From Polynucleobacter sp. 30F-ANTBAC (lineage in GTDB: Bacteria; Pseudomonadota; Gammaproteobacteria; Burkholderiales; Burkholderiaceae), in NCBI RefSeq assembly GCF_018882385.1, contig NZ_JACVON010000001.1:418942-482941 (forward strand): a stretch of 64,000 bases of DNA, read 5' to 3'. Positions 1-64,000 of the stretch are shown here, in pieces (the first letter of the stretch is position 1; each line of letters opens with the position of its first letter). Below the pieces are notes generated by a model, which searched no databases, had not been told where the DNA came from, and was given only the letters and a program-made list of their open reading frames with translations. The translations under genes and the position numbers were made by a program.

Positions 1-219
1 ACCTAAATCCAAGTCCGTCTCAGCGCCATCCTCGGTCACAAACACTTCCCCGTGCTGGAGAGGGCTCATCGTACCTGGGTCGACGTTGATATAAGGATCT
101 AATTTTAAGAGGGTGACTTTTAGGCCGCGCGATTCGAGAATGGCGGCTAAGGAGGCGGCTGCGATACCCTTCCCAAGGGAAGAAACCACACCACCAGTAA
201 CAAAGATGAATTTAGTCAT
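1..219 (-). CDS. pyrG: CTP synthase, N-terminal 73 residues (partial)
   Basis: Makes CTP from UTP, ATP and glutamine, the last step of de novo pyrimidine nucleotide synthesis. The visible start [18 protein letters not shown] carries the synthetase-domain P-loop, followed by the conserved [14 protein letters not shown] and [17 protein letters not shown] segments. The gene enters the window from the left, so the rest of the synthetase domain and the glutaminase domain are outside. The ATG at 217-219 lies just downstream of a good sigma-70 promoter. Identification is certain at family level. Confidence 0.97.
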
Positions 220-245
220 CGAATATGCTTAGTGGGTAATACGCA

Positions 246-275
246 ATTATAGCGATACCCGGAAAGAATGTTCAA
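246..275 (-). promoter_or_regulatory. sigma-70 promoter of pyrG
   Basis: On the reverse strand TTGAAC (270-275) is followed after 18 bases by a perfect TATAAT (246-251). Transcription would begin about 20 bases before the pyrG ATG, leaving a short leader. Seen by inspection only. Confidence 0.7.
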
Positions 276-313
276 AAATTACGCATTTTTGTCACTAAAA
301 GCTTGCCAAGCCC

Positions 314-1033
314 CTACCAGACTGGATCTTCAATTTCCGAGAAAATTTGGCGCAGCCTTTTACCCCAGGTTTCATGAATCATTTTGAAATAATCGTCCCG
401 CTCATCGATCACTTTCATGTGATTGGCCGTTAAGTCATCATTGGGGTAAATCAACATATCCAAAGGTAATCCTACAGAGATATTTGACTTTAATGTCGAA
501 TCCATTGAAATCAAGGCGCACTTGGCCGCCTCTTTTAAGGATGTATTGGGCGTAATCACTCGATCCAAAATTGGTTTACCGTACTTCGCCTCCCCAATCT
601 GAAAATATGGGGTCTCAACCGTCGCCTCAATGAAATTTCCTGCAGCATAGACCTGAAAGATCGATGGAGCCTGTCCTTTGATCTGTCCACCAAAGATGAG
701 GTTGATATTGAATTCAATCCCAGATTTCTGAAGCTCATCGGCATCACGATCTCTCACCTTTCTGACCACATCACCTACAACTTGGGTAGCCTCAAAAAGC
801 GTAGTCGCATTCCAAATACTAGGTGCATCTGGCTCAGGATGGTTTAAGTAGTGCCTCACCGCCTGAGTGATCGCCAAATTGCCAGCGGACATCAGAACCA
901 TCAAACGATCCCCCTCTTTATTAAAGATGACCATCTTCCTAAAATTGGATACCGCATCCACACCGGCATTGGTTCTGCTATCTGATAAAAATACCAACCC
1001 CTCATCCAAACGAACTGCCACACAATAAGTCAT
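314..1033 (-). CDS. Anbu-type proteasome-like peptidase
   Basis: A 239-residue homologue of the 20S proteasome beta subunit and HslV, of the Anbu branch found in many betaproteobacteria. These are Ntn hydrolases whose catalytic nucleophile is the Thr exposed after Met removal. Here the protein starts MTYCVAVRLDEGLVFLSDSR, giving Thr2, with the family SDSRTNAGVD and FRKM (Lys) segments next. The frame is open further upstream to 1132, but the ATG at 1031-1033 is preceded by AGGG and is required to expose Thr2, so I use it. It is the last gene of a three-gene reverse cluster with an alpha-E protein and an ATP-grasp enzyme, a recurrent Anbu neighbourhood. Its substrate is unknown. Confidence 0.88.
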   Translation of the reverse strand: MTYCVAVRLDEGLVFLSDSRTNAGVDAVSNFRKMVIFNKEGDRLMVLMSAGNLAITQAVRHYLNHPEPDAPSIWNATTLFEATQVVGDVVRKVRDRDADELQKSGIEFNINLIFGGQIKGQAPSIFQVYAAGNFIEATVETPYFQIGEAKYGKPILDRVITPNTSLKEAAKCALISMDSTLKSNISVGLPLDMLIYPNDDLTANHMKVIDERDDYFKMIHETWGKRLRQIFSEIEDPVW

Positions 1034-1076
1034 ATCACCCTGTCGTTTTCTATTTTTAAATTTTTCGAGTGCGCTC

Positions 1077-2036
1077 TTAGGCAACCATCTCTTCAATCGG
1101 CACCAAGAAATCATGGCTGATCCCGCTACCAATTAATCCCACCTTAGCTAAAAACTCGGTTAAGTAGGGATGCAAGCCTTTTTCAAGGATTTCTTGAATA
1201 TTGGCATCTCGTAATTCAGCCAATAAATTTCTAGTTTGAGTCATCGTTCTGCTGGAATGAGAATTCCTGACCTTACCCAATAGATCCACCACCTCATTCA
1301 CACAGGCTGCTAGAGATCTTGGCATATCAGCTCGCAAAATTAGTAACTCAGCCACTCTCTCAGGCGTGATGACATCTCGATAGACCTTGCGATAAATTTC
1401 AAAGGCAGAAACGGAACGCAAAATAGCTGCCCAATAGTAAAAATCATCCACTGAATCATTACCGTGATCACGCATGTTTTCTGCTGTGAGCGATTTCACA
1501 TCCAACAAACGAGCGGTATTGTCAGCGCGCTCAATAAAGGTACCTAAACGAATGAAGTAATAGACTTCATCGCGCACCATGGTGCCATGTTGAACACCCC
1601 GAGTTTGATGAGACCGAAACTTGACCCACTCAAAAAACTCGGCAGGAGCTGACTCTAGCGTGCCATCCCGCATTTTTTTCTGAGCCTCTAACCAAGTGGT
1701 GTTAATGGTCTCCCATAATTCTGTGGTCATAGAGCCTCTCACCGCTCTTGCATTTTCTCGGGCTGCCTGAAGGCATCTCATAATGGAGGACGGGTTATTC
1801 ATATCACTCACCATGAACTGAATCACATCTTGTGGAGACATTAAGACATGGTTGGCATCGAATGCTTGTGTCAATTCAGATATTTCCAATAAGGCTCGCC
1901 AAGCTTGCTCAGCAACCTGAGCTGATTGTGGCAGCAAAGACATTTGATAGTTAACGTCTAGCATGCGCGCGGTATTTTCAGCACGCTCGGTATAACGTGA
2001 CATCCAGTAAAGATGATCGGCTGTTCTAGATAACAT
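1077..2036 (-). CDS. alpha-E domain protein
   Basis: A 319-residue all-helical protein of the alpha-E family (COG2307). The N-terminus MLSRTADHLYWMSRYTERAE is the family hallmark, and a second copy of a related motif, RLGTFIERADNTARLLD, lies in the middle. These proteins are almost always encoded beside a circularly permuted ATP-grasp enzyme, as here, 26 bases downstream of it. Comparative genomics has suggested a role in making or modifying a peptide, but no biochemical function is established to my knowledge. There is no signal peptide, so it is probably cytoplasmic. Confidence 0.85.
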   Translation of the reverse strand: MLSRTADHLYWMSRYTERAENTARMLDVNYQMSLLPQSAQVAEQAWRALLEISELTQAFDANHVLMSPQDVIQFMVSDMNNPSSIMRCLQAARENARAVRGSMTTELWETINTTWLEAQKKMRDGTLESAPAEFFEWVKFRSHQTRGVQHGTMVRDEVYYFIRLGTFIERADNTARLLDVKSLTAENMRDHGNDSVDDFYYWAAILRSVSAFEIYRKVYRDVITPERVAELLILRADMPRSLAACVNEVVDLLGKVRNSHSSRTMTQTRNLLAELRDANIQEILEKGLHPYLTEFLAKVGLIGSGISHDFLVPIEEMVA

Positions 2037-2062
2037 GTTGTTCTCCTTATTTTTATCCGCGC

Positions 2063-3526
2063 TTAGTGCTCTAAAATCCAGGTGTCTTTTGTTCCGCCAC
2101 CTTGGGAAGAGTTAACAACCAGAGAACCTTCTTTGAGAGCCACTCGGGTTAAACCACCCGGCGCCATCCTGACCTCTTTTCCAGAAAGCACGAAAGGTCT
2201 CAAATCAATGTGTCTGGGAGCGATGCCCGACGCCACATAAGTAGGACAAGTTGATAGCGCTAGAGTTGGTTGAGCGATATAACCCTCTGGATTTGCCTTG
2301 ACCTTCTCTTTGAAGACAGCCACTTCTGCTTTGGTAGATGCTGGACCCACCAACATGCCATAGCCACCTGCACCATGAACTTCTTTCACCACCAAATTCG
2401 CCATATTGTCTAAAACGTATTGCAACTCATCGGGCTTTCGGCACATATAGGTTGGGACATTGGCAATAAGAGGCTCTTCATCCAAATAAAAACGAATCAT
2501 GTCTGGCACGTAAGGATAGATAGATTTGTCATCGGCCACCCCAGTACCAATCGCATTACAAATCACGACATTACCGGCTCTATAAGCACGTAACAGACCG
2601 TATGCGCCCAATGAAGAATCCGACCTAAAAAATTCAGGGTCCAAAAAGTCATCGTCAACGCGACGGTAAATAACATCGACTCGCTTAGCGCCTTGAGTCG
2701 TGCGCATGTACAAGATATCTTTTTCCACAAAAAGATCTTTACCTTCTACCAATTCAACACCCATTTGCTGAGCCAAGAATGCATGTTCAAAATAGGCGGA
2801 GTTGTACATGCCAGGCGTTAGAACTACAACAGTGGGATTGCTTCGCTGACTGGGCGATGTTTGTCTTAATGTATCGAGCAGCAAGTCTGGATAGTGAGCC
2901 ACCGGAGCAACACGATACTGAGCAAATAACTCCGGAAACAAGCGCATCATCATTTTGCGATTTTCTAACATGTAAGAAACGCCGGATGGGACACGCAAGT
3001 TATCTTCTAATACAAAAAACTCTCCAATATTTTCGCCATGAGTTGCCCTCACAATATCGATACCAGCAATATGAGCATAAATATTCATCGGCACATCAAC
3101 ACCCACCATCTCAGGTCTGAACTGCGCGTTATTAATAACTTGCTCTCTCGGTATAACGCCAGCCTTCAGAATGTGTTGTGCGTGATAAACATCGTGTAAA
3201 AACATATTTAGCGCCGTTACACGTTGTTTTAAACCTTGCTCTAAACGGCTCCACTCCGAAGCCGGAAAAATCCTCGGCACCAAATCAAATGGAATCGTTC
3301 TCTCCGTCCCGCCACTTTCGCCATAAACAGCAAACGTAATCCCAACACGACGAAACATCAAGTCGGCTTCTTCACGTCGAGCGTTTAGATAGGATTCACC
3401 TTGTTGCGAAAGCCAATGGGCAAATTGTTGATAGTGGGGCCTGGTCTGTTGGGCATTTTTAAAATCCCTTGATAAAACATCCAAGAGCATTTCATCAAAA
3501 GGCGAAGATCTTTCTTTTGTTGTCAT
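2063..3526 (-). CDS. circularly permuted ATP-grasp type 2 protein
   Basis: A 487-residue protein of the circularly permuted ATP-grasp family (COG2308), predicted to form an amide or peptide bond using ATP. Family segments visible include DLVPRIFP, the ENRKMMMRLFPELF helix, VVVLTPGMYNSAYFEHAFLA, and the ATP-binding KEVHGAGGYGM loop near the C-terminus. I start at the ATG at 3524-3526 because GGGAG lies six bases before it; an in-frame ATG 15 bases upstream lacks such a site. It is first in the cluster with alpha-E and Anbu. The transglutaminase-like gene that often accompanies the trio is not present: the next gene upstream is comEC. Confidence 0.86.
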   Translation of the reverse strand: MTTKERSSPFDEMLLDVLSRDFKNAQQTRPHYQQFAHWLSQQGESYLNARREEADLMFRRVGITFAVYGESGGTERTIPFDLVPRIFPASEWSRLEQGLKQRVTALNMFLHDVYHAQHILKAGVIPREQVINNAQFRPEMVGVDVPMNIYAHIAGIDIVRATHGENIGEFFVLEDNLRVPSGVSYMLENRKMMMRLFPELFAQYRVAPVAHYPDLLLDTLRQTSPSQRSNPTVVVLTPGMYNSAYFEHAFLAQQMGVELVEGKDLFVEKDILYMRTTQGAKRVDVIYRRVDDDFLDPEFFRSDSSLGAYGLLRAYRAGNVVICNAIGTGVADDKSIYPYVPDMIRFYLDEEPLIANVPTYMCRKPDELQYVLDNMANLVVKEVHGAGGYGMLVGPASTKAEVAVFKEKVKANPEGYIAQPTLALSTCPTYVASGIAPRHIDLRPFVLSGKEVRMAPGGLTRVALKEGSLVVNSSQGGGTKDTWILEH

Positions 3527-3553
3527 ACAAAACTCCCACACTGCACTAAATTG

Positions 3554-6073
3554 TTATTGGTGCCATGACCTTCTATGCAACTCTCGCCAATACGTTTGCT
3601 GATGACCATCGCCTCTGAACTCCCAAACTTGAGCGCCAGTTTTGACAGTTTCAAGAATAGGGATGTCTCTATCCACATATCGCTGAACAACCTGACGATT
3701 GGGGTGGCGATAACGATTGCGATAGCCCGCTTGAACAACAGCCCAACGAGGGGCGATTGCGTCCAAAAAAATCGAGGTTGAAGAAGTAGCACTACCATGG
3801 TGCGGTATAAGCAATATAGATGCCACTTCCTTGGGCGCTATGTATTCATTGGCTATCAGCAACTCCCCACCCTTCTCCACATCCCCTGTTAGCCAAAACG
3901 AATAGGCATGATTTCTAAGCTCAATGACACAACTTAGTGCATTAGGCTTCCCAGAATGGTGCACGCTCGCAAACGTCATGTCCGAGGCGGGATGCCATAC
4001 CTTGAATAAAACCCCATCCCACCACCACTCTTGACCAGCTTGGCAAGGCAAAGCGGGCATGTTTAAAGTTTGGGCTTTCTTCAGTAAAAAATGCCACTCG
4101 GGCAAGGTTCCCAACAAATCCCCAAAGCGAATCTCCTTCAACAGGCTTAAACCGCCGCCCACATGATCCGTATCTTTGTGACTGATCGCTAATCGATCAA
4201 TGTAAGAGATCCCCTGACCTCTTAAAAATGGGAGAACATTTCTTTCCCCAGCATCTGACTCTGCAGAGGTTTTAGGGCCCGTGTCATAGAGCATGCGATG
4301 TTTGGCTGTTTCAACTAAAACAGCCGTGCCCTGCCCAATATCCAAAACGGTGACCCTGAACTCCCCATGCTTGAGTTGTGAACTTGGAGCAAGTAATAAG
4401 GGCGTGCAGCACAAAAGGCCGAATAAACGACTTTTGTAGGTTTTTAATAATGCTCCCGGACGAATTGCCACCACAATGCCAGCCATTGAGATCACCATGA
4501 CCCAAAGATCAGGTTGCTTAAGGTGGGCTACCGACCAAAACCAAGCCGACATCGGCTTTAAAAACCATGCCACACCCTCCATACAGGTGTGCGCCACCCA
4601 TAGACACCACTCATTGATCGGTTGAGGCAATACAGCACCTAACATTGCAAATGGCGTAACGATAAAACTGATCAAGGGAATTGCAAATGCATTCGCGAGT
4701 GGAGAAACCACTGACACTTGAGAAAACCAAAAAAGTGTCAAAGGTAATAAAGCAATCGTGACAACGGCTTGAACTCGACTCGCTTCTTTGAAGGACTGCC
4801 ACCACTTCTGCCTCTTGGAATAACCGCACTCAGATAAACCATCCTCACCGGGCATCGCAAACAGAATGGCAGCAACTGCACCGAACGATAACCAAAATCC
4901 CGGCGTATAAGCTGCCCAGGGATCCAACAACAAGACCACCAATAACGCCCACCACCAAATATCAAAAGAGCGCGTGATACGCCCCGTCCACATGGCGACA
5001 GCAACAACCCCCACCATGTACATGGTTCTTTGAGCAGGTATCTGAAAACCTGCCAACCAGGTGTAAACCAAGGCCACTATAAAGCCGCTAAGAGCCCCCA
5101 CTTTTTGCGCAGAACAATAAATTGGCAATGAACCTGTTCGCCATAAACGATTCGCCAATGCTGCCGCCATGCCCGCCAACATCGTGACATGGAGACCTGA
5201 AATACTTATTAAATGGCCAATGCCTGTCGCGTTAAAGACACGCCAATCACTTTGTGCAATCGCATTTTGCTCACCCATCACCAATGCAATTAAAACTCCA
5301 ACATACGCAGCACCGTCAGGTGCCCCTGCATTGATCCGCTCGCGGAGATGCCAGCGCATTAATTCAACATACGTTTTAAAGCTGGCAGAAAACTCATCAA
5401 GCAATGCCGGCTTCCACGATCGAAGCAAACCTTTTGCACCCGCTCTCACTGCACCATTGGCACCCAAATCTTGCTGAAACATCCAGCGCTCAAAATCAAA
5501 TCCATGGGGATTCATCAAACCATGAGGTCTTTTTAATCGAACAGGCAGTCGCCATCGTTGCCCCGGCTTTATTTCAGGTAACTGGATATGGCCTCGCCAC
5601 CCTGAATACCAACCCAATGAGAGACGCTTTGGAAAAGTGGCAAGGTCTAGTAAGTTTGAATTCCCTTCCATCTCAACGCTCTCGACATGAAAGGAGAATC
5701 GCATGCCTTCTGAGTTTTGCGATGGAAGACCATCAACAACCCCCGTCACCAGTAGATCAACTCCCTCCAATTCAGGACTCAAGGATCGTTGCAGTCTTTC
5801 ATGGGTGAGATAGGCCGACCAAGCAAAGCCTAAAAAGCCAAGCAGCAAAATACCCGCCAACAGCTTGCCATAATTTTTCTGATGATTAATGAAGCTCGCT
5901 CCACCTTGAAAATTTTTAGCAACCCAAAATAATTTATTTCTTAAAAAGAAGATAAGTAGCAAAGCAATGCTTAGGCTTATCAAGAGAGCTGCCCATACTT
6001 CTGTTGAAGGTAGTTGCGGCAAAAAAAGTAAAAGAGATTCCCCGGCCATGAATGCCGTCAATAAAAACCGCAA
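3554..6073 (-). CDS. comEC: DNA uptake channel protein ComEC/Rec2
   Basis: An 839-residue polytopic inner-membrane protein that forms the channel carrying single-stranded DNA into the cytoplasm during natural transformation. It has N-terminal membrane helices and a soluble DUF4131-type segment, then the Competence membrane domain with its GIGHLISISGLHVTMLAG motif around residue 285. The C-terminal metallo-beta-lactamase-like domain has VLDIGQGTAVLV, the SHKDTDHVGG metal site, and a second LIPHHGS motif. Length is normal and no frame is broken, so the channel appears intact. The downstream tatD begins its stop only five bases away; the two are probably cotranscribed. Confidence 0.93.
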   Translation of the reverse strand: MRFLLTAFMAGESLLLFLPQLPSTEVWAALLISLSIALLLIFFLRNKLFWVAKNFQGGASFINHQKNYGKLLAGILLLGFLGFAWSAYLTHERLQRSLSPELEGVDLLVTGVVDGLPSQNSEGMRFSFHVESVEMEGNSNLLDLATFPKRLSLGWYSGWRGHIQLPEIKPGQRWRLPVRLKRPHGLMNPHGFDFERWMFQQDLGANGAVRAGAKGLLRSWKPALLDEFSASFKTYVELMRWHLRERINAGAPDGAAYVGVLIALVMGEQNAIAQSDWRVFNATGIGHLISISGLHVTMLAGMAAALANRLWRTGSLPIYCSAQKVGALSGFIVALVYTWLAGFQIPAQRTMYMVGVVAVAMWTGRITRSFDIWWWALLVVLLLDPWAAYTPGFWLSFGAVAAILFAMPGEDGLSECGYSKRQKWWQSFKEASRVQAVVTIALLPLTLFWFSQVSVVSPLANAFAIPLISFIVTPFAMLGAVLPQPINEWCLWVAHTCMEGVAWFLKPMSAWFWSVAHLKQPDLWVMVISMAGIVVAIRPGALLKTYKSRLFGLLCCTPLLLAPSSQLKHGEFRVTVLDIGQGTAVLVETAKHRMLYDTGPKTSAESDAGERNVLPFLRGQGISYIDRLAISHKDTDHVGGGLSLLKEIRFGDLLGTLPEWHFLLKKAQTLNMPALPCQAGQEWWWDGVLFKVWHPASDMTFASVHHSGKPNALSCVIELRNHAYSFWLTGDVEKGGELLIANEYIAPKEVASILLIPHHGSATSSTSIFLDAIAPRWAVVQAGYRNRYRHPNRQVVQRYVDRDIPILETVKTGAQVWEFRGDGHQQTYWRELHRRSWHQ

Positions 6074-6078
6074 GCTAT

Positions 6079-6921
6079 CTAATGGGTGGTTGAGTCTTTA
6101 GGTAAGGAAGCGATCAAGTCATTCCAGCGGGGAATCACTCGAAGAGCATTGTGAGAACAAATGTGCTGCGTACGAGCGATCAAGTCCCCTCGAATTTCTG
6201 CTAAAACAGAAGAAATTTGAGGTAACTCACCCGGCTCGTTTCTAGGGAGTTCTGTATGCGCCAACCAAACAGGCGGAATATCAGGAGCGTCGGTTTCAAG
6301 AACAATCGACTCCGCTGGCAAGTCCTTTGCCAACCGTCTAATCTGCAAAGCTCGATCATGCGTCATCGCACCACCAAAGCCCATGACAAATTGAAGCTTC
6401 ATGAAGTTTTCCGCTTGCTGAAAACTACCATTAAAAGCATGAGCAATACCACCTGACAGCTTTCTGGTTTTTAAGGCCTTAATGATGGCGTCTTGAGAGC
6501 GCCTCACATGCAAGATCACAGGAAGATTGAATTCTTTTGCTAAGTCCAACTGTGCTTCAAAGAAGAAAGCTTGATGATGAGGATCTAACTCCGGTAGAAA
6601 ATAATCCAGACCAATTTCACCAACCCCCACAAATCTTGGATCACCCAACGACTGTTCGATGGCCGCTCTCAAGAGATTGATATCAGACTCTTTGGCTTGC
6701 GGCGTGAAGATAGGATGGATGCCCAAGGTATACACCGTGGCAGGCATATATTCGGCTGCATGGTGCGCTAATTTTTTAACAGACTCAAAATCGCTGGCTT
6801 TAACCGCAGGAATTAAGACGCCATCTACTCCAGCTTGGGCAGCTCTTTGGATCATGCCATCCCGATCCAAATCAAACTCCGGCGCATCCAAATGGCAATG
6901 CGTGTCTAAACACAAAGCCAT
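6079..6921 (-). CDS. TatD-family metal-dependent hydrolase
   Basis: A 280-residue TIM-barrel hydrolase of the TatD DNase family. Metal ligands are visible: the HCH of LDTHCHLD at the N-terminus, Glu of GEIGLDY, His of ILHVRRS, His of GIAHAFNGS and Asp of LETDAPD. Family members act as 3'-5' DNA/RNA exonucleases or related hydrolases; the exact member (TatD, YcfH or YjjV) cannot be told by eye. It lies between lolD (one base away) and comEC (five bases) on the same strand, so it is probably in an operon with them. Confidence 0.9.
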   Translation of the reverse strand: MALCLDTHCHLDAPEFDLDRDGMIQRAAQAGVDGVLIPAVKASDFESVKKLAHHAAEYMPATVYTLGIHPIFTPQAKESDINLLRAAIEQSLGDPRFVGVGEIGLDYFLPELDPHHQAFFFEAQLDLAKEFNLPVILHVRRSQDAIIKALKTRKLSGGIAHAFNGSFQQAENFMKLQFVMGFGGAMTHDRALQIRRLAKDLPAESIVLETDAPDIPPVWLAHTELPRNEPGELPQISSVLAEIRGDLIARTQHICSHNALRVIPRWNDLIASLPKDSTTH

Positions 6922-6922
6922 C

Positions 6923-7633
6923 TTATTGCGCTCTTAAAACGCCATGATCTAAACGCAGAATGCGATCACATCTAGCCGCACGCAATGGATCATGCGTCAC
7001 AATCACAAACGATGTACCCTGATTTTTAGCAACCTGCAGCATCAAGTCAAAGACAGCATCAGCTGTTTCAGCATCCAGATTACCCGTCGGTTCATCAGCC
7101 AATACACAACTTGGTTGCGTCACGAGAGCTCGAGCGACAGCAACTCGCTGGCGCTCACCACCGGATAAAGCAGCAGGACGATGATCGATACGATGCGCCA
7201 AGCCAACTTTACTCAGCATCTCTTGAGCCGCCTCTCTGGCAGAACTGGATGAGAGCCCCCGAATACGCAAAGGCATGGCCACATTATCCAAAGCGCTGAA
7301 CTCTGCTAAGAGATGGTGGAATTGGTAAATAAAGCCAAGATGACGATTACGAATTTCATTCAGCTGAGCTTCTGTTTGGTTTTCTAGACTTTGACCTGCT
7401 AAGGTGACATGACCTTGAGTGGCTTGATCCAAACCTCCCAACAAATGCAATAAGGTACTTTTGCCAGAACCAGAAGAACCAACGATGGCTAACTTCTCCC
7501 CTGCCTGAACCTCTAAATTAATATTCTGAAGTACCTGAACTGCAGAATCTCCATCTCCATATGTCTTGGATAGATTACATGCGGAAAGCGTGATGGATTT
7601 CATGGCTTGGTTTGTCATAGCGTGATCACTCAT
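6923..7633 (-). CDS. lolD: lipoprotein-releasing ABC transporter ATPase LolD
   Basis: A 236-residue ABC ATPase that powers release of outer-membrane lipoproteins from the inner membrane to LolA. Walker A is GSSGSGKST, the signature is [15 protein letters not shown], Walker B is [12 protein letters not shown], and the switch His is in IVTHD. The [20 protein letters not shown] segment is typical of LolD. Its start overlaps the end of the permease gene by eight bases, which supports coupled translation. Met6 and Met11 are alternative starts. Confidence 0.93.
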
Positions 7634-8897
7634 ATCTCAATGCACTGGCAGGTTGAACCCTAGCAGCCCTCCAACTTGGATATAACGTTGCCAATAGAGA
7701 TAGGCCAAATGCCATCAATCCAACCGTGATGACATCGCCACTTCTCACATCAGATGGCAAACTTGAAATGAAATAAATATCACGAGGTAAAAATTGGACT
7801 CTAAAAATGGCTTCGATCACCGGCACGATGACATCAATATTGAGTGAAATGATGAGACCCAATGCAACTCCACCGATGGTACCGAGTGCGCCAATCATAA
7901 AACCTTGGGCAAAGAAGATTCTTTGAATCAAACCGGCCGATGCTCCCATTGTTCTCAAGATAGCAATATCGCCACGCTTATCTGTGACAGTCATCACCAA
8001 CGTAGAAACCAAGTTAAAAGCAGCTACCGCAATGATCAAGGTCAGAATAATGAACATCATGCGTTTTTCAGTTTGTACGGCAGCAAACCAGTTTTTATTT
8101 TGTCTGGTCCAATCTTTAACCCATAAACCTGGGAGTTGGAGAGCGAGCTGGTCAGCCACTTTTGCCGCTGTTTGCATATCTTCTAATTTGAGACGCAAGC
8201 CTGATGGCCCATCCAAGCGGAGCAAAGCAGCTGCGTCTTTCCAGTGAACCACTGCCAGCGTGCTATCAAACTCGTAATGACCACTATCCACAATCCCTAC
8301 TAACTTGAATGTTCTCATGCGAGGAGTCATACCAGCTGGGTTGATATCTCCCTCTGGCACCATGATCGTGATGCGATCACCTAACTGCACCCCCAATATC
8401 ATGGCCAGTTCAGCACCAAGAGCTAAACCAAACTCACCAGGCTTCAATTCAGTCACCTGGCCCTGAATGAAATGTTTGGGAATATCCGATACGCGGCCCT
8501 CAAGAGCTGGATCGATACCTCGAATAGCCACGCCGCGCATCACATCACCTCGGCTAACCAAGGCTTGAGACATGATCATGGGTGCTACACCGATGACTTG
8601 CTTGTTTTCTTGCACTTTATTTAAAAGTGGTTGCCAATCACCTAAGCCGGTTGGAGCATGGATTTCGACATGAGATAAGACCGATAACATGCGATCCCGA
8701 ACCTCTTTTTGAAAGCCATTCATGACTGATAGGACCACAATCAGGGCTGCAACGCCTAAAGCAATGCCAATCATCGATACAGATGAGATAAATGATAAAA
8801 ACTCATCTTTTGAGCCAGTTTCTTTGTTTTTTCCGGCTTTTTTCCTAGCGCTCGTATAGCGCCATGCAATTTCAAGTTCTATTGGCCAATTCATCAT
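7626..8897 (-). CDS. lolC: lipoprotein-releasing ABC permease, LolC/LolE family
   Basis: A 423-residue permease with one N-terminal membrane helix, a long periplasmic MacB-like domain, and three C-terminal helices (FtsX domain). Family segments are [35 protein letters not shown] and the [11 protein letters not shown] coupling region. Only one permease gene accompanies lolD here, so this protein probably works as a homodimer (the single-permease arrangement, sometimes called LolF) instead of a LolC-LolE pair. The gene is divergent from the RpfE-type gene, with just 37 bases between starts. Confidence 0.9.
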
Positions 8898-8934
8898 TTG
8901 ACTAGTTTAGCCGTCTCTTGGACAGAAGGTCTAA

Positions 8935-9867
8935 ATGCAACCTAAAATCAGGGTTATGACATATACATTGGTAATCACCGATACCGAAGAAGAGGCCTCC
9001 TTAGAAAGAGGGCTCCCTTATGAGAAATTCCTCTTAGGTCAGAGGAATTCCAGCGCACCAATGGAACTCAAAGCGCTAGGCTTATTGCCATCGGATACAG
9101 CTTGTATCGCGCGGATCGAACCAATCCATATTCATGCTGCAAGAGACCACCTGGTTTTAACCAACCCTAGTATTTTAGAAATTACCTCTGAAGAATCAGA
9201 CGCTTTATTTGATGCGGTCAAGGATATTTTTTCTGAAATGGCTGAGGCGGTTTACCGTCCTCAAGCAGATCGCTGGTTCATTGAATCTCCTGCTTTAGCT
9301 TCTTTATCAACCGTGAGTATCGAACAAGCACAAGGCAGAAACATCGATCACTGGATGCCTGCTGACACGACTAAACCTGGGTTAGCTCGTCAGTGGCGCA
9401 AATGGCAAAATGAAATTCAAATGATTTGGTTTGATCACCCTGTTAATCAGGCTAGACAGTCTCGCGACATGCTTGCAATCAACTCTGTTTGGATCAGTGG
9501 CATGGGATCTCTTCAAGATATCCAACCTCACGCCAGCCTTTTAAAGGCTAAGAAAATTCATAGCTTGGACAACTGCATGGGTGTGATTGCCCAGCACTTG
9601 AATAAAGACCATATGATTGATTTGGAACATGCCCCACTCAATAACTTGCTGTCATTGATTTCTATCAAGCATCCTGACGCGGAATCTATTTGGCAGATGG
9701 CATGCAGTCAATTGATCAGTAAAAAAATAGATAGTATTCAGTTGCTTGACTTTCCAGATGGTCAAGAACGCAGTCAAGTGATAACACGTCATCAATTACC
9801 TCATGTAGGTTTTTTATTTTGGAAAAAACCTAGCACTCCCCCTCTTAAAGATATGCTTCCACGATGA
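8935..9867 (+). CDS. RpfE-type protein of unknown function
   Basis: A 310-residue soluble protein that I recognise as the family annotated in Burkholderiales as regulatory protein, RpfE type. No biochemical role is established that I can name. It has a conserved-looking middle (QWRKWQNEIQMIWFDHPVN) and a SVWISGMG segment, with no membrane helix or signal peptide. The ATG at 8935 is favoured by GAAGG six bases upstream; an internal ATG at 8956 is possible. It overlaps recJ by four bases (ATGA), and the rpfE-type/recJ pairing suggests a link to DNA metabolism or simple cotranscription. Confidence 0.75.
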   Translation: MQPKIRVMTYTLVITDTEEEASLERGLPYEKFLLGQRNSSAPMELKALGLLPSDTACIARIEPIHIHAARDHLVLTNPSILEITSEESDALFDAVKDIFSEMAEAVYRPQADRWFIESPALASLSTVSIEQAQGRNIDHWMPADTTKPGLARQWRKWQNEIQMIWFDHPVNQARQSRDMLAINSVWISGMGSLQDIQPHASLLKAKKIHSLDNCMGVIAQHLNKDHMIDLEHAPLNNLLSLISIKHPDAESIWQMACSQLISKKIDSIQLLDFPDGQERSQVITRHQLPHVGFLFWKKPSTPPLKDMLPR

Positions 9868-11609
9868 CTATGAAACTGACTCAAAGAAGTTTTAAAGAAG
9901 AACACCTCAATTCCTTAAAGGCTGCAGGCATCCACCCTGTCCTAGCGAAGCTTTGGGCTGCTCGTGGCATTGAGGAAGCTCAAGAACTCTCGCTTGATTT
10001 AAAGAACCTGATTCCCCCATCCGAATTAACCCATTGCGAAAAAGCTGCCGAGTACCTCGCAACAGCGATTCAGGAACGTCAGAAAATTTTGATTGTGGCT
10101 GACTATGACTGCGATGGTGCTACCGCTTGCGTGGTTGGTATGAGAGGCCTCAGAGCCCTTGGTGCCCCCTGGGACATACAAGTCGATTACTTTGTTCCGA
10201 ATCGATTTACGCTGGGTTATGGTTTAACGCCTGAAGTTGTCGATTTAGCCGCGCAGCGTGAACATAAACCCGACATCTTGATCACTGTGGATAACGGTAT
10301 AGCGAGCTTGGCCGGTGTTCAGCGAGCCAATGAACTCGGCATGGAAGTTCTAGTAACAGATCACCATCTGCCATCCGATACCTTACCGCAAGCAGCTTGG
10401 ATAGTGAACCCCAATCAACCCAACTGCGGCTTTCCAAGTAAGGCTCTAGCTGGCGTTGGCGTGATGTTTTATTTATTGATCGCTTTGAGAGCGGAGTTAA
10501 GAGCCAGGGGTGCTTTTACTGCAGAAACTCAACCGCGCCTAGAAAACCTGTTAGATCTTGTAGCCTTAGGTACAGTGGCTGATGTAGCCTCTTTAGATCG
10601 CAACAATCGGGTTCTCGTATCGAACGGCGTGAAAAGAATCAAACACGGCTTGATGCAACCTGGCATCCAAGCACTCTATATTGCTGCTGGAAAAGATCCG
10701 TCCAGAGCCAGCACCTTTGATCTTGGATTTACGATTGGCCCTAGACTCAATGCCGCAGGAAGATTAGCCGATATGTCTTTAGGCATTCAATGTCTTCTGA
10801 CGGATTCTCAAGAAGAAGCACTGCAACTGGCTCGCGAACTGGATCGCATGAATCGTGAACGTCGCACCATTGAAGCGGGTATGCAAGAAACTGCCTTAGC
10901 CAGCTTGGTCGATATCCAAGTAGGCTCTCAAGCCACCGTTTGTTTAGAAAATGCCGATTGGCATCAAGGGGTTATTGGCATTGTGGCCTCAAGACTCAAA
11001 GAGCGCTTCCATCGCCCTACTCTGATATTTGCCCCAGGCGAAGAAGCAGGTGAAAGCGTTCTAAAAGGTTCTGGTCGCTCCATTACAGGCTTTCATTTAA
11101 GAGATGCTTTAGACATCGTATCCAAGAAACATCCGGACTTGATACTCAAATTTGGTGGTCATGCCATGGCAGCAGGTCTAACCATTCGGAAAGATAGTTT
11201 TGATTTTTTCAAAGCGACTTTTGAGAGCGTTGCCAAAAACCTGATGACAGAAGAAACACTTCAGCGACAACTGGTTCATGATGGTTTTCTGGAGCCTGAA
11301 TTAATGGAGCCTGAATTTGGTGCCATGCTGGGTAATGAAACATGGGGGCAAGGCTTCCCTGCGCCGGTATTTTTTGGTGAATTTGAGGTTATAAGTCAGA
11401 CACTCATCCAAGAAAAGCACCTGAGACTCCAGTTAAAGGCCATTAAACAGAATGGTTTGAGTGATTCCAAGGTTCTCAATGCCATCTGGTTCTCTAGGGC
11501 TCAAACCCTGCCAAACCCCGCCAAATTGGCATATAGGCTGGTAACAGACTATTACCAAGGGGTTGCAAGAGCACAATTACATATAGAAGCACTCGACGAG
11601 GCTTTATAA
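9864..11609 (+). CDS. recJ: single-stranded-DNA-specific exonuclease RecJ
   Basis: A 581-residue 5'-3' single-strand exonuclease used in recombination and mismatch repair. DHH-family motifs are visible: [27 protein letters not shown], and a DHHA1 region ending in [15 protein letters not shown] and [13 protein letters not shown]. Length is as expected for the family. It is translationally coupled to the RpfE-type gene through an ATGA overlap and is followed after nine bases by prfB. Confidence 0.95.
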
Positions 11610-11618
11610 TCTTGCGCT

Positions 11619-12723
11619 ATGGAAGCTGAACAACTCAATCTCATTACCAACACCCTCGACGATCTTCGTACCCGTACGAATGAACTTCGGAGGTATCTTT
11701 GACGTCGATAACAAAGCAGAACGCTTAGTCGAGGTCAATCAAACTCTTGAAGATCCCAAAATTTGGGATGATCCTAAACAGGCACAAGCCTTAGGTCGAG
11801 AAAAAAAGCTACTAGATGGCGTGGTCGGAACGATTAATTTCTTAACTGACAACATCTCAGCCAGCCAAGAACTTCTAGAAATGGCCAAGGAAGAAAGTGA
11901 CTTCGATACGATTAGATCGATTGAGGCTGACACCGATGCCATGCGCCAACAAGTCGAAGGTCTTGAATTCCGACGTATGTTTAGCAACCCGATGGATCCA
12001 AGCTCTTGCTTCATTGATATCCAATCAGGTGCTGGCGGAACAGAGGCTTGTGACTGGGCCAGTATGTTGCTACGCCAATACTTACGTTACTGCGAGCGCA
12101 AAGGCTTTAAAGCGGAGGTGCTGGAAGTTTCCGACGGTGACGTTGCCGGCATTAAGAGTGCCACGATCAAAATTGATGGTGAATATGCCTACGGCCATTT
12201 AAGAACTGAAACAGGTGTTCACCGTTTAGTTCGTAAATCGCCATTTGACTCAGCTAACGGACGTCACACCTCATTTACCAGCGTCTTCGTTTATCCAGAG
12301 GTCGATGACTCGATTGAGATTGATATCAATCCCGCAGATATTCGAACAGATACCTACCGCGCTTCAGGTGCTGGTGGACAGCACATTAATAAAACAGACT
12401 CCGCTGTGCGTCTAACGCACGTCCCAACAGGGATTGTGGTGCAGTGTCAGAACGATCGAAGCCAACATAAGAACAGAGCCGAAGCCATGTCGATGCTGAA
12501 GTCTCGTTTGTATGAGCATGAGCTACGCAAACGTCAGGCAGAACAAGATAAGTTAGAGGCAACGAAGAGTGATGTGGGTTGGGGTCATCAGATCCGTTCA
12601 TACGTGCTGGATCAAAGCCGTATCAAGGACTTGCGTACCAACGTTGAAATTTCTAATACCCAAAAAGTTTTAGATGGTGATTTAGATGCGTTCATCGAAG
12701 CCAGCTTAAAACAAGGCGTTTAA
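11619..12723 (+). CDS. prfB: peptide chain release factor 2 (programmed +1 frameshift)
   Basis: Release factor for UGA and UAA. The first 27 codons (ATG at 11619) run to an in-frame TGA at 11700-11702; a +1 shift after the CTT codon, skipping T11700, joins them to the frame read from 11701 to 12723, giving 367 residues. The downstream part holds the RF2 tripeptide SPF in KSPFDS and the catalytic GGQ in [12 protein letters not shown]. Reading only the long frame from the ATG at 11680 would give a false N-terminus. Strong match to the classical autoregulated RF2 design. Confidence 0.96.
11690..11703 (+). promoter_or_regulatory. RF2 programmed frameshift site
   Basis: GGAGG-TAT-CTT-TGA-C: a Shine-Dalgarno-like GGAGG three bases before the slippery CTT, which is followed by TGA with C as the next base, a poor termination context. 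This is the same arrangement as the Escherichia coli prfB site. When RF2 is scarce, the ribosome pauses at TGA and slips +1, so RF2 controls its own synthesis. Confidence 0.95.
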
Positions 12724-12771
12724 ACCTTTACAAAGATTCTTATTAATTAGCATTCCTTACTTGGAAACATC

Positions 12772-14301
12772 ATGACACAAGAACAACAAAACCCTATCGT
12801 TGATGAAAATCACATCATTGCTGAACGTAGAGAGAAATTAGCTAACTTACGTAAAGCTGGGGTTGCCTTTCCAAATGATTTTGTCCCGACACATCACGCG
12901 GTTGATTTGCATGCTCACTATGGTGAGATCAGCAAGGAAAATTTAGCTGAAAAAAATATCAGCGTTAAAGTTGCTGGTCGCATGATGCTCAAGCGCGTTA
13001 TGGGCAAGGCAAGCTTTGCTACTGTTCAAGATCGCACCGGACAAATCCAGTTTTATATCAACGATGCAGATATCGGCGAAGAAACTCATAATGCTTTTAA
13101 ACATTGGGATATGGGTGACTTTATTGCCGCTGAAGGCGTTGTTTTTAAGACAAATAAGGGTGAGCTATCTATCCTAGTCAAAGAATTACGCTTGCTTTCA
13201 AAATCACTTCGCCCGCTTCCAGACAAATTCCATGGTCTAGCTGATCAAGAACTGAAGTACCGTCAGCGCTATGTGGATTTAATTGTCTCCCCTGAAACAC
13301 GTCAAACATTTTTGGCGCGCAGCAAAGCCATGTCTTCGATCCGCCATCACATGCAAGATGCGGGCTTTATGGAAGTTGAAACACCGATGTTGCACCCGAT
13401 CCCTGGCGGCGCTGCAGCTAAGCCATTTACAACGCACCACAATGCATTGGATATGCAAATGTTCTTGCGTATCGCCCCAGAGCTTTATCTTAAGCGCTTA
13501 GTGGTGGGTGGATTTGAACGTGTTTTTGAGGTGAACCGTAACTTCCGTAATGAAGGTGTGAGCCCAAGGCACAACCCTGAATTCACAATGATGGAATTCT
13601 ACGCAGCCTATACGGATTACAAGTGGTTAATGACGTTTACCGAAGAATTAATTCGCGCAGCCGCGATTGATGCTCAAGGAACTGCTGTATTAACTTACCA
13701 AGGCAAACCCTTGGATTTATCAAAACCGTTCCAACGCCTCACTATTGCTGAAGCTATTTTAAAGTACGCCCCTCTTTCTAAGAAAGAATACACCGCTGCT
13801 CAATTAGAAGATAAAGAATTTATCCGCACCGAACTCAAAAAGGCAGGTGAGGATATCAATGGTCCAACACTAAAGAATGCCGGCCTTGGCGCACTGCAAT
13901 TATCTTTATTTGAAGCAACTGCTGAGGAGCACTTATGGGAGCCAACTTACATTATTGACTACCCGATTGAAGTGAGCCCTCTTGCCAGAGAGTCTGATAC
14001 TCGTCCAGGTATTACAGAGCGTTTTGAGTTATTTATCACCGGTCGTGAAATCGCCAACGGTTTCTCAGAGTTAAACGATGCGGAAGATCAAGCAGCTCGT
14101 TTCCAAAAACAAGTGGAACAAAAAGAAGCTGGTGACGAAGAAGCGATGTACTTTGATGCTGACTTTATTCGCGCCCTTGAATACGGCATGCCTCCGACCG
14201 GCGGCTGCGGTATCGGCATTGATCGTCTAATGATGTTAATCACCGATTCGCCAAACATCAGAGATGTGATTCTCTTCCCACACATGAGAAGAGAAGACTA
14301 A
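12772..14301 (+). CDS. lysS: lysyl-tRNA synthetase, class II
   Basis: A 509-residue enzyme charging tRNA-Lys. The N-terminal OB fold (about residues 60-165, containing [15 protein letters not shown]) binds the anticodon. The catalytic core shows class II motif 2 in [15 protein letters not shown] and motif 3 in [12 protein letters not shown]. It follows prfB by 48 bases, the usual prfB-lysS pairing. It ends in a strong bidirectional terminator shared with fdx. Confidence 0.97.
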
Positions 14302-14302
14302 T

Positions 14303-14329
14303 AAAAAAGGAGCCGAGGCTCCTTTTTTT
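14303..14329. terminator. bidirectional terminator between lysS and fdx
   Basis: AAAAAAGGAGC, a CGAG loop, then GCTCCTTTTTT. The stem is flanked by an A-run and a T-run, so it can end transcription from both strands: lysS forward and the iscR-fdx operon in reverse. The reverse stop codon of fdx lies inside the T-run. Confidence 0.85.
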
Positions 14330-14666
14330 AATGCGCCTCTTTGGCGTGATTGATAGTGTACTTGGGTATTTCTATCACCAAGTCGGTCTGAGCCACAAAT
14401 GCCTGACACGACAATCTAGACTGCGGGCAAAGACCCCAAGCCTTGTCGAGTAAATCATCTTCAAGCTCTTCTGCTGGATTTAAGCTAGACATACCCTCGC
14501 GCACGATCACGTGACAGGTTGTGCAAGCCGCTGACATCTCACAAGCATGCTCGATTTCAATATCGTTTTCTAACAGAGCTTCACAGATGGAGTCCCCTTG
14601 CTTTGCTTCAATAACAGCGCCTTCAGGACAATACTCAGCGTGAGGCAATATAACTATTTGTGGCAT
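14328..14666 (-). CDS. fdx: ISC-type [2Fe-2S] ferredoxin
   Basis: A 112-residue adrenodoxin-type ferredoxin that supplies electrons for iron-sulfur cluster assembly. Cluster ligands fit C-X5-C-X2-C in ACEMSAACTTCHV, with the fourth Cys in LCPQSRLSC. Last gene of the isc operon, 14 bases after hscA, and terminated by the shared hairpin at its stop codon. Confidence 0.95.
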   Translation of the reverse strand: MPQIVILPHAEYCPEGAVIEAKQGDSICEALLENDIEIEHACEMSAACTTCHVIVREGMSSLNPAEELEDDLLDKAWGLCPQSRLSCQAFVAQTDLVIEIPKYTINHAKEAH

Positions 14667-14680
14667 TTTTCAATTCCCAA

Positions 14681-16546
14681 TTAAATGTCTTCTATTTTTT
14701 TACCGGCTAAAGCCAACTTAATACTTTTATTCATTCTACGTGCAGCAAATTCATCTGTTGACTTGGATAGCGATTCCACCGAACGACGAATAACTTGAAC
14801 TTCTTTGGCATCAACCAGCAACTCTTTCAGAGCCTCAAGTTTACGCACAATCATTTCCAGCTCATCGGCTTCCAACAGATCTTGATCTTCTTTTAAAGCT
14901 GCTTCAATTGCTTCAATTAATCTTTGCCCATCAACCACTTCTTCACGTAAGGCTCTGGCATGAACATCATCGGTTGCATGACTAAAGCCATCTTGCAACA
15001 TGCTGGTGATATCCGAATCCGACAAACCATAAGATGGCTTCACATCAATATGAGCCTCAACACCGGATTGCTGCTCTCTTGCAGTCACAGACAGCAAACC
15101 ATCTGCATCTACCTGATATGTAACTCGAATGCGAGCAGCACCTGCTGCCATAGGCGGTATGTTTCTAAGTTCAAATTTACCCAATGATCGGCAATGATCG
15201 ACTACCTCACGCTCACCTTGCAAAATGTGAACTGCTAAAGCAGTTTGGCCATCTCTAAATGTTGTGAAGTCTTGAGCTCTTGCTACCGGAATCGGTGTAT
15301 TGCGGGGAATGATTTTCTCAACTAATCCCCCCATCATTTCCACACCAAGAGAAAGAGGAATCACATCCAACAAAAGCCATTCACTGCCTTTTTGCTGATT
15401 GCCTGCCAGTAAATCCGCCTGCATGGCAGCACCAATAGCCACCACCTTGTCTGGATCGAGATTAGTTAAAGGGGTTTGACCAAATAACTCACCTACGGCT
15501 CTTTGCACATGGGGCATGCGTGTCGCACCGCCCACCATAACCACACCTTTAACGTCCTGTGGAGATAATCCGGCATCTCTCAACGCTTTTTTGGCCGCAA
15601 CCAATGTTTTACTTACCAAATGCTGGGTCAATTCAAAAAACTGAGCCTGACTAATCCCTACGTTGATGACTTTGCCATCACTTAAAGTGACATGAACTCT
15701 TGATAATGGGTTTTTACTTAGCTGTTCTTTAACTTCTTTAGAAGCATTCAATAACAAGCGTGTATCTTTATCGGATAGAAGCTGTAATTTGGCCTGCTCT
15801 AAAACATAACAATACAAACGGTGATCAAAGTCATCTCCACCCAGCGCTGAATCCCCGCCTGTTGAAAGAACTTCAAAAACACCTTTACTGAGTCTTAGGA
15901 TAGAAATATCAAATGTACCGCCGCCTAAGTCATAAACCGCGTAAAGGCCCTCAGAGGCATTATCTAAGCCATAAGCAATAGCTGCAGCAGTTGGCTCATT
16001 CAAAAGCCTTAGAACTTCAATACCCGCTAATTTGGCTGCATCTTTGGTTGCTTGGCGCTGCGCATCATCAAAGTAGGCAGGCACCGTGATCACAGCACCC
16101 ACAATCTCATCGTCAAAACTGTCTTCAGCTCGTTGTCTTAATCTAGCTAAAATCTCAGCAGAGACCTCTACGGGGCTTTTATCACCCGAGATCGTTTTAA
16201 GCTTCAGCATGCCTGGTGCATCAACAAAATCGTAAGGGATCGATTCTTTATTGGCCACATCATTGATGCCTCGACCCATAAATCGTTTGACAGAGATGAT
16301 CGTATTTTTTGGATCACCCGTTGCATTTTGTAATGCTTGATAACCCGCTTGAGTCGATCCACCTCGAAGATATCTCACCACTGACGGCAATAAGGCACGT
16401 CCTTGATCATCTTCCAGAACTTCTGGCAGAGCATTTTTCATGGCAGCCACTAAAGAATTTGTGGTCCCCAGATCAATACCCACGGCAATACGTCGTTGGT
16501 GAGGGGCTAAAGATTGGCCAGGTTCGGCAATTTGTAATAAGGCCAT
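14681..16546 (-). CDS. hscA: Fe-S assembly Hsp70 chaperone HscA
   Basis: A 621-residue specialised Hsp70 that, with HscB, releases the nascent cluster from IscU. The ATPase domain begins [13 protein letters not shown] and includes the [13 protein letters not shown] and [12 protein letters not shown] motifs. The substrate domain follows to the C-terminus, which lacks the EEVD-like or long lidded tail of DnaK. Position between hscB (five bases) and fdx fits the ISC operon and separates it from dnaK. Confidence 0.96.
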
Positions 16547-16551
16547 AATTT

Positions 16552-17085
16552 TTATGCTGCGATCGCGTCTTCTAGCTCTTGGCTAAATTTATCAATAAAT
16601 AATAGTGCCCGTAATTTTTCAGATGCCAACTTAAAATCTTGAGCGGCATCGATGGCTACTTCCACTTCTTTTAAAAAACTTTGCTTGCTTGCTTCAACCT
16701 CGTCCAATAGTTTATCCAGCTTCATCGGATCATCTCTTACTTCATCTAAGGTCTCACGCCATTCCATTTGTTGCATTAAAAATGCCGTTGGCATGGTGGT
16801 ATTGGTCTCTAACTGGGGATCTATTCCTTGCTGAGCGCAAATATATAGACCTCGTTGAATAGGATGAGCGAGTGTTCGATAGGCCGTATTAGCCAAAGTG
16901 GCCATTTGCATGGACACTCGTTTTTCAGCATCACTGCCACCTGCATGCAAATCTGGGTGAACCTGTTTTTGAACAGTTAAATAAGCAGACTCCAAAGCCT
17001 GCCTATCCATCTTGAATTGTGGCTTGATTTGAAATAAGGCGAAGTAATCCTCAAATTCTGAAGGATTCGCCACAACCACACTCAT
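16552..17085 (-). CDS. hscB: Fe-S assembly J-protein co-chaperone HscB
   Basis: A 177-residue J-protein that brings IscU to HscA and stimulates its ATPase. The J domain starts with [12 protein letters not shown] and has the HPD motif in [10 protein letters not shown]; the C-terminal helices bind IscU. The start region overlaps the 3' end of iscA by 35 bases. GTG codons at positions 3 and 5 could be the true start, but even then at least 23 bases overlap. Confidence 0.93.
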
Positions 17086-17374
17086 CTTTCACATTAGGAT
17101 TCTGAAATTTGAATCCTTCATTAAGGCCCTCACGAGCGTAATCTAATTCAGTACCATCTAGATAAGCCAAGCTCTTAGGGTCGACGAAGACCTTCACACC
17201 CAAAGACTCAAACATCACATCTTCCGGAGAAGCCTCGTCAACATACTCTAGCTGATAAGCTAGTCCAGAACATCCAGTGGTTCTGACGCCTAAGCGCAGG
17301 CCAAGCCCTTTACCACGACGCTCAATATAGCGAGTGATATGTTTAGCAGCTTTTTCAGTTAATGAGATAGCCAT
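17051..17374 (-). CDS. iscA: iron-sulfur assembly A-type carrier IscA
   Basis: A 107-residue A-type carrier that delivers iron or clusters to target proteins. The three ligand cysteines are visible in TTGCSGLAY and in the C-terminal DECGCGES. The last codons, including the CGC motif, are also the start of hscB in another frame. It lies two bases after iscU. Confidence 0.95.
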
Positions 17375-17376
17375 AA

Positions 17377-17760
17377 TTATTTTGGATGTTTTTCTTTGTA
17401 ATCTTTAACTGCCGCTTTAATAGCATCCTCAGCCAAGATAGAACAATGGATTTTAACGGGTGGCAAAGCTAACTCTTCAGCAATTTGAGAGTTTTTAATC
17501 TCTAATGCTTGATCTAAAGTCTTCCCCTTCACCCACTCTGTGACCAAAGAAGATGAAGCAATCGCTGAACCGCAACCATAGGTTTTAAACTTGGCATCTT
17601 CAATAATGCCGGCATCGTTCACACGAATTTGCAATTTCATGACGTCGCCGCAAGCAGGTGCACCCACCATACCTGTACCAACATGGTCATCACCCTTTTC
17701 GAAAGAGCCGACGTTGCGTGGATTTTCATAGTGCTCAATTACTTTTTCGCTATATGCCAT
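17377..17760 (-). CDS. iscU: Fe-S cluster scaffold IscU
   Basis: A 127-residue scaffold on which IscS builds the [2Fe-2S] cluster. Cys37 (APACGD), Cys63 (YGCGSA) and Cys106 (KIHCSI) are the ligands. The LPPVK motif recognised by HscA precedes Cys106. Sits between iscS (32 bases) and iscA. Confidence 0.97.
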
Positions 17761-17792
17761 TTTAGATTCCTTTATTTCTTAATAACCGGTTA

Positions 17793-19037
17793 TCAGTGAG
17801 CAGCCCACTGAATCGTGCTTAGATCGATACCATCTTTGTACATTTCCCAAAGTGGTGACAACTCTCTTAATTTTGCAATTTTGCTCTTCACAAGATTGAT
17901 TGTGAAATCAACATCTTCAACAGTCGTAAAGCGACCAATTGTGAAACGAATCGAACTGTGTGCCAACTCATCATTTCGACCTAAACCACGCAACACATAA
18001 GATGGCTCTAAAGATGCAGAGGTACATGCTGAACCTGATGAAACAGCGATATCTTTAAGCGCCATGATCATCGACTCTCCTTCAACATAGTTAAAGCTAA
18101 TATTGAGGTTATGAGGCACACGTTGATCCATGTCGCCATTTAAATACACTTCTTCAATAGCATTCAAACCATTCCACAAACGATCACGGAGCATACGAAT
18201 TCTCTCACTCTCAGTCGCCATTTCTTCACGAGCAATACGGAAGCACTCGCCCATACCAACAATCTGATGGGTAGCTAACGTACCGGAACGCATACCTCGC
18301 TCATGTCCACCACCATGCATTTGAGCTTCAATACGAATACGTGGTTTACGTCTCACGAACAAGGCACCAATACCTTTAGGACCGTATGTTTTGTGAGCGC
18401 AAAAGCTCATTAAATCCACTTTCAGAGTCTGCAAATCAATCACAACTTTACCTGTTGCTTGAGCTGCATCCACATGGAAAATAATGCCCTTTTCACGACA
18501 GAACTCACCAATCTTAGGAATATCCTGAATAACACCAATTTCATTATTCACAAACATGACAGATACAAGAATTGTGTCCGGTCTCACCGCGGCTTTGAAT
18601 GCATCAAAGTCAATCAAACCATTTGGCAAAACATTGAGATATGTCACTTCATATCCCTCGCGCTCCAATTCGCGGCAGGTATCTAAAACAGCTTTGTGCT
18701 CTGTTTTAACTGTGATGATGTGCTTGCCTTTTTCTTTATAAAAGTGGGCTGCACCTTTAATAGCCAAATTATTACTTTCAGTCGCGCCACTCGTCCAAAC
18801 AATTTCTCTTGGATCCGCACCCACCAATTTGGCGACTTCATTTCTAGCATTTTCAACAGCCTCCTCAGCACTCCAACCATAAGCGTGGCTGCGAGATGCT
18901 GGATTGCCAAACTGTTCACGCAAATAAGGAATCATCATGTCAACCACGCGAGGGTCGATTGGTGTTGTAGATGAATAGTCCATGTAGATTGGGAAGTGCT
19001 CTGGACTGAACATAGGAACCGGTTTAGGTGATGACAT
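17793..19037 (-). CDS. iscS: cysteine desulfurase IscS
   Basis: A 414-residue PLP enzyme that takes sulfur from cysteine for Fe-S clusters and tRNA thiolation. The PLP lysine is in [12 protein letters not shown] and the mobile persulfide Cys in [13 protein letters not shown]. The N-terminus is about ten residues longer than in E. coli. Second gene of the operon, 47 bases after iscR. Confidence 0.97.
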
Positions 19038-19084
19038 AGTTATCTTTCTGATACTAAATAAAGTTTGATTTGCTAACGTTTCTT

Positions 19085-19654
19085 TTAATTAATTTGCTGA
19101 GCAAAAGTAAAGACAGAGTTCGCTAGAGGTTTTTTCTTTTCAACTTCTTTCTTTGCCTCAGCTGGAGCGGCACCTTTGATTTGCTTGAGTGAGTCAACTT
19201 TAGGTTTTGATTCACGCATATCATTGATCAACACGCGACCCTCTTGTTGCTTTGCAAGATCTGCCAATGAAACTGAGCTCAAATACTCCACCATCTTTTG
19301 GTTGAGGTTGCTCCAAAGGTCGTGCGTCATGCAACGGCCGTGACCACCCTCATCACCATGGCAGTTACCTTTGCCACCACACTGAGTAGCATCCAATGGC
19401 TCATCTACAGCAATGATGATGTCAGCTACTGAAACTTCGCTGGCTCTTCTCGCTAGTGTGTAACCACCGCCAGGACCTCGGGTGCTCTCCACGATATCAA
19501 AACGACGTAATTTACCAAATAGCTGTTCTAAATAGGACAAGGAAATGTGCTGACGCTGGCTAATGCCGGCTAATGTCACGGGCCCATGTGATTCACGCAA
19601 AGCTAAATCAATCATTGCCGTTACAGCAAAACGTCCTTTAGTTGTTAATCTCAT
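19085..19654 (-). CDS. iscR: Rrf2-family Fe-S regulator IscR
   Basis: A 189-residue repressor that senses the cell's iron-sulfur state and represses its own operon in the clustered form. The winged helix-turn-helix spans the first 75 residues ([19 protein letters not shown]). Cluster ligands are Cys92, Cys98, Cys108 and His111. The gap between Cys98 and Cys108 is nine residues (HGDEGGHGR), longer than the five of E. coli IscR. The last 30 residues are Lys/Ala rich. Two operator-like sites lie upstream. Confidence 0.95.
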
Positions 19655-19689
19655 GTGTCACCTCGCTTGGTTGATCTATATTATGGTCA

Positions 19690-19714
19690 ATACCCGACCT
19701 TTCAGCTCAACTAT
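19690..19714. promoter_or_regulatory. IscR type 1 operator-like site, promoter proximal
   Basis: A 25-base dyad: left half ATACCCGAC, right half TCAACTAT, matching the E. coli type 1 consensus (ATASYYGAC at left, RRSTAT at right). It lies 36 bases before the iscR ATG. A -10-like CATAAT at 19680-19685 and a -35-like TTGAGC inside the site suggest that bound IscR would block RNA polymerase. Confidence 0.72.
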
Positions 19715-19719
19715 AGCAG

Positions 19720-19744
19720 ATACCTGACAAAAATACTTGGGTAA
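19720..19744. promoter_or_regulatory. IscR type 1 operator-like site, promoter distal
   Basis: A second 25-base site starting exactly 30 bases from the first, so nearly three helical turns away and on the same face: left half ATACCTGAC, right half TTGGGTAA. Tandem sites are also found before E. coli iscR. The final TAA departs from TAT. Confidence 0.68.
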
Positions 19745-19765
19745 TGCCCGTGCAAAGGCGATGAT

Positions 19766-19793
19766 TAAGAGGTGAAAATATATTTACCTCTTA
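19766..19793. repeat. inverted repeat at the end of the 19802-21853 gene
   Basis: TAAGAGGT and ACCTCTTA separated by 12 AT-rich bases. It sits just beyond the stop codon of the reverse-strand membrane-protein gene and before the iscR operators, so it may mark the end of that transcript. No T-run follows on the reverse strand, so a classical terminator is doubtful. Confidence 0.4.
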
Positions 19794-19801
19794 TAAATCA
19801 A

Positions 19802-21853
19802 TTATTTAGACGGGAATAGAACAGACTTGAAGTTGTGTCTGAGGCGCTCTCTAACTGCCACATAAAGTCTGCGACGATCCAAAGAAGGCAAATCTCTAGA
19901 CCTCAAAGCCATGTTGAAGGCCAAAGAAAAGCTCACCAATACATTAATAAAGCCAATCATGAGGAAACCCACGATGCCGATCCAGAAACCTGCCATCAAG
20001 AATACTTTCCAACCAAGTGCCACAGAAGCAGCAGCAAATTGACCAGCAGACAATGTCACGTGACGAATTTCCATCCCTAAACCAATGAAGCCAAGGAAGG
20101 TCGGGCCATAAATCAATAAGAACCCAAGAGAAACGTTAGCCGCAACGACCGAGATGTTATCTCTCCACCACTGCGCCCAACGTGCTGATCTGATTTCTCC
20201 AAAGACAAGATTCAAGCGACGGTTATAGCGAATGACATCCTGAACCGAGTGCAAAACAAACCAGTTATCAATTAAACCTGCAATCAAACTAGATAGCCAT
20301 AATAAAAAGCCTGTGAAAGCAGCAAAAATAAACGCACCACTGAATGGAGAAACTGTGTGAAAAATCGCCTGAGCTTTGATCGGGCTTATGGATGGATGGC
20401 CCATGATGAAGATGATCGCAACTTGAATCACCATCACAACAGGAATCACCATGACCAAGTTACCCAAAATCGAAGCAGCTTGAGATCTCATGAGATCGAT
20501 GGATCTATCCACAAACTGATTAAGCCCTTCTTCCGTATCTGTTTGATCAAGCAGTTGTGCCAATGCTGGAGCAGTCATAGCCGGCTGCTTTGTCGCTAAG
20601 GTGAAGTTGGCAAACTGAATTAATAAGAAGCTACCCGCATAGTTAATTGTTAGCAGTAAATTTTCAAAAAATCGAACAAGACCAAGACCACTTATCAAAA
20701 ACTTTAAATAAACTGTGCCGGCAACGATGGCGCCACCGCCCACAGATTTTTTAAACATCGACCAGTATTCTTTTTGACCAGTTGCAATGTAGTGATCCCC
20801 AGTCTCAGCACTTCTCTCAACTACTTTTCTAGAAAGCAATGCAAAGGACTGCTCCGCTAATCGCTTCACACTTCGGTGTCCCTGAACAGTCAAGATAAGA
20901 TCAGCGGCCAATTGGGAATAATTATGAGTTTGACTGCGCTCCAACCAAGTCTTTAATAAGAGCTCAACTCGCGCCAAACGAAGACGCATGGTCTCAACCT
21001 GGAACACGGTCTCAATCGATACGCCGTTCTCATCCAGATGCGCATAAACATCATCACAAGCCAAGTAACAAGCATCAAGAACTTCTTTAAAGTCTTTTAA
21101 ATGAGCCTGATAGACATGCTCATTTAAGCGCGGCTGATCTTTAAGGATCTCTTCAGCCAATTTAGCTAATCGATAAAAAGGAGAATGCTGACCACTCGCT
21201 TCACGCAAACGAGATCGAACCGAATAACTGAGGCCAGAAGCGCCGATATAGCTAATCAGAATATGAATCGCTTCAGCAATGTCATTAAAAATTCTATAGA
21301 ACTCACTCGATGCCTCTTGGTAGTGAACTAACTGTTGAATTTCTATTAAAAGTTCATGATCTAAATCATGCACCCAGCTTGAGTCATGATTACCAACAAA
21401 ACCTAGAGCCACAAGTACCGATAGCTCCGGTTTATTTGGTGGCGGTGGAACCAAACGATTCCGAATGCGCTCAAAAATTTCACCCCAAAAACTAGGCTTC
21501 GTTGCAACACCGGCGTCGCATAACAAAGATAGTGAATCGTTGTCCTTTAGAACACTTCTAATTAATTGAGCTACTTTTAACTTAACGTCTGAGCGCTGCT
21601 CTAAAACTTTTAATAAAGCTCTCAGTCGAGCATGCTCAGGATGCACTCCAACATTAGAAGCTTCGACAACATCCTGTCGCGATTTGCGGCGCAGCCAATA
21701 AAGCAACTCAATCAACCAACGATTGCGATCTGCTAAATCTGCTGTGTGATCGGGGACCACGAGCAATCTATCAAGAGATTGATAGGCGTCTTTAGACTCT
21801 TTCCAGCGCAACCAGAGTTGTCTTACACCTTTAAAAACTTGCATCTTGCTCAT
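19802..21853 (-). CDS. membrane protein of the so-called site-specific recombinase family
   Basis: A 683-residue protein that I recognise as the PF10136 family, annotated from a gonococcal gene (gcr) as site-specific recombinase. Residues 1-350 are soluble and helical (VLKVLEQRSDVKLKVAQLI and following); the rest contains several hydrophobic stretches typical of membrane helices. These include VAGTVYLKFLISGLG, LVMVIPVVMVIQVAIIFI and AGFWIGIVGFLMIGFINVLV. I see no tyrosine- or serine-recombinase catalytic motif, so an actual recombinase activity is doubtful. It stands alone between iscR and uvrB, nine bases from the uvrB stop. Confidence 0.75.
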   Translation of the reverse strand: MSKMQVFKGVRQLWLRWKESKDAYQSLDRLLVVPDHTADLADRNRWLIELLYWLRRKSRQDVVEASNVGVHPEHARLRALLKVLEQRSDVKLKVAQLIRSVLKDNDSLSLLCDAGVATKPSFWGEIFERIRNRLVPPPPNKPELSVLVALGFVGNHDSSWVHDLDHELLIEIQQLVHYQEASSEFYRIFNDIAEAIHILISYIGASGLSYSVRSRLREASGQHSPFYRLAKLAEEILKDQPRLNEHVYQAHLKDFKEVLDACYLACDDVYAHLDENGVSIETVFQVETMRLRLARVELLLKTWLERSQTHNYSQLAADLILTVQGHRSVKRLAEQSFALLSRKVVERSAETGDHYIATGQKEYWSMFKKSVGGGAIVAGTVYLKFLISGLGLVRFFENLLLTINYAGSFLLIQFANFTLATKQPAMTAPALAQLLDQTDTEEGLNQFVDRSIDLMRSQAASILGNLVMVIPVVMVIQVAIIFIMGHPSISPIKAQAIFHTVSPFSGAFIFAAFTGFLLWLSSLIAGLIDNWFVLHSVQDVIRYNRRLNLVFGEIRSARWAQWWRDNISVVAANVSLGFLLIYGPTFLGFIGLGMEIRHVTLSAGQFAAASVALGWKVFLMAGFWIGIVGFLMIGFINVLVSFSLAFNMALRSRDLPSLDRRRLYVAVRERLRHNFKSVLFPSK

Positions 21854-21862
21854 TCCATTTTA

Positions 21863-23950
21863 TTAAATTGTGTCGTGTAACTCAGCACCAAAAACCATGG
21901 CTTTAAGTTTTAGTAACTGATCTCGTGCTTGAGCTGCTTTTTCAAATTCTAAATTCTTAGCGTGATCAACCATCATTTTTTCAAGCTGTTTAATTTCTTT
22001 CGATAGTTGCTTTTCACTCATATCTTCATAACGAGCTTTTTCTTCAGCAATCTTCTGCTCAGAACGCTTCTCATCGACATCATAAACGCCATCAATAATA
22101 TCTTTGATTCTTTTTACAACGCCCTTAGGCGTAATACCGTGCAATGTATTAAATTCGGTTTGCTTGGCCCGACGACGCTCGGTTTCTCCGATAGCTTTTT
22201 TCATCGACTCGGTCATCTTATCCGCATAGAGAATAGCCGTACCGTTAACGTTACGTGCGGCACGACCTATGGTTTGAATCAGGCTTCGTTCTGAGCGCAA
22301 GAATCCTTCTTTGTCAGCATCCAAAATAGCCACCAAAGAAACTTCTGGAATATCCAAACCTTCGCGAAGCAAGTTGATGCCAATCAAGACATCAAATACG
22401 CCCAAACGAAGATCCCTCAAAATCTCAACACGCTCTACCGTGTCGATATCAGAGTGCAGGTAGCGAACCTTAATACCATTATCGGACATGAACTCGGTCA
22501 ATTGCTCTGACATGCGTTTCGTCAGAGTCGTAACCAAGACTCTCTCGCCTTTTTTGATGCGATCATGAATTTCAGAGATGACATCATCGACCTGAGAAGT
22601 GGCTGGTCTGACATGAATGATTGGGTCGACTAATCCAGTTGGTCGAACCACCTGCTCTACAACTTTGTCGGCATGTTCATTTTCGTAATTAGCTGGCGTT
22701 GCTGAGACAAAAATAACTTGTCTCATTTTTTTCTCAAACTCTTCAAATTTAAGCGGGCGATTGTCCATCGCTGAAGGTAAACGGAAGCCATACTCGACCA
22801 AGGTTGATTTACGCGCCTTATCGCCGTTATACATACCATTGAGTTGACCAATCAGCACGTGACTTTCATCCAAGAACATCAGGGCATCAGGTGGCAGGTA
22901 ATCAACCAGTGTCGGTGGCGCCTCACCAGGCTTGGCGCCCGACAAATGCCGAGAGTAGTTTTCAATACCCTTGCAAAAACCTAACTCTGAAAGCATCTCT
23001 AAATCAAAGCGGGTTCTTTGCTCCAGACGTTGAGCCTCTACCAATTTGCCTTCTTTGATATAAAAATCAAGTCGCTCTCGGAGTTCTGCCTTAATGGTTT
23101 CGATCGCTCTGAGAACAGTCTCTCGTGGTGTGACATAGTGCGAACCCGGATAGATGGTGAAGCGTGGAATCTTTTGCTTGATTCTTCCAGTTAAGGGATC
23201 AAAAAACTGAAGACTATCCACCTCGTCATCAAACAAATCGATTCGGACGGCCAACTCATTATGTTCTGCTGGGAAGACATCAATGGTATCGCCCCTCACC
23301 CTAAAACTACCTCGTGAGAAATCAATATCGTTACGGTCGTATTGCATAGCAATCAAGCGAGTCACGATATCGCGCTGAGACAACTTGTCACCTTGACGCA
23401 GAGTCAAGACCATCTGGTGATAGTCCCCAGGATTACCAATACCGTAAATGGCGGATACCGTTGAAACAATGATCGTGTCACGTCGCTCTAAAAGACTCTT
23501 CGTGGCGGAGAGTCGCATTTGCTCGATGTGCTCGTTGATCGACGAATCTTTCTCAATGAAAAGATCTCGAGTCGGCACATAAGCCTCTGGCTGGTAATAA
23601 TCGTAATAACTAACGAAATATTCGACCGCATTTTGCGGGAAAAATTCTCTAAATTCGCTATACAACTGGGCCGCTAGTGTTTTATTGGGGGCGAAAATAA
23701 TGGCTGGTCGCCCCATCCTAGCAATAGTATTGGCCATGGTGTACGTCTTACCCGAACCGGTCACCCCCAAAAGCGTTTGATAGATCAAACCATCCTCAAC
23801 CCCCTCCACCAACTGCTTAATAGCCTCAGGCTGATCGCCGGCAGGCGGGAATGGTTGATGGAGCAAGAACGGTGAACCCGGAAAACGAATGGTGTTTTCC
23901 TGATCCGGCGAACTCGAAATTTCTAATTTTTTAGGTGATTTTTTTGGCAT
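21863..23950 (-). CDS. uvrB: excinuclease ABC subunit UvrB
   Basis: The damage-verifying helicase-like subunit of nucleotide excision repair. It has Walker [13 protein letters not shown], the beta-hairpin region [12 protein letters not shown], the helicase motifs [10 protein letters not shown] and QTIGRAARN, and a C-terminal UVR domain ([20 protein letters not shown]). The ATG at 23948-23950 (MPKKSPKK) is chosen because it leaves room for promoters; in-frame starts at 23962 and 23989 exist, and none has a clear ribosome site. Divergent from the aminotransferase gene. Confidence 0.95.
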
Positions 23951-23999
23951 CTCGGCTATCATTCTAGGCTTGCTTGAACTTTCTAACATATTTAATACT

Positions 24000-25196
24000 A
24001 TGAGCCTATTTTCTAACGTTGAACTTGCCCCACGCGACCCTATTCTTGGCCTTAACGAGGCTTATAACTCTGACACCCGCTCCGATAAGGTAAATCTTGG
24101 GGTTGGCGTCTACTTTACGGATGATGGCAAGATTCCATTATTGCGTGCGGTCCAGGCCGCTGAGAAGATCATGATGGAAAAATCAGCTGCTCGCGGCTAT
24201 TTGGCCATTGAAGGTATTCCAGCCTACAACCAAGGCGTACAAAACTTACTGTTTGGTAAAGATTCTGAGATTTTGACATCTGGTCGCGTTGTAACGGCTC
24301 AAGCAGTTGGTGGTACTGGTGCCCTTAAGATTGGTGCAGACTTCCTAAAGCGTCTCGAGCCGAATGCGATTGTGGCTATTAGTGACCCTAGCTGGGAAAA
24401 CCACCGCGGTATTTTTGAATCTGCTGGCTTTACCGTTCAAAACTACACGTATTACGACCCTAACACGCGTGGCGTTGATTTTGATGGGATGGTGAAGTCT
24501 TTAGAAGCGCTTCCTGCCAAGTCGATTGTTCTCCTCCACGCTTGCTGCCATAACCCGACTGGTGCGGACATGACCGCTGAGCAATGGAAAAAGGTAGCGT
24601 CTGTTTGCCAATCCAAGCAACTCATTCCTTTCCTAGACATGGCCTACCAAGGCTTTGCTGACAGTATTGATGAGGATGGTGCTGCAGTTCGTTTATTTGC
24701 GGATGCGGGCTTGAGCTTCTTTGTTTCAAGCTCATTCTCTAAGTCTTTCTCCTTATACGGCGAACGTGTTGGTGCTCTATCGGTTGTAACAGGCAGCAAA
24801 GATGAGTCCACTCGTGTCTTATCTCAGGTCAAGCGTGTGATTCGCACCAACTACTCTAATCCAGCGATTCATGGCGGTACAGTGGTTGCAACAGTACTTA
24901 ACAGCCCTGAGCTCCGTGCAATGTGGGAGCAAGAGTTGGGTGAAATGCGTGATCGTATTAAGTTGATGCGCAATACCTTGGTTTCCAAACTAGCTGAATC
25001 CGGTGCTAAACGTGATTTTGGCTTTGTGAATGCTCAACGAGGAATGTTCTCTTACTCCGGTCTAACAGCGGATCAAGTAGAACGTCTGAAGACCGAATTT
25101 GGTATTTACGCTGTTTCTACAGGTCGTATCTGTGTGGCTGCCCTAAATACTAAGAATATTGGCGGTGTCGCTAAAGCCATTGCAACGGTTCTTTAA
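24000..25196 (+). CDS. aspartate/aromatic amino acid aminotransferase
   Basis: A 398-residue class I PLP aminotransferase of the AspC/TyrB subgroup. The start [18 protein letters not shown] is typical. PLP contacts include HNPTGAD, the lysine of [16 protein letters not shown], and a C-terminal RICVAALN arginine. It interconverts aspartate or aromatic amino acids with 2-oxoglutarate; AspC and TyrB cannot be separated by eye. The ATG at 24000 is preferred to one 30 bases upstream because it gives the family N-terminus. A hairpin follows 25 bases after the stop. Confidence 0.92.
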
Positions 25197-25221
25197 TTAT
25201 ATAAATCAATGAGTTAAATAA

Positions 25222-25249
25222 CAATTTAGTGCTTCAAAGCACTAAATTG
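25222..25249 (+). terminator. hairpin after the aminotransferase gene
   Basis: Perfect 11-base stem CAATTTAGTGC / GCACTAAATTG with a six-base TTCAAA loop. It is followed by TTGCGTTG, not a clean T-run, so it is a plausible but imperfect terminator separating the gene from phaZ. Confidence 0.6.
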
Positions 25250-25254
25250 TTGCG

Positions 25255-25283
25255 TTGCACAAATCCTAGATTTTGAGGATAAT
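25255..25283 (+). promoter_or_regulatory. sigma-70 promoter of phaZ
   Basis: TTGCAC (25255-25260), a 17-base spacer, then GATAAT (25278-25283). It directly follows the upstream gene's hairpin. The predicted leader before phaZ is about 75 bases, ending in a GGGAGA ribosome site at 25354-25359. Confidence 0.65.
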
Positions 25284-25366
25284 CAAACTTAGTGTAAAAA
25301 GTGCTTAAGTGCACGGTTGTTCAAAAGAAAAACTTTGAACCCTTTAAGCTTTCGGGAGATTAATCA

Positions 25367-26737
25367 ATGCTGTATCAATATCAAGAATTTCAAAAAGCTC
25401 TTCTTCAGCCACTAACAGCATGGGCTCAAGCAACCGCGAAAACATTCGTTAACCCCAGCAATCCTCTATCTCTTCTGCCCTCAGCGACCAGAATCGCAGC
25501 AGGCTATGAATTACTCTACCGCCTAGGCAAAGAGTACGAAAAACCAGAATTCAGAATCAAAAATGTCATGGCTCACGGTAAAACAGTGGCCATTAATGAA
25601 TTTACAGTATCTGAGAAACCCTTTTGCAAGCTAATCCGATTTAAGCGCTTCTCAGATGACGTCAGCGTTATCCAAAAGTTAAAAAAAGACCCTGTGGTAT
25701 TGGTAGTAGCTCCTTTATCAGGACACCACTCCACCTTATTGCGTGACACAGTTAGAACACTTCTTAAAGATCACAAGGTTTATATCACTGACTGGGTGGA
25801 TGCTCGTTTAGTGCCCCTCGAGAATGGCACATTTACTCTCGATGATTATGTTCATTACGTTCAAGACTTCATCCGAACCATCGGCGCCAAAGATTTAAAC
25901 ATTATTTCTGTTTGCCAACCTACTGTTCCGGTATTGGGCGCAGTATCTTTGATGGCATCTGCTGGCGAAGTAACTCCTAGAACTATGATCATGATGGGCG
26001 GGCCGATTGATGCTCGCAAGAGCCCGACAGTTGTTAACTCAACCGCCACAAATAAATCTTACGAGTGGTTTGAGAACAATGTGATCTTCACTGTTCCACA
26101 ACCGCACCCTGGTGCTGGTCGCCTTGTCTATCCTGGCTTTTTACAGCATACTGGTTTTGTGGCTATGAACCCTGATCGTCACGTTCAATCACATTGGGAT
26201 TATTTCCAAGATTTGATTAAAGGTGACAAAGGTGATGCCGAGGCACATATCAAGTTTTACGATGAGTACAACGCTGTTTTAGATATGGATGCAGCTTACT
26301 ACCTGGACACCATTAAAACTGTATTCCAGGAACATGCTTTACCCACGGGTAAGTGGGTTGTCGGTGGCAAATTGGTTAAACCTCAAGATATCACTGGTAC
26401 GGCACTTCTCACCGTAGAAGGCGAACTGGATGATATTTCTGGTAGCGGGCAAACTCGTGCAGCACATACCCTTTGTAAAAATATCCCGGAACGCAAAAAA
26501 GAACATTACGAAGCAAAAGGTGCAGGCCACTACGGCATCTTCTCTGGTAGTCGTTGGCGTGAAATGATTTACCCAGAAATCACACAATTCATTCGCAAAC
26601 ATGCCGTCAAAGGTAGCAAGGAAGTTGCTGCTAGACCTATCGCTAAGAAGCCTGCTATTAAAGCAGCGGCCAAAACAGCCTCCAAGTCAGCAAGGAAAGT
26701 TACAGCTAGAAAAACTGTAGCCAAGAAGAATGCCTAA
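25367..26737 (+). CDS. phaZ: intracellular polyhydroxybutyrate depolymerase with basic C-terminal tail
   Basis: A 456-residue intracellular PHB depolymerase that mobilises stored polyhydroxybutyrate on granules. The nucleophile is a cysteine in ISVCQPTVP: Cys183, with Asp355 (GELDD) and His388 (GAGHYG), the same positions I recall for the triad of Ralstonia eutropha PhaZa1. The enzyme core ends around residue 420. The final 35 residues are Lys/Ala rich (KKPAIKAAAKTASKSARK), resembling histone H1-like tails and the DNA-binding tail of PhaM. Overlaps the RnfB-like gene by eight bases. No phaC or phasin gene is in the window. Confidence 0.93.
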   Translation: MLYQYQEFQKALLQPLTAWAQATAKTFVNPSNPLSLLPSATRIAAGYELLYRLGKEYEKPEFRIKNVMAHGKTVAINEFTVSEKPFCKLIRFKRFSDDVSVIQKLKKDPVVLVVAPLSGHHSTLLRDTVRTLLKDHKVYITDWVDARLVPLENGTFTLDDYVHYVQDFIRTIGAKDLNIISVCQPTVPVLGAVSLMASAGEVTPRTMIMMGGPIDARKSPTVVNSTATNKSYEWFENNVIFTVPQPHPGAGRLVYPGFLQHTGFVAMNPDRHVQSHWDYFQDLIKGDKGDAEAHIKFYDEYNAVLDMDAAYYLDTIKTVFQEHALPTGKWVVGGKLVKPQDITGTALLTVEGELDDISGSGQTRAAHTLCKNIPERKKEHYEAKGAGHYGIFSGSRWREMIYPEITQFIRKHAVKGSKEVAARPIAKKPAIKAAAKTASKSARKVTARKTVAKKNA

Positions 26738-27446
26738 ATCGATAGACGGTCTAGATGACCTGTTTAGCCGTCTATATGCTGCACTTCCTCAAACGCAATG
26801 CACTAAATGTGGCTTCCCTGATTGCCAAGCCTATGCAAAAGCCATGGCCAATGGCGAAGCCTTACACAATCAATGCCCCCCGGGTGGTACCGAAGGCATA
26901 GTTCGCCTCTCCGACATCCTCGGTAAAAAAACTTTAGCACTTAATCCTAGTAACGGCGAAGAAAGACCTCGCCCGGTTGCCTTCATTGACCCTAAAGCGT
27001 GTATTGGTTGCACGCTATGCATTCAAGCCTGCCCCGTTGACGCCATCGTTGGCGCATCCAAGCAAATGCATGTGGTTATCAAAGATTGGTGCACTGGCTG
27101 TGACTTGTGCATTCCACCTTGCCCCGTTGATTGCATCACCATGATTCCTGTGACTGGTGCTCAAACAGGATGGGATGCCTGGAGCGCTGAAGATGCCAAG
27201 TTGGCTCAAAAACGTTACTTATCTCGTCAAGATCGATTGATTCGCGAAGAGTCAGATAATGACCAACGCTTGAAGCGTAAGGCAGAAAACAAATTAAAGG
27301 CTTTGGATATTGAGAGCGCCGCGGACGATGCTCAAAAGTTAGAGATCGAGCGAAAAAAAGCCATCATTGCCGCCGCTATGGCTCGAGCACAAGCCAAACA
27401 GCTCGACCACGTCAAACTACAAGATGATCCAGAAATCAACGACTAG
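26730..27446 (+). CDS. soluble RnfB-like iron-sulfur protein
   Basis: A 238-residue protein with the Fes domain (CTKCGFPDC, then a fourth Cys in NQCPPGG) followed by two [4Fe-4S] ferredoxin motifs, CIGCTLCIQACPVD and CTGCDLCIPPCPVD. This is the RnfB arrangement, but the N-terminal membrane helix of true RnfB is missing and no other rnf gene is nearby. The C-terminal 80 residues are charged and helical. Electron partners are unknown. It is translationally coupled to phaZ and ends four bases from leuD on the other strand. Confidence 0.85.
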   Translation: MPKSIDGLDDLFSRLYAALPQTQCTKCGFPDCQAYAKAMANGEALHNQCPPGGTEGIVRLSDILGKKTLALNPSNGEERPRPVAFIDPKACIGCTLCIQACPVDAIVGASKQMHVVIKDWCTGCDLCIPPCPVDCITMIPVTGAQTGWDAWSAEDAKLAQKRYLSRQDRLIREESDNDQRLKRKAENKLKALDIESAADDAQKLEIERKKAIIAAAMARAQAKQLDHVKLQDDPEIND

Positions 27447-27450
27447 TTAG

Positions 27451-28113
27451 TTATTTTGCCAAAGAGCTTAGGTCTTGATTTAGCCAGTGGAAGTTTTTGT
27501 AATAACCCTCTTCAAACTTTTTGATCTCATTGGCTTTTAGAAGTGTCAGGCCAATATCATCCAAGCCATTTAACAAGCAGTACTTCCTAAATGCTTCTAC
27601 TTCAAAATGCGTTGTAAAAGAGGCATCTTTGCTCGTAATGGTTTGATTCTCCAAGTTGACAGTCAAATGAAGAGCTTGATTGGCTTTTTCCAAGTCAAAT
27701 AATTGATCTACCTCAGACTCTGATAGAACGATTGGCAAGATGCCATTTTTAAAGCAGTTGTTATAAAAAATATCTGCATACGATGTTGCAATGATAATTT
27801 TGATGCCTGAATCCAATATGGCCCAAGGCGCATGTTCACGACTAGAGCCGCAACCAAAGTTGGCTCGTGTTAATAAAATGCTAGCGCCTTGGTACTGCGG
27901 AAGATTAAAGACGAAATCTTTTCGAAGGGGTCGGTTGCTGCAATCCATGCCTGGCTGACCTTCATCCTCATAACGCCAGTTATCAAACATGTATGGCCCA
28001 AAACCCGTGCGTTTAACTGATTTCAAAAACTGTTTTGGAATGATCGCATCTGTGTCCACATTGGAACGATCAAGAGGAATGACTAAGCCTTCATGCAAAT
28101 TGATCTTATCCAT
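27451..28113 (-). CDS. leuD: 3-isopropylmalate dehydratase small subunit (LeuD family)
   Basis: A 220-residue swivel-domain subunit that pairs with LeuC. Family motifs are [19 protein letters not shown], the [13 protein letters not shown] loop and [17 protein letters not shown]. The canonical reaction is isomerisation of 2- and 3-isopropylmalate in leucine synthesis; LeuCD relatives also hydrate maleate, citraconate and dimethylmaleate. I start at 28113, preceded by AGGAG and overlapping the leuC stop by eight bases; the frame is open upstream. It is last in the sigma-54-controlled operon, so a catabolic hydratase role must be considered. leuB is absent. Confidence 0.88.
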
Positions 28114-29518
28114 TGAAACTCCTAACATCGACAAAGTGGCCAGCTATTGCAGCGCAGGCTGCCATTGCTGGGGATACCAAATGAGTTCGACCACCTGGCC
28201 CTTGGCGACCCTCAAAATTGCGATTAGACGTAGAAGCGCAACGCTCACCTGGTGACAGTTGATCTTCATTCATGCCCAAACACATCGAGCAACCCGGTTC
28301 ACGCCATTCAAATCCAGCATCCTTGAATATTTGATCCAGACCCTCTTTCTCAGCTTGGGCTTTGACCAAACCTGAACCTGGAACAATTAATACCTGCTTC
28401 ACATGAGATGCTTTTTGACGACCTTTAACTAAATTGGCGGCTATTCTTAGATCCTCAATTCGAGAATTAGTACAGGAACCAATAAAAACCTTATCCACTT
28501 GGATATCGGTTATCTTGATATTAGGCGATAAACCCATGTATGTCAGCGCCTTTTCCACCGAGGCACGCTGATTAAGATCTGCGATGGCCTGTGGATCAGG
28601 AACTGTTCCATTCACGCCAACGACTAACTCAGGAGAAGTGCCCCAGGTGACTTGTGGTTCCACGGCGGACACATCAATTTCTATAGATTGATCAAAATGA
28701 GCATTTGGATCACTTTTCAAGGTTCTCCAGTACTTCAATGCGGCCTCAAAAGCATCGCCTTGAGGTGCCAATGGTTTGGACTTAACGTAATCTTCTGTCA
28801 CTTGATCAAATGCAACCATGCCCGATCTCGCCCCCGCCTCTATAGCCATATTGCAAAGAGTCATCCTTGCTTCCATAGATAGCTTCTCAACAGCCTCACC
28901 AGCAAATTCAATGGCGTAACCTGTGCCACCTGCCGTACCAATTTTTCCAATTAAGAACAACGCAAGATCTTTTGAACTGACATACTCTGATAATTTGCCA
29001 GTTAATCGAACCAGCATATTTTTAGCTTTGCGAGTAATCAAGCATTGAGTGGCCATCACATGCTCCACTTCAGAAGTGCCAATACCAAAAGCCAAGCTAG
29101 CCAGTGCACCATGTGTACTTGTATGAGAATCACCACAAACTAAGGTCATACCCGGCAATGTTAAGCCTTGCTCAGGGCCCACCACATGAACAATACCTTG
29201 ACGTTGATCTAACAAATCAAAGTAAGCAATTTTGTATTTTTTAGCATTGACATCGAGAGTATCAATCTGGATTTTAGAAATGGGATCTTTAACTCCTTGA
29301 TGCCTACCAGTTGTTGGTACATTGTGATCTACCACTGAGAAATTAGAGTTATTTCTCCAAAGTGGTCGACCCGCCAACTCTAAACCTTCAAAAGCTTGAG
29401 GGCTAGTTACTTCATGGGTCAGATGTCGATCGATATATAGAAGAACCGTTCCATCAGTCTCTTGACTAACAATATGACTATCAAATAGTTTGTCATACAA
29501 GGTTTTACTATTAGACAT
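28106..29518 (-). CDS. leuC: 3-isopropylmalate dehydratase large subunit (LeuC family)
   Basis: A 470-residue aconitase-family subunit with a [4Fe-4S] cluster. The ligands are Cys in [14 protein letters not shown] and both Cys of GCSMCLGMN. Also visible are [12 protein letters not shown] and [14 protein letters not shown]. The sequence is close to canonical LeuC throughout, so isopropylmalate isomerase is the default call. However it overlaps an isochorismatase-like hydrolase gene by eight bases within a catabolic operon, and other leucine genes are missing. A duplicated copy recruited for hydration of an unsaturated dicarboxylate is possible. Confidence 0.88.
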
Positions 29519-30098
29519 GTTTTAAGAGCTCCTCAGTGGACATCACATCCCCCGTTTTTAAGCCAAGATCTCTCAGGTTATAAGCATGGGCTTCCGCATC
29601 TCTGTCCCCACATGCATCATGAGGGATCACTACTGAAAAATTAGATTGCAAAGCATCAACAGCGGTCGCTCTAACGCAACCGCTCGTAGAAAAACCACAA
29701 ACTACCACTGAGTCCACTTCTAAATTAGTTAGCAACTGCCTCAATGGTGAATCAAAAAATGCGCTAGGAACTACTTTTCTAAAAATATAATCAGACTCAC
29801 CAACAGTTAGGTGAGGATCAATATCAGCCCATTGGCCGTCAACCGTTAATAAATTTAAGATTGGTAGTTTTTTTCTAAAAACACTAGCTTCAGCTGAATG
29901 CTCATAAGCATTAACAGTAAAAAATATCGGGTAGTTCTTACTTCTAAACGATTGAATAATTTTTTCAATGTTCAAAACTGCAGGTAAACCGTTGGTCCCC
30001 AATGGAGAGTCAGGGCTTGTAAACCCAGTTGTAGCATCGATCACCAAAAGTGCTGGGCGATGTCCTAATCCAAGTAAGTTTTGTTCAAGTGTAGCCAT
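29511..30098 (-). CDS. isochorismatase-like cysteine hydrolase
   Basis: A 195-residue hydrolase of the family that includes isochorismatase, nicotinamidase, N-carbamoylsarcosine amidohydrolase and maleamate amidase. The catalytic triad is Asp21 (VIDATTGF), Lys108 ([10 protein letters not shown]) and Cys141 ([11 protein letters not shown]). A Cys nucleophile points to C-N bond hydrolysis, such as an amide or carbamoyl group, as isochorismatase itself lacks that Cys. Next to HyuAB this fits removal of ammonia from a ring-opened half-amide or carbamoyl acid, but the substrate is not known. The ATG at 30096-30098 lacks a clear ribosome site and lies six bases after a strong hairpin. Confidence 0.85.
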
Positions 30099-30103
30099 AT
30101 GTA

Positions 30104-30125
30104 GAGGGACCCCGAAGGGTCCCTC
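30104..30125 (-). other. intercistronic cUUCGg hairpin
   Basis: On the reverse strand GAGGGACCC, TTCG, GGGTCCCTC: a perfect nine-base GC-rich stem capped by the hyperstable C(UUCG)G tetraloop. It lies between DUF1329 and the cysteine hydrolase gene. No T-run follows in the reverse direction, so it is more likely a transcript-stability or processing element than a terminator. Confidence 0.75.
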
Positions 30126-30134
30126 ATCCCCTTT

Positions 30135-31394
30135 TTATTGAGCAACAATTTCTAAACGATTCAAGTCAACATCTTTTGCACGTAAATTTGTATTAGTACG
30201 TGCTGTTCCGTGGTTAACGAAGATAGTTGCATGATTGCGTTTAAAGTCAATGGTGTGACCCTGGCTAGAGATAATAGTCTGACTTCCATCAGCACCTTTT
30301 AGAGCTCTACTTGTGTTGTTAAACCACTTCCAGAAATCGCCACGTTTATCGTAAGCTTCACCATAATAAATACGTGGTGTTGATGCCTCTAGATAAATGA
30401 CTTTCTTGCTGTATGGATGCTCATCTGGAGCAATCGCTTCAATCACGTGAACTTCACGTGGCTGATAGTTTTCGACTGGGTTCCAGTGTGGTGCATTTTT
30501 CAAGTCAATCGTTGGATAACGTTGTGCTTGATCAGTTTTGGTGTCATCCCAAGCTACTTTGGCATCACTAACTGCCAAGATATGTTTCTTACCAACGTAG
30601 TTGAACTTCTTATACCAACTTGGGCGAGCATTCCAAATCTCAATATCATCATTGAGCTGATCAGTTCCACCAATTGGGTCCATCCAAGCGCCACCAGATA
30701 GACGGCGTGTGCGACGAGCACTCTTGATATAAACCCACTGGTCTTCTACCTGTGCGCTATCGTGACGAATTGTGAAGGTACCAATACCTTTAATGTCTTG
30801 CGGATAGTTTGCAAACAATAAAGTACGGGTAAATGTTTTACCATCACCATCGACTGGAACTGCATCACCAGTTGTACGGTTTTTGTGGAAGTAACGATAC
30901 AAAGACCAACGCTGAGTTCTCTCTAAACCTTGCTTACCATCGATTAGAAGGAATTCAAACTTTGGAAAGTCCATCACTTGGCCCACAGGTGAAGCATAGT
31001 AGAAATTCCACATGTGCTTAGCAGCCTTGTTAGGATCATTGTCAGCAATAGCCGGGAATGGAATACCAGCTTTGTAACCTGAAACCTCATTTTTTGCAGC
31101 ATCGTACTTCACATCTGCCGCATACTTTTTAGTGGCTTCAATGGTTTTTGCATCAATCGGCAATGGTGTTGACTTTTGCAAAGTCAACTTTAGATTGTGA
31201 TTCTTAATCTGCCATTCCATTTTTTCAGGAATCATTCCGCCAATATTTTTACCTTCAAAAGTATCAGCCTTTACTTTATCGATGTTTGATTTATCGATAA
31301 CTGTACCCGCCGCAAGTTCTGCAGAGAATGCTCCAGGTGCAAAAGCAACTAAGCCAGTGCACACAAGCGATAGTGATAATTTATTTAATCTCAT
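30135..31394 (-). CDS. DUF1329 envelope protein
   Basis: A 419-residue secreted protein recognised as the DUF1329 family. The signal peptide is MRLNKLSLSLVCTGLVAFAP with probable cleavage after FSA. The mature part has a periplasmic beta-rich look, with family segments such as RRTRRLSGGAWMDPIGGTDQ and a C-terminal IYYGEAYDKRGDFWKWF. DUF1329 proteins are nearly always encoded with DUF1302 outer-membrane proteins, as here (17 bases apart). Function unknown; the company of an RND transporter suggests a role in moving a hydrophobic compound across the periplasm. Confidence 0.85.
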   Translation of the reverse strand: MRLNKLSLSLVCTGLVAFAPGAFSAELAAGTVIDKSNIDKVKADTFEGKNIGGMIPEKMEWQIKNHNLKLTLQKSTPLPIDAKTIEATKKYAADVKYDAAKNEVSGYKAGIPFPAIADNDPNKAAKHMWNFYYASPVGQVMDFPKFEFLLIDGKQGLERTQRWSLYRYFHKNRTTGDAVPVDGDGKTFTRTLLFANYPQDIKGIGTFTIRHDSAQVEDQWVYIKSARRTRRLSGGAWMDPIGGTDQLNDDIEIWNARPSWYKKFNYVGKKHILAVSDAKVAWDDTKTDQAQRYPTIDLKNAPHWNPVENYQPREVHVIEAIAPDEHPYSKKVIYLEASTPRIYYGEAYDKRGDFWKWFNNTSRALKGADGSQTIISSQGHTIDFKRNHATIFVNHGTARTNTNLRAKDVDLNRLEIVAQ

Positions 31395-31411
31395 TGATAT
31401 CTCCTAGATTC

Positions 31412-33163
31412 TTAGAAATTGCGTGTTAAGCGAAGAACGAACTGGTCGTTGCCATGGAAATAACCCATGAGTGGAGCTCCTGGATCAGCTACGTTACCGC
31501 CTTGGTTATCGAATGCTTGAGGTCTTGATTTTGAGCTAAAGAAGATATCAGCTTCTGCTTTCAAACGCCAAAAATCACCCAAAACAAACTCAACGCTCGG
31601 GATGATGAATCCACCACCATTGGTCATATCACCACCAACAGCTAAGGCCGGATTGATACGATCATTGCTGTAGTTCATACCCAAGATACCAGTTACCCAT
31701 GTGGTATTTTGCTTAAGTGCACCTGTAAAACCAATCAAACCAACCAAATCATCAGATTTGTTGTAATTTAAGATATGGGTGTTGAACACTTGAACACTAC
31801 CAAATGATGGACGTGATGTGCCAATAACCTTAGTCAAGTCAACACTCTTATCCATACGGAACATACTCGTAACCGTATTTTTCTTCATATAGCCATCTAA
31901 ACCAGGGATATTAAATACTGGGTTTTGAGAACCATTTTTCATTGATCCAAAGTTATAAGCTACACCAGTAGTAAGAACTTGCTCTGTACTAAATACAGCA
32001 TCAAATGTTGGCGAGTAACCGTTTAGAGTAAAGCCGTAAGCAGTAATTTTAGGAAAAACAACATCGCCTAAACTTCCTGATGTAGCCTCAGCTGTTGAGC
32101 CAGTACTTCCAATAATACTGTTACCAGCAGGTACAACTACAGGGTTACCAAAACCATTTAGAACTGCCAAGCTATAGTTTAAGTTTCCTTCTAAACCTGT
32201 CCAACGTAAACCACCAGTTGTATCTTTTTTATCACCTAAATGATGGCGATAATTGGTTCCTAAATAAGCTTTAGTCGATGGGTCCGCTGTAAAACTATTG
32301 GCATTATTGACGTTATAAAAGTCAACGCCTCTATAAGGATTATTGGCCCAACGTCCACCAGTAATATCATATGAATTACCGATGTCTTCACCTCTATCTA
32401 ATCCAGGCTTAATGATCGCTTGCAAGCTACCATTCTGCTCAGGGAAGTTAATTCGGAAGTTTGCCATCCAGTTAGTTTTACGTAACTCCTCGTTTTCAAC
32501 TTCTAAGAATGATCTCCAGCGGTAATCAAAGCCGTTAACGATATCCATCGCTCTAAAGAAGTCAGACTCACCCCAGACCACTTGTTGCTTACCAATACGC
32601 GCTTGAACATTTTCAGATATCGGGAAATCAACATACAAATCTCTTATTTGAGTATCGTTGTACTGATCCATTAGATCAGACGAAGTTGATTTGCCAGTAG
32701 GTAAAGCATTTAGTCCTAATACTGAATTACCTGCTCTCTTTTGATTTAGTCGTTTTAGGTAACTAGTTTCAACTTCTTGATCAGAGCGAACTGACGCTTT
32801 AATAGTTGTTTGATTTCTTTTAGCTTCAAAATCAAGAAAAACAGTTCCTCGAGCCATCGACATTGCGCCAGTTTCATCTTGACCAGTAGATGGCATTTTG
32901 TCATTTGTAAGCAAATTATTGCCCACGTTACCAGAACCTGCATTTTCTAGATTCCAAGATCCCATGGCACGAACATATCCACCAATCTTAGTTGTATCAC
33001 CCGAGAGCAATTCACTTGCTGCGTCTGTCTTGCTGTTACTTTGTTGCGCCCAAATAGATGGACTAAATGTCAAAGTCAAAGCCACAGCAACAACAAGTGG
33101 TTTTATTGACAAATTAGTAGATCTAGCTTCTTGGGCACTGCCTTTAAATATTGCTTTCTTCAT
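31412..33163 (-). CDS. DUF1302 outer-membrane beta-barrel protein
   Basis: A 583-residue protein of the DUF1302 family, predicted outer-membrane barrel. It has a signal peptide ending SPSIWA-QQ and closes with a terminal Phe (LRLTRNF), the usual barrel insertion signal. Family features include RIGKQQVVWGESDFFRAMD. The start at 33163 is chosen because GGAGG lies seven bases upstream; other in-frame starts up to 33205 exist. It probably forms a channel or binding surface for an organic compound. It is 17 bases before DUF1329 and 70 bases after the RND gene, with a hairpin in that gap. Confidence 0.85.
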   Translation of the reverse strand: MKKAIFKGSAQEARSTNLSIKPLVVAVALTLTFSPSIWAQQSNSKTDAASELLSGDTTKIGGYVRAMGSWNLENAGSGNVGNNLLTNDKMPSTGQDETGAMSMARGTVFLDFEAKRNQTTIKASVRSDQEVETSYLKRLNQKRAGNSVLGLNALPTGKSTSSDLMDQYNDTQIRDLYVDFPISENVQARIGKQQVVWGESDFFRAMDIVNGFDYRWRSFLEVENEELRKTNWMANFRINFPEQNGSLQAIIKPGLDRGEDIGNSYDITGGRWANNPYRGVDFYNVNNANSFTADPSTKAYLGTNYRHHLGDKKDTTGGLRWTGLEGNLNYSLAVLNGFGNPVVVPAGNSIIGSTGSTAEATSGSLGDVVFPKITAYGFTLNGYSPTFDAVFSTEQVLTTGVAYNFGSMKNGSQNPVFNIPGLDGYMKKNTVTSMFRMDKSVDLTKVIGTSRPSFGSVQVFNTHILNYNKSDDLVGLIGFTGALKQNTTWVTGILGMNYSNDRINPALAVGGDMTNGGGFIIPSVEFVLGDFWRLKAEADIFFSSKSRPQAFDNQGGNVADPGAPLMGYFHGNDQFVLRLTRNF

Positions 33164-33203
33164 TTTCATGCCTCCGTTAAAAGTGATCACTACTTTTTCC
33201 CAC

Positions 33204-33225
33204 ACTAATTCATTGGTGAATTAGT
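33204..33225 (-). other. intercistronic hairpin before the DUF1302 gene
   Basis: ACTAATTCA / TGAATTAGT, a perfect nine-base stem with a four-base loop, in the 70-base gap between the RND stop and the DUF1302 start. No T-run follows on the reverse strand, so it is probably not a terminator. Confidence 0.65.
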
Positions 33226-33233
33226 CTAGAACC

Positions 33234-35555
33234 TTACTTGCCCACAATAAATCGTGGGCGTGCTACATTCACAAGCGCTGGCATAATCACCAACGAACTA
33301 ATTGCTGATACGGTTAACCAAAGAGCCATTAAAAGACCCATCTCAGCCTGGAATCGAATGCTTGACATATACCAAGCGAAAACACCTACCACTAAAGTCG
33401 CAGCGGTTATCAAAACACCTCTGCCAGCTGTCAACATGGCGACACGGATAGACTCCTCAACCGACACGCCCTTTGCAATCTCTTCTTTGATACGGTCAAC
33501 CACATAGATGGCGTAATCCACACCCAATCCAATACCCAAAGCCGCTATAGGTAATGTATTGATGTTCATGCCAATACCTAAAAGGGTCATGAATGCAAAA
33601 GTTAAGGTATTAGAAATCAATACAGGAACCATAAAGAATGTTCCAGCACTCAAAGTTCTGTAAACCAATGCGCAAGAGAGAATTAGCACAACCAAGGCAG
33701 CAGCAATACTTTCAATTTGAGATGAAAGAATGATGTCATTGATAGCCGCCAACATACCAATCAAGCTACCTGCCAAATGAAGCTGAACAGGACTGTCTTT
33801 ATTTTGTTTTTTAAATTCTTCTAAACGGGCAATTGCCGTTCTGATCGTAGAGCCTTGGTGATCTTTGAAAAAGAAAGTGACAGACGCATTTTTATATTGA
33901 GAATCAACAAATCGATCAATATCACCTGGATCTGTGCCGGAAGTGTAAAGATACATGATCTCGCCATTCTCACCAGCATCAGCACCAAACTCTTCGTAAC
34001 GCGGATTACCCTCTCGTAAGGTTTTCTTCATGACGGGAATGATGTCCGCCATAGAAATAGAGCCACCCACTTCCGGCTGATCTTCCATATAACGCTGTAA
34101 GCGAGCCATATATGAAATAGCTTCAGGAGACTTAAGAATATCAACCTGATCACCCGACACCGCAACAAATAATCGATCAGCACCTAAATAGGTATTGTTG
34201 ATTTTTTGTGCATCTTGGTTATAAACCGAGTCCTGCCACAAGATAGGAGACCCAGGATTGGTATCACCTACTGATAAATTAGTAGCATAGATACCCGTTA
34301 ACACAAACACACTGGCACTGACCCAAATGATTCTGACAGCAATTTTTTTATCAATCACTTTGTCAGATATCCAGTTCAATAATCTGGTAATCGCATTATT
34401 CTGTTTAACAAGGCTAGCTGACGGAGCTTTTGGTTTTGTCCATGAAAGCAATAATGGGGTCATGACAACTGCACCAACAGCAATCGTACAAACCCAGATA
34501 GTCGCAATCAAAGCAATTTTTTGAATCATTGGGATAGGCGTTACTACCACAATGAAAATACAAGCAGCATCCGTTAAGATGCCCAACATCCCTGGCTTGA
34601 ATAACAACTCAAACGATGTTCTTGCCGCATCAAGTGCAGACTTTTTAGATTCTTGAACTTCATCTTCAAACTGCATCACAATTTGCACAGCATGAGAAAC
34701 AGATCGAGCAGAAATTAAAAATGCCACAACAATGATCAGAGGATCTAAGTTAAATCCAAATAATTTAGCAAAGCCAAGTGACCATAAAGCACTGATCAGA
34801 CCAGCTGACATTGGCAACAAGGTGCCACGTAAAGTTCTTGTAAAAATAAACAAGACAGCAGTTAGCAAACCAATGGTCAAACCTAAAATCAAAATGGTTT
34901 CAGAGAGGTAATACCGCACCCAACCATAAAGAATCGGCTCACCAACAAGATAAGTTTTAACGCCAGGAGACTCGATACCTTTAGCAATTTTACTAATCTC
35001 ATCAAAAATGAGCGCATAGTCCATATCGGCCTCAATAAAGTCTGCTGTGATCAAAGCTGACTTTAGATCTTGCCCTACATAAACTCCGTAAACCAATGGA
35101 TTACGAACCACAGATTCTTTTAATTCTGCAATTGCTTCAGGGGTTTGTGGAACTTCAGGCCACATCAAAGGTTTTAATTCAATTCCTTCTGTTGATGATT
35201 TAACCTCCTTAAGCTTTTTGGCAGCTAAAGAAATCACCTGGAACTGATCAACACCTTTGACTTTTTGAAGCTCAGTCGTTGCAGTTTTAATTTTGGTTAG
35301 GACTTCTTTTGTAAAAATATCCCCAGACTCAACCTCGACCATGAGACTAACCACATTGGAACTACCAAATGTGTTTTTATATTTTTGATGGGTCTCAATA
35401 AAAGGATGATTACTTGGTAATAAATCATCGAAAACAGTTTTAACATCAATGGTGGAGCCAATAGCACCAAGTATGGCAGTCAGAGAAACAATGGCAATGG
35501 CCACTAACTTTCTACGAGTAACGACCCAATCAATCACTTTGTCTGCGGAAATCAT
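33234..35555 (-). CDS. RND/MMPL-family transporter
   Basis: A 773-residue inner-membrane transporter of the MMPL branch of the RND superfamily. It has helix 1, a periplasmic domain, five helices, a second periplasmic domain and five more helices. The second half keeps the GIGLGVDYAIYVVDRIKEE motif with its Asp; the equivalent place in the first half is LISARSVSHAVQIV, lacking Asp. There is no HlyD-type adaptor or TolC in the cluster. YCF48-like and DUF1302/DUF1329 proteins take the neighbouring positions, a recurrent association. It overlaps the YCF48 gene by four bases. Direction of transport is unknown. Confidence 0.87.
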   Translation of the reverse strand: MISADKVIDWVVTRRKLVAIAIVSLTAILGAIGSTIDVKTVFDDLLPSNHPFIETHQKYKNTFGSSNVVSLMVEVESGDIFTKEVLTKIKTATTELQKVKGVDQFQVISLAAKKLKEVKSSTEGIELKPLMWPEVPQTPEAIAELKESVVRNPLVYGVYVGQDLKSALITADFIEADMDYALIFDEISKIAKGIESPGVKTYLVGEPILYGWVRYYLSETILILGLTIGLLTAVLFIFTRTLRGTLLPMSAGLISALWSLGFAKLFGFNLDPLIIVVAFLISARSVSHAVQIVMQFEDEVQESKKSALDAARTSFELLFKPGMLGILTDAACIFIVVVTPIPMIQKIALIATIWVCTIAVGAVVMTPLLLSWTKPKAPSASLVKQNNAITRLLNWISDKVIDKKIAVRIIWVSASVFVLTGIYATNLSVGDTNPGSPILWQDSVYNQDAQKINNTYLGADRLFVAVSGDQVDILKSPEAISYMARLQRYMEDQPEVGGSISMADIIPVMKKTLREGNPRYEEFGADAGENGEIMYLYTSGTDPGDIDRFVDSQYKNASVTFFFKDHQGSTIRTAIARLEEFKKQNKDSPVQLHLAGSLIGMLAAINDIILSSQIESIAAALVVLILSCALVYRTLSAGTFFMVPVLISNTLTFAFMTLLGIGMNINTLPIAALGIGLGVDYAIYVVDRIKEEIAKGVSVEESIRVAMLTAGRGVLITAATLVVGVFAWYMSSIRFQAEMGLLMALWLTVSAISSLVIMPALVNVARPRFIVGK

Positions 35556-36580
35556 TGAGTGCTTTCTTTTCTGTTTGAATTAAGAAATTGAATTTTTTCC
35601 TCTTTTAAAACAAGAGGTCTTCCACCAACAACTACCAATTGGTCATCGGCTTTAATAAAGTCTGTTTTCCAACTTAAATCGCCGGATTTTTCAGATAAAA
35701 GTTTCCAGATCTTGGCAGAATCTTTTTTAGCGATAAAGCCTTGATCACCGGCAATGTAAAAATCATCATTAAATTGAGTGACCGCAAAAAGATGGGACTT
35801 GGTTATCGACTCAGAGTTTTGCCAAGATTGACCACCATCAGAAGTCTTGAGTACTTTGCCTTCGAGACCGACTGCATATCCTGAGCCGCTTGCTTGAATA
35901 GCCAAGGCCATGAGACTGCTTGTAATGGGTGTTTTGACTGGCTTCCATGTGCTACCTTGATCTGAAGAGTAAAGTGCACGGCCAAACTCACCCACAATTG
36001 AGATGCCTTTATCTGAAAATGCGATGTCATTCCAGGCAACATCTGATTTGATGTTCATTCTTTTCCAAGATTGACCGCCATCACTGCTGCGCAAAATGGT
36101 TCCAAATTCCCCAAGAATCCAGAGTCCGTAATTTGCATGGTGCTTAACTTGAATAAGCTTAATAGCACCTAGTCCCAAGTCTTCTGGCAATTTAATAGAC
36201 TTCCAGGTCTTACCTAGATCATTGGTCACAGCAACAGCAGCAGCATTACCTACAGCGATAAGACTGGATTCAGCAAAAGCCTCAATCGATTGCCAATTAG
36301 ATGACAACGGTAACTCTTGAATTTGCCAGTTAGATAGATTTTTTTCACTAAAAATAACTTTGCCATCACGACCAGCCATCCAAACAGAACCTTGAGCGTT
36401 GGCAGTACCGGTATAGAAGGCATCTCTTGGATGAATGGGTAAAGGATTTAAGTGAGGCACTGACACCACTGGCTTAACAAATAGTGCTGCTAATACCAAA
36501 AGAACAACGACCGCAATTGGGAAAATCGAACTCAGTATGGACAATACACGTGGCGTAAATAATTTTTGGAACATTAGCAT
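35552..36580 (-). CDS. YCF48-like beta-propeller envelope protein
   Basis: A 342-residue protein with an N-terminal hydrophobic segment (IFPIAVVVLLVLAALFV) and repeated BNR/YCF48 units, for example ILRSSDGGQSWKRM, LYSSDQGSTWKPV and LKTSDGGQSWQ. It should be a seven-bladed propeller exposed to the periplasm. YCF48 helps photosystem II assembly in cyanobacteria, but homologues in heterotrophs accompany RND transporters and their role is unknown. Its start overlaps the lyase gene by seven bases and its stop overlaps the RND start by four (ATGA), so it is coupled to both the enzymes and the transporter. Confidence 0.85.
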   Translation of the reverse strand: MLMFQKLFTPRVLSILSSIFPIAVVVLLVLAALFVKPVVSVPHLNPLPIHPRDAFYTGTANAQGSVWMAGRDGKVIFSEKNLSNWQIQELPLSSNWQSIEAFAESSLIAVGNAAAVAVTNDLGKTWKSIKLPEDLGLGAIKLIQVKHHANYGLWILGEFGTILRSSDGGQSWKRMNIKSDVAWNDIAFSDKGISIVGEFGRALYSSDQGSTWKPVKTPITSSLMALAIQASGSGYAVGLEGKVLKTSDGGQSWQNSESITKSHLFAVTQFNDDFYIAGDQGFIAKKDSAKIWKLLSEKSGDLSWKTDFIKADDQLVVVGGRPLVLKEEKIQFLNSNRKESTQ

Positions 36581-37500
36581 GACCCTACCTTTCCTTGCGC
36601 CCCATAATTACGCTGTAGCCAAGGGTAGCTTCTACCACCCAAAGACTTATTCGTGATCTTAGATGCATATTCAATAGCCGTAATCAATTTGGATAAATCA
36701 ATATTGGTTTCATAACCACATTGTTGAGCTAAAAGCACTAAGTCTTCTGTTGCTAAATTACCAGAAGCATTCGGTGTAAATGGACAGCCACCCATCCCAC
36801 CGATCGAGCTATCAAATTTACGAATTCCTGCCTCAATCGACGCATAACAATTGGCTATAGCCATACCGCGAGTGTCATGAAAGTGCCCAGAAAGAATTTC
36901 AGAGCCCAAGTGCGCAACCAAGAGATCCATGGTAGTTTTGACCAAAGATGGAGATGCGGCACCAATAGTGTCAGCAATAACAATCTCATCGGCACCAGAC
37001 TGTTGCATCATTTTTGTCAAATCAAGCAACCATGGCAAAGGCACATCTCCTTCAAATGGACAGACAAAAGCTACACCAATATAGGCCTTCGCTCTTAAGT
37101 TTGATTTTTTGGCAGTGGTAACAATTTCAGAACAAACATCAATCGTTTTTTGAAGCGACATATTGATATTTTTCTGATTCATCGTCTCTGTGGCTGATAA
37201 AACCACAGCCACCTCTTGAACACCACTTTCAATAGCTAACTCTAATCCTTTAACGTTCGGTATCAAAGCAGACATACCCACAGGCAGTGGCTGCCCAATT
37301 TGGGCAACCAAGTCTTTGGTTGTAGCCATTTGAGGCACAGCTTTGGGAGATACAAAACTTCCCACCTCAATATGATTTATTCCTGCAGCCATTAGTTGTT
37401 GAATTAACTGATACTTCTCATCAACACCAACCAGAACAGTTTGATTCTGCAAACCGTCCCGAGGGCCAACCTCGTTAACAATTATTTTATTCATTAGCAT
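36574..37500 (-). CDS. HMG-CoA-lyase-like enzyme
   Basis: A 308-residue TIM-barrel lyase of the HMGL family, cleaving a 3-hydroxyacyl-CoA by retro-Claisen reaction. Catalytic residues are Arg14-Asp15 (GPRDGLQ), metal ligands His206 and His208 (GHFHDTRG), Cys239 in GGMGGCPFTP and Asn248. The canonical substrate is 3-hydroxy-3-methylglutaryl-CoA, but homologues cleave other branched hydroxyacyl-CoAs. The flanking CoA-transferase and hydantoinase genes, without leucine-degradation genes such as ivd or mcc, argue for another substrate here. Met3 at 37494 is an alternative start. Confidence 0.88.
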   Translation of the reverse strand: MLMNKIIVNEVGPRDGLQNQTVLVGVDEKYQLIQQLMAAGINHIEVGSFVSPKAVPQMATTKDLVAQIGQPLPVGMSALIPNVKGLELAIESGVQEVAVVLSATETMNQKNINMSLQKTIDVCSEIVTTAKKSNLRAKAYIGVAFVCPFEGDVPLPWLLDLTKMMQQSGADEIVIADTIGAASPSLVKTTMDLLVAHLGSEILSGHFHDTRGMAIANCYASIEAGIRKFDSSIGGMGGCPFTPNASGNLATEDLVLLAQQCGYETNIDLSKLITAIEYASKITNKSLGGRSYPWLQRNYGAQGKVGSC

Positions 37501-37502
37501 CT

Positions 37503-39377
37503 TTATTTAACTTGAGCTCGCACTTTAAAAGTTGGAGATTTAGGCGGCATAAGATGAGTCTCTTCAAAGCAACGAGCCTTGATTTCTTCGATCGTTCCAC
37601 CTCTATTAAATAACTCGATTGGCTTGCGCTCTTTTTCAATCTTCTGACGTAGTTCTTGTGTTTTTGGTACATCAACAACACCATCAGCCGTCAAAACAAC
37701 GCCGTAGTTTTTAGCCCCATCAATAGTTACTAGACCTCTATTAAAGTCATCGGCCACCTTTTGTGGATCTCTCTTAAGAGGATCTCCCCAACCGCCGCCA
37801 CCCCAAGTGTTGTAATAAAGTTGATCGCCTTTTTCTACAAAAATACGATCGCACTTAGAAGGCAACCACTCAACTGAACCATCGGTTCTGACTAATTTCT
37901 TGGAGCTTCTACCACCTGGCAAACCACCATTAACACCCCATGGATACGTTAACCAACGATCATCATGGATAGAGATCTGACCTGGCTCTAAAAATTCATA
38001 AAGAACAGAAACGCCATTACCGCCACGGTTAAGACCAGCGCCACCTGAGTCAGCGATAGACTCATATCTCAAAATTCTGAGTGGGAAATAGCTCTCTAAG
38101 TATTCATTTGGCACATTGGTAAATGAAGGCCATAATGAATGTCCATCAGGACCATCACCGGCTGGTCGACCAGGAATTCCTCCGAAACCAATTTGGAATA
38201 ATTGATACCATTCATCACGGCTATCGTAGCCTGAATACATCAAGTGCGGACTATCTGAGAATCCAGCAGCGTTAAGAGCATCTGGCGCTCCCATACCTAG
38301 AACGCCACCCATAATGTCAAAAATTCGACCTAATAAGTGGGTTCTGCATGAGAGGGCCGCCGGTCTCTTAGGCTTTAGAATGCTGCCATCTGGAATTTTG
38401 ACATCTACCAACTCATAGAAGCCATCATTAAACAAGATTTGAGGATCGAATAGATTAATAAAGAATGCGCCCAAGAACATCTTGAACATTTCTTCATTTA
38501 GGTAAAAGTTAATCGAGCTCATTGACTGAGGATCTGTACCCTCGAAGTCAAAGTAAGCAATATCACCTTCACGCCATAGACTGCATGCAATCTTGTAAGG
38601 ACCCATGCCAATGCCATCATCATCGATGTAATCTTCGAAATAAGCCTTTTTCTCAGGAATAACCATCTTAATAATGGCACTCATTGCTCTCTTATTACGA
38701 TCAAGCATTTCATTGGTAGCAGCCATGTAAGAGCCCACACCAAAGCGTTGAATAATTTCACGAACGCGACGCTCAGCCAATCTTAGAGCAGCAATAATGG
38801 CATTAAAGTCACTTCTATTCCAATCTGGAACTCGAGAATTTCTAACTAATACATTGAGCAATTCTGAGTTAAGCTCGCCACCACGAATAATTTTTACTGG
38901 AGGGATTTGCAAACCTTCTTCAAAAATTTGCATCGCATCAGTTGGTAAACTACCAGGAACTTTACCGCCGTTATCCGTCATATGACCAAACATGGCTGCC
39001 CAACTGACCAATTTGCCACCATCAAAAATAGGCATCAATGTTAGCCAGTCATTTAAGTGACTAACTGCACCATTAGTTGAATAAGGGTCATTTGTCAAAA
39101 AGACATCACCCTCTTCAACTGTACCGTCATAACCCTCAAGAAAGCCATGGATGAATGAACCAAATTGTCCAACCACCATTTTTCCATCATGATTTGCAAT
39201 CATAGGAAAAGCATCATGCTGTTCACGAATACCTGGCGACATCGCCGTTCTGAAAAGAACTGCATCCATCTCTGAACGAGCATTTCTTAATGCATTTTCA
39301 ATAATATCCAAGTTAATTGAATCAACTTCAGTTGCTTCAATTTTTACTTTATTCGTTTCTATAATTCTCGCTGACAT
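37503..39377 (-). CDS. hydantoinase B / acetone carboxylase alpha family subunit
   Basis: A 624-residue subunit of the ATP-dependent hydantoinase/oxoprolinase/ketone-carboxylase family. Family motifs include DAVLFRTAMSPGIREQHDA, VFLTNDPYSTNGAVSHLNDW and GGRSSKKLVRTDG near the C-terminus. It works with the HyuA-like subunit encoded four bases upstream. Relatives open N-methylhydantoin, 5-oxoproline or caprolactam, or carboxylate acetone and acetophenone; the sequence alone does not say which. I start at 39377 because AAAGG precedes it and it follows the hyuA stop; the frame stays open to 39410. Confidence 0.88.
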   Translation of the reverse strand: MSARIIETNKVKIEATEVDSINLDIIENALRNARSEMDAVLFRTAMSPGIREQHDAFPMIANHDGKMVVGQFGSFIHGFLEGYDGTVEEGDVFLTNDPYSTNGAVSHLNDWLTLMPIFDGGKLVSWAAMFGHMTDNGGKVPGSLPTDAMQIFEEGLQIPPVKIIRGGELNSELLNVLVRNSRVPDWNRSDFNAIIAALRLAERRVREIIQRFGVGSYMAATNEMLDRNKRAMSAIIKMVIPEKKAYFEDYIDDDGIGMGPYKIACSLWREGDIAYFDFEGTDPQSMSSINFYLNEEMFKMFLGAFFINLFDPQILFNDGFYELVDVKIPDGSILKPKRPAALSCRTHLLGRIFDIMGGVLGMGAPDALNAAGFSDSPHLMYSGYDSRDEWYQLFQIGFGGIPGRPAGDGPDGHSLWPSFTNVPNEYLESYFPLRILRYESIADSGGAGLNRGGNGVSVLYEFLEPGQISIHDDRWLTYPWGVNGGLPGGRSSKKLVRTDGSVEWLPSKCDRIFVEKGDQLYYNTWGGGGWGDPLKRDPQKVADDFNRGLVTIDGAKNYGVVLTADGVVDVPKTQELRQKIEKERKPIELFNRGGTIEEIKARCFEETHLMPPKSPTFKVRAQVK

Positions 39378-39381
39378 ATGC

Positions 39382-41472
39382 TTAACCTTTCTTCGCACTA
39401 ATTTTTTCATTAGGCCAAATCAGAATATTGGCAACCTCATCAACAACACCGGTGTGATCAGGAAGAACTAAAGTGGTTGTATCCATTTGAGTAATGATGG
39501 CTGGACCAACAATATGATTACCGGCAACCAAACGATCGCGGCGATAAATATTTGCTTTTTGAAGCGCACCATCCACATAAACTTCAGAGCTAGCTATCAA
39601 AGCGTCTGCTGCTGGATTCTTAGAACCAATTGCGTTTCTAGTTGCTTTAACTTTTGTTTCAGGACCCAAAACAATTGCTCGAAGGTTGACGATCTCTTTA
39701 ACCACATCCAAAGAGAATGTGTAAAGTTGAGTATGCTTATCATCAAATATCTTAGCAATACTACTTAAACCACCATTTTTGAATTCATCAGCAGAGACAG
39801 CAATTGGTAATTGCATACCCTGGCCGCGATATCGCAAATCAATCTGATAGATCAACTGTTGATTCTCAATTGAAATACCTTCTTCGATTAACGACTTTCT
39901 AGCATTCGCCGCCAAAGTTTCAAGTATGCCGCCCACCTCAGAATCGGTAGTCTCATCATAGCGACGAATAAATGTCTGAGAGAACTCATCTCTTGAGCGC
40001 GTTGTTGCATCACCATAAGCACATAGAACACCAGGTCCTGGTGGAATAATGACTGGCCATGAGCCCATTAACTTACCAAGAGCGTTACCGTGCAATGGGC
40101 CCGCACCACCGAAAGCGATCAGTGCAAAATCTCGTGGGTCGTAGCCTTGTTCGATGGACACCAAACGTAATGCACCAAACATGTTTTCATTAACAATTTT
40201 GATAATGCCTTCAGCAGTTTCATGTACTGACTTACCTAAAGGATCGGCGACTGTTTTAACAGCTTTTTCTGCTAGAGATTTATCAATCTTCATGTCACCA
40301 CCAAGCGCTGAATTGCTTGGCAAATAACCCAATGTCACGTTTGCATCCGTCACAGTAGGTTTCTCTCCACCTTTGCAATAAGCAGCTGGGCCAGGACTAG
40401 CGCCGGCACTTTGCGGACCCACACGTAATGCTTTTGTTAATTCTGGTACATAGGCAATCGATCCGCCACCAGCACCAACTGTTCTTACGTCAATAGAGGG
40501 GGCTCTCACAGTGATATCCCCTACTCGTGTTTCACGTCTAGTTTGTGCCACGCCATCTTGAATCAAGGCCACATCCGTTGAGGTACCCCCCATATCGAAT
40601 GTCAATAAATTCATGTAGCCAGATTGCTTTGCAATCCATTGCGCACCAGAAACACCGCCAGCAGGTCCGGACATTAGCAAGTTAACTGGGTTATCTCGTG
40701 CGCCTTGAATGGTTGATAAACCACCATCGGATCTTAAAATATGTAGATGAAGATTCTTCATCGACTTATTAAGTTCAGTCTGAAGATTTTTCATGTACTT
40801 TGAAACAACTGGACGAACATATGAGTTCACAACCGTCGTTTCAGTTCTCTCGTACTCATACATCTCTGGAATAACTTCGCTAGAGATTGAGACTGGAATA
40901 CCAGGGAGGACTTGTTCAGCAATTTTTCTAGCTTGATCTTCGTGAATACCACTTGAGTAAGCATTCATAAAGCAGATAGTTAACGCCTCAATTTTGCAAT
41001 CAACTAATTTGAGAAGATCTTTTTTAAGTTTTTCCTCATTGAGCGGCTTTAATACATTACCGCGTGAATCAATTCTTTCATCAGCTTCAATGGTCCATTC
41101 AAGCGGGGCTAACAATGGTTTTTTGTTATAAATAACCCAACCACCCAAACCACCAGGAACAAATGAACGAGCAATTTGTAGAACCTGACGGTAGCCTTCG
41201 GTTGTTACCAAACCAACTCGCGCGCCCTTACCCTCTAAAACAGCATTGGTAGCAACAGTGGTACCGTGCATGACGCGATTAATATCTTCGGTCTTTAAGC
41301 CATTTTGTTCACAGATTTTTTTAATGCCATTTAAAACACCTTCAGAAGAATCATGAGGTGTTGATGGGACTTTAGCTGCATAGGTTTGACCAGTTGACTC
41401 ATCAATCAAGATAAGGTCCGTGAAGGTCCCTCCCACATCAACACCTAAGCGATAACTACTTGTCTGACTCAT
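39382..41472 (-). CDS. hydantoinase A / acetone carboxylase beta family subunit
   Basis: A 696-residue ATP-binding partner of the HyuB-like protein. The sugar-kinase-like nucleotide fold shows GVDVGGTFTDLI at the N-terminus, HGTTVATNAVLEGKGA, LMSGPAGGVSGA and FDMGGTSTDVA. The protein phosphorylates a carbonyl of a lactam, imide or ketone in known relatives. The intact length and the close partner gene suggest an active enzyme. It lies 27 bases after the CoA-transferase gene. Confidence 0.9.
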   Translation of the reverse strand: MSQTSSYRLGVDVGGTFTDLILIDESTGQTYAAKVPSTPHDSSEGVLNGIKKICEQNGLKTEDINRVMHGTTVATNAVLEGKGARVGLVTTEGYRQVLQIARSFVPGGLGGWVIYNKKPLLAPLEWTIEADERIDSRGNVLKPLNEEKLKKDLLKLVDCKIEALTICFMNAYSSGIHEDQARKIAEQVLPGIPVSISSEVIPEMYEYERTETTVVNSYVRPVVSKYMKNLQTELNKSMKNLHLHILRSDGGLSTIQGARDNPVNLLMSGPAGGVSGAQWIAKQSGYMNLLTFDMGGTSTDVALIQDGVAQTRRETRVGDITVRAPSIDVRTVGAGGGSIAYVPELTKALRVGPQSAGASPGPAAYCKGGEKPTVTDANVTLGYLPSNSALGGDMKIDKSLAEKAVKTVADPLGKSVHETAEGIIKIVNENMFGALRLVSIEQGYDPRDFALIAFGGAGPLHGNALGKLMGSWPVIIPPGPGVLCAYGDATTRSRDEFSQTFIRRYDETTDSEVGGILETLAANARKSLIEEGISIENQQLIYQIDLRYRGQGMQLPIAVSADEFKNGGLSSIAKIFDDKHTQLYTFSLDVVKEIVNLRAIVLGPETKVKATRNAIGSKNPAADALIASSEVYVDGALQKANIYRRDRLVAGNHIVGPAIITQMDTTTLVLPDHTGVVDEVANILIWPNEKISAKKG

Positions 41473-41499
41473 TTAATTGCTCCTTAGTACCACATTTAG

Positions 41500-42714
41500 T
41501 TATTGAATAATTTTTTTAACTTTTAAACTTGTCAATTGCTCATCACTCATGCCACACATCTCTCTAAGCACCTCATCGGTGTGCACACCCAATTTAGGCG
41601 GCGCATCAGGAGTCTCCTCAACTGATGAAGAGAACTTCATTGGTATACCTGGCATTTTTACGGTTTGGCCGTTTTCCAGCTTCACGTCAATCACCATATT
41701 TCTTGCTAACACTTGAGGATCACTGAGCGCCTGATCAAAACGATTCACAGGCCCGCAAGGAATTTTTGCTTCTTGGAATAACTTTAGCCAATAAGCAGTT
41801 GGCTGAAGCTTGAGATTTTCCGCAATGGCGGCATCAATTTGTGCTTTAGCAGCCAATCGAACGGGTTGCTGGTGATACTTCTCATCAAGAAAATCTTCTA
41901 ATGGCAAGACTTTGATAAATCTGCCCCAAAATGCATCACCAATACAAGCGATAATTAAATGGCCATCACTTGTTGGATAGGAGTTGTATGGGACATGCAC
42001 AAAGTGACTGTTACCAATAGGTTCCGGAACACTTCCAGAAAGGAAATACATGGTTGCCATGTAGTTCAACAATGAAATCTGAGCATCTAACATGGAAACA
42101 TCCACATGTTGACCTTTGCCAGTGCTGGCGCGCTGAGTTAGTGCTGCTAAAACACCCATTGCACCAAATACACCACCACCTAGATCACCAATTGGAATAC
42201 CTGAACGCATCGGTGAATTTTTGTCCAAACCAGTGATTGACATACCACCACCCATGGCTTGAACGACTTGGTCAAACGCAGGACGAAGTGGATCAGGACC
42301 CGTTGAGCCAAAACCACTGATAGAACAAGTAATAATTTTAGGATTAATAGATGATAATTTTTCGTAATCGATACCCAAACGTTGAGTAACACCCACTGAA
42401 AAATTATCAACAACAACGTCAGCAACCCTGACTAACTCATAGAAAACCTCAAGACCCTCTGGACTTTTGAGATCAATACAAACACTCTTCTTGCCGCGGT
42501 TGAGTGTTAAGAAGTACGCCCCCATACCATCAGCAGAATTATTAGGATCTTTTGCTAAGAGAGCTCTTGTCGCTTCGCCATGATCCAAAGGCTCAACCTT
42601 GATGGTTGTCATCCCTAGATCACTTAGCATCATCGTCGCATAAGGACCTGATAGCATATGAGTCAGATCTAAAAGAGTTAATCCGCTTAAGACTTGGTTA
42701 GTTTTATTCATCAT
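41500..42714 (-). CDS. family III CoA-transferase (CaiB/BaiF)
   Basis: A 404-residue CoA-transferase; family III enzymes move CoA between acids, typically from succinyl-CoA. The start GLTLLDLTHMLSGPYATMM is typical, the catalytic Asp is Asp177 in GIPIGDLGGG, and GQHVDVSMLDA follows. Family members act on formate, malate, citramalate, carnitine and others. First gene of the operon. The double ATG (42714 and 42711) is only a few bases from the start point expected for the sigma-54 promoter, so the mRNA may be almost leaderless. Confidence 0.9.
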   Translation of the reverse strand: MMNKTNQVLSGLTLLDLTHMLSGPYATMMLSDLGMTTIKVEPLDHGEATRALLAKDPNNSADGMGAYFLTLNRGKKSVCIDLKSPEGLEVFYELVRVADVVVDNFSVGVTQRLGIDYEKLSSINPKIITCSISGFGSTGPDPLRPAFDQVVQAMGGGMSITGLDKNSPMRSGIPIGDLGGGVFGAMGVLAALTQRASTGKGQHVDVSMLDAQISLLNYMATMYFLSGSVPEPIGNSHFVHVPYNSYPTSDGHLIIACIGDAFWGRFIKVLPLEDFLDEKYHQQPVRLAAKAQIDAAIAENLKLQPTAYWLKLFQEAKIPCGPVNRFDQALSDPQVLARNMVIDVKLENGQTVKMPGIPMKFSSSVEETPDAPPKLGVHTDEVLREMCGMSDEQLTSLKVKKIIQ

Positions 42715-42725
42715 ATGTCCTATAC

Positions 42726-42742
42726 AGCAAAAAGTGTGCCAA
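42726..42742 (-). promoter_or_regulatory. sigma-54 promoter of the catabolic operon
   Basis: TTGGCAC, five bases, TTGCT on the reverse strand, with exact -24/-12 spacing (consensus TGGCAC-N5-TTGC). By convention transcription would begin near 42715. A small inverted repeat, AATAGATT / AATCTATT (42741-42759), abuts the -24 side. Confidence 0.9.
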
Positions 42743-42759
42743 TAGATTAGAAATCTATT

Positions 42760-42772
42760 TAACCTATTGATT
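42760..42772 (-). promoter_or_regulatory. IHF binding site
   Basis: AATCAATAGGTTA on the reverse strand fits the consensus WATCAANNNNTTR at every fixed position and has an AT-rich flank. It lies between the activator operator and the sigma-54 promoter, where a bend would help the activator touch the polymerase. Confidence 0.75.
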
Positions 42773-42862
42773 TATATATAAATTAATAAAAATAAGCTCA
42801 TAAAATTAAACGTTATATGTTAGGGCTTTCCACTAACTTTGCTGTTTATTCAAGACAAAATT

Positions 42863-42910
42863 GTTTCAATGTGTTTCAATTTGTTAACACTATTTGAAAC
42901 AGATTGAAAC
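42863..42910. promoter_or_regulatory. four-half-site operator for the divergent activator
   Basis: Two GTTTCAAT half-sites (42863-42870, 42873-42880) mirror TTTGAAAC (42893-42900) and ATTGAAAC (42903-42910). Both pairs share one centre at about 42886.5 and the half-sites within each arm repeat every 10 bases. The array ends four bases before the activator ATG and lies about 170 bases upstream of the sigma-54 start point, the usual enhancer distance. Confidence 0.78.
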
Positions 42911-42913
42911 AAT

Positions 42914-44821
42914 ATGAACAGATTGCCCCGCATAGCAGTATTTAGTTACACCGGTCTTAGTCGCTTAATAAAGTTAGTCGCGCACAATTTTGCTGATAAA
43001 GCAGAAATCACTGTTTATGACCTAGTGCTTCATCAAGCAGTAGAGAAAGCTCGAGAAATCGAGGAAAAAGGATTAGCCGATGTTTTCGTATCTGCCGGCG
43101 CTAATGCAGAGTACATTCGGAGCGACTTTAAGACCCCAGTCGTTGAAATTAAAGTCAGTAGCCATGATGTGATGATGGCTCTGATTAAGGCCAAGCAAAT
43201 CTCGGAAAGAATAGGTGTCGTAAGTTTCAAAAATACGATTCATGAACTAGACGATATTAAAGACCTTCTTAAACTGGATATCACACAAAGAACCTATGGA
43301 ACCATTGAGGATGGTCGACATTGCTTTCATAGGCTTGCTAATGATGGTATTGAAGTGATTGTTGGCTCGAGCCTTGTGGTCGACTTAGCTAATGAAAATG
43401 GCTTACAAGGCATTTTGATGTATTCATCAGAAACCGTTAGCAATGCCCTCAATCATGCCATTGAACTTGGTCGATTATCAATTCTTGAGGGGGGGCGATA
43501 TGATCAAGTCAACAGCATTCTATACAACTTAAGAGATGCCATTATTGCGGTAGATGCAAACGGTATGGTGACGGCTATTAACCCATCCATGTGCCAAGTG
43601 ATTGGCAAGCAAGAAAAAGACTGTATTGGTCAATTTGTTGATGACATCGCACCGGAGATTGCCATCAGTGAAGTTCTCAAAAATAAAAAGAATAAAGAAG
43701 AAGTTATTCAAGTCAAAGGAAAAGTACTGGTTGCTAAATCAGTAGCCATCATAGAGAACGAAATGTTTTTTGGTGTTGTCACAGTTTTACAAGACGATAG
43801 TTCCATCAAAAAAACCGAATCAACGCTTAGAACTCAACTCAAGAAAAGCTCACTAACAGCTAAATATCGCTTTGAAAACATTAACGGCAATAGTGTGGAA
43901 TTTAATGCCACCAAACAAACTGCGCAGCGCTATTCTAAGACAGACTCAACAATTTTAATTACCGGCGAGAGTGGTACCGGTAAAGAATTATTTGCTCAAG
44001 CGATACACAACGCCAGCTCCAGAAAAGAGTCCCCCTTTGTTGCGATCAACTGTGCCTCCCTACCCGAACCACTCTTAGAGAGCGAATTGTTTGGATATGA
44101 AGAAGGCGCTTTTACAGGCAGCAAAAAAGGTGGCAAGATTGGCTTATTTGAATCAGCACATCGTGGCACTATTTTCTTAGATGAAATCGGAGATATGCCT
44201 TCTGCACTTCAAACCAGACTGCTACGTGTTATTCAAGAAAAAGAAGTGGTGAGATTAGGTAGCTCCATACCCATTCCAGTTGATGTGCGCGTCATTAGTG
44301 CCACACACAGGAATCTACTCGATGAAATTAAAAAAGTTAACTTCAGAGATGATCTGTATTACCGATTGAACATTCTTCATATCAAACTTCCGAGCCTTCG
44401 AGAGCGGAAAGAAGATATTTCATTCCTTGCTTTGCAGTTTTTATTTCACTCTCTAAGAAAATTAGGCTCTTCGATCCCAGCTGATGAAGCCTTGGCTCAA
44501 ATCAGTCATTTGCTGATTGAATATAACTGGCCAGGCAATGTCAGAGAGCTTGAGAATATTATGGAACGATATGCTGTTTTCCTAAGTCAATACAATAAAA
44601 CATCTGAGATTGACTTAAGCATCCTAAAAATTGAGTTCCCAGAAATCTATGCTGCCCGAGTGAGTAATGAAAAGATCAATTTAGTAAACACTGAAAAAAA
44701 TGATGACTATTTGATGGCTGTGATGAGTCAATCAAAAAAGAGTAAGACGGAGCTAGCCAAAGAACTTGGCGTTAGCAGAACAACGTTATGGCGAATCTTA
44801 AAAGAAAAAAATAATTTATAA
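42914..44821 (+). CDS. PrpR-type sigma-54-dependent transcriptional activator
   Basis: A 635-residue enhancer-binding protein. Residues 1-190 form a PrpR_N ligand-binding domain as in the propionate regulator (TVYDLVLHQAVEKA, FVSAGANAEYIRS). A PAS domain follows (about 205-310, IIAVDANGMVTAINPS). The AAA+ domain has Walker A GESGTGKE (351-358) and the sigma-54 contact loop GAFTGS (398-403), the variant also seen in PrpR. The Fis-type helix-turn-helix is at the end (ELAKELGVSRTTLWRIL). It is divergent from the catabolic operon and very probably its activator; the inducer is unknown. Its 3' end overlaps the convergent DUF1841 gene by six bases. Confidence 0.93.
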   Translation: MNRLPRIAVFSYTGLSRLIKLVAHNFADKAEITVYDLVLHQAVEKAREIEEKGLADVFVSAGANAEYIRSDFKTPVVEIKVSSHDVMMALIKAKQISERIGVVSFKNTIHELDDIKDLLKLDITQRTYGTIEDGRHCFHRLANDGIEVIVGSSLVVDLANENGLQGILMYSSETVSNALNHAIELGRLSILEGGRYDQVNSILYNLRDAIIAVDANGMVTAINPSMCQVIGKQEKDCIGQFVDDIAPEIAISEVLKNKKNKEEVIQVKGKVLVAKSVAIIENEMFFGVVTVLQDDSSIKKTESTLRTQLKKSSLTAKYRFENINGNSVEFNATKQTAQRYSKTDSTILITGESGTGKELFAQAIHNASSRKESPFVAINCASLPEPLLESELFGYEEGAFTGSKKGGKIGLFESAHRGTIFLDEIGDMPSALQTRLLRVIQEKEVVRLGSSIPIPVDVRVISATHRNLLDEIKKVNFRDDLYYRLNILHIKLPSLRERKEDISFLALQFLFHSLRKLGSSIPADEALAQISHLLIEYNWPGNVRELENIMERYAVFLSQYNKTSEIDLSILKIEFPEIYAARVSNEKINLVNTEKNDDYLMAVMSQSKKSKTELAKELGVSRTTLWRILKEKNNL

Positions 44822-45247
44822 CAAGGTTTTTATCGATTCAATGTACGCCTGCATATCAGGCGGGGTGCCATCCCTTTGCGCTTGCCATAAGACTTGCCCC
44901 AAGCACTCCATCATGCGATGCTGTGCTTCGTGTTCAGAGTCTAGTTTAGTCATTAGCTGACGGCTGACTTCTCGGATACCAACGGGTTGATCAATTTGCA
45001 CCTGCTCAGTGATTGACAAATGCATAGCTAAATGAAGAAAAGGATTGGTCTGCCCTTTTTCAGGCGTGTAATCAGTTGCCTGCGCCATTTCCAACTGCCC
45101 CAATATCTCATGATACTCAGGATGCTCCACCATCCACTTAGCCGCAATCGACTCTAATGGGGTCAGGATGCCAGAATTAATTTGTTTCGCCCAAGCTTCA
45201 CAAAAAAACTGGCGCACCTCTTCACGACTTGGATTAAATAAACTCAT
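44816..45247 (-). CDS. DUF1841 family protein
   Basis: A 143-residue soluble helical protein recognised as the DUF1841 family (start MSLFNPSREEVRQFFCEAW, later NPFLHLAMHLSITEQ). Function unknown. It overlaps nth by four bases (ATGA), so the two are translationally coupled, an arrangement consistent with a housekeeping role. Confidence 0.82.
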   Translation of the reverse strand: MSLFNPSREEVRQFFCEAWAKQINSGILTPLESIAAKWMVEHPEYHEILGQLEMAQATDYTPEKGQTNPFLHLAMHLSITEQVQIDQPVGIREVSRQLMTKLDSEHEAQHRMMECLGQVLWQAQRDGTPPDMQAYIESIKTLL

Positions 45248-45882
45248 GATGAGAAATTTTTCTCTTTAAATGAACACAGGGGTTCCACGATACATAGACT
45301 GCAAGCAGGACTTCTTGCCTTACAAGTGTAACGGCCATGCAAGATCAACCAATGATGCGCATCAATTAAATACTCTTTGGGCACACGCTTGAGCAAAGCT
45401 ATCTCCACTGCTAAAACATCTTTACCGGGAGCTAAACCCGTGCGATTAGATACCCTAAAAATATGGGTATCCACTGCCATGGTGGGATGACCAAAAGCGG
45501 TATTCAAAATCACATTAGCGGTTTTTCGACCAACACCTGGCAGAGCCTCCAACGCTTCCCTATCTTCAGGAACCACACTATTGTGTTTTTCGATCAATAA
45601 CCGACAGGTTTCGATTAAATGCTTTGCTTTTGTTTTATATAAACCAATATGCTTGATAAAAGGTATTAATCCTTCTTCACCAAGGGCATAGATTTTTTCG
45701 GGGGTATTGGCAACTGGAAATAATTCCTTAGTACCTTTGTTAACTGAGATATCCGTTGCTTGAGCAGATAGGAGGACCGCAGCCAATAATTCAAAAGGCG
45801 TGGAATACTCCAATTCAGTAGTTGGCTTGGGGTTATTACCTTTGAGAGCTTCAAAAAAAGCCCGACGCTTCTCAGGGTTCAT
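45244..45882 (-). CDS. nth: endonuclease III
   Basis: A 212-residue base-excision repair glycosylase/lyase acting on oxidised pyrimidines. The helix-hairpin-helix LPGVGRKTANV has the catalytic Lys, and VDTHIFRVSNR the catalytic Asp. The C-terminal [4Fe-4S] ligands fit C-X6-C-X2-C-X5-C (CKARSPACSLCIVEPLC). The ATG at 45882 is preferred to a GTG six bases upstream. Confidence 0.96.
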   Translation of the reverse strand: MNPEKRRAFFEALKGNNPKPTTELEYSTPFELLAAVLLSAQATDISVNKGTKELFPVANTPEKIYALGEEGLIPFIKHIGLYKTKAKHLIETCRLLIEKHNSVVPEDREALEALPGVGRKTANVILNTAFGHPTMAVDTHIFRVSNRTGLAPGKDVLAVEIALLKRVPKEYLIDAHHWLILHGRYTCKARSPACSLCIVEPLCSFKEKNFSS

Positions 45883-45888
45883 CGCCAC

Positions 45889-46317
45889 TTAAAGCACTCC
45901 CAATACATCTTGTATTTTTTTCTTTAAAAGTACAGTATTGGCTTGTTGCTTGATCAAATGCTCTTGGTTAGAAGGTCTTAATTTTTCAGACCAAACAGAA
46001 CCGGGGAAGCAAACATCCAATTGGTATCTTGGAATGATGTGCCAATGCAAATGAGGAACCATATTGCCCAAAGCGGCTAAATTCACTTTATCGGGATGCA
46101 TCACGTCAATGATGGCTTTTTCAACCAACATGACGATGTGATGAAGGCGCGCCCTTTGGTCCACTGAGAGTTGACTCATTTCAGCCACATGCTCATTCCA
46201 GATCACACGGCAAAAACCAGGATAGTCCGGCTCATTAGCAAAAATGACGCGCATCTCATCGTTCTTCCAAAGAAGCTCGCCACCATCTGTCGTACATAAA
46301 GGACAATTTGAATTCAT
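45889..46317 (-). CDS. HIT-family hydrolase
   Basis: A 142-residue histidine-triad protein with HLHWHIIPRY as the active site; members hydrolyse nucleotide phosphoramidates or dinucleoside polyphosphates. An N-terminal CPLC pair may bind zinc. The ATG at 46317 is used; the frame extends upstream only through a TTG inside the aceA terminator. Next to nth (six bases), likely one transcript. Confidence 0.87.
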   Translation of the reverse strand: MNSNCPLCTTDGGELLWKNDEMRVIFANEPDYPGFCRVIWNEHVAEMSQLSVDQRARLHHIVMLVEKAIIDVMHPDKVNLAALGNMVPHLHWHIIPRYQLDVCFPGSVWSEKLRPSNQEHLIKQQANTVLLKKKIQDVLGVL

Positions 46318-46335
46318 TTTGGTATTTTCGCTCAA

Positions 46336-46364
46336 AAACAAAAAGCCCGGCTTTTGGCCGGGCT
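46336..46364 (-). terminator. terminator of aceA
   Basis: AGCCCGGC, CAAAA, GCCGGGCT on the reverse strand followed by TTTTTGTTTTT. Eight-base GC-rich stem with a T-run, 40 bases after the aceA stop. Confidence 0.92.
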
Positions 46365-46403
46365 AATCAACAAAGGCGGGGTACGCCAGAGTCAATGACT
46401 TGC

Positions 46404-47702
46404 TTAGTGGAACTGCTCTTCTTCAGTAGAACCTGTCAATGCTGTAACTGATGAAGCACCACCTTGAATCACTGTGGTTACTTCGTCGAAGTAACCAGTA
46501 CCAACTTCTTGCTGATGTGAAACGAATGTATAACCACGATCACGAGCTGCGAATTCAGGCTCTTGAACTTTTTCAACATAAGCTGACATGCCACGAGCAA
46601 CGTAGTCTTGAGCCAAGTCAAACATGTTGTACCACATAGAGTGAATACCAGCCAATGTAATGAACTGATACTTGTAACCCATCGCACCAAGCTCACGTTG
46701 GAATTTAGCAATTGTTGCGTCATCCAAGTTTTTCTTCCAGTTGAATGATGGTGAGCAGTTGTATGCCAACATCTTACCTGGGTGCTTCGCGTGAACAGCT
46801 TCAGCAAATTTGCGAGCAAACTCAAGGTCAGGCGTACCAGTTTCACACCATACCAAGTCAGCATATTCAGCATAAGCAATCGCGCGTGAGATAGCTTGGT
46901 CGATACCTTTTTTAGTCTTGTAGAAACCTTCAGCCGTGCGCTCACCCGTCAAGAATGGCTTGTCGTTTTCATCGTAGTCTGATGTGATCAAGTCAGCAGC
47001 TTCAGCATCCGTACGTGCAATCACCAATGTTGGTACGCCACAAACGTCAGCAGCCATACGAGCAGCGATCAATTTCTGACAAGCTTCTTGTGTTGGAACT
47101 AAAACCTTACCACCCATGTGACCGCACTTCTTTACTGAAGCCAATTGGTCTTCCCAGTGAACACCAGCAGCACCGGCTTTGATCATGGCTTTCATTAATT
47201 CAAATGCATTCAATACGCCACCGAAACCAGCTTCAGCGTCAGCCACGATAGGAGCGAAACAGTCGATATGACCCTTGTCACCTTTTTCGATACCTTTTGA
47301 GTATTGAATTTCATCAGCACGACGGAATGTATTGTTGATACGCTCAACAACTTTAGGTACTGAATCAACTGGGTATAAAGATTGATCTGGGTACATAGAT
47401 GAGTATGTATTGTTGTCAGCAGCAACTTGCCAGCCTGACAAATAAATAGCTTTTACACCCGCTTTAACTTGTTGCATCGCTTGACCACCTGTCAAAGCGC
47501 CTAAACAGTTAACGTATGGCTCGTTATTTACTAAGCCCCATAGCTTTTCTGCACCACGGCGTGCTAATGTGTGCTCGATTGGGAAAGAACCGCGAAGACG
47601 AACAACATCAGCAGCTGTATAACCTCGTTTAATACCTTTCCAACGTGGGTTGGTGTCCCAATCTTTTTGCAATGCATCGATTTCTTGTTGACGTGTTGAC
47701 AT
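46404..47702 (-). CDS. aceA: isocitrate lyase
   Basis: A 432-residue glyoxylate-shunt enzyme splitting isocitrate to glyoxylate and succinate. The active-site loop [14 protein letters not shown] is present, with [10 protein letters not shown] before it. The ATG at 47702 is preceded by GGGAG. It needs malate synthase, not in the window. This shunt would let the cell grow on acetyl-CoA from PHB or from the catabolic operon. Confidence 0.97.
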
Positions 47703-47783
47703 GTTTCTCTCCCTATTTAAAACAATAAAAATCTTTATAAGTCCCCTGTGTTGCACGCACTGAAGTCTTATGTCTTATATAAG

Positions 47784-47812
47784 AGTTTATGTATTTAAGA
47801 GAAACAAAGCAA
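47784..47812 (-). promoter_or_regulatory. possible sigma-70 promoter of aceA
   Basis: Reverse-strand TTGCTT (47807-47812), 17 bases, TAAACT (47784-47789). Correct spacing but an imperfect -10; the surrounding region is AT-rich. Confidence 0.38.
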
Positions 47813-47838
47813 GCTTTATATAAAAGCAAATAAATTAA

Positions 47839-47866
47839 AATAAGCCATTAAATTCAATGGCTTATT
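47839..47866 (-). terminator. terminator of the RraA-family gene
   Basis: AATAAGCCATT / AATGGCTTATT, a perfect eleven-base stem with a six-base loop, followed on the reverse strand by TTATTTTAATTTATTT. It lies 68 bases after the RraA-family stop and before aceA. Confidence 0.72.
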
Positions 47867-47933
47867 TTTAATATTTCATATTGTGGTGAACAAGTTCATA
47901 GCTTGCAACACTTAGTCAATTACATGAAATGAC

Positions 47934-48455
47934 TTAAATTAGGGCTTTATCAGAGACTAAAATTCCGTCCTCATCCGCATAGATCCTATCCCCCGGCTTA
48001 ACAACAGTCCCCGCCATATCAATGATCAGATCCCGCTCTCCAATATTGCGCTTAACGCTCTTCTGAGGATGAGCGGCTAAAGCTCTGATGCCAACCTTGG
48101 AGCCCTGCAACTCTTGGGTGTCGCGAACACAGCCGTTAACCAAGATGCCCGCCCAACCATTTTTCTCGGCTAGAACACCCAAATTACCACCCACTAAAGC
48201 GCAACGTAATGAGCCGCCACCATCGATCACCAACACCCTTCCTTGACCTGGTTCATCTAGAAGTGTCCTAACCCAAGTGTTGTCTTCAAATACCTTGAGG
48301 GTCACTGCTGAACCTTGAAATTTATCAAGACCACCATAGGATTTAAAAAGTGGTGCAACGACACGCAATACTCCCAGAGTAATCAAATCTTCATTCGCGT
48401 CACAAATATCGGTTGTCGCAAAATTAATTAAATTAGAAGAAACATTAGAGCTCAT
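47934..48455 (-). CDS. RraA-family protein (probable oxoacid aldolase)
   Basis: A 173-residue protein of the RraA / 4-hydroxy-4-methyl-2-oxoglutarate aldolase family. [18 protein letters not shown] and NGCVRD are conserved. The Arg-Asp of NGCVRD, needed for metal and oxoacid binding in the aldolases, is present, whereas E. coli RraA has GAVRQ. This favours aldolase or oxaloacetate decarboxylase activity over RNase E inhibition. Just downstream of an MFS gene (63 bases). Confidence 0.8.
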
Positions 48456-48518
48456 CGATACCTCATCATGAATAAGTATTTTTTAATTTGTAATAGTGGA
48501 GCAGTTCACTATTATTAA

Positions 48519-49736
48519 TTATTTTAAGATAGGCTTAAGTTGCGTGGCGCGGGTATTGCCACTAACACGGTAAGCAGTCAATAAAGATAATAGTAAAAAT
48601 AATGCAATTAAGATGAATACGCCTGGTGCTAAGCTCCAATCCATCAATAACCCGAAAATTAACGGACCAATCGCCAAGCCTAAATCTAAACCCGAATAAA
48701 CCATACCAAATACTCGACCCGATGCTTCCTTTGGAGTTGCTGAACGAATCATTAAATCTCTTGATGGCCCTGCCATTCCGACACAAAAGCCCATAACAGC
48801 AAACAAACTCATCATCGTTGACCCAGAAACGAGAGCCATAGCAATTAATATGGCAATGGCACTACCTAGAACTAAACCAACGGCAATCACCCTCTCAGGA
48901 AAGCGAACACGTCGCGCAACAAATCCTCCTAAAAACATACCCCCCGCACTTCCCAACATATACGTTGTAATGGCTGTTGAAGTGATAGCCAGCGGCAGAT
49001 CATATAAAACTTGCATAGCAGTTGTCGCAAAACTTTGTATCCCACTTAAAGCCAAAGCGCTCAAGAAGAAAAATCCCCAACACATCCAAACCACTGGCAA
49101 CTTCAGGAAATCAAATGAAAATGCCGATGCATTCGATCTCGCCCTAGCTTCTTGATGACGCTCCTCTTGAGATCCCATTAATACGTGGCGTCTCCAAAAT
49201 AGCAGTATCAATATGAAACAAGCCATCAAAGATGCCACCAACAAAGCTTGTCGCCATCCTGCAAAAGCAGTAATGCCTACCAACACAACTGGAGAAGCGG
49301 CCCAACCTAATGCGCCAGAAATACCATGCATAGAATAGGCGTGAGGTAAACGTTCAGGGGAGATCCGGTGATTAATCAGCGTGTAGTCGGCTGGATGAAA
49401 AACACCATTGCCCATACCAGCAATACAGGCACCTATCAAAAGAGTCCAATAACCATTGGAAAATGCTAAAACTACTGCGGATACTGCCAACATCGCAACG
49501 CCAAAAAATAGAACTTTTAAAGGGCCTGAATGATCAACCCAAAATCCAGCTGCCGCTTGCATGATCGTCGAAATGATAAAAAATACAGTCATCAAAAAAC
49601 CGAGTTCAGCATAGCTTAAGCCAAACTCAATTTTCAACCATGGGAATAATGGCGCTAGTATTAAATGGTAAAAATGAGAGGATCCATGAGCCAAACTGAT
49701 GAGGCCGATGATCTCCGCGTCTTTGCGAATTGTCAT
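48519..49736 (-). CDS. MFS transporter
   Basis: A 405-residue, twelve-helix major facilitator, resembling the fosmidomycin-resistance-like subgroup (start IGLISLAHGSSHFYHLILAP, then FGLSYAELGFLM). The RVFGMVYSGLDLGLAIGP segment marks the second half. Substrate unknown. It lies between clpB and the RraA-family gene on the same strand and may be cotranscribed with the latter. Confidence 0.85.
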   Translation of the reverse strand: MTIRKDAEIIGLISLAHGSSHFYHLILAPLFPWLKIEFGLSYAELGFLMTVFFIISTIMQAAAGFWVDHSGPLKVLFFGVAMLAVSAVVLAFSNGYWTLLIGACIAGMGNGVFHPADYTLINHRISPERLPHAYSMHGISGALGWAASPVVLVGITAFAGWRQALLVASLMACFILILLFWRRHVLMGSQEERHQEARARSNASAFSFDFLKLPVVWMCWGFFFLSALALSGIQSFATTAMQVLYDLPLAITSTAITTYMLGSAGGMFLGGFVARRVRFPERVIAVGLVLGSAIAILIAMALVSGSTMMSLFAVMGFCVGMAGPSRDLMIRSATPKEASGRVFGMVYSGLDLGLAIGPLIFGLLMDWSLAPGVFILIALFLLLSLLTAYRVSGNTRATQLKPILK

Positions 49737-49806
49737 CGGCCTATATTACTACTTCTTCAACTCAACCACCTTTAAAAGGGGTTAGGGATATCTTCCTGAA
49801 AGATCT

Positions 49807-52404
49807 TTAGTGAACAACGCGATCAAATAAGAAGCCCCCATTTTTATCGACATCTACCGGCACGATATCTTTAGGACCAAACTTACCTTCCAAGATCAAT
49901 CGTGCAATTGGATTTTCAATATATTGCTGAATCGCTCTCTTGAGTGGTCTTGCACCAAATACTGGGTCGTAGCCAGCCTCAGCCACCTTAGCCAAAGCAG
50001 CATCACTCACTTCAAGAACCATCTCCATTTTTGCTAAGCGATCCGTTAAACGCTTGAGCTGGATTTTGGCGATTGAAGCAATGTTCTTTTGATCCAAACC
50101 ATGGAATACCACCATCTCATCAATGCGATTTAGGAACTCTGGACGGAAATGATCTTTCACTTCCCCCATCACGGCAGCCTTGAGCTTATCTTGTGGCTGA
50201 CCACTCATCGACTGAATCATTTGAGAGCCCAAATTACTGGTCATCACAATCACCGTATTTTTGAAGTCTACCGTACGACCCTGACCATCGGTCATACGAC
50301 CATCATCAAGCACTTGCAGCAGCACATTGAAAACATCAGGGTGCGCTTTTTCAACCTCATCTAAAAGAATGACGCTATAAGGCTTACGGCGAACCAATTC
50401 AGTGAGATAACCACCCTCTTCGTAACCGACGTAGCCTGGAGGTGCACCAATCAATCTAGCCACACTATGCTTTTCCATGAACTCACTCATGTCGATACGG
50501 ATCATGTGCTCATCTGTGTCAAATAAAAATTCTGCTAGAGCTTTGCATAACTCGGTCTTACCCACACCTGTTGGACCCAAGAATAAGAAAGAGCCATAAG
50601 GCTTACCTTCATCAGATAGGCCAGCACGCGAACGACGAATCGCATCAGAAACAGCTCGAATCGCTTCCTCTTGACCCACTACACGATGGTGCAAGAAGTC
50701 TTCCATTTTGAGTAATTTGTCACGCTCACCCTGCATCATTTTTGACACAGGAATCCCCGTCGCTCTAGAAACCACCTCGGCAATTTCTTCAGCGCCAACA
50801 TGGGTGCGTAGCAGTTTATTTTTACCAGCTACCTGACCTTTTTCTTCAGCAACAGCAGCTGTTTTTAACTTACCTTCCAACTCGGGCAATTTGCCATACT
50901 GGAGCTCAGCTACCTGCTCTAATTTACCGTCACGCTGTAGCTTGGTAATCTCTGATTTAACTTTATCAATCTCTTCCTTGATCGAAGCAGTACCTTGAGC
51001 CGCACCTTTTTCAGATTTCCAGATTTCTTCAAGATCGGCGTATTCCTTACCAAGGCGCTTAATCTCTTCTTCAATCAAACCTAAGCGCTTTTGAGATGCT
51101 TCATCTTTTTCTTTTTTGACTGCTTCGCGTTCAATCTTTAATTGAATCAAACGGCGATCCAACTTATCCATAACTTCTGGCTTGGAATCAATTTCCATGC
51201 GGATGCGTGAGGCTGCCTCATCAATCAAATCAATCGCCTTATCCGGCAAGAAACGATCTGTAATATAGCGGTGCGATAACTCGGCGGCAGCCACAATAGC
51301 AGGATCGGTGATTTCTACACCGTGATGCAACTCGTACTTCTCTTGTAGACCACGCAAGATGGCAATCGTGTCTTCAACACTTGGCTCACCTACCATCACT
51401 TTTTGGAAGCGACGCTCTAGGGCAGCATCTTTTTCAATGTATTTACGGTACTCGTCTAACGTTGTCGCACCAATACAATGCAGCTCGCCACGCGCTAATG
51501 CAGGCTTTAACATATTGCCAGCATCCATCGCACCATCAGCCTTACCAGCGCCCACCATGGTGTGGATCTCGTCGATGAAAACAATGGTTTGACCTTCGTC
51601 TTTAGCCACATCACTCAAGACCGCCTTCAGACGCTCTTCAAACTCACCACGATATTTAGCACCAGCCAGCAATAAAGCCATGTCTAAAACCAGCACTCGT
51701 TTATTTTTTAATGTTTCTGGTACTTCACCATCCACAATACGCTGTGCCAAGCCTTCCACAATAGCTGTTTTACCAACACCGGGCTCACCGATTAACACAG
51801 GATTATTTTTAGTACGGCGCTGCAAAATTTGAATCGCACGACGAATTTCATCATCGCGACCAATCACAGGATCTAACTTACCTAAGCGCGCACGCTCAGT
51901 GAGATCGAGTGTATATTTTTTAAGAGCTTCACGTTGGTTTTCTGCATCGGGACTATTCACTGATTGACCTCCACGGACTGCCTCAATAGCAGCCTCTAAT
52001 GTTTTACGACTGATACCTGCTGACTTGATGGCTTTACCTAACTCACCCTTGTCATCAGCAACCACTAATAGAAACAATTCCCCGGCAATAAAATCATCAC
52101 CGCGCTTACTAGCTTCTTTTTCAGTTAAGTTCAGGTGTGCCGATAAAGAACGTCCAATCTGAACATCACCACCGGTTCCTTGCACTTGAGGAAATTTGGC
52201 AATTAAGGTCTGGACGGCTTTTTCTAAAGCTGCAACATTGCCACCTGTCCGATTAATTAATGACTTGGCTGTACTCTCATTTTGTTGCAGCATCGCTAGT
52301 AACAGATGCTCTGACTCGATGTACTGATTATCAGACGCCAACGCTAAGCTTTGAGCCTCTCCCAAGGCTTCCTGAAACTTGCTGGTTAATTTATCTAATC
52401 TCAT
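49807..52404 (-). CDS. clpB: ATP-dependent disaggregase ClpB
   Basis: An 865-residue Hsp100 that dissolves protein aggregates with DnaK. It has an N-terminal Clp_N double repeat (1-145), first AAA+ with [13 protein letters not shown], a long coiled-coil M domain (about 410-530), and a second AAA+ with [13 protein letters not shown]. No ClpP-binding loop is expected or seen. A heat-shock promoter precedes it. Confidence 0.97.
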
Positions 52405-52430
52405 CGTGATCTCCCATATTTAATAATTAC

Positions 52431-52459
52431 TATATGGTCATCAAACCCCCTATTTCAAG
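52431..52459 (-). promoter_or_regulatory. heat-shock (sigma-32) promoter of clpB
   Basis: Reverse-strand CTTGAAA (52453-52459), 15 bases, CCATATA (52431-52437), close to the sigma-32 consensus CTTGAAA / CCCCATNT. About 25 bases before the clpB ATG, with GGGAG as the ribosome site. Confidence 0.8.
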
Positions 52460-52500
52460 TGATTTAGATCAAATAAATCTCAGACCTTTATCATGTGGGT

Positions 52501-52740
52501 ATGACATGGACTTTATATATCTTGGAATGCGCTGATGGCAGCTTCTACACAGGCATTAGCAATGACCTAGATAAGCGAATTAAAGCCCATAACGACGGTC
52601 TTGGTGCTAAATATACCCGCGGCAGGGGTCCGGTTAAGCTATTGGCTAACAAACCGTTTGAAAGTCGGTCTGAAGCATCTAAAGCCGAATCACTTGTGAA
52701 AAAGCTAGCAAAAAACGATAAATTGGGATTTTTCAAGTGA
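52501..52740 (+). CDS. GIY-YIG nuclease-fold protein (YhbQ-like)
   Basis: A 79-residue single-domain protein: YILECADGSFYTGISND carries the Y-I-L and Y-T-G signature and is followed by KRIKAHNDGLGAKYT. Such small UPF0213-type proteins may cut branched or damaged DNA; the role here is unproven. The ATG at 52501 is preferred to the GTG at 52495. Overlaps dinG by four bases (GTGA), linking it to DNA repair. Confidence 0.87.
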   Translation: MTWTLYILECADGSFYTGISNDLDKRIKAHNDGLGAKYTRGRGPVKLLANKPFESRSEASKAESLVKKLAKNDKLGFFK

Positions 52741-54833
52741 GCCGCGCCGAGTTAAAAGAGATACAAGCCAAAATTCAGGAGTTTTACGAAGCCGTTCAAC
52801 ATAGCTGGCCAGGCTTTAAGCCGCGTTTAGGCCAAGAACAAATGTTTGAGGAAATCACTCAAACCTTAAATCTTGCTAAAGACCCTAAAGATGATCGCCA
52901 GGGGGATAACCTTCTCGTTATTGAAGGTAAAACAGGCGTAGGTAAAACGCTGGGTTACTTGATACCTGCCATTATTTTCAGCAAACTACTTCAGCGCCGC
53001 GTGATCATTAGTACCGCGACCATTGCTCTTCAAGAGCAACTGATGAATAAAGATCTTCCCGCCTTAAGCAAGATATCTCCCGTGGAGTTTCATTACGGTC
53101 TAGCAAAAGGTCGAGGTCGTTATGTCTGCAATATCAGACTCGAACAAATCAGTGGTAAGACAAAGCAATCGGCTTTATTTGAAGATGCCAACTGGGACGG
53201 CCCACCGAAAGAGCAAGATAAAGATCGATTTGCGGATGCTCTCATTGCTTTAAATGATGGCAGCTGGAATGGTGAAAAAGATACAGCCCCCTCAGAAGTG
53301 ACAGATACCATGTGGAGCAGGATTGCTGCAGAGCGCAGCTCATGCCTAGGTCGCCATTGCCAGCGCTTCAATGTCTGCCCGTACTTCAATGCCCGAAGAG
53401 ACCTCGTTAAAGCAGATGTGATTATTGCCAATCATGATTTGGTGATTTCAACAATCGCATCGGGCTCCAAAATTCTTCCCGATGCCACTGAGACTTTGTA
53501 TGTTTTTGATGAAGCGCACAACTTGCCTTCAGTGGGTATCAAGCATTTCGCCTCCTCCGTTGGCCTGATTGCCAGCACCCGTTGGCTAGAAAAGATCATG
53601 GCCGCCGTCTTACGTGCTGATGCTTTATTACCTGACTCCAGCGGCAACATTGCTGAAGAGGTCCATGAAATAGTGGAAAGCTTGATCATGCATACCCGCG
53701 AAATGATCAATAGCCTGCGCATGGCTAATTTGGTCTCGCACGACAACACCATTCAACGCTTTAAAAATGGTGAACTCTCGCAAGAGTTCATTAGTTACGC
53801 AGAAGTCATTGGTCCATTAGCTATCGGCTTGAATAACCGTGTTGCCAAAATACTGCAGCAACTTAATGATCAAAGAAATAACAGCATTGATAAAGAGTCT
53901 TTTAGTCCTTCCATCTTAGAAATTGGCAGTTACCAATCAAAAACAGAAAACCTCTCCAATACTTGGCATTTGATGCAGGCAGAAGCGGATCCTCCGATTG
54001 CCAAATGGTTAGAGTGGCAAGACTTAGGGGCCAGCTTTGACTTCAAGTTGCATGCCTCACCAATCAGCGCTGCTCAAAACTTAGCCCAAACACTTTGGAC
54101 CAAGAGTTCTGCCGCTATATTGACATCAGCAACCCTCAGAACCATGGGTGACTTCCAATACTTCCTTCGACAAACAGGCCTGAATTGGTTTCCTAAAACG
54201 CGAACATTTGAAGCTGAGTCACCATTTAACTATGAAGAGCAAGGCATATTTTCTGTTCCTGATATGTTGGAATGCCCTAGCGCGAATGCCGAAGGTCATA
54301 CCCAAGAACTATCCGAAGCTATTCCGCGCGAGTTAACTGACTTAAAACATGGCGCCTTGGTTTTGTTCACATCCAAAAAGCAGATGAAACAAGTGTATGA
54401 AAACTTACCGGATGATTTCTTAAAAGACGTCTTGATGCAGGGGGATCAAACTCGCTCGAAATTGATTGCCAATCATGAAAAACGGATTGAGAACAATCAA
54501 CGCAGCATCTTATTTGGCATGCAAAGCTTTGGCGAAGGTATGGATTTACCAGGTAAGCTCTGTGAAGTCGTGGTGATTACCAAACTACCCTTCGCTCCAC
54601 CAGATTCGCCAGTTGAAGAAGCCAAGGCTGAATGGCTTGAAAAAAATCAAGGTAACCCGTTTTACGAAATCAGCGTTCCGGCTGTGGCATTGAAACTACA
54701 ACAATGGGTCGGTCGCGGCATCAGAACAGAAACAGATAAAGCCAAGATAGTTGTTTTAGATAAGCGCTTAAAGACAAAACCTTATGGCAAAAAATTGATT
54801 GCCGGATTGCCACCTTTTAAACGGTTGATGTAA
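52737..54833 (+). CDS. dinG: ATP-dependent DNA helicase, DinG family
   Basis: A 698-residue superfamily 2 helicase of the XPD/DinG group with a [4Fe-4S] cluster. Walker A is GKTGVGKTLGYL and the DEAH box is VFDEAHN. Cluster cysteines are seen in RYVCNIRLEQ and CLGRHCQRFNVCPYF. The C-terminal motif VI is QWVGRGIR. It starts at a GTG overlapping the stop of the GIY-YIG gene. DinG and YoaA are hard to separate by eye. Confidence 0.9.
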   Translation: MSRAELKEIQAKIQEFYEAVQHSWPGFKPRLGQEQMFEEITQTLNLAKDPKDDRQGDNLLVIEGKTGVGKTLGYLIPAIIFSKLLQRRVIISTATIALQEQLMNKDLPALSKISPVEFHYGLAKGRGRYVCNIRLEQISGKTKQSALFEDANWDGPPKEQDKDRFADALIALNDGSWNGEKDTAPSEVTDTMWSRIAAERSSCLGRHCQRFNVCPYFNARRDLVKADVIIANHDLVISTIASGSKILPDATETLYVFDEAHNLPSVGIKHFASSVGLIASTRWLEKIMAAVLRADALLPDSSGNIAEEVHEIVESLIMHTREMINSLRMANLVSHDNTIQRFKNGELSQEFISYAEVIGPLAIGLNNRVAKILQQLNDQRNNSIDKESFSPSILEIGSYQSKTENLSNTWHLMQAEADPPIAKWLEWQDLGASFDFKLHASPISAAQNLAQTLWTKSSAAILTSATLRTMGDFQYFLRQTGLNWFPKTRTFEAESPFNYEEQGIFSVPDMLECPSANAEGHTQELSEAIPRELTDLKHGALVLFTSKKQMKQVYENLPDDFLKDVLMQGDQTRSKLIANHEKRIENNQRSILFGMQSFGEGMDLPGKLCEVVVITKLPFAPPDSPVEEAKAEWLEKNQGNPFYEISVPAVALKLQQWVGRGIRTETDKAKIVVLDKRLKTKPYGKKLIAGLPPFKRLM

Positions 54834-54863
54834 TAGTGGTTTATTTTTAAGAATGGCCACTGA

Positions 54864-55313
54864 TTACTGCCACTTTTTGAGTGCTTCATCATCACTCAAC
54901 CTGGCATCAACCCATCTAGCACCAGCTTCGGTATCTTCTTTTTTCCAAAATGGCGCTAGTGTCTTTAAATAGTCCATTACAAATTCGCAAGCGGCAAATG
55001 ACTCACCCCGGTGAGCACTCGTAACAGCCACCAAAACAATTTGATCCTCAATATCGAGTGGGCCAATGCGATGAATAATTAAAACATCATAAATATCCCA
55101 ACGCGCTTTGGCTTGATCAATGATCTCTTCAAGAGACTTTTCTGTCATACCAGGATAGTGTTCCAAGGTCATCTTGGATACTTCTGCACCGTCATTTTGA
55201 TCTCTCACCGTTCCCACAAAAGAAGCGACAGCTCCAACGCGGGCATCACCTTGACGGAGTTGTTTAATCTCTGTTGAAAGATCAAAGTCTTCTGTTTGAA
55301 CGCGAACGGGCAT
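54864..55313 (-). CDS. moaE: molybdopterin synthase catalytic subunit MoaE
   Basis: A 149-residue subunit that transfers sulfur from MoaD to cyclic pyranopterin monophosphate. The motifs FVGTVRDQNDG, LEHYPGMTEKSL, HRIGPLDI and SAHRGESFAACEF are present, as is the Lys of FWKKE. Last gene of the reverse cluster. Confidence 0.95.
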   Translation of the reverse strand: MPVRVQTEDFDLSTEIKQLRQGDARVGAVASFVGTVRDQNDGAEVSKMTLEHYPGMTEKSLEEIIDQAKARWDIYDVLIIHRIGPLDIEDQIVLVAVTSAHRGESFAACEFVMDYLKTLAPFWKKEDTEAGARWVDARLSDDEALKKWQ

Positions 55314-55354
55314 ATTTTCCTAGTTCTTCTTAATGAGTTCTGCTGTATTGGTTT

Positions 55355-55612
55355 TCAACCACCGGTCACAGGCGGAAAGAAAGCTACTTCAGCTCCCTCT
55401 ATTAGAGAGGCATCTTCCTCTACCATTTGATGATTCAAAGCAGCGCGAACCGATTTACCCTGAGCTAACGCACTAGACCAAGGTTCACCACGAGCAATGA
55501 GGCAGTCTCTTAATTGCATGATAGTGATAACGTCCGCAGGCAATTCAACAGTTTCTTGTGAAGTTTGCAGTACTTCTCTTAAGGATGCAAAAAACTTGAG
55601 ATTAATTTTCAT
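55355..55612 (-). CDS. moaD: molybdopterin synthase sulfur carrier MoaD
   Basis: An 85-residue ubiquitin-fold protein whose C-terminal Gly-Gly (FFPPVTGG) is adenylated and thiocarboxylated by MoeB. Eight bases after moeA and followed after 41 bases by moaE. Confidence 0.94.
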   Translation of the reverse strand: MKINLKFFASLREVLQTSQETVELPADVITIMQLRDCLIARGEPWSSALAQGKSVRAALNHQMVEEDASLIEGAEVAFFPPVTGG

Positions 55613-55620
55613 AATCAGAA

Positions 55621-56883
55621 TTAAAACATACCTGCAAAAGGAAGATATTTAACCAAGTCACCTTTTTTAATGGCTTGGGACGGCGGGTTATCAATCAGAC
55701 CATCGGCCCAAGAGGCGCTAGTTAAGACACCTGAACTTTGATTAGGGAACAGATCCAAGCCACCCTGTTCGTTCATACGCACCCGTAAAAATTCATTACG
55801 ACGGTCTGGCTTTTCCCAATCAAAATCAGCACGCATCATGATTGCTGGTATCGCATGACTGGTGCGACCCTGAAGTTGAGTGATAAATGGTCGAACAAAC
55901 AATAAGAACGTAACAAAACTAGAAACAGGATTGCCTGGCAGCCCCATAAACCAAGTTTCTGGCGCGCTGACTGTATCAGTACGTCGAATAGCGCCAAATG
56001 CCAATGGCTTGCCTGGCTTAATGGCAATTTGCCACATATCCAAACGACCCTCAGCCGTTACAGCTGGTTTGATGTGATCTTCCTCACCAACGGAGACACC
56101 GCCGGATGTGATGATCAAGTCATGCCCCACACTAGCGCGTCGGAGTGCCTCTTTGGTCGCTTCCAGCGTGTCCGGAACAATTCCCAAGTCCGTTGCCTCA
56201 CAACCCAGCTCTCGGATACAAGCTAATAAGGTGTCACGGTTAGAGTTATAAATACCACCCGGCTTTAAGGGCTGACCTGGCAGGGTTAACTCATCCCCAG
56301 TAAAAAATGCAGCGACTTTAATTTTTCTATAAACCGGTAGCTGCGCATAACCAGCTGATGCAGCAACACCTAACTCTTGAGGTCTTAAAAACGTACCTTG
56401 CTGTAGGCAAACCTGCCCGGCTCTTAAATCTTCACCTTGTAAACGAATCCATTGTCCCTTTTCTGGCAACTCCTGAATACGGACATGATCCCCATCCAGC
56501 TCGCAAACTTCTTGCATCACCACGGCATCCGCACCCTCTGGAATGGTTGCCCCTGTAAAAATTCTAGCAACTGTCCCCGGCTTTAATGCAGTACCTAGAT
56601 GTCCCGCAGGAATGCGTTGAGCAATCTTTAAAGAGCTACCAAGCTGCTGGACATCCGAAACTCTTACCGCATAACCGTCCATCTGAGTGTTATCCATGGG
56701 CGGCACATCCACTTGGCTCACTAAATCTTGTGCGAGAACCCGACCTAAAGCCTCTTGAGTGGTCACCCATTCAATCTCTTTGACAGGCTTGGCCTGATTT
56801 AATAAATGCGCCAATGCTTCAGCAGCCGTCTTCATAGGAGGCTTCGCCTTACTTGCATGAGATGCTGTGAATGGCTGAGTCAT
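55621..56883 (-). CDS. moeA: molybdopterin molybdenumtransferase MoeA
   Basis: A 420-residue enzyme that inserts molybdate into adenylated molybdopterin. Motifs include DVPPMDNTQMDGYAVR, the FTGATIPEGADAVVMQE segment, GIYNSNRDTL, ITSGGVSVGEEDHIK and the LPGNPVSS loop. Met17 could also be the start. Nine bases after mobB. Confidence 0.95.
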   Translation of the reverse strand: MTQPFTASHASKAKPPMKTAAEALAHLLNQAKPVKEIEWVTTQEALGRVLAQDLVSQVDVPPMDNTQMDGYAVRVSDVQQLGSSLKIAQRIPAGHLGTALKPGTVARIFTGATIPEGADAVVMQEVCELDGDHVRIQELPEKGQWIRLQGEDLRAGQVCLQQGTFLRPQELGVAASAGYAQLPVYRKIKVAAFFTGDELTLPGQPLKPGGIYNSNRDTLLACIRELGCEATDLGIVPDTLEATKEALRRASVGHDLIITSGGVSVGEEDHIKPAVTAEGRLDMWQIAIKPGKPLAFGAIRRTDTVSAPETWFMGLPGNPVSSFVTFLLFVRPFITQLQGRTSHAIPAIMMRADFDWEKPDRRNEFLRVRMNEQGGLDLFPNQSSGVLTSASWADGLIDNPPSQAIKKGDLVKYLPFAGMF

Positions 56884-56892
56884 AGAGTGAGT

Positions 56893-57468
56893 CTAATGGG
56901 ATGAGGGAAATTTTGCAGCTAAGCCTGTAATCTTCACAATATAGTCTGCAATTTCAATGTGGTTATCCAAGTCCAGTATCTGAATGTCGCGATGCAATAC
57001 AGGTTGTCGAGCAGCCGTGTGGCCACCAGGAATAGCAATCGCTTGAATATTTAAATCGGTATTCGCTTTGCACGGCTGACTTACGCAAGGCTCATGCTCT
57101 GCACGCCATAATTCGATTTTAGGAATTTCAGCATTTTTAAAACCTTCAACTACAACTAGATCACAAGGCGATAGATGACTGACCTGTTCTTGGATGCTGG
57201 GCTCCCGAGAGGTATGCAACTCATGCATCAACACCCAACGCTGATCTGAAACCAGTAATATTTCTCTTGCCCCAGCTTCACGGTGTCGGTATGAATCTTT
57301 ACCAGGACGATCAATGTCGAAGTGGTGATGCGTGTGCTTGATGGATGAAACCACAAAGGAGCGAGCAGTTAAATTAGCAATCACTTTTTCAATCAGTGTA
57401 GTTTTACCCGTTCCTGAATAAGCCGAAAAACCGATAACTGGGTAAGCAAATGAGCTCATCAACACCAT
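56893..57468 (-). CDS. mobB: molybdopterin-guanine dinucleotide protein MobB
   Basis: A 191-residue GTPase with P-loop YSGTGKTTLIEK, plus SIKHTHHHFDID and VVEGFKNAEIPKIE motifs. It assists MobA in making the bis-MGD cofactor. Its ATG overlaps the thrC stop by one base (TAATG), so it is coupled to threonine synthase. Met4 at 57459 is an alternative start. Confidence 0.93.
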   Translation of the reverse strand: MVLMSSFAYPVIGFSAYSGTGKTTLIEKVIANLTARSFVVSSIKHTHHHFDIDRPGKDSYRHREAGAREILLVSDQRWVLMHELHTSREPSIQEQVSHLSPCDLVVVEGFKNAEIPKIELWRAEHEPCVSQPCKANTDLNIQAIAIPGGHTAARQPVLHRDIQILDLDNHIEIADYIVKITGLAAKFPSSH

Positions 57469-58913
57469 TACAAACCAGTGTGCTTAGCCACAAACGCTTT
57501 AACTTGATTCACGTCTGCAGGCATTTCAGCAACCCTTTGCGGCTGATCTTCAATCCCAATGAATGCCGCAGGACGATCTGGAGAGCGGCCCAAGGCCTCT
57601 TGAATGGTTTCAGCAAACTTGATTGGCAAAGCAGTTTCTAAAACTAACATCGGCACATTGGCTTGCAGGTTCTCTCTAGCCACCTTAACACCATCTGCTG
57701 TGTGAGTATCAATCACCACGCTGTATTTAGCATGAATATCTCGAATGGTTTCTAAGCGGTTGGCATGCGTACTCTTGCCTGACACGAAGCCATACTGGCT
57801 GATTGTTTTGTAGGCATCATCTTTTGAAAGATCGAAACCGCCTTTGGTTTCAACATCCTGAAACATTTTTGCTGTTCTAACTGGATCACGACCCACCAAG
57901 TCATAAACAAAGCGTTCGAAGTTACTTGCTTTAGAAATATCCATCGATGGGCTGGTGGTGTGAAAAGTTTCAGCAGATTGACGTGCACGATAAACACCTG
58001 TTTTAAAGAATTCATCTAAAACATCATTCTCATTCGTTGCCACCACCAACTTCTCAATCGGCAAGCCCATCATGCGGGCAATGTGACCCGCACAAACGTT
58101 ACCGAAGTTGCCAGATGGCACACAGAAAGAAACTTTCTCGGTGCTGTTTTTAGTCGCTAACAAGTAACCTTGGAAGTAATAAACCACTTGAGCAACGACA
58201 CGCGCCCAATTGATCGAGTTCACTGTACCAATTTTTTGCTGGGCTTTGAAAGCATGATCATTACTAACCGCTTTAACAATGTCTTGAGCATCATCAAAAA
58301 CGCCATCAATGGCAATGTTGTAAATATTCTCATCTTGCAAAGAATACATCTGAGCCACTTGGAAAGCGCTCATCTTGCCTTTTGGTGAAAGCATGAAAAC
58401 ACGCACACCCTTTTTGCCACGCATGGCATATTCAGCAGCACTACCGGTATCACCAGAGGTTGCACCCAAGATGTTAAGCTCTTGGCCTCTCTTGTTGAGC
58501 GTGTACTCAAAGAGATTACCTAAAAGCTGCATTGCCATGTCTTTGAAAGCCAAGGTTGGGCCGTTCGACAAGCTGAGCAAACCTAAACGCGTCCCCGCCT
58601 CATCCCCCAACCAATGTATCGGGGTAATGTCTTTTGCAGAATCATCTGCGCGACCATTTGAATAGACTTCAGCTGTATATGTTTTTTTAACTAAAGCTTT
58701 GAGGTCTACTGGAGGAATGTCATCACAATAAAGACTTAAAACCTCAAAGGCCAAATCCGCGTAGGACAAACCGCGCCAAGCATCCAATTGCGCTGTGGTA
58801 ACTTGCGGGTACTTCTCCGGCAAGTACAAACCACCGTCAGCAGCTAAACCACCTAAGAGAATTTCTGAAAAAGTTTGCTGGGCATTGTGGCCACGGGTTG
58901 ATAAGTAACGCAT
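57468..58913 (-). CDS. thrC: threonine synthase
   Basis: A 481-residue PLP enzyme converting O-phosphohomoserine to threonine. The N-terminus MRYLSTRGHNAQQTFSEILL is that of the long ThrC type; the PLP lysine is in LAFKDMAMQLLG and the phosphate loop in GATSGDTGSAAEYAM. 49 bases after hom. Confidence 0.96.
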   Translation of the reverse strand: MRYLSTRGHNAQQTFSEILLGGLAADGGLYLPEKYPQVTTAQLDAWRGLSYADLAFEVLSLYCDDIPPVDLKALVKKTYTAEVYSNGRADDSAKDITPIHWLGDEAGTRLGLLSLSNGPTLAFKDMAMQLLGNLFEYTLNKRGQELNILGATSGDTGSAAEYAMRGKKGVRVFMLSPKGKMSAFQVAQMYSLQDENIYNIAIDGVFDDAQDIVKAVSNDHAFKAQQKIGTVNSINWARVVAQVVYYFQGYLLATKNSTEKVSFCVPSGNFGNVCAGHIARMMGLPIEKLVVATNENDVLDEFFKTGVYRARQSAETFHTTSPSMDISKASNFERFVYDLVGRDPVRTAKMFQDVETKGGFDLSKDDAYKTISQYGFVSGKSTHANRLETIRDIHAKYSVVIDTHTADGVKVARENLQANVPMLVLETALPIKFAETIQEALGRSPDRPAAFIGIEDQPQRVAEMPADVNQVKAFVAKHTGL

Positions 58914-58962
58914 GTTCGTCTTTATGGTTTGTTAATTTACTTTGTATATCTTTGGTGTTGTG

Positions 58963-60273
58963 TTAACTAAGATTCTCTAAACGAATCTTGGTCACAGAAC
59001 CTTCAACCGTTTTTAGAGCTTCAATTTTTTCAATCGCTGCCAAAATACGTTTTTCTTTTGTCTCATGCGTCAACATAATAAGATCCGTTTGGTTTTCACC
59101 ATCATCAGCTTCACGTTGCAACATCGCATCAATTGAAATACCGTTGTCCGCCAGAATACGCGTGATATCAGCAAGGACGCCTGTAACATCTGCTACTCTT
59201 AATCTTAAGTAATAGCTTGTGGTAATTTCACCAATTGGTAAAACGCTTGTATTAACGACAGAGCCTGGTTGGAATGCTAAATGCGGTACACGCTGCTCAG
59301 GATCAGCCGTTTGAAGACGTGTGACATCCACCAAATCAGCAATCACAGCAGAAGCAGTTGGCTCAGCGCCAGCACCTTTACCGTAGTAAAGCGTTGTACC
59401 AACCGCATCTCCCATCACTTGAACAGCGTTCATGGCACCTTCAACGTTCGCAATTAAACGCTTTGTAGGGATCAATGTTGGGTGGACGCGTAACTCGATA
59501 CCATCATCGGTTTTCTTGGTGATACCTAATAGCTTGATTCTGTAGCCCAGCTGTTCAGCATACTTAATATCCACTGCTGAAAGCTTCGTAATGCCTTCCA
59601 CATACGCCTTATCAAATTGCATCGGAATACCAAATGCAATCGCACTCATGATGGTAGCTTTATGAGCCGCGTCAATACCTTCGATGTCGAAAGTTGGATC
59701 AGCTTCTGCGTAACCTAAACGCTGCGCCTCCTTGAGTACCACATCAAAATCAAGACCCTTGTCACGCATTTCTGACAAGATGAAATTCGTTGTGCCATTG
59801 ATGATGCCCGCAATCCATTCGATACGATTAGCTGTTAAACCCTCGCGCAAGGCTTTGATGATGGGAATACCACCTGCAACAGCCGCTTCAAAGTTAACAG
59901 TAACACCCTTGGCTTGGGCAGCCGCAAAAATCTCATTACCGTGAACAGCTAATAAAGCCTTGTTCGCTGTCACAACATGTTTACCTTGGTTGATGGCGGC
60001 TAATACCAATTCTTTAGCGATGCCGTAACCGCCAATTAACTCGACCACCACATCAATCTCAGGATCATTCACAACCATCTTGGCATCGTTCACCACTTTA
60101 GCGCGACCTTTTACAAGCTCTTCAGCACGCTTGGTATCTAAATCAGCCACTGTGTGGATTTGAATGCCACGACCGGCACGGCGCTTGATCTCCTCTTGAT
60201 TGCGCTCTAAAACAGTGAATACACCACCACCAACAGTACCGATGCCTAAAAGACCAACTTGAATAGGTTTCAT
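58963..60273 (-). CDS. hom: homoserine dehydrogenase
   Basis: A 436-residue monofunctional enzyme reducing aspartate semialdehyde to homoserine. Rossmann motif GLLGIGTVGGGVF, catalytic region AEADPTFDIEGIDAAHKATI, and a C-terminal ACT domain (from about residue 350, LRVADVTGVLADITRIL) that should give threonine feedback. 48 bases after the aminotransferase. Confidence 0.96.
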   Translation of the reverse strand: MKPIQVGLLGIGTVGGGVFTVLERNQEEIKRRAGRGIQIHTVADLDTKRAEELVKGRAKVVNDAKMVVNDPEIDVVVELIGGYGIAKELVLAAINQGKHVVTANKALLAVHGNEIFAAAQAKGVTVNFEAAVAGGIPIIKALREGLTANRIEWIAGIINGTTNFILSEMRDKGLDFDVVLKEAQRLGYAEADPTFDIEGIDAAHKATIMSAIAFGIPMQFDKAYVEGITKLSAVDIKYAEQLGYRIKLLGITKKTDDGIELRVHPTLIPTKRLIANVEGAMNAVQVMGDAVGTTLYYGKGAGAEPTASAVIADLVDVTRLQTADPEQRVPHLAFQPGSVVNTSVLPIGEITTSYYLRLRVADVTGVLADITRILADNGISIDAMLQREADDGENQTDLIMLTHETKEKRILAAIEKIEALKTVEGSVTKIRLENLS

Positions 60274-60321
60274 GAATAAATACTCTTACTTAATAAATGT
60301 GAATTGAATAAATCTTTTAAA

Positions 60322-61560
60322 TTATTTTTTGCCAAACTTCTTGCGGTAACGCTCTAAGAATTTAGCTAATCGGGCAATCGCCTCACGCAATACGTCTTCG
60401 TGCGGCAAGAACACAATCCGGAAGTGATCAGGCTTTGCCCAATTAAAACCACTACCTTGAACCAACAACACTTTTTCCTCGCGCAATAAGTCTGCGATGA
60501 ACTCTTGATCATTGGTAATCGGATACATCTCTGGATCCAACTTTGGGAAAAGATACAAAGCGGCTTTGGGCTTAACGCAAGTGACACCTGGAATTTGAGT
60601 TACTAGTTCCCAAGCCAAGTCGCGCTGACGACGCAAGCGTCCACCTTCAGCCACGAGATCATCAATACTTTGATAACCGCCCAAGGCTGTTTGAATCGCA
60701 TACTGACCTGGCACATTGGCGCACAAACGCATGGATGAAAGCATGTTGAGGCCTTCAATGTAATCCTTGGCGCCGCTCTTATCACCAGATACCACCATCC
60801 AACCTGAGCGATAACCGCAAGAACGATAGTTCTTAGATAAACCATTAAAAGTAACAGTGACGACATCTGTCGATAAAGAGCCAATCGAGGTGTGCTTCTC
60901 ACCATCAAAGAGAGTTTTATCGTAGATCTCATCTGCAAAAATAATCAAGCCATGCTCACGAGCTAAAGCAATGATCTGCTCAAGCACGTCATTGCCATAC
61001 AAGGCACCGGTTGGATTATTGGGATTGATCACCACAATTGCTTTGGTACGAGGTGTGATCTTTGATTTGATATCGGCAATATCAGGAGCCCACTCTTGGG
61101 ACTCATCACACAAATAATGTTGCGGGGTACCACCCGATAAACTGACTGCTGCAGTCCACAGCGGATAGTCTGGGGCTGGCACCAATACTTCATCACCCAC
61201 GTTGAGCAATGCATTCATTGCCAAGACAATTAGCTCTGACACACCATTACCGGTATAAATATCCTCTAGAGTAACGCCATCGATACCCTTCTCTTGGCAG
61301 TAATGCATGATGGCTTTGCGAGCCGAGAAAATACCTTTAGAGTCTGAATAGGCTGCAGCATTCGGCAAATTGCGAATCATGTCCAACTGAATCTCTTCAG
61401 GAGGGTCAAAACCAAATACCCCAACGTTTCCAATATTGAGCTTGATGATCTTTTGACCTTCCTCCTCCATTTGCTGAGCAAGCTCAAGCACAGGACCACG
61501 AATGTCATAACAGACATTATTTAATTTGGAGGATTTTTTGATTTCTTTCACAATGACCAC
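60322..61560 (-). CDS. alaT: alanine aminotransferase (AlaT-like)
   Basis: A 412-residue class I PLP aminotransferase, closest by look to AlaT, using pyruvate/alanine with glutamate. NPNNPTGALY, DEIYDKTLFD and the PLP lysine in FNGLSKNYRSCGYRSGW are seen. No ATG is available: the start is GTG at 61560 or GTG at 61551. First gene of the amino-acid/molybdopterin cluster, before hom. Confidence 0.9.
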   Translation of the reverse strand: MVIVKEIKKSSKLNNVCYDIRGPVLELAQQMEEEGQKIIKLNIGNVGVFGFDPPEEIQLDMIRNLPNAAAYSDSKGIFSARKAIMHYCQEKGIDGVTLEDIYTGNGVSELIVLAMNALLNVGDEVLVPAPDYPLWTAAVSLSGGTPQHYLCDESQEWAPDIADIKSKITPRTKAIVVINPNNPTGALYGNDVLEQIIALAREHGLIIFADEIYDKTLFDGEKHTSIGSLSTDVVTVTFNGLSKNYRSCGYRSGWMVVSGDKSGAKDYIEGLNMLSSMRLCANVPGQYAIQTALGGYQSIDDLVAEGGRLRRQRDLAWELVTQIPGVTCVKPKAALYLFPKLDPEMYPITNDQEFIADLLREEKVLLVQGSGFNWAKPDHFRIVFLPHEDVLREAIARLAKFLERYRKKFGKK

Positions 61561-61640
61561 TCAGAATGTAATAAGAAGACCATAAAGTCTTAATTTATCT
61601 ATAATTTTGTAATTATGACAGAGCCTGAGGGGATACCCAA

Positions 61641-62015
61641 ATGAAACTACAGCCAGATCGCCAGCCCACCCTCAATACAGTCTCTGCCTATGGTTCTGGA
61701 TACATCGAAATTAACGCTACACGCTACGAAACATCCCTCCTATTGCAGCCTGAGGGGCCTGTGACACCCTGGTCTTGCAAGAGCTTTGCAGCCCTTAGCG
61801 TCGAAGATTTCGAGGTGATTGCCTTAAAAAAGCCGGCTTTGGTGATTTTAGGCAGTGGCTTAAAGATCCAATTCCCTAGACCAGAGCTGATTGCGCCCCT
61901 GATTAAGGCCAAAATTGGTATTGAAACCATGGACTTACAAGCTGCCTGCCGAACTTATAACGTTTTAATGGCTGAAGGGCGCAATGTATTAGCAGCCTTA
62001 ATCATGGATCACTAA
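61641..62015 (+). CDS. Mth938-domain protein
   Basis: A 124-residue protein of the Mth938/DUF498 family (KPALVILGSGLKIQFPRPEL, then GIETMDLQAACRTYNVLMAEGR). Function unknown in bacteria; eukaryotic relatives include a mitochondrial assembly factor. A TATAAT at 61600-61605 may be its -10, though no good -35 precedes it. GAGGGG is the ribosome site. Confidence 0.85.
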   Translation: MKLQPDRQPTLNTVSAYGSGYIEINATRYETSLLLQPEGPVTPWSCKSFAALSVEDFEVIALKKPALVILGSGLKIQFPRPELIAPLIKAKIGIETMDLQAACRTYNVLMAEGRNVLAALIMDH

Positions 62016-62094
62016 AACATAAATTAAAGAGCATCCCTGCCAACTCTGATATAAATACAGTAATAAACAAATAATTAAGCATTTTGGAGACTGT

Positions 62095-62559
62095 ATGACT
62101 GCTGTACTTGGTAAACCTATTCCTTACTTTGAAATTCCAGCCACAAGCGGCTTGGTATTCACTCCAAGCGCTTGCCAGGGTCGCAAAGTGGTCATGTATT
62201 TCTACCCTAAAGACTCAACCCCGGGTTGCACGGTTGAATCGATGGAGTTCAGAGATGCCATCGACGACTTCACAAAAGCCAACACCCTCATTGTGGGCAT
62301 TTCCAGGGATAACCTTAAATCTCACGAAAACTTCAAGCGCAAAATTGAATTGCCATTTGAGCTCCTATCAGACACTGAAGAAGTTCTATGCCAACTCTTT
62401 GGCGTGATGAAAATGAAAAACATGTACGGTAAACAAGTTCGTGGCATCGAAAGAAGCACCTTCTTGATCGATGAGGCAGGTGTTCTCCGTCACGAATGGC
62501 GTGGCTTGAAAATTCCAGGCCACGTTCAGGATGTTTTGAAGGCTGCTCAATCTTTGTAA
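62095..62559 (+). CDS. bcp: peroxiredoxin, Bcp/PrxQ family
   Basis: A 154-residue thiol peroxidase. The peroxidatic Cys45 is in DSTPGCTVESMEFRD. The resolving Cys usual five residues later is Met50, and the alternative place in helix 3 is a Lys (ENFKRK), so the enzyme appears one-cysteine. Cys27 and Cys99 are the only others. Likely reduced by thioredoxin or a small thiol. 79 bases after the Mth938 gene. Confidence 0.92.
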   Translation: MTAVLGKPIPYFEIPATSGLVFTPSACQGRKVVMYFYPKDSTPGCTVESMEFRDAIDDFTKANTLIVGISRDNLKSHENFKRKIELPFELLSDTEEVLCQLFGVMKMKNMYGKQVRGIERSTFLIDEAGVLRHEWRGLKIPGHVQDVLKAAQSL

Positions 62560-62652
62560 TCTAAACATCATCTTTATTTTAGAGATGATTGCTTTGTCAT
62601 AAAAATTAATATAACTTGTTACATAGATGTTAAAAAATACCTTCACCTCGAT

Positions 62653-62687
62653 AACCGCCACCCCACCCGGTAGGCGGTTTTTTCTTT
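62653..62687 (+). terminator. terminator before the PhoH-type gene
   Basis: AACCGCC / GGCGGTT stem with a 13-base loop (an inner ACC/GGT pairing is possible) and the run TTTTTT. It is about 95 bases after bcp and 18 bases before the next gene, ending the forward transcript. Confidence 0.75.
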
Positions 62688-62704
62688 ATTAGGAGACTTT
62701 CGGA

Positions 62705-64000
62705 ATGCCATTGCCACCTATCCCAACCCAAGCCGCCGATAAAGTTAACATTAGCAAACAGCCAAAAGCTCAATTAAAAAAGCGCCCTAAGAGGGTTGAG
62801 ATCGAAGCCGATATTGAAGTTGAAGAATTAGAAGTTACTGAAATTGAAACCAGTAAAGACCTGACTCTGGATAGTAGCGAAGCCCACAGCCCTTACTCTT
62901 TAGCAGACCTGGCTATCGAGAAAATACAGTCCACTAATAAATCCAAAAAAGTTTCAAGCATATCTGTTGCAAAAGTATCCAATCGAGTCCGCCATATTCC
63001 AGATGATGGTGTGATTCGTCTATTCGTTCTAGATACTAATGTGCTGATGCATGATCCATCGGCTCTCTTCCGTTTTGAAGAGCACGATGTGTATCTACCG
63101 ATGATGACTCTCGAAGAGTTGGATAACCATAAAAAAGGTATGAGCGAAGTGGCTCGGAATGCTCGTACCATCAGCCGCTCGCTTGACCAGCTGGTAGCTA
63201 ACACCAGCGGTGTTCTAGAAGACGGTATTCCATTAAATAAACTGGGTAATAAGGAGGCCACAGGCAATCTTTATTTCCAGGTTGAACTGAATGAGATCAG
63301 CTTACCCGAGGGTTTGCCGACCGGTAAAGCAGATAACATGATTTTGGGCGTGGTACGTGAACTCCAAAAGAGCCGCAAAGATCGTCAAGTTGTATTGGTG
63401 TCAAAAGATATCAACATGCGCATCAAAGCTCGTGCTCTAGGTTTACCAGCCGAAGATTACTTTAATGACCAGGTTTTAGAAGACCGTGACTTAATGTACT
63501 CTGGCGTACTTCAGTTGCCAGTTGATTTTTGGCCCAAGCACGGCAAAGACATGGAGAGTTGGAGCGATACCAAATCAGGCACAATGTTCTATCGCGTGAC
63601 CGGGCCTGCTGTTGCTCAAATGATGGTGAATCAATTTGTCTATCAAGAAAATAGCGATGGTGGAACACCCTTCTATGCTCAAGTTAAAGAGGTTCATGGC
63701 AAAACAGCTTTACTCCAAACCTTGAAGGATTTCTCTCATCAGAAAAACAATGTTTGGAGCGTGGTTGCACGTAATCGTGAACAAAATTTTGCCCTGAATT
63801 TACTCATGAATCCTGATGTTGATTTTGTCACTTTATTAGGTCAAGCTGGCACAGGTAAAACTCTCCTTGCTTTAGCTGCTGCACTCGATCAAGTCCTCGA
63901 TAGCAAGCGCTACACAGAAATCATCATTACTCGCGCCACGGTTCCAGTCGGTGAGGATATTGGCTTCTTACCAGGCACTGAGGAAGAGAAAATGCAACCT
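62705..64000 (+). CDS. PIN-PhoH family ATPase (partial, right edge)
   Basis: Open without stop from ATG 62705 to the window end (432 codons). After an acidic N-terminal 75 residues comes a PIN nuclease domain (LFVLDTNVLMHD, Asp110; DRQVVLVSKDINMRIKA), then a PhoH ATPase with Walker A GQAGTGKT (379-386). Such PIN-PhoH (YlaK/PhoH2-type) proteins are RNA helicase-nucleases in mycobacteria. AGGAG precedes the ATG by nine bases. The C-terminal third is outside the window. Confidence 0.92.
   Translation, partial: MPLPPIPTQAADKVNISKQPKAQLKKRPKRVEIEADIEVEELEVTEIETSKDLTLDSSEAHSPYSLADLAIEKIQSTNKSKKVSSISVAKVSNRVRHIPDDGVIRLFVLDTNVLMHDPSALFRFEEHDVYLPMMTLEELDNHKKGMSEVARNARTISRSLDQLVANTSGVLEDGIPLNKLGNKEATGNLYFQVELNEISLPEGLPTGKADNMILGVVRELQKSRKDRQVVLVSKDINMRIKARALGLPAEDYFNDQVLEDRDLMYSGVLQLPVDFWPKHGKDMESWSDTKSGTMFYRVTGPAVAQMMVNQFVYQENSDGGTPFYAQVKEVHGKTALLQTLKDFSHQKNNVWSVVARNREQNFALNLLMNPDVDFVTLLGQAGTGKTLLALAAALDQVLDSKRYTEIIITRATVPVGEDIGFLPGTEEEKMQP

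Follow-up and report, generated by a model that had tools for sequence, protein, structure and literature searches.

A four-gene set of the AmeABCD transporter type inside an operon with putative imide-type enzymes in Polynucleobacter sp. 30F-ANTBAC

Described machines of the same kind

The passage of hydrophobic nutrients through the periplasm of Gram-negative bacteria is a long-standing problem. The closest described system is AmeABCD of Castellaniella defragrans, associated with monoterpenes and composed of a DUF1302 protein, a DUF1329/LolA-like protein, a COG4447/YCF48-like protein and an HAE3 RND protein, for which a deletion mutant was made; AmeB and AmeC are proposed there as adaptors (PMC6394551). 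Operons combining COG4447, COG1033, PF07044 and DUF1302 genes are described in betaproteobacterial aromatic regulons, with a suggested role in coping with toxic aromatics or solvent stress (PMC6449761). The account of the anaerobic benzene degrader ORM2a presents a highly expressed nanopod cluster with porin-like, DUF1329, YCF48 and MMPL proteins and leaves the direction open (PMC13101534). In Pseudomonas putida, PP_0765, PP_0766, PP_2018 and PP_2019 (a DUF1302, a DUF1329, a periplasmic and a multidrug-efflux-type protein) are reported to be needed on Tween 20, and co-folding suggested contacts among the four, mostly weak (PMC10866462). More distant are AupA and AupB of Marinobacter, an interacting outer-membrane barrel and inner-membrane protein for alkane uptake (PMC5989066), and TOL_3187 of Thalassolituus, which joins MMPL and LolA-like domains in one protein next to a predicted porin (PMC6304351).

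By its protein families, the four-gene set analyzed here belongs to the AmeABCD type of putative four-part transporters, a kind of machine already in print. The earlier note had called its mechanism undescribed; this has to be withdrawn, because work on AmeABCD, the aromatic regulons, the benzene degrader and P. putida describes the same kind (PMC6394551, PMC6449761, PMC13101534, PMC10866462), and the machine is thus not new to print. What is new is its context, a putative imide-type operon with a PrpR-type activator and a sigma-54-type promoter. Like AmeABCD, the set unites DUF1302, DUF1329/LolA-like, YCF48 and RND genes in one cassette with catabolic neighbours, whereas AmeABCD, as described, belongs to a monoterpene island and is read as efflux (PMC6394551). 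The aromatic-regulon operons share the families and the co-regulation with catabolic genes but differ in substrate class and regulator (PMC6449761); a second copy of the machine in the genome analyzed here, in a phenol-hydroxylase/meta-cleavage cluster with an XylR_N regulator, is of this kind. The ORM2a cluster likewise groups DUF1329, YCF48 and MMPL proteins, with a porin-like protein, but its other members differ (PMC13101534), and the P. putida set, as presented, is spread over two loci and concerns another substrate, whereas ours occupies one locus (PMC10866462). AupA is FadL-like, unlike the DUF1302 barrel (PMC5989066), and TOL_3187 resembles the long RND-LolA proteins found beside DUF1302 in our survey (PMC6304351); in the available portions of both descriptions, and unlike here, there is no separate DUF1329 or YCF48 protein (PMC5989066, PMC6304351).

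The four genes, their operon and their recurrence

We analyzed a stretch of 64,000 nucleotides (the window). Positions 30135-36580, where the earlier note had located the four genes, indeed hold four minus-strand ORFs, all with families over the Pfam cut-offs (Table 1). Their order is YCF48-RND-DUF1302-DUF1329, with intergenic gaps of -4, 64 and 17 bases, as against A-B-C-D in the described AmeABCD cassette (PMC6394551). Near its N-terminus the YCF48 protein has a single predicted hydrophobic stretch (about residues 7-45), a probable membrane anchor. The DUF1302 protein has a signal-like N-terminus and a C-terminal Phe, and its low-confidence model (mean pLDDT 53; 18 strands; best matches MOMP, OprD and AlgE, Z about 20-21.6) supports only the assignment as an outer-membrane barrel; FadL was absent among the 50 matches listed for this model, which excludes nothing. 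The DUF1329 protein, whose model is weak (mean pLDDT 47), also matches LolA_like (56.6 bits versus a cut-off of 30) and is presumed periplasmic from its signal-like N-terminus alone.

Table 1. Features of the operon and its control region in window coordinates
Feature	Position	Strand	Evidence
LeuD-like small hydratase subunit, encoded last in the operon	27451..28134	-	
LeuC-like hydratase large subunit, second copy in the genome	28106..29518	-	
Isochorismatase-fold amidase, N-carbamoylsarcosine amidase kind	29511..30098	-	D21, K108, C141 present
DUF1329 (LolA_like) protein, AmeB counterpart	30135..31394	-	DUF1329 178.4 bits versus 23.1
DUF1302 outer-membrane barrel, AmeA counterpart	31412..33169	-	44.9 bits versus 23.2
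MMPL/HAE3-like RND protein, 773 aa, AmeD counterpart	33234..35555	-	MMPL 88.5 bits versus 20.5
YCF48/COG4447-type beta-propeller, AmeC counterpart	35552..36580	-	PSII_BNR 70.2 bits versus cut-off 27
HMG-CoA-lyase-like enzyme	36574..37500	-	over NCBIfam NF004283 cut-off
HyuB-type subunit	37503..39410	-	family search
HyuA-type subunit (N-methylhydantoinase/5-oxoprolinase/caprolactamase family)	39382..41472	-	
Family III CoA-transferase, encoded first in the operon	41500..42714	-	family search
Predicted sigma-54-type promoter, TGGCAC-N5-TTGC	42727..42741	-	12 bases upstream of first gene
25-nt inverted repeat of TGTTTCAAT units, candidate activator binding site	42860..42913	.	
PrpR-type sigma-54 activator (PrpR_N, PAS, AAA+, HTH), divergent	42914..44821	+	

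The RND protein carries S287-H288-xx-Q291 in TM4 and D680-Y681-xx-Y684 in TM10. The RND proteins of its lineage have this asymmetric site in common (TM4, S/G-H-x-x-Q; TM10, D-Y-x-x-Y), which may point to a way of transport that differs from that of exporters. The best model is TIGR00921 HAE3, although at 147.9 bits versus a cut-off of 351.9, and the protein fits HAE3/MmpL types better than HAE1 pumps. Identity as the hopanoid transporter HpnN was rejected (TIGR03480, 64.6 versus 751.85 bits; NF052374, 31.6 versus 1100), as was an MMPL-LolA fusion of the TOL_3187 kind, Pfam giving MMPL and ACR_tran matches alone.

The proteins would together span the envelope, and, in line with the earlier note, neither an HlyD-type adaptor (PF16576) nor a TolC-type factor (PF02321) gene was found in the window for these two families; an HAE1 tripartite pump encoded together with its adaptor and factor was rejected on this ground. 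All matches to the two families in the genome lie elsewhere, on contigs C3 and C4. The label 'adaptor-less' given to the set thus stands for HlyD-type genes of the cluster, but as wording it may mislead, because the YCF48 protein has its hydrophobic N-terminal segment and its counterpart and that of DUF1329 were proposed as adaptors in the AmeABCD account (PMC6394551).

The link to catabolic genes was borne out as well: the transporter genes lie centrally within an 11-gene operon that runs from 27451 to 42714 and contains the enzymes, with a regulator diverging at 42914-44821. Co-transcription of the 11 genes is inferred from sequence, and the operon is probably inducible. The promoter pattern TGGCAC-N5-TTGC is matched exactly at one place only in the window; with one mismatch allowed, there are 8 matches versus 5.4 expected in the window, that is, no excess. 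TGTTTCA/TGAAAC-type motifs also occur upstream of relatives. Neither RNA families nor tRNAs were found in the window.

The association of the four families had been said to recur, and it does. Our survey covered 40 of 61 places with related RND genes (the remainder being 4 fetched separately, the window's own and 16 outside the survey), a full set being defined as YCF48, DUF1302 and DUF1329 on the RND's strand within 7 kb. All four genes occur together in 31 of the 40 loci, including L209, where the ORF start made the RND look long. By comparison, only 1 of the 73 RND-less loci among the best 80 of 188 HyuB-relative loci has any of the three partners, and the association is thus not due to chance. 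In three of the nine loci lacking the full set (L185, L200 and L217) YCF48 was the sole partner so placed; DUF1302 and DUF1329 lie on the opposite strand in L200, and a DUF1329 fragment lies at the end of the stretch in L217. The RND stands by itself in L216. The remaining five (L196, L204, L211, L214 and L215) have a long RND frame of about 1,055 aa adjoining DUF1302, without YCF48; a C-terminal LolA_like domain was present on all 4 long proteins scanned with Pfam (L214, the fifth, was outside the scan). These long RND-LolA proteins beside DUF1302 suggest that the RND, the LolA-like part and the barrel form one path. L067, which duplicates L091, was omitted from the RND tree.

Within the genus, any such RND turned up in 4 of the 151 genomes, this one included, and those other than the window's own gene are at most 32% identical. 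It is this distribution, rather than base composition (0.411 in the operon, only a little below the 0.447 around it), that argues for acquisition of the operon.

Enzymes and candidate substrate

Taken together, the enzymes would suit the breakdown of a cyclic imide, for example an alkylmaleimide, and the machine would then handle this compound. In the most likely route, as predicted from the enzyme families, HyuAB would open the imide ring, the amidase would hydrolyse the half-amide, the LeuCD-like enzyme would hydrate the resulting alkylmaleate, the CoA-transferase would add CoA, and the HMG-CoA-lyase-like enzyme, whose best solved relative is HMG-CoA lyase, would cleave the product, giving an acyl-CoA together with a 2-oxo acid; alkylmaleamate, alkylmaleate, alkylmalate and alkylmalyl-CoA are the predicted intermediates. 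D21, K108 and C141 of the amidase are presumably its catalytic residues. Besides its best solved relative, N-carbamoylsarcosine amidase, the amidase matched 3uao, which is listed as a putative isochorismatase and which we take to be NicF. The operon LeuCD was rejected as the sole isopropylmalate isomerase, since the genome has a further LeuC elsewhere (G000:C3:45118), with LeuD and a leuB-type gene behind it; the operon pair may be a dedicated maleate-type hydratase. Among the matches listed in the literature searched, we found no description of a bacterial alkylmaleimide pathway with these enzymes; one listed paper, PMC9304392, concerns a fungal nicotinate pathway and mentions a cyclic imide and an imidase.

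It is quite possible, if short of an even chance, that the enzymes serve other substrates, such as hydantoins or lactams, or carboxylate ketones in the manner of acetone or acetophenone carboxylases. The closest solved relative of HyuA is N-methylhydantoinase, of which N-carbamoylsarcosine amidase, nearest to the operon's amidase, is the natural partner, and HyuA also matches caprolactamase and acetophenone carboxylase models, both below their cut-offs. In addition, LeuC is absent from the stretch in 66 of the best 80 of 188 HyuAB loci, so that the hydratase is no general part of the HyuAB neighbourhood. However, neither N-carbamoyl amino acids nor carboxylated ketones would account for the LeuCD-like, CoA-transferase and HMG-CoA-lyase-like steps, and LeuC is present in 6 of the 7 loci that combine the catabolic genes with the RND (7 of the best 80 of 188), the stretch of the seventh ending earlier.

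These seven loci belong to beta-, gamma- or unplaced proteobacteria, and the operon is found again, largely complete but with its genes rearranged, in both beta- and gammaproteobacteria, as in Vreelandella; Vreelandella utahensis is one carrier. Amidase genes were absent from the fetched stretches of L088 and L089, which counts against the proposed route. Nine stretches around distant HyuA relatives (about 37-41% identical) contained neither RND nor LeuC, with one weak amidase match and two CoA-transferase matches among them. In the LeuC tree, where several rows have long branches and L220 was omitted as the window's own copy, a single recruitment of all cluster LeuC genes (eight rows from RND-bearing clusters, two of them identical) was rejected (p-AU 0.0009), whereas grouping the window LeuC with L088, L089 and L091 was not rejected (p 0.459). 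LeuC thus appears from its sequences to have been recruited more than once. A PEP-mutase-type gene, of which there is none in the window operon, occurs in 15 of the best 80 of 188 HyuAB loci. Four of the 15 (L089, L108, L123 and L156) also have CoA-transferase and HMG-CoA-lyase-like matches; the gene is therefore no simple alternative to these two. For the PEP-mutase-family genes of L128 and L108 (19019-19879), methylisocitrate lyase is the best model, below its cut-off, but petal death protein and 2,3-dimethylmalate lyase are among the solved relatives of the L128 gene, which speaks for the imide chemistry.

The imide reading, taken further, would have the operon mineralise alkylmaleimides from chlorophyll, haem or bilin breakdown (for example, 2-ethyl-3-methylmaleimide or haematinic acid) through a proton-driven outer-to-inner importer of the AmeABCD type with a LolA-like carrier, which we regard as doubtful. 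If the imide reading is true, it would point to a bacterial route by which small pyrrole-ring fragments left over from chlorophyll and haem are recycled in water, and an imide, perhaps from chlorophyll remnants, would be a new use for an AmeABCD-type machine. Small alkylmaleimides may need no transporter for hydrophobes, which counts against the explanation of the machine preferred below.

Direction of transport

We consider it somewhat better supported than not that the machine is an AmeABCD-type transporter, that it carries a growth substrate which is hydrophobic or partitions into membranes, and that it is encoded in one operon with the enzymes degrading this substrate. We infer its steps, protein contacts, energy coupling and direction as follows. 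The substrate would cross the outer membrane through the DUF1302 barrel and pass to DUF1329, a soluble LolA-like carrier; at the inner membrane, the RND protein, driven by protons, would exchange it with DUF1329, and the membrane-anchored YCF48 propeller would stand in for an HlyD adaptor. The direction of such a machine could be decided here, because the operon is compact and probably inducible and its substrate can be guessed from the enzymes.

The earlier preference for uptake over efflux holds in a weakened form: uptake is slightly favoured, at little better than an even chance, and efflux is possible though not probable. AupAB, read as an importer, speaks for uptake, its mutants losing binding or uptake of micellar hexadecane (PMC5989066), whereas the interpretation of AmeABCD as an exporter speaks against it (PMC6394551). 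A sugar-type ABC importer is present in 25 of the best 80 of 188 HyuAB loci, none of which also has the RND (overlap 0 of 80, where about 2 would be expected; hypergeometric probability about 0.06, calculated by hand); this non-overlap, which follows phylogeny, is weak evidence for uptake.

The same machine might instead be an efflux or solvent-tolerance pump that keeps a toxic substrate or reactive intermediate out of the membranes during degradation, a tenable if somewhat improbable explanation. RND proteins are generally exporters, the window RND matches exporters, and maleimides alkylate thiols. Deletion of ameABCD is reported to have reduced growth at high limonene, a defect overcome by acetate, and to have slightly raised Nile Red accumulation under CCCP; yet efflux of Nile Red followed in real time hardly differed between cells that had the genes and cells that lacked them (PMC6394551). 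The link of the four families to coping with toxic aromatics also fits a pump (PMC6449761). However, the four-part machine is the only importer candidate of our operon, in a family of loci where ABC importers occur as counted above, and AupAB and the PP_0765/PP_0766 set are described as required for growth on alkanes or Tween 20 (PMC5989066, PMC10866462).

Export of an envelope lipid, or supply of outer-membrane vesicles, in the manner of HpnN, MmpL3 or nanopods, with the place in the operon reflecting envelope remodelling, is very unlikely: MmpL3, HpnN and MmpL5 are the best-scoring solved relatives of the RND protein, and DUF1302 and DUF1329 proteins are reported from Delftia nanopods (PMC3110197), but the HpnN and MmpL3 equivalog models fall far below cut-off, none of the operon genes matches a lipid-synthesis family, and the paralogue is located in a phenol pathway. 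The most improbable explanation is a conventional tripartite pump in which the RND protein borrows the TolC and HlyD proteins encoded on C3 and C4, given that its conserved partners in the surveyed loci are YCF48, DUF1302 and DUF1329 and that it is nearer to HAE3/MmpL types than to HAE1.

Layout and control region of the operon

The part worth testing is the operon around the transporter, which probably encodes a pathway for cyclic imides and the envelope machine that serves it; among the literature matches listed, we found no description of such a pathway. The earlier note had located its four transporter genes correctly, as judged from the open reading frames and Pfam matches above the cut-offs. 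They occupy the middle of a run of 11 same-strand genes with intergenic gaps of -29 to 64 bases, in the order CoA-transferase III, HyuA, HyuB, HMG-CoA-lyase-like, YCF48, RND, DUF1302, DUF1329, isochorismatase-fold amidase, LeuC-like and LeuD-like, which we infer to be one transcript. A PrpR-type sigma-54 activator gene is divergent from this run, a perfect sigma-54 element (TGGCAC-N5-TTGC) lies 12 bases ahead of the first operon gene, and a 25-nt inverted repeat made of TGTTTCAAT units is located ~120 bases upstream of the element. Across 5 related loci, counted without a chance control, the element was exact in 1, had one mismatch in 3 and at best two mismatches in 1, and TGTTTCA- or TGAAAC-type motifs were present upstream in all 5. 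Genes for isocitrate lyase, RraA and an MFS permease lie close to the operon on one strand (46404-49736); the permease could provide a second route for substrate or product.

Coordinates of the transporter genes in the window and of long RND frames beside DUF1302 in fetched stretches around relative loci (L numbers)
Feature	Stretch	Coordinates	Strand	Basis
YCF48	window	35552-36580	minus	Pfam, above cut-off
RND/MMPL	window	33234-35555	minus	Pfam, above cut-off
DUF1302	window	31412-33169 (alternative GTG start at 33205)	minus	Pfam, above cut-off
DUF1329	window	30135-31394	minus	Pfam, above cut-off
Long RND	L196	8981-12139		
Long RND	L204	7939-11124		
Long RND	L211	8493-11687		
Long RND	L215	7929-11105		
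Long RND	L214	2343-5507		

The four-part set and its relatives

The four-gene observation of the earlier note stands, but the transporter is of an already described kind rather than undescribed. In published work, the same four families make up AmeABCD of Castellaniella (PMC6394551) and recur in aromatic regulons (PMC6449761); a Pseudomonas putida set is required on Tween 20, with contacts predicted (PMC10866462), a cluster of this type is present in a benzene degrader (PMC13101534), and a Zoogloea phenol-hydroxylase cluster includes DUF1302 and DUF1329, two families whose literature also leads to nanopods (PMC3110197).

Around 40 of 61 related RND places we scanned stretches of ~20 kb, shorter where a contig ended, with profiles built from the window proteins and their relatives. 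In 31 loci, all three partners lay within 7 kb of the RND gene and shared its strand; by the same rule, 3 loci had YCF48 only and 1 had none. The other 5 pair an RND frame of ~1,055 aa with a DUF1302 gene and lack YCF48. As a control, any of the partners occurred in 1 of 73 HyuB-relative loci without RND. All 4 long RNDs scanned with Pfam (L196, L204, L211 and L215) carry a C-terminal LolA_like domain (183-192 bits); in published work, TOL_3187 likewise unites MMPL and LolA-like domains and is up 42-fold on C28 alkane (PMC6304351). Such joined proteins next to a DUF1302 gene support a putative direct path from RND through LolA-like/DUF1329 to the DUF1302 barrel.

By a quick tree method, the five long RNDs form one branch, and the imide-operon RNDs lie on another shared with copies from genomes G280 and G533 that have other neighbours. 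The related four-gene set of G280 (L069 14562-19036) has as neighbours a distant HyuAB pair (24-28%), whose frames resemble acetone carboxylase by their length, and frames similar to thiolase and acyl-CoA ligase (by eye). The G533 set (L070 4592-16965) follows molybdopterin-oxidoreductase and iron-sulfur protein frames resembling, by eye, hydrocarbon or steroid dehydrogenases.

The YCF48 protein has a single, strongly hydrophobic N-terminal segment, which makes an inner-membrane anchor probable, and it may act in place of an adaptor. The DUF1302 and DUF1329 proteins have hydrophobic, signal-like N-termini. The DUF1302 model (mean pLDDT 53, 18 strands) resembles MOMP, OprD/Occ and AlgE (Z ~20-21.6), which predicts a barrel and nothing finer. 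In RND, D680-Y681-xx-Y684 of TM10 is present in 52/52 aligned rows, near-duplicates included; the matching place in TM4 (residues 287-291) lacks an acidic residue and has S-H-x-x-Q, fused proteins having G-H-x-x-Q there, with H288 present in 51 and Q291 in all 52 rows. In the alignments to solved relatives, D-Y occurs in both halves of MmpL3, whereas HpnN shows D in its first half only. In this superfamily, these positions carry protons.

Enzymes of the proposed imide route

The nearest solved relative of the amidase is N-carbamoylsarcosine amidase; 3ot4 and 3uao, presumably NicF maleamate amidase, appear further down the list, labelled putative isochorismatase, and D21/K108/C141 are present in the aligned motifs. 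HyuA is nearest to N-methylhydantoinase and 5-oxoprolinase, and the lyase to HMG-CoA lyase. The hydratase is LeuCD-like, and a separate leuC-leuD-leuB locus lies elsewhere in the genome. The route would lead from imide through half-amide, alkylmaleate, alkylmalate and CoA ester to 2-oxo acid plus acyl-CoA, which is chemically coherent because the natural intermediate of LeuCD is itself an alkylmaleate.

Gene content in two relatives supports the imide reading. In L128 (unplaced proteobacterium), HyuAB is followed by amidase, a PEP-mutase-family gene (12580-13443) and LeuCD; L108 (alphaproteobacterium) has amidase, LeuC and a PEP-mutase-family gene (19019-19879) in divided order, with CoA-transferase and HMG-CoA-lyase-like matches. 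Both carry sugar-type ABC importer genes. Among solved structures, the L128 lyase best matches petal death protein, an entry named as a phosphorylmutase, and 2,3-dimethylmalate lyase, but its nearest NCBIfam model, methylisocitrate lyase, scored below the cut-off (268 versus 354 bits). Petal death protein cleaves 2-ethyl-3-methylmalate, and 2-ethyl-3-methylmaleimide derives from chlorophyll. A reference title assigns to petal death protein the cleavage of alpha-keto and alpha-hydroxy acids, and published reports place the maleimide in cyanobacterial and water-plant extracts.

Against the imide reading, LeuC was not found at 66 of the best 80 of 188 HyuAB loci, and 15 of these 80 carry a PEP-mutase-type gene, 4 of them with CoA-transferase and HMG-CoA-lyase-like matches as well. 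Furthermore, L088 and L089 combine PEP-mutase-type and HMG-CoA-lyase-like genes, and the stretches fetched around them gave no amidase match.

In the same survey (best 80 of 188), RND was present in 7 HyuB loci. LeuC accompanied it in 6, the seventh (L097) ending within DUF1302, and was found in 8 of the 73 loci without RND. Two pairs, L088/L089 and L157/L160, are near-duplicates, leaving about five independent cases besides the window. The Vreelandella order is CoAT-HMGL-YCF48-RND-DUF1302-DUF1329-HyuA-HyuB-amidase-LeuC-LeuD-PrpR; L096 has the catabolic genes minus LeuCD, and the transporter is absent. LeuC genes from clusters with RND do not form a single clade (p-AU 0.0009), and this label needs at least 3 changes on the tree; if a LeuCD-type hydratase was recruited repeatedly, that would itself be evidence for the hydratase step, with the long branches of these genes as a caveat. 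In L165 (Marinobacter gelidimuriae; 8799-10001), YCF48 is followed directly by a shortened HyuA match, with no match to RND, DUF1302 or DUF1329 and no run of N; the gap is a deletion or an assembly join.

Transport direction and origin

We lean slightly towards uptake. The four-part set is the sole transporter in the operon, and a precedent exists in AupA/AupB, described as an interacting outer-/inner-membrane pair that cells need to grow on micellar hexadecane (PMC5989066). ABC importers of the Peripla_BP_4/BPD_transp_2 type, which Pfam confirmed for L128 and L133, occur in 25 of the best 80 of 188 HyuAB loci, and RND in none of these 25; this exclusion has little statistical weight (about 0.06 by hand) and is confounded by phylogeny. 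Efflux is a tentative alternative: RND proteins habitually export, and maleimides are toxic. Deletion of AmeABCD caused poor growth on limonene and slightly more Nile Red accumulation under CCCP, while real-time efflux was almost identical with and without the system; the authors inferred export (PMC6394551).

RND of this kind occurs in 4 of 151 genomes of the genus, the window's own (1.96 Mb) included, and genus RNDs other than the window's gene are at most 32% identical. Across 399 genomes of the order, we found the closest whole gene set in genome G476 (HyuB 78%, HyuA 72%, RND 59% and amidase 34% identity), where the amidase sits at the opposite end of the LeuCD pair. Thus, with RND rare and distant in the genus and the closest full set in G476, the operon can be read as acquired; base composition lends this little weight.

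The window's own genome has a second four-gene set (contig C3, 1036592-1043512; L072 6593-13513), with an RND 31-32% identical to the window's. It is surrounded by a phenol-hydroxylase, catechol-dioxygenase and meta-cleavage cluster and an XylR_N sigma-54 regulator, and its YCF48 has a lipoprotein-like start (LTAC, by eye).
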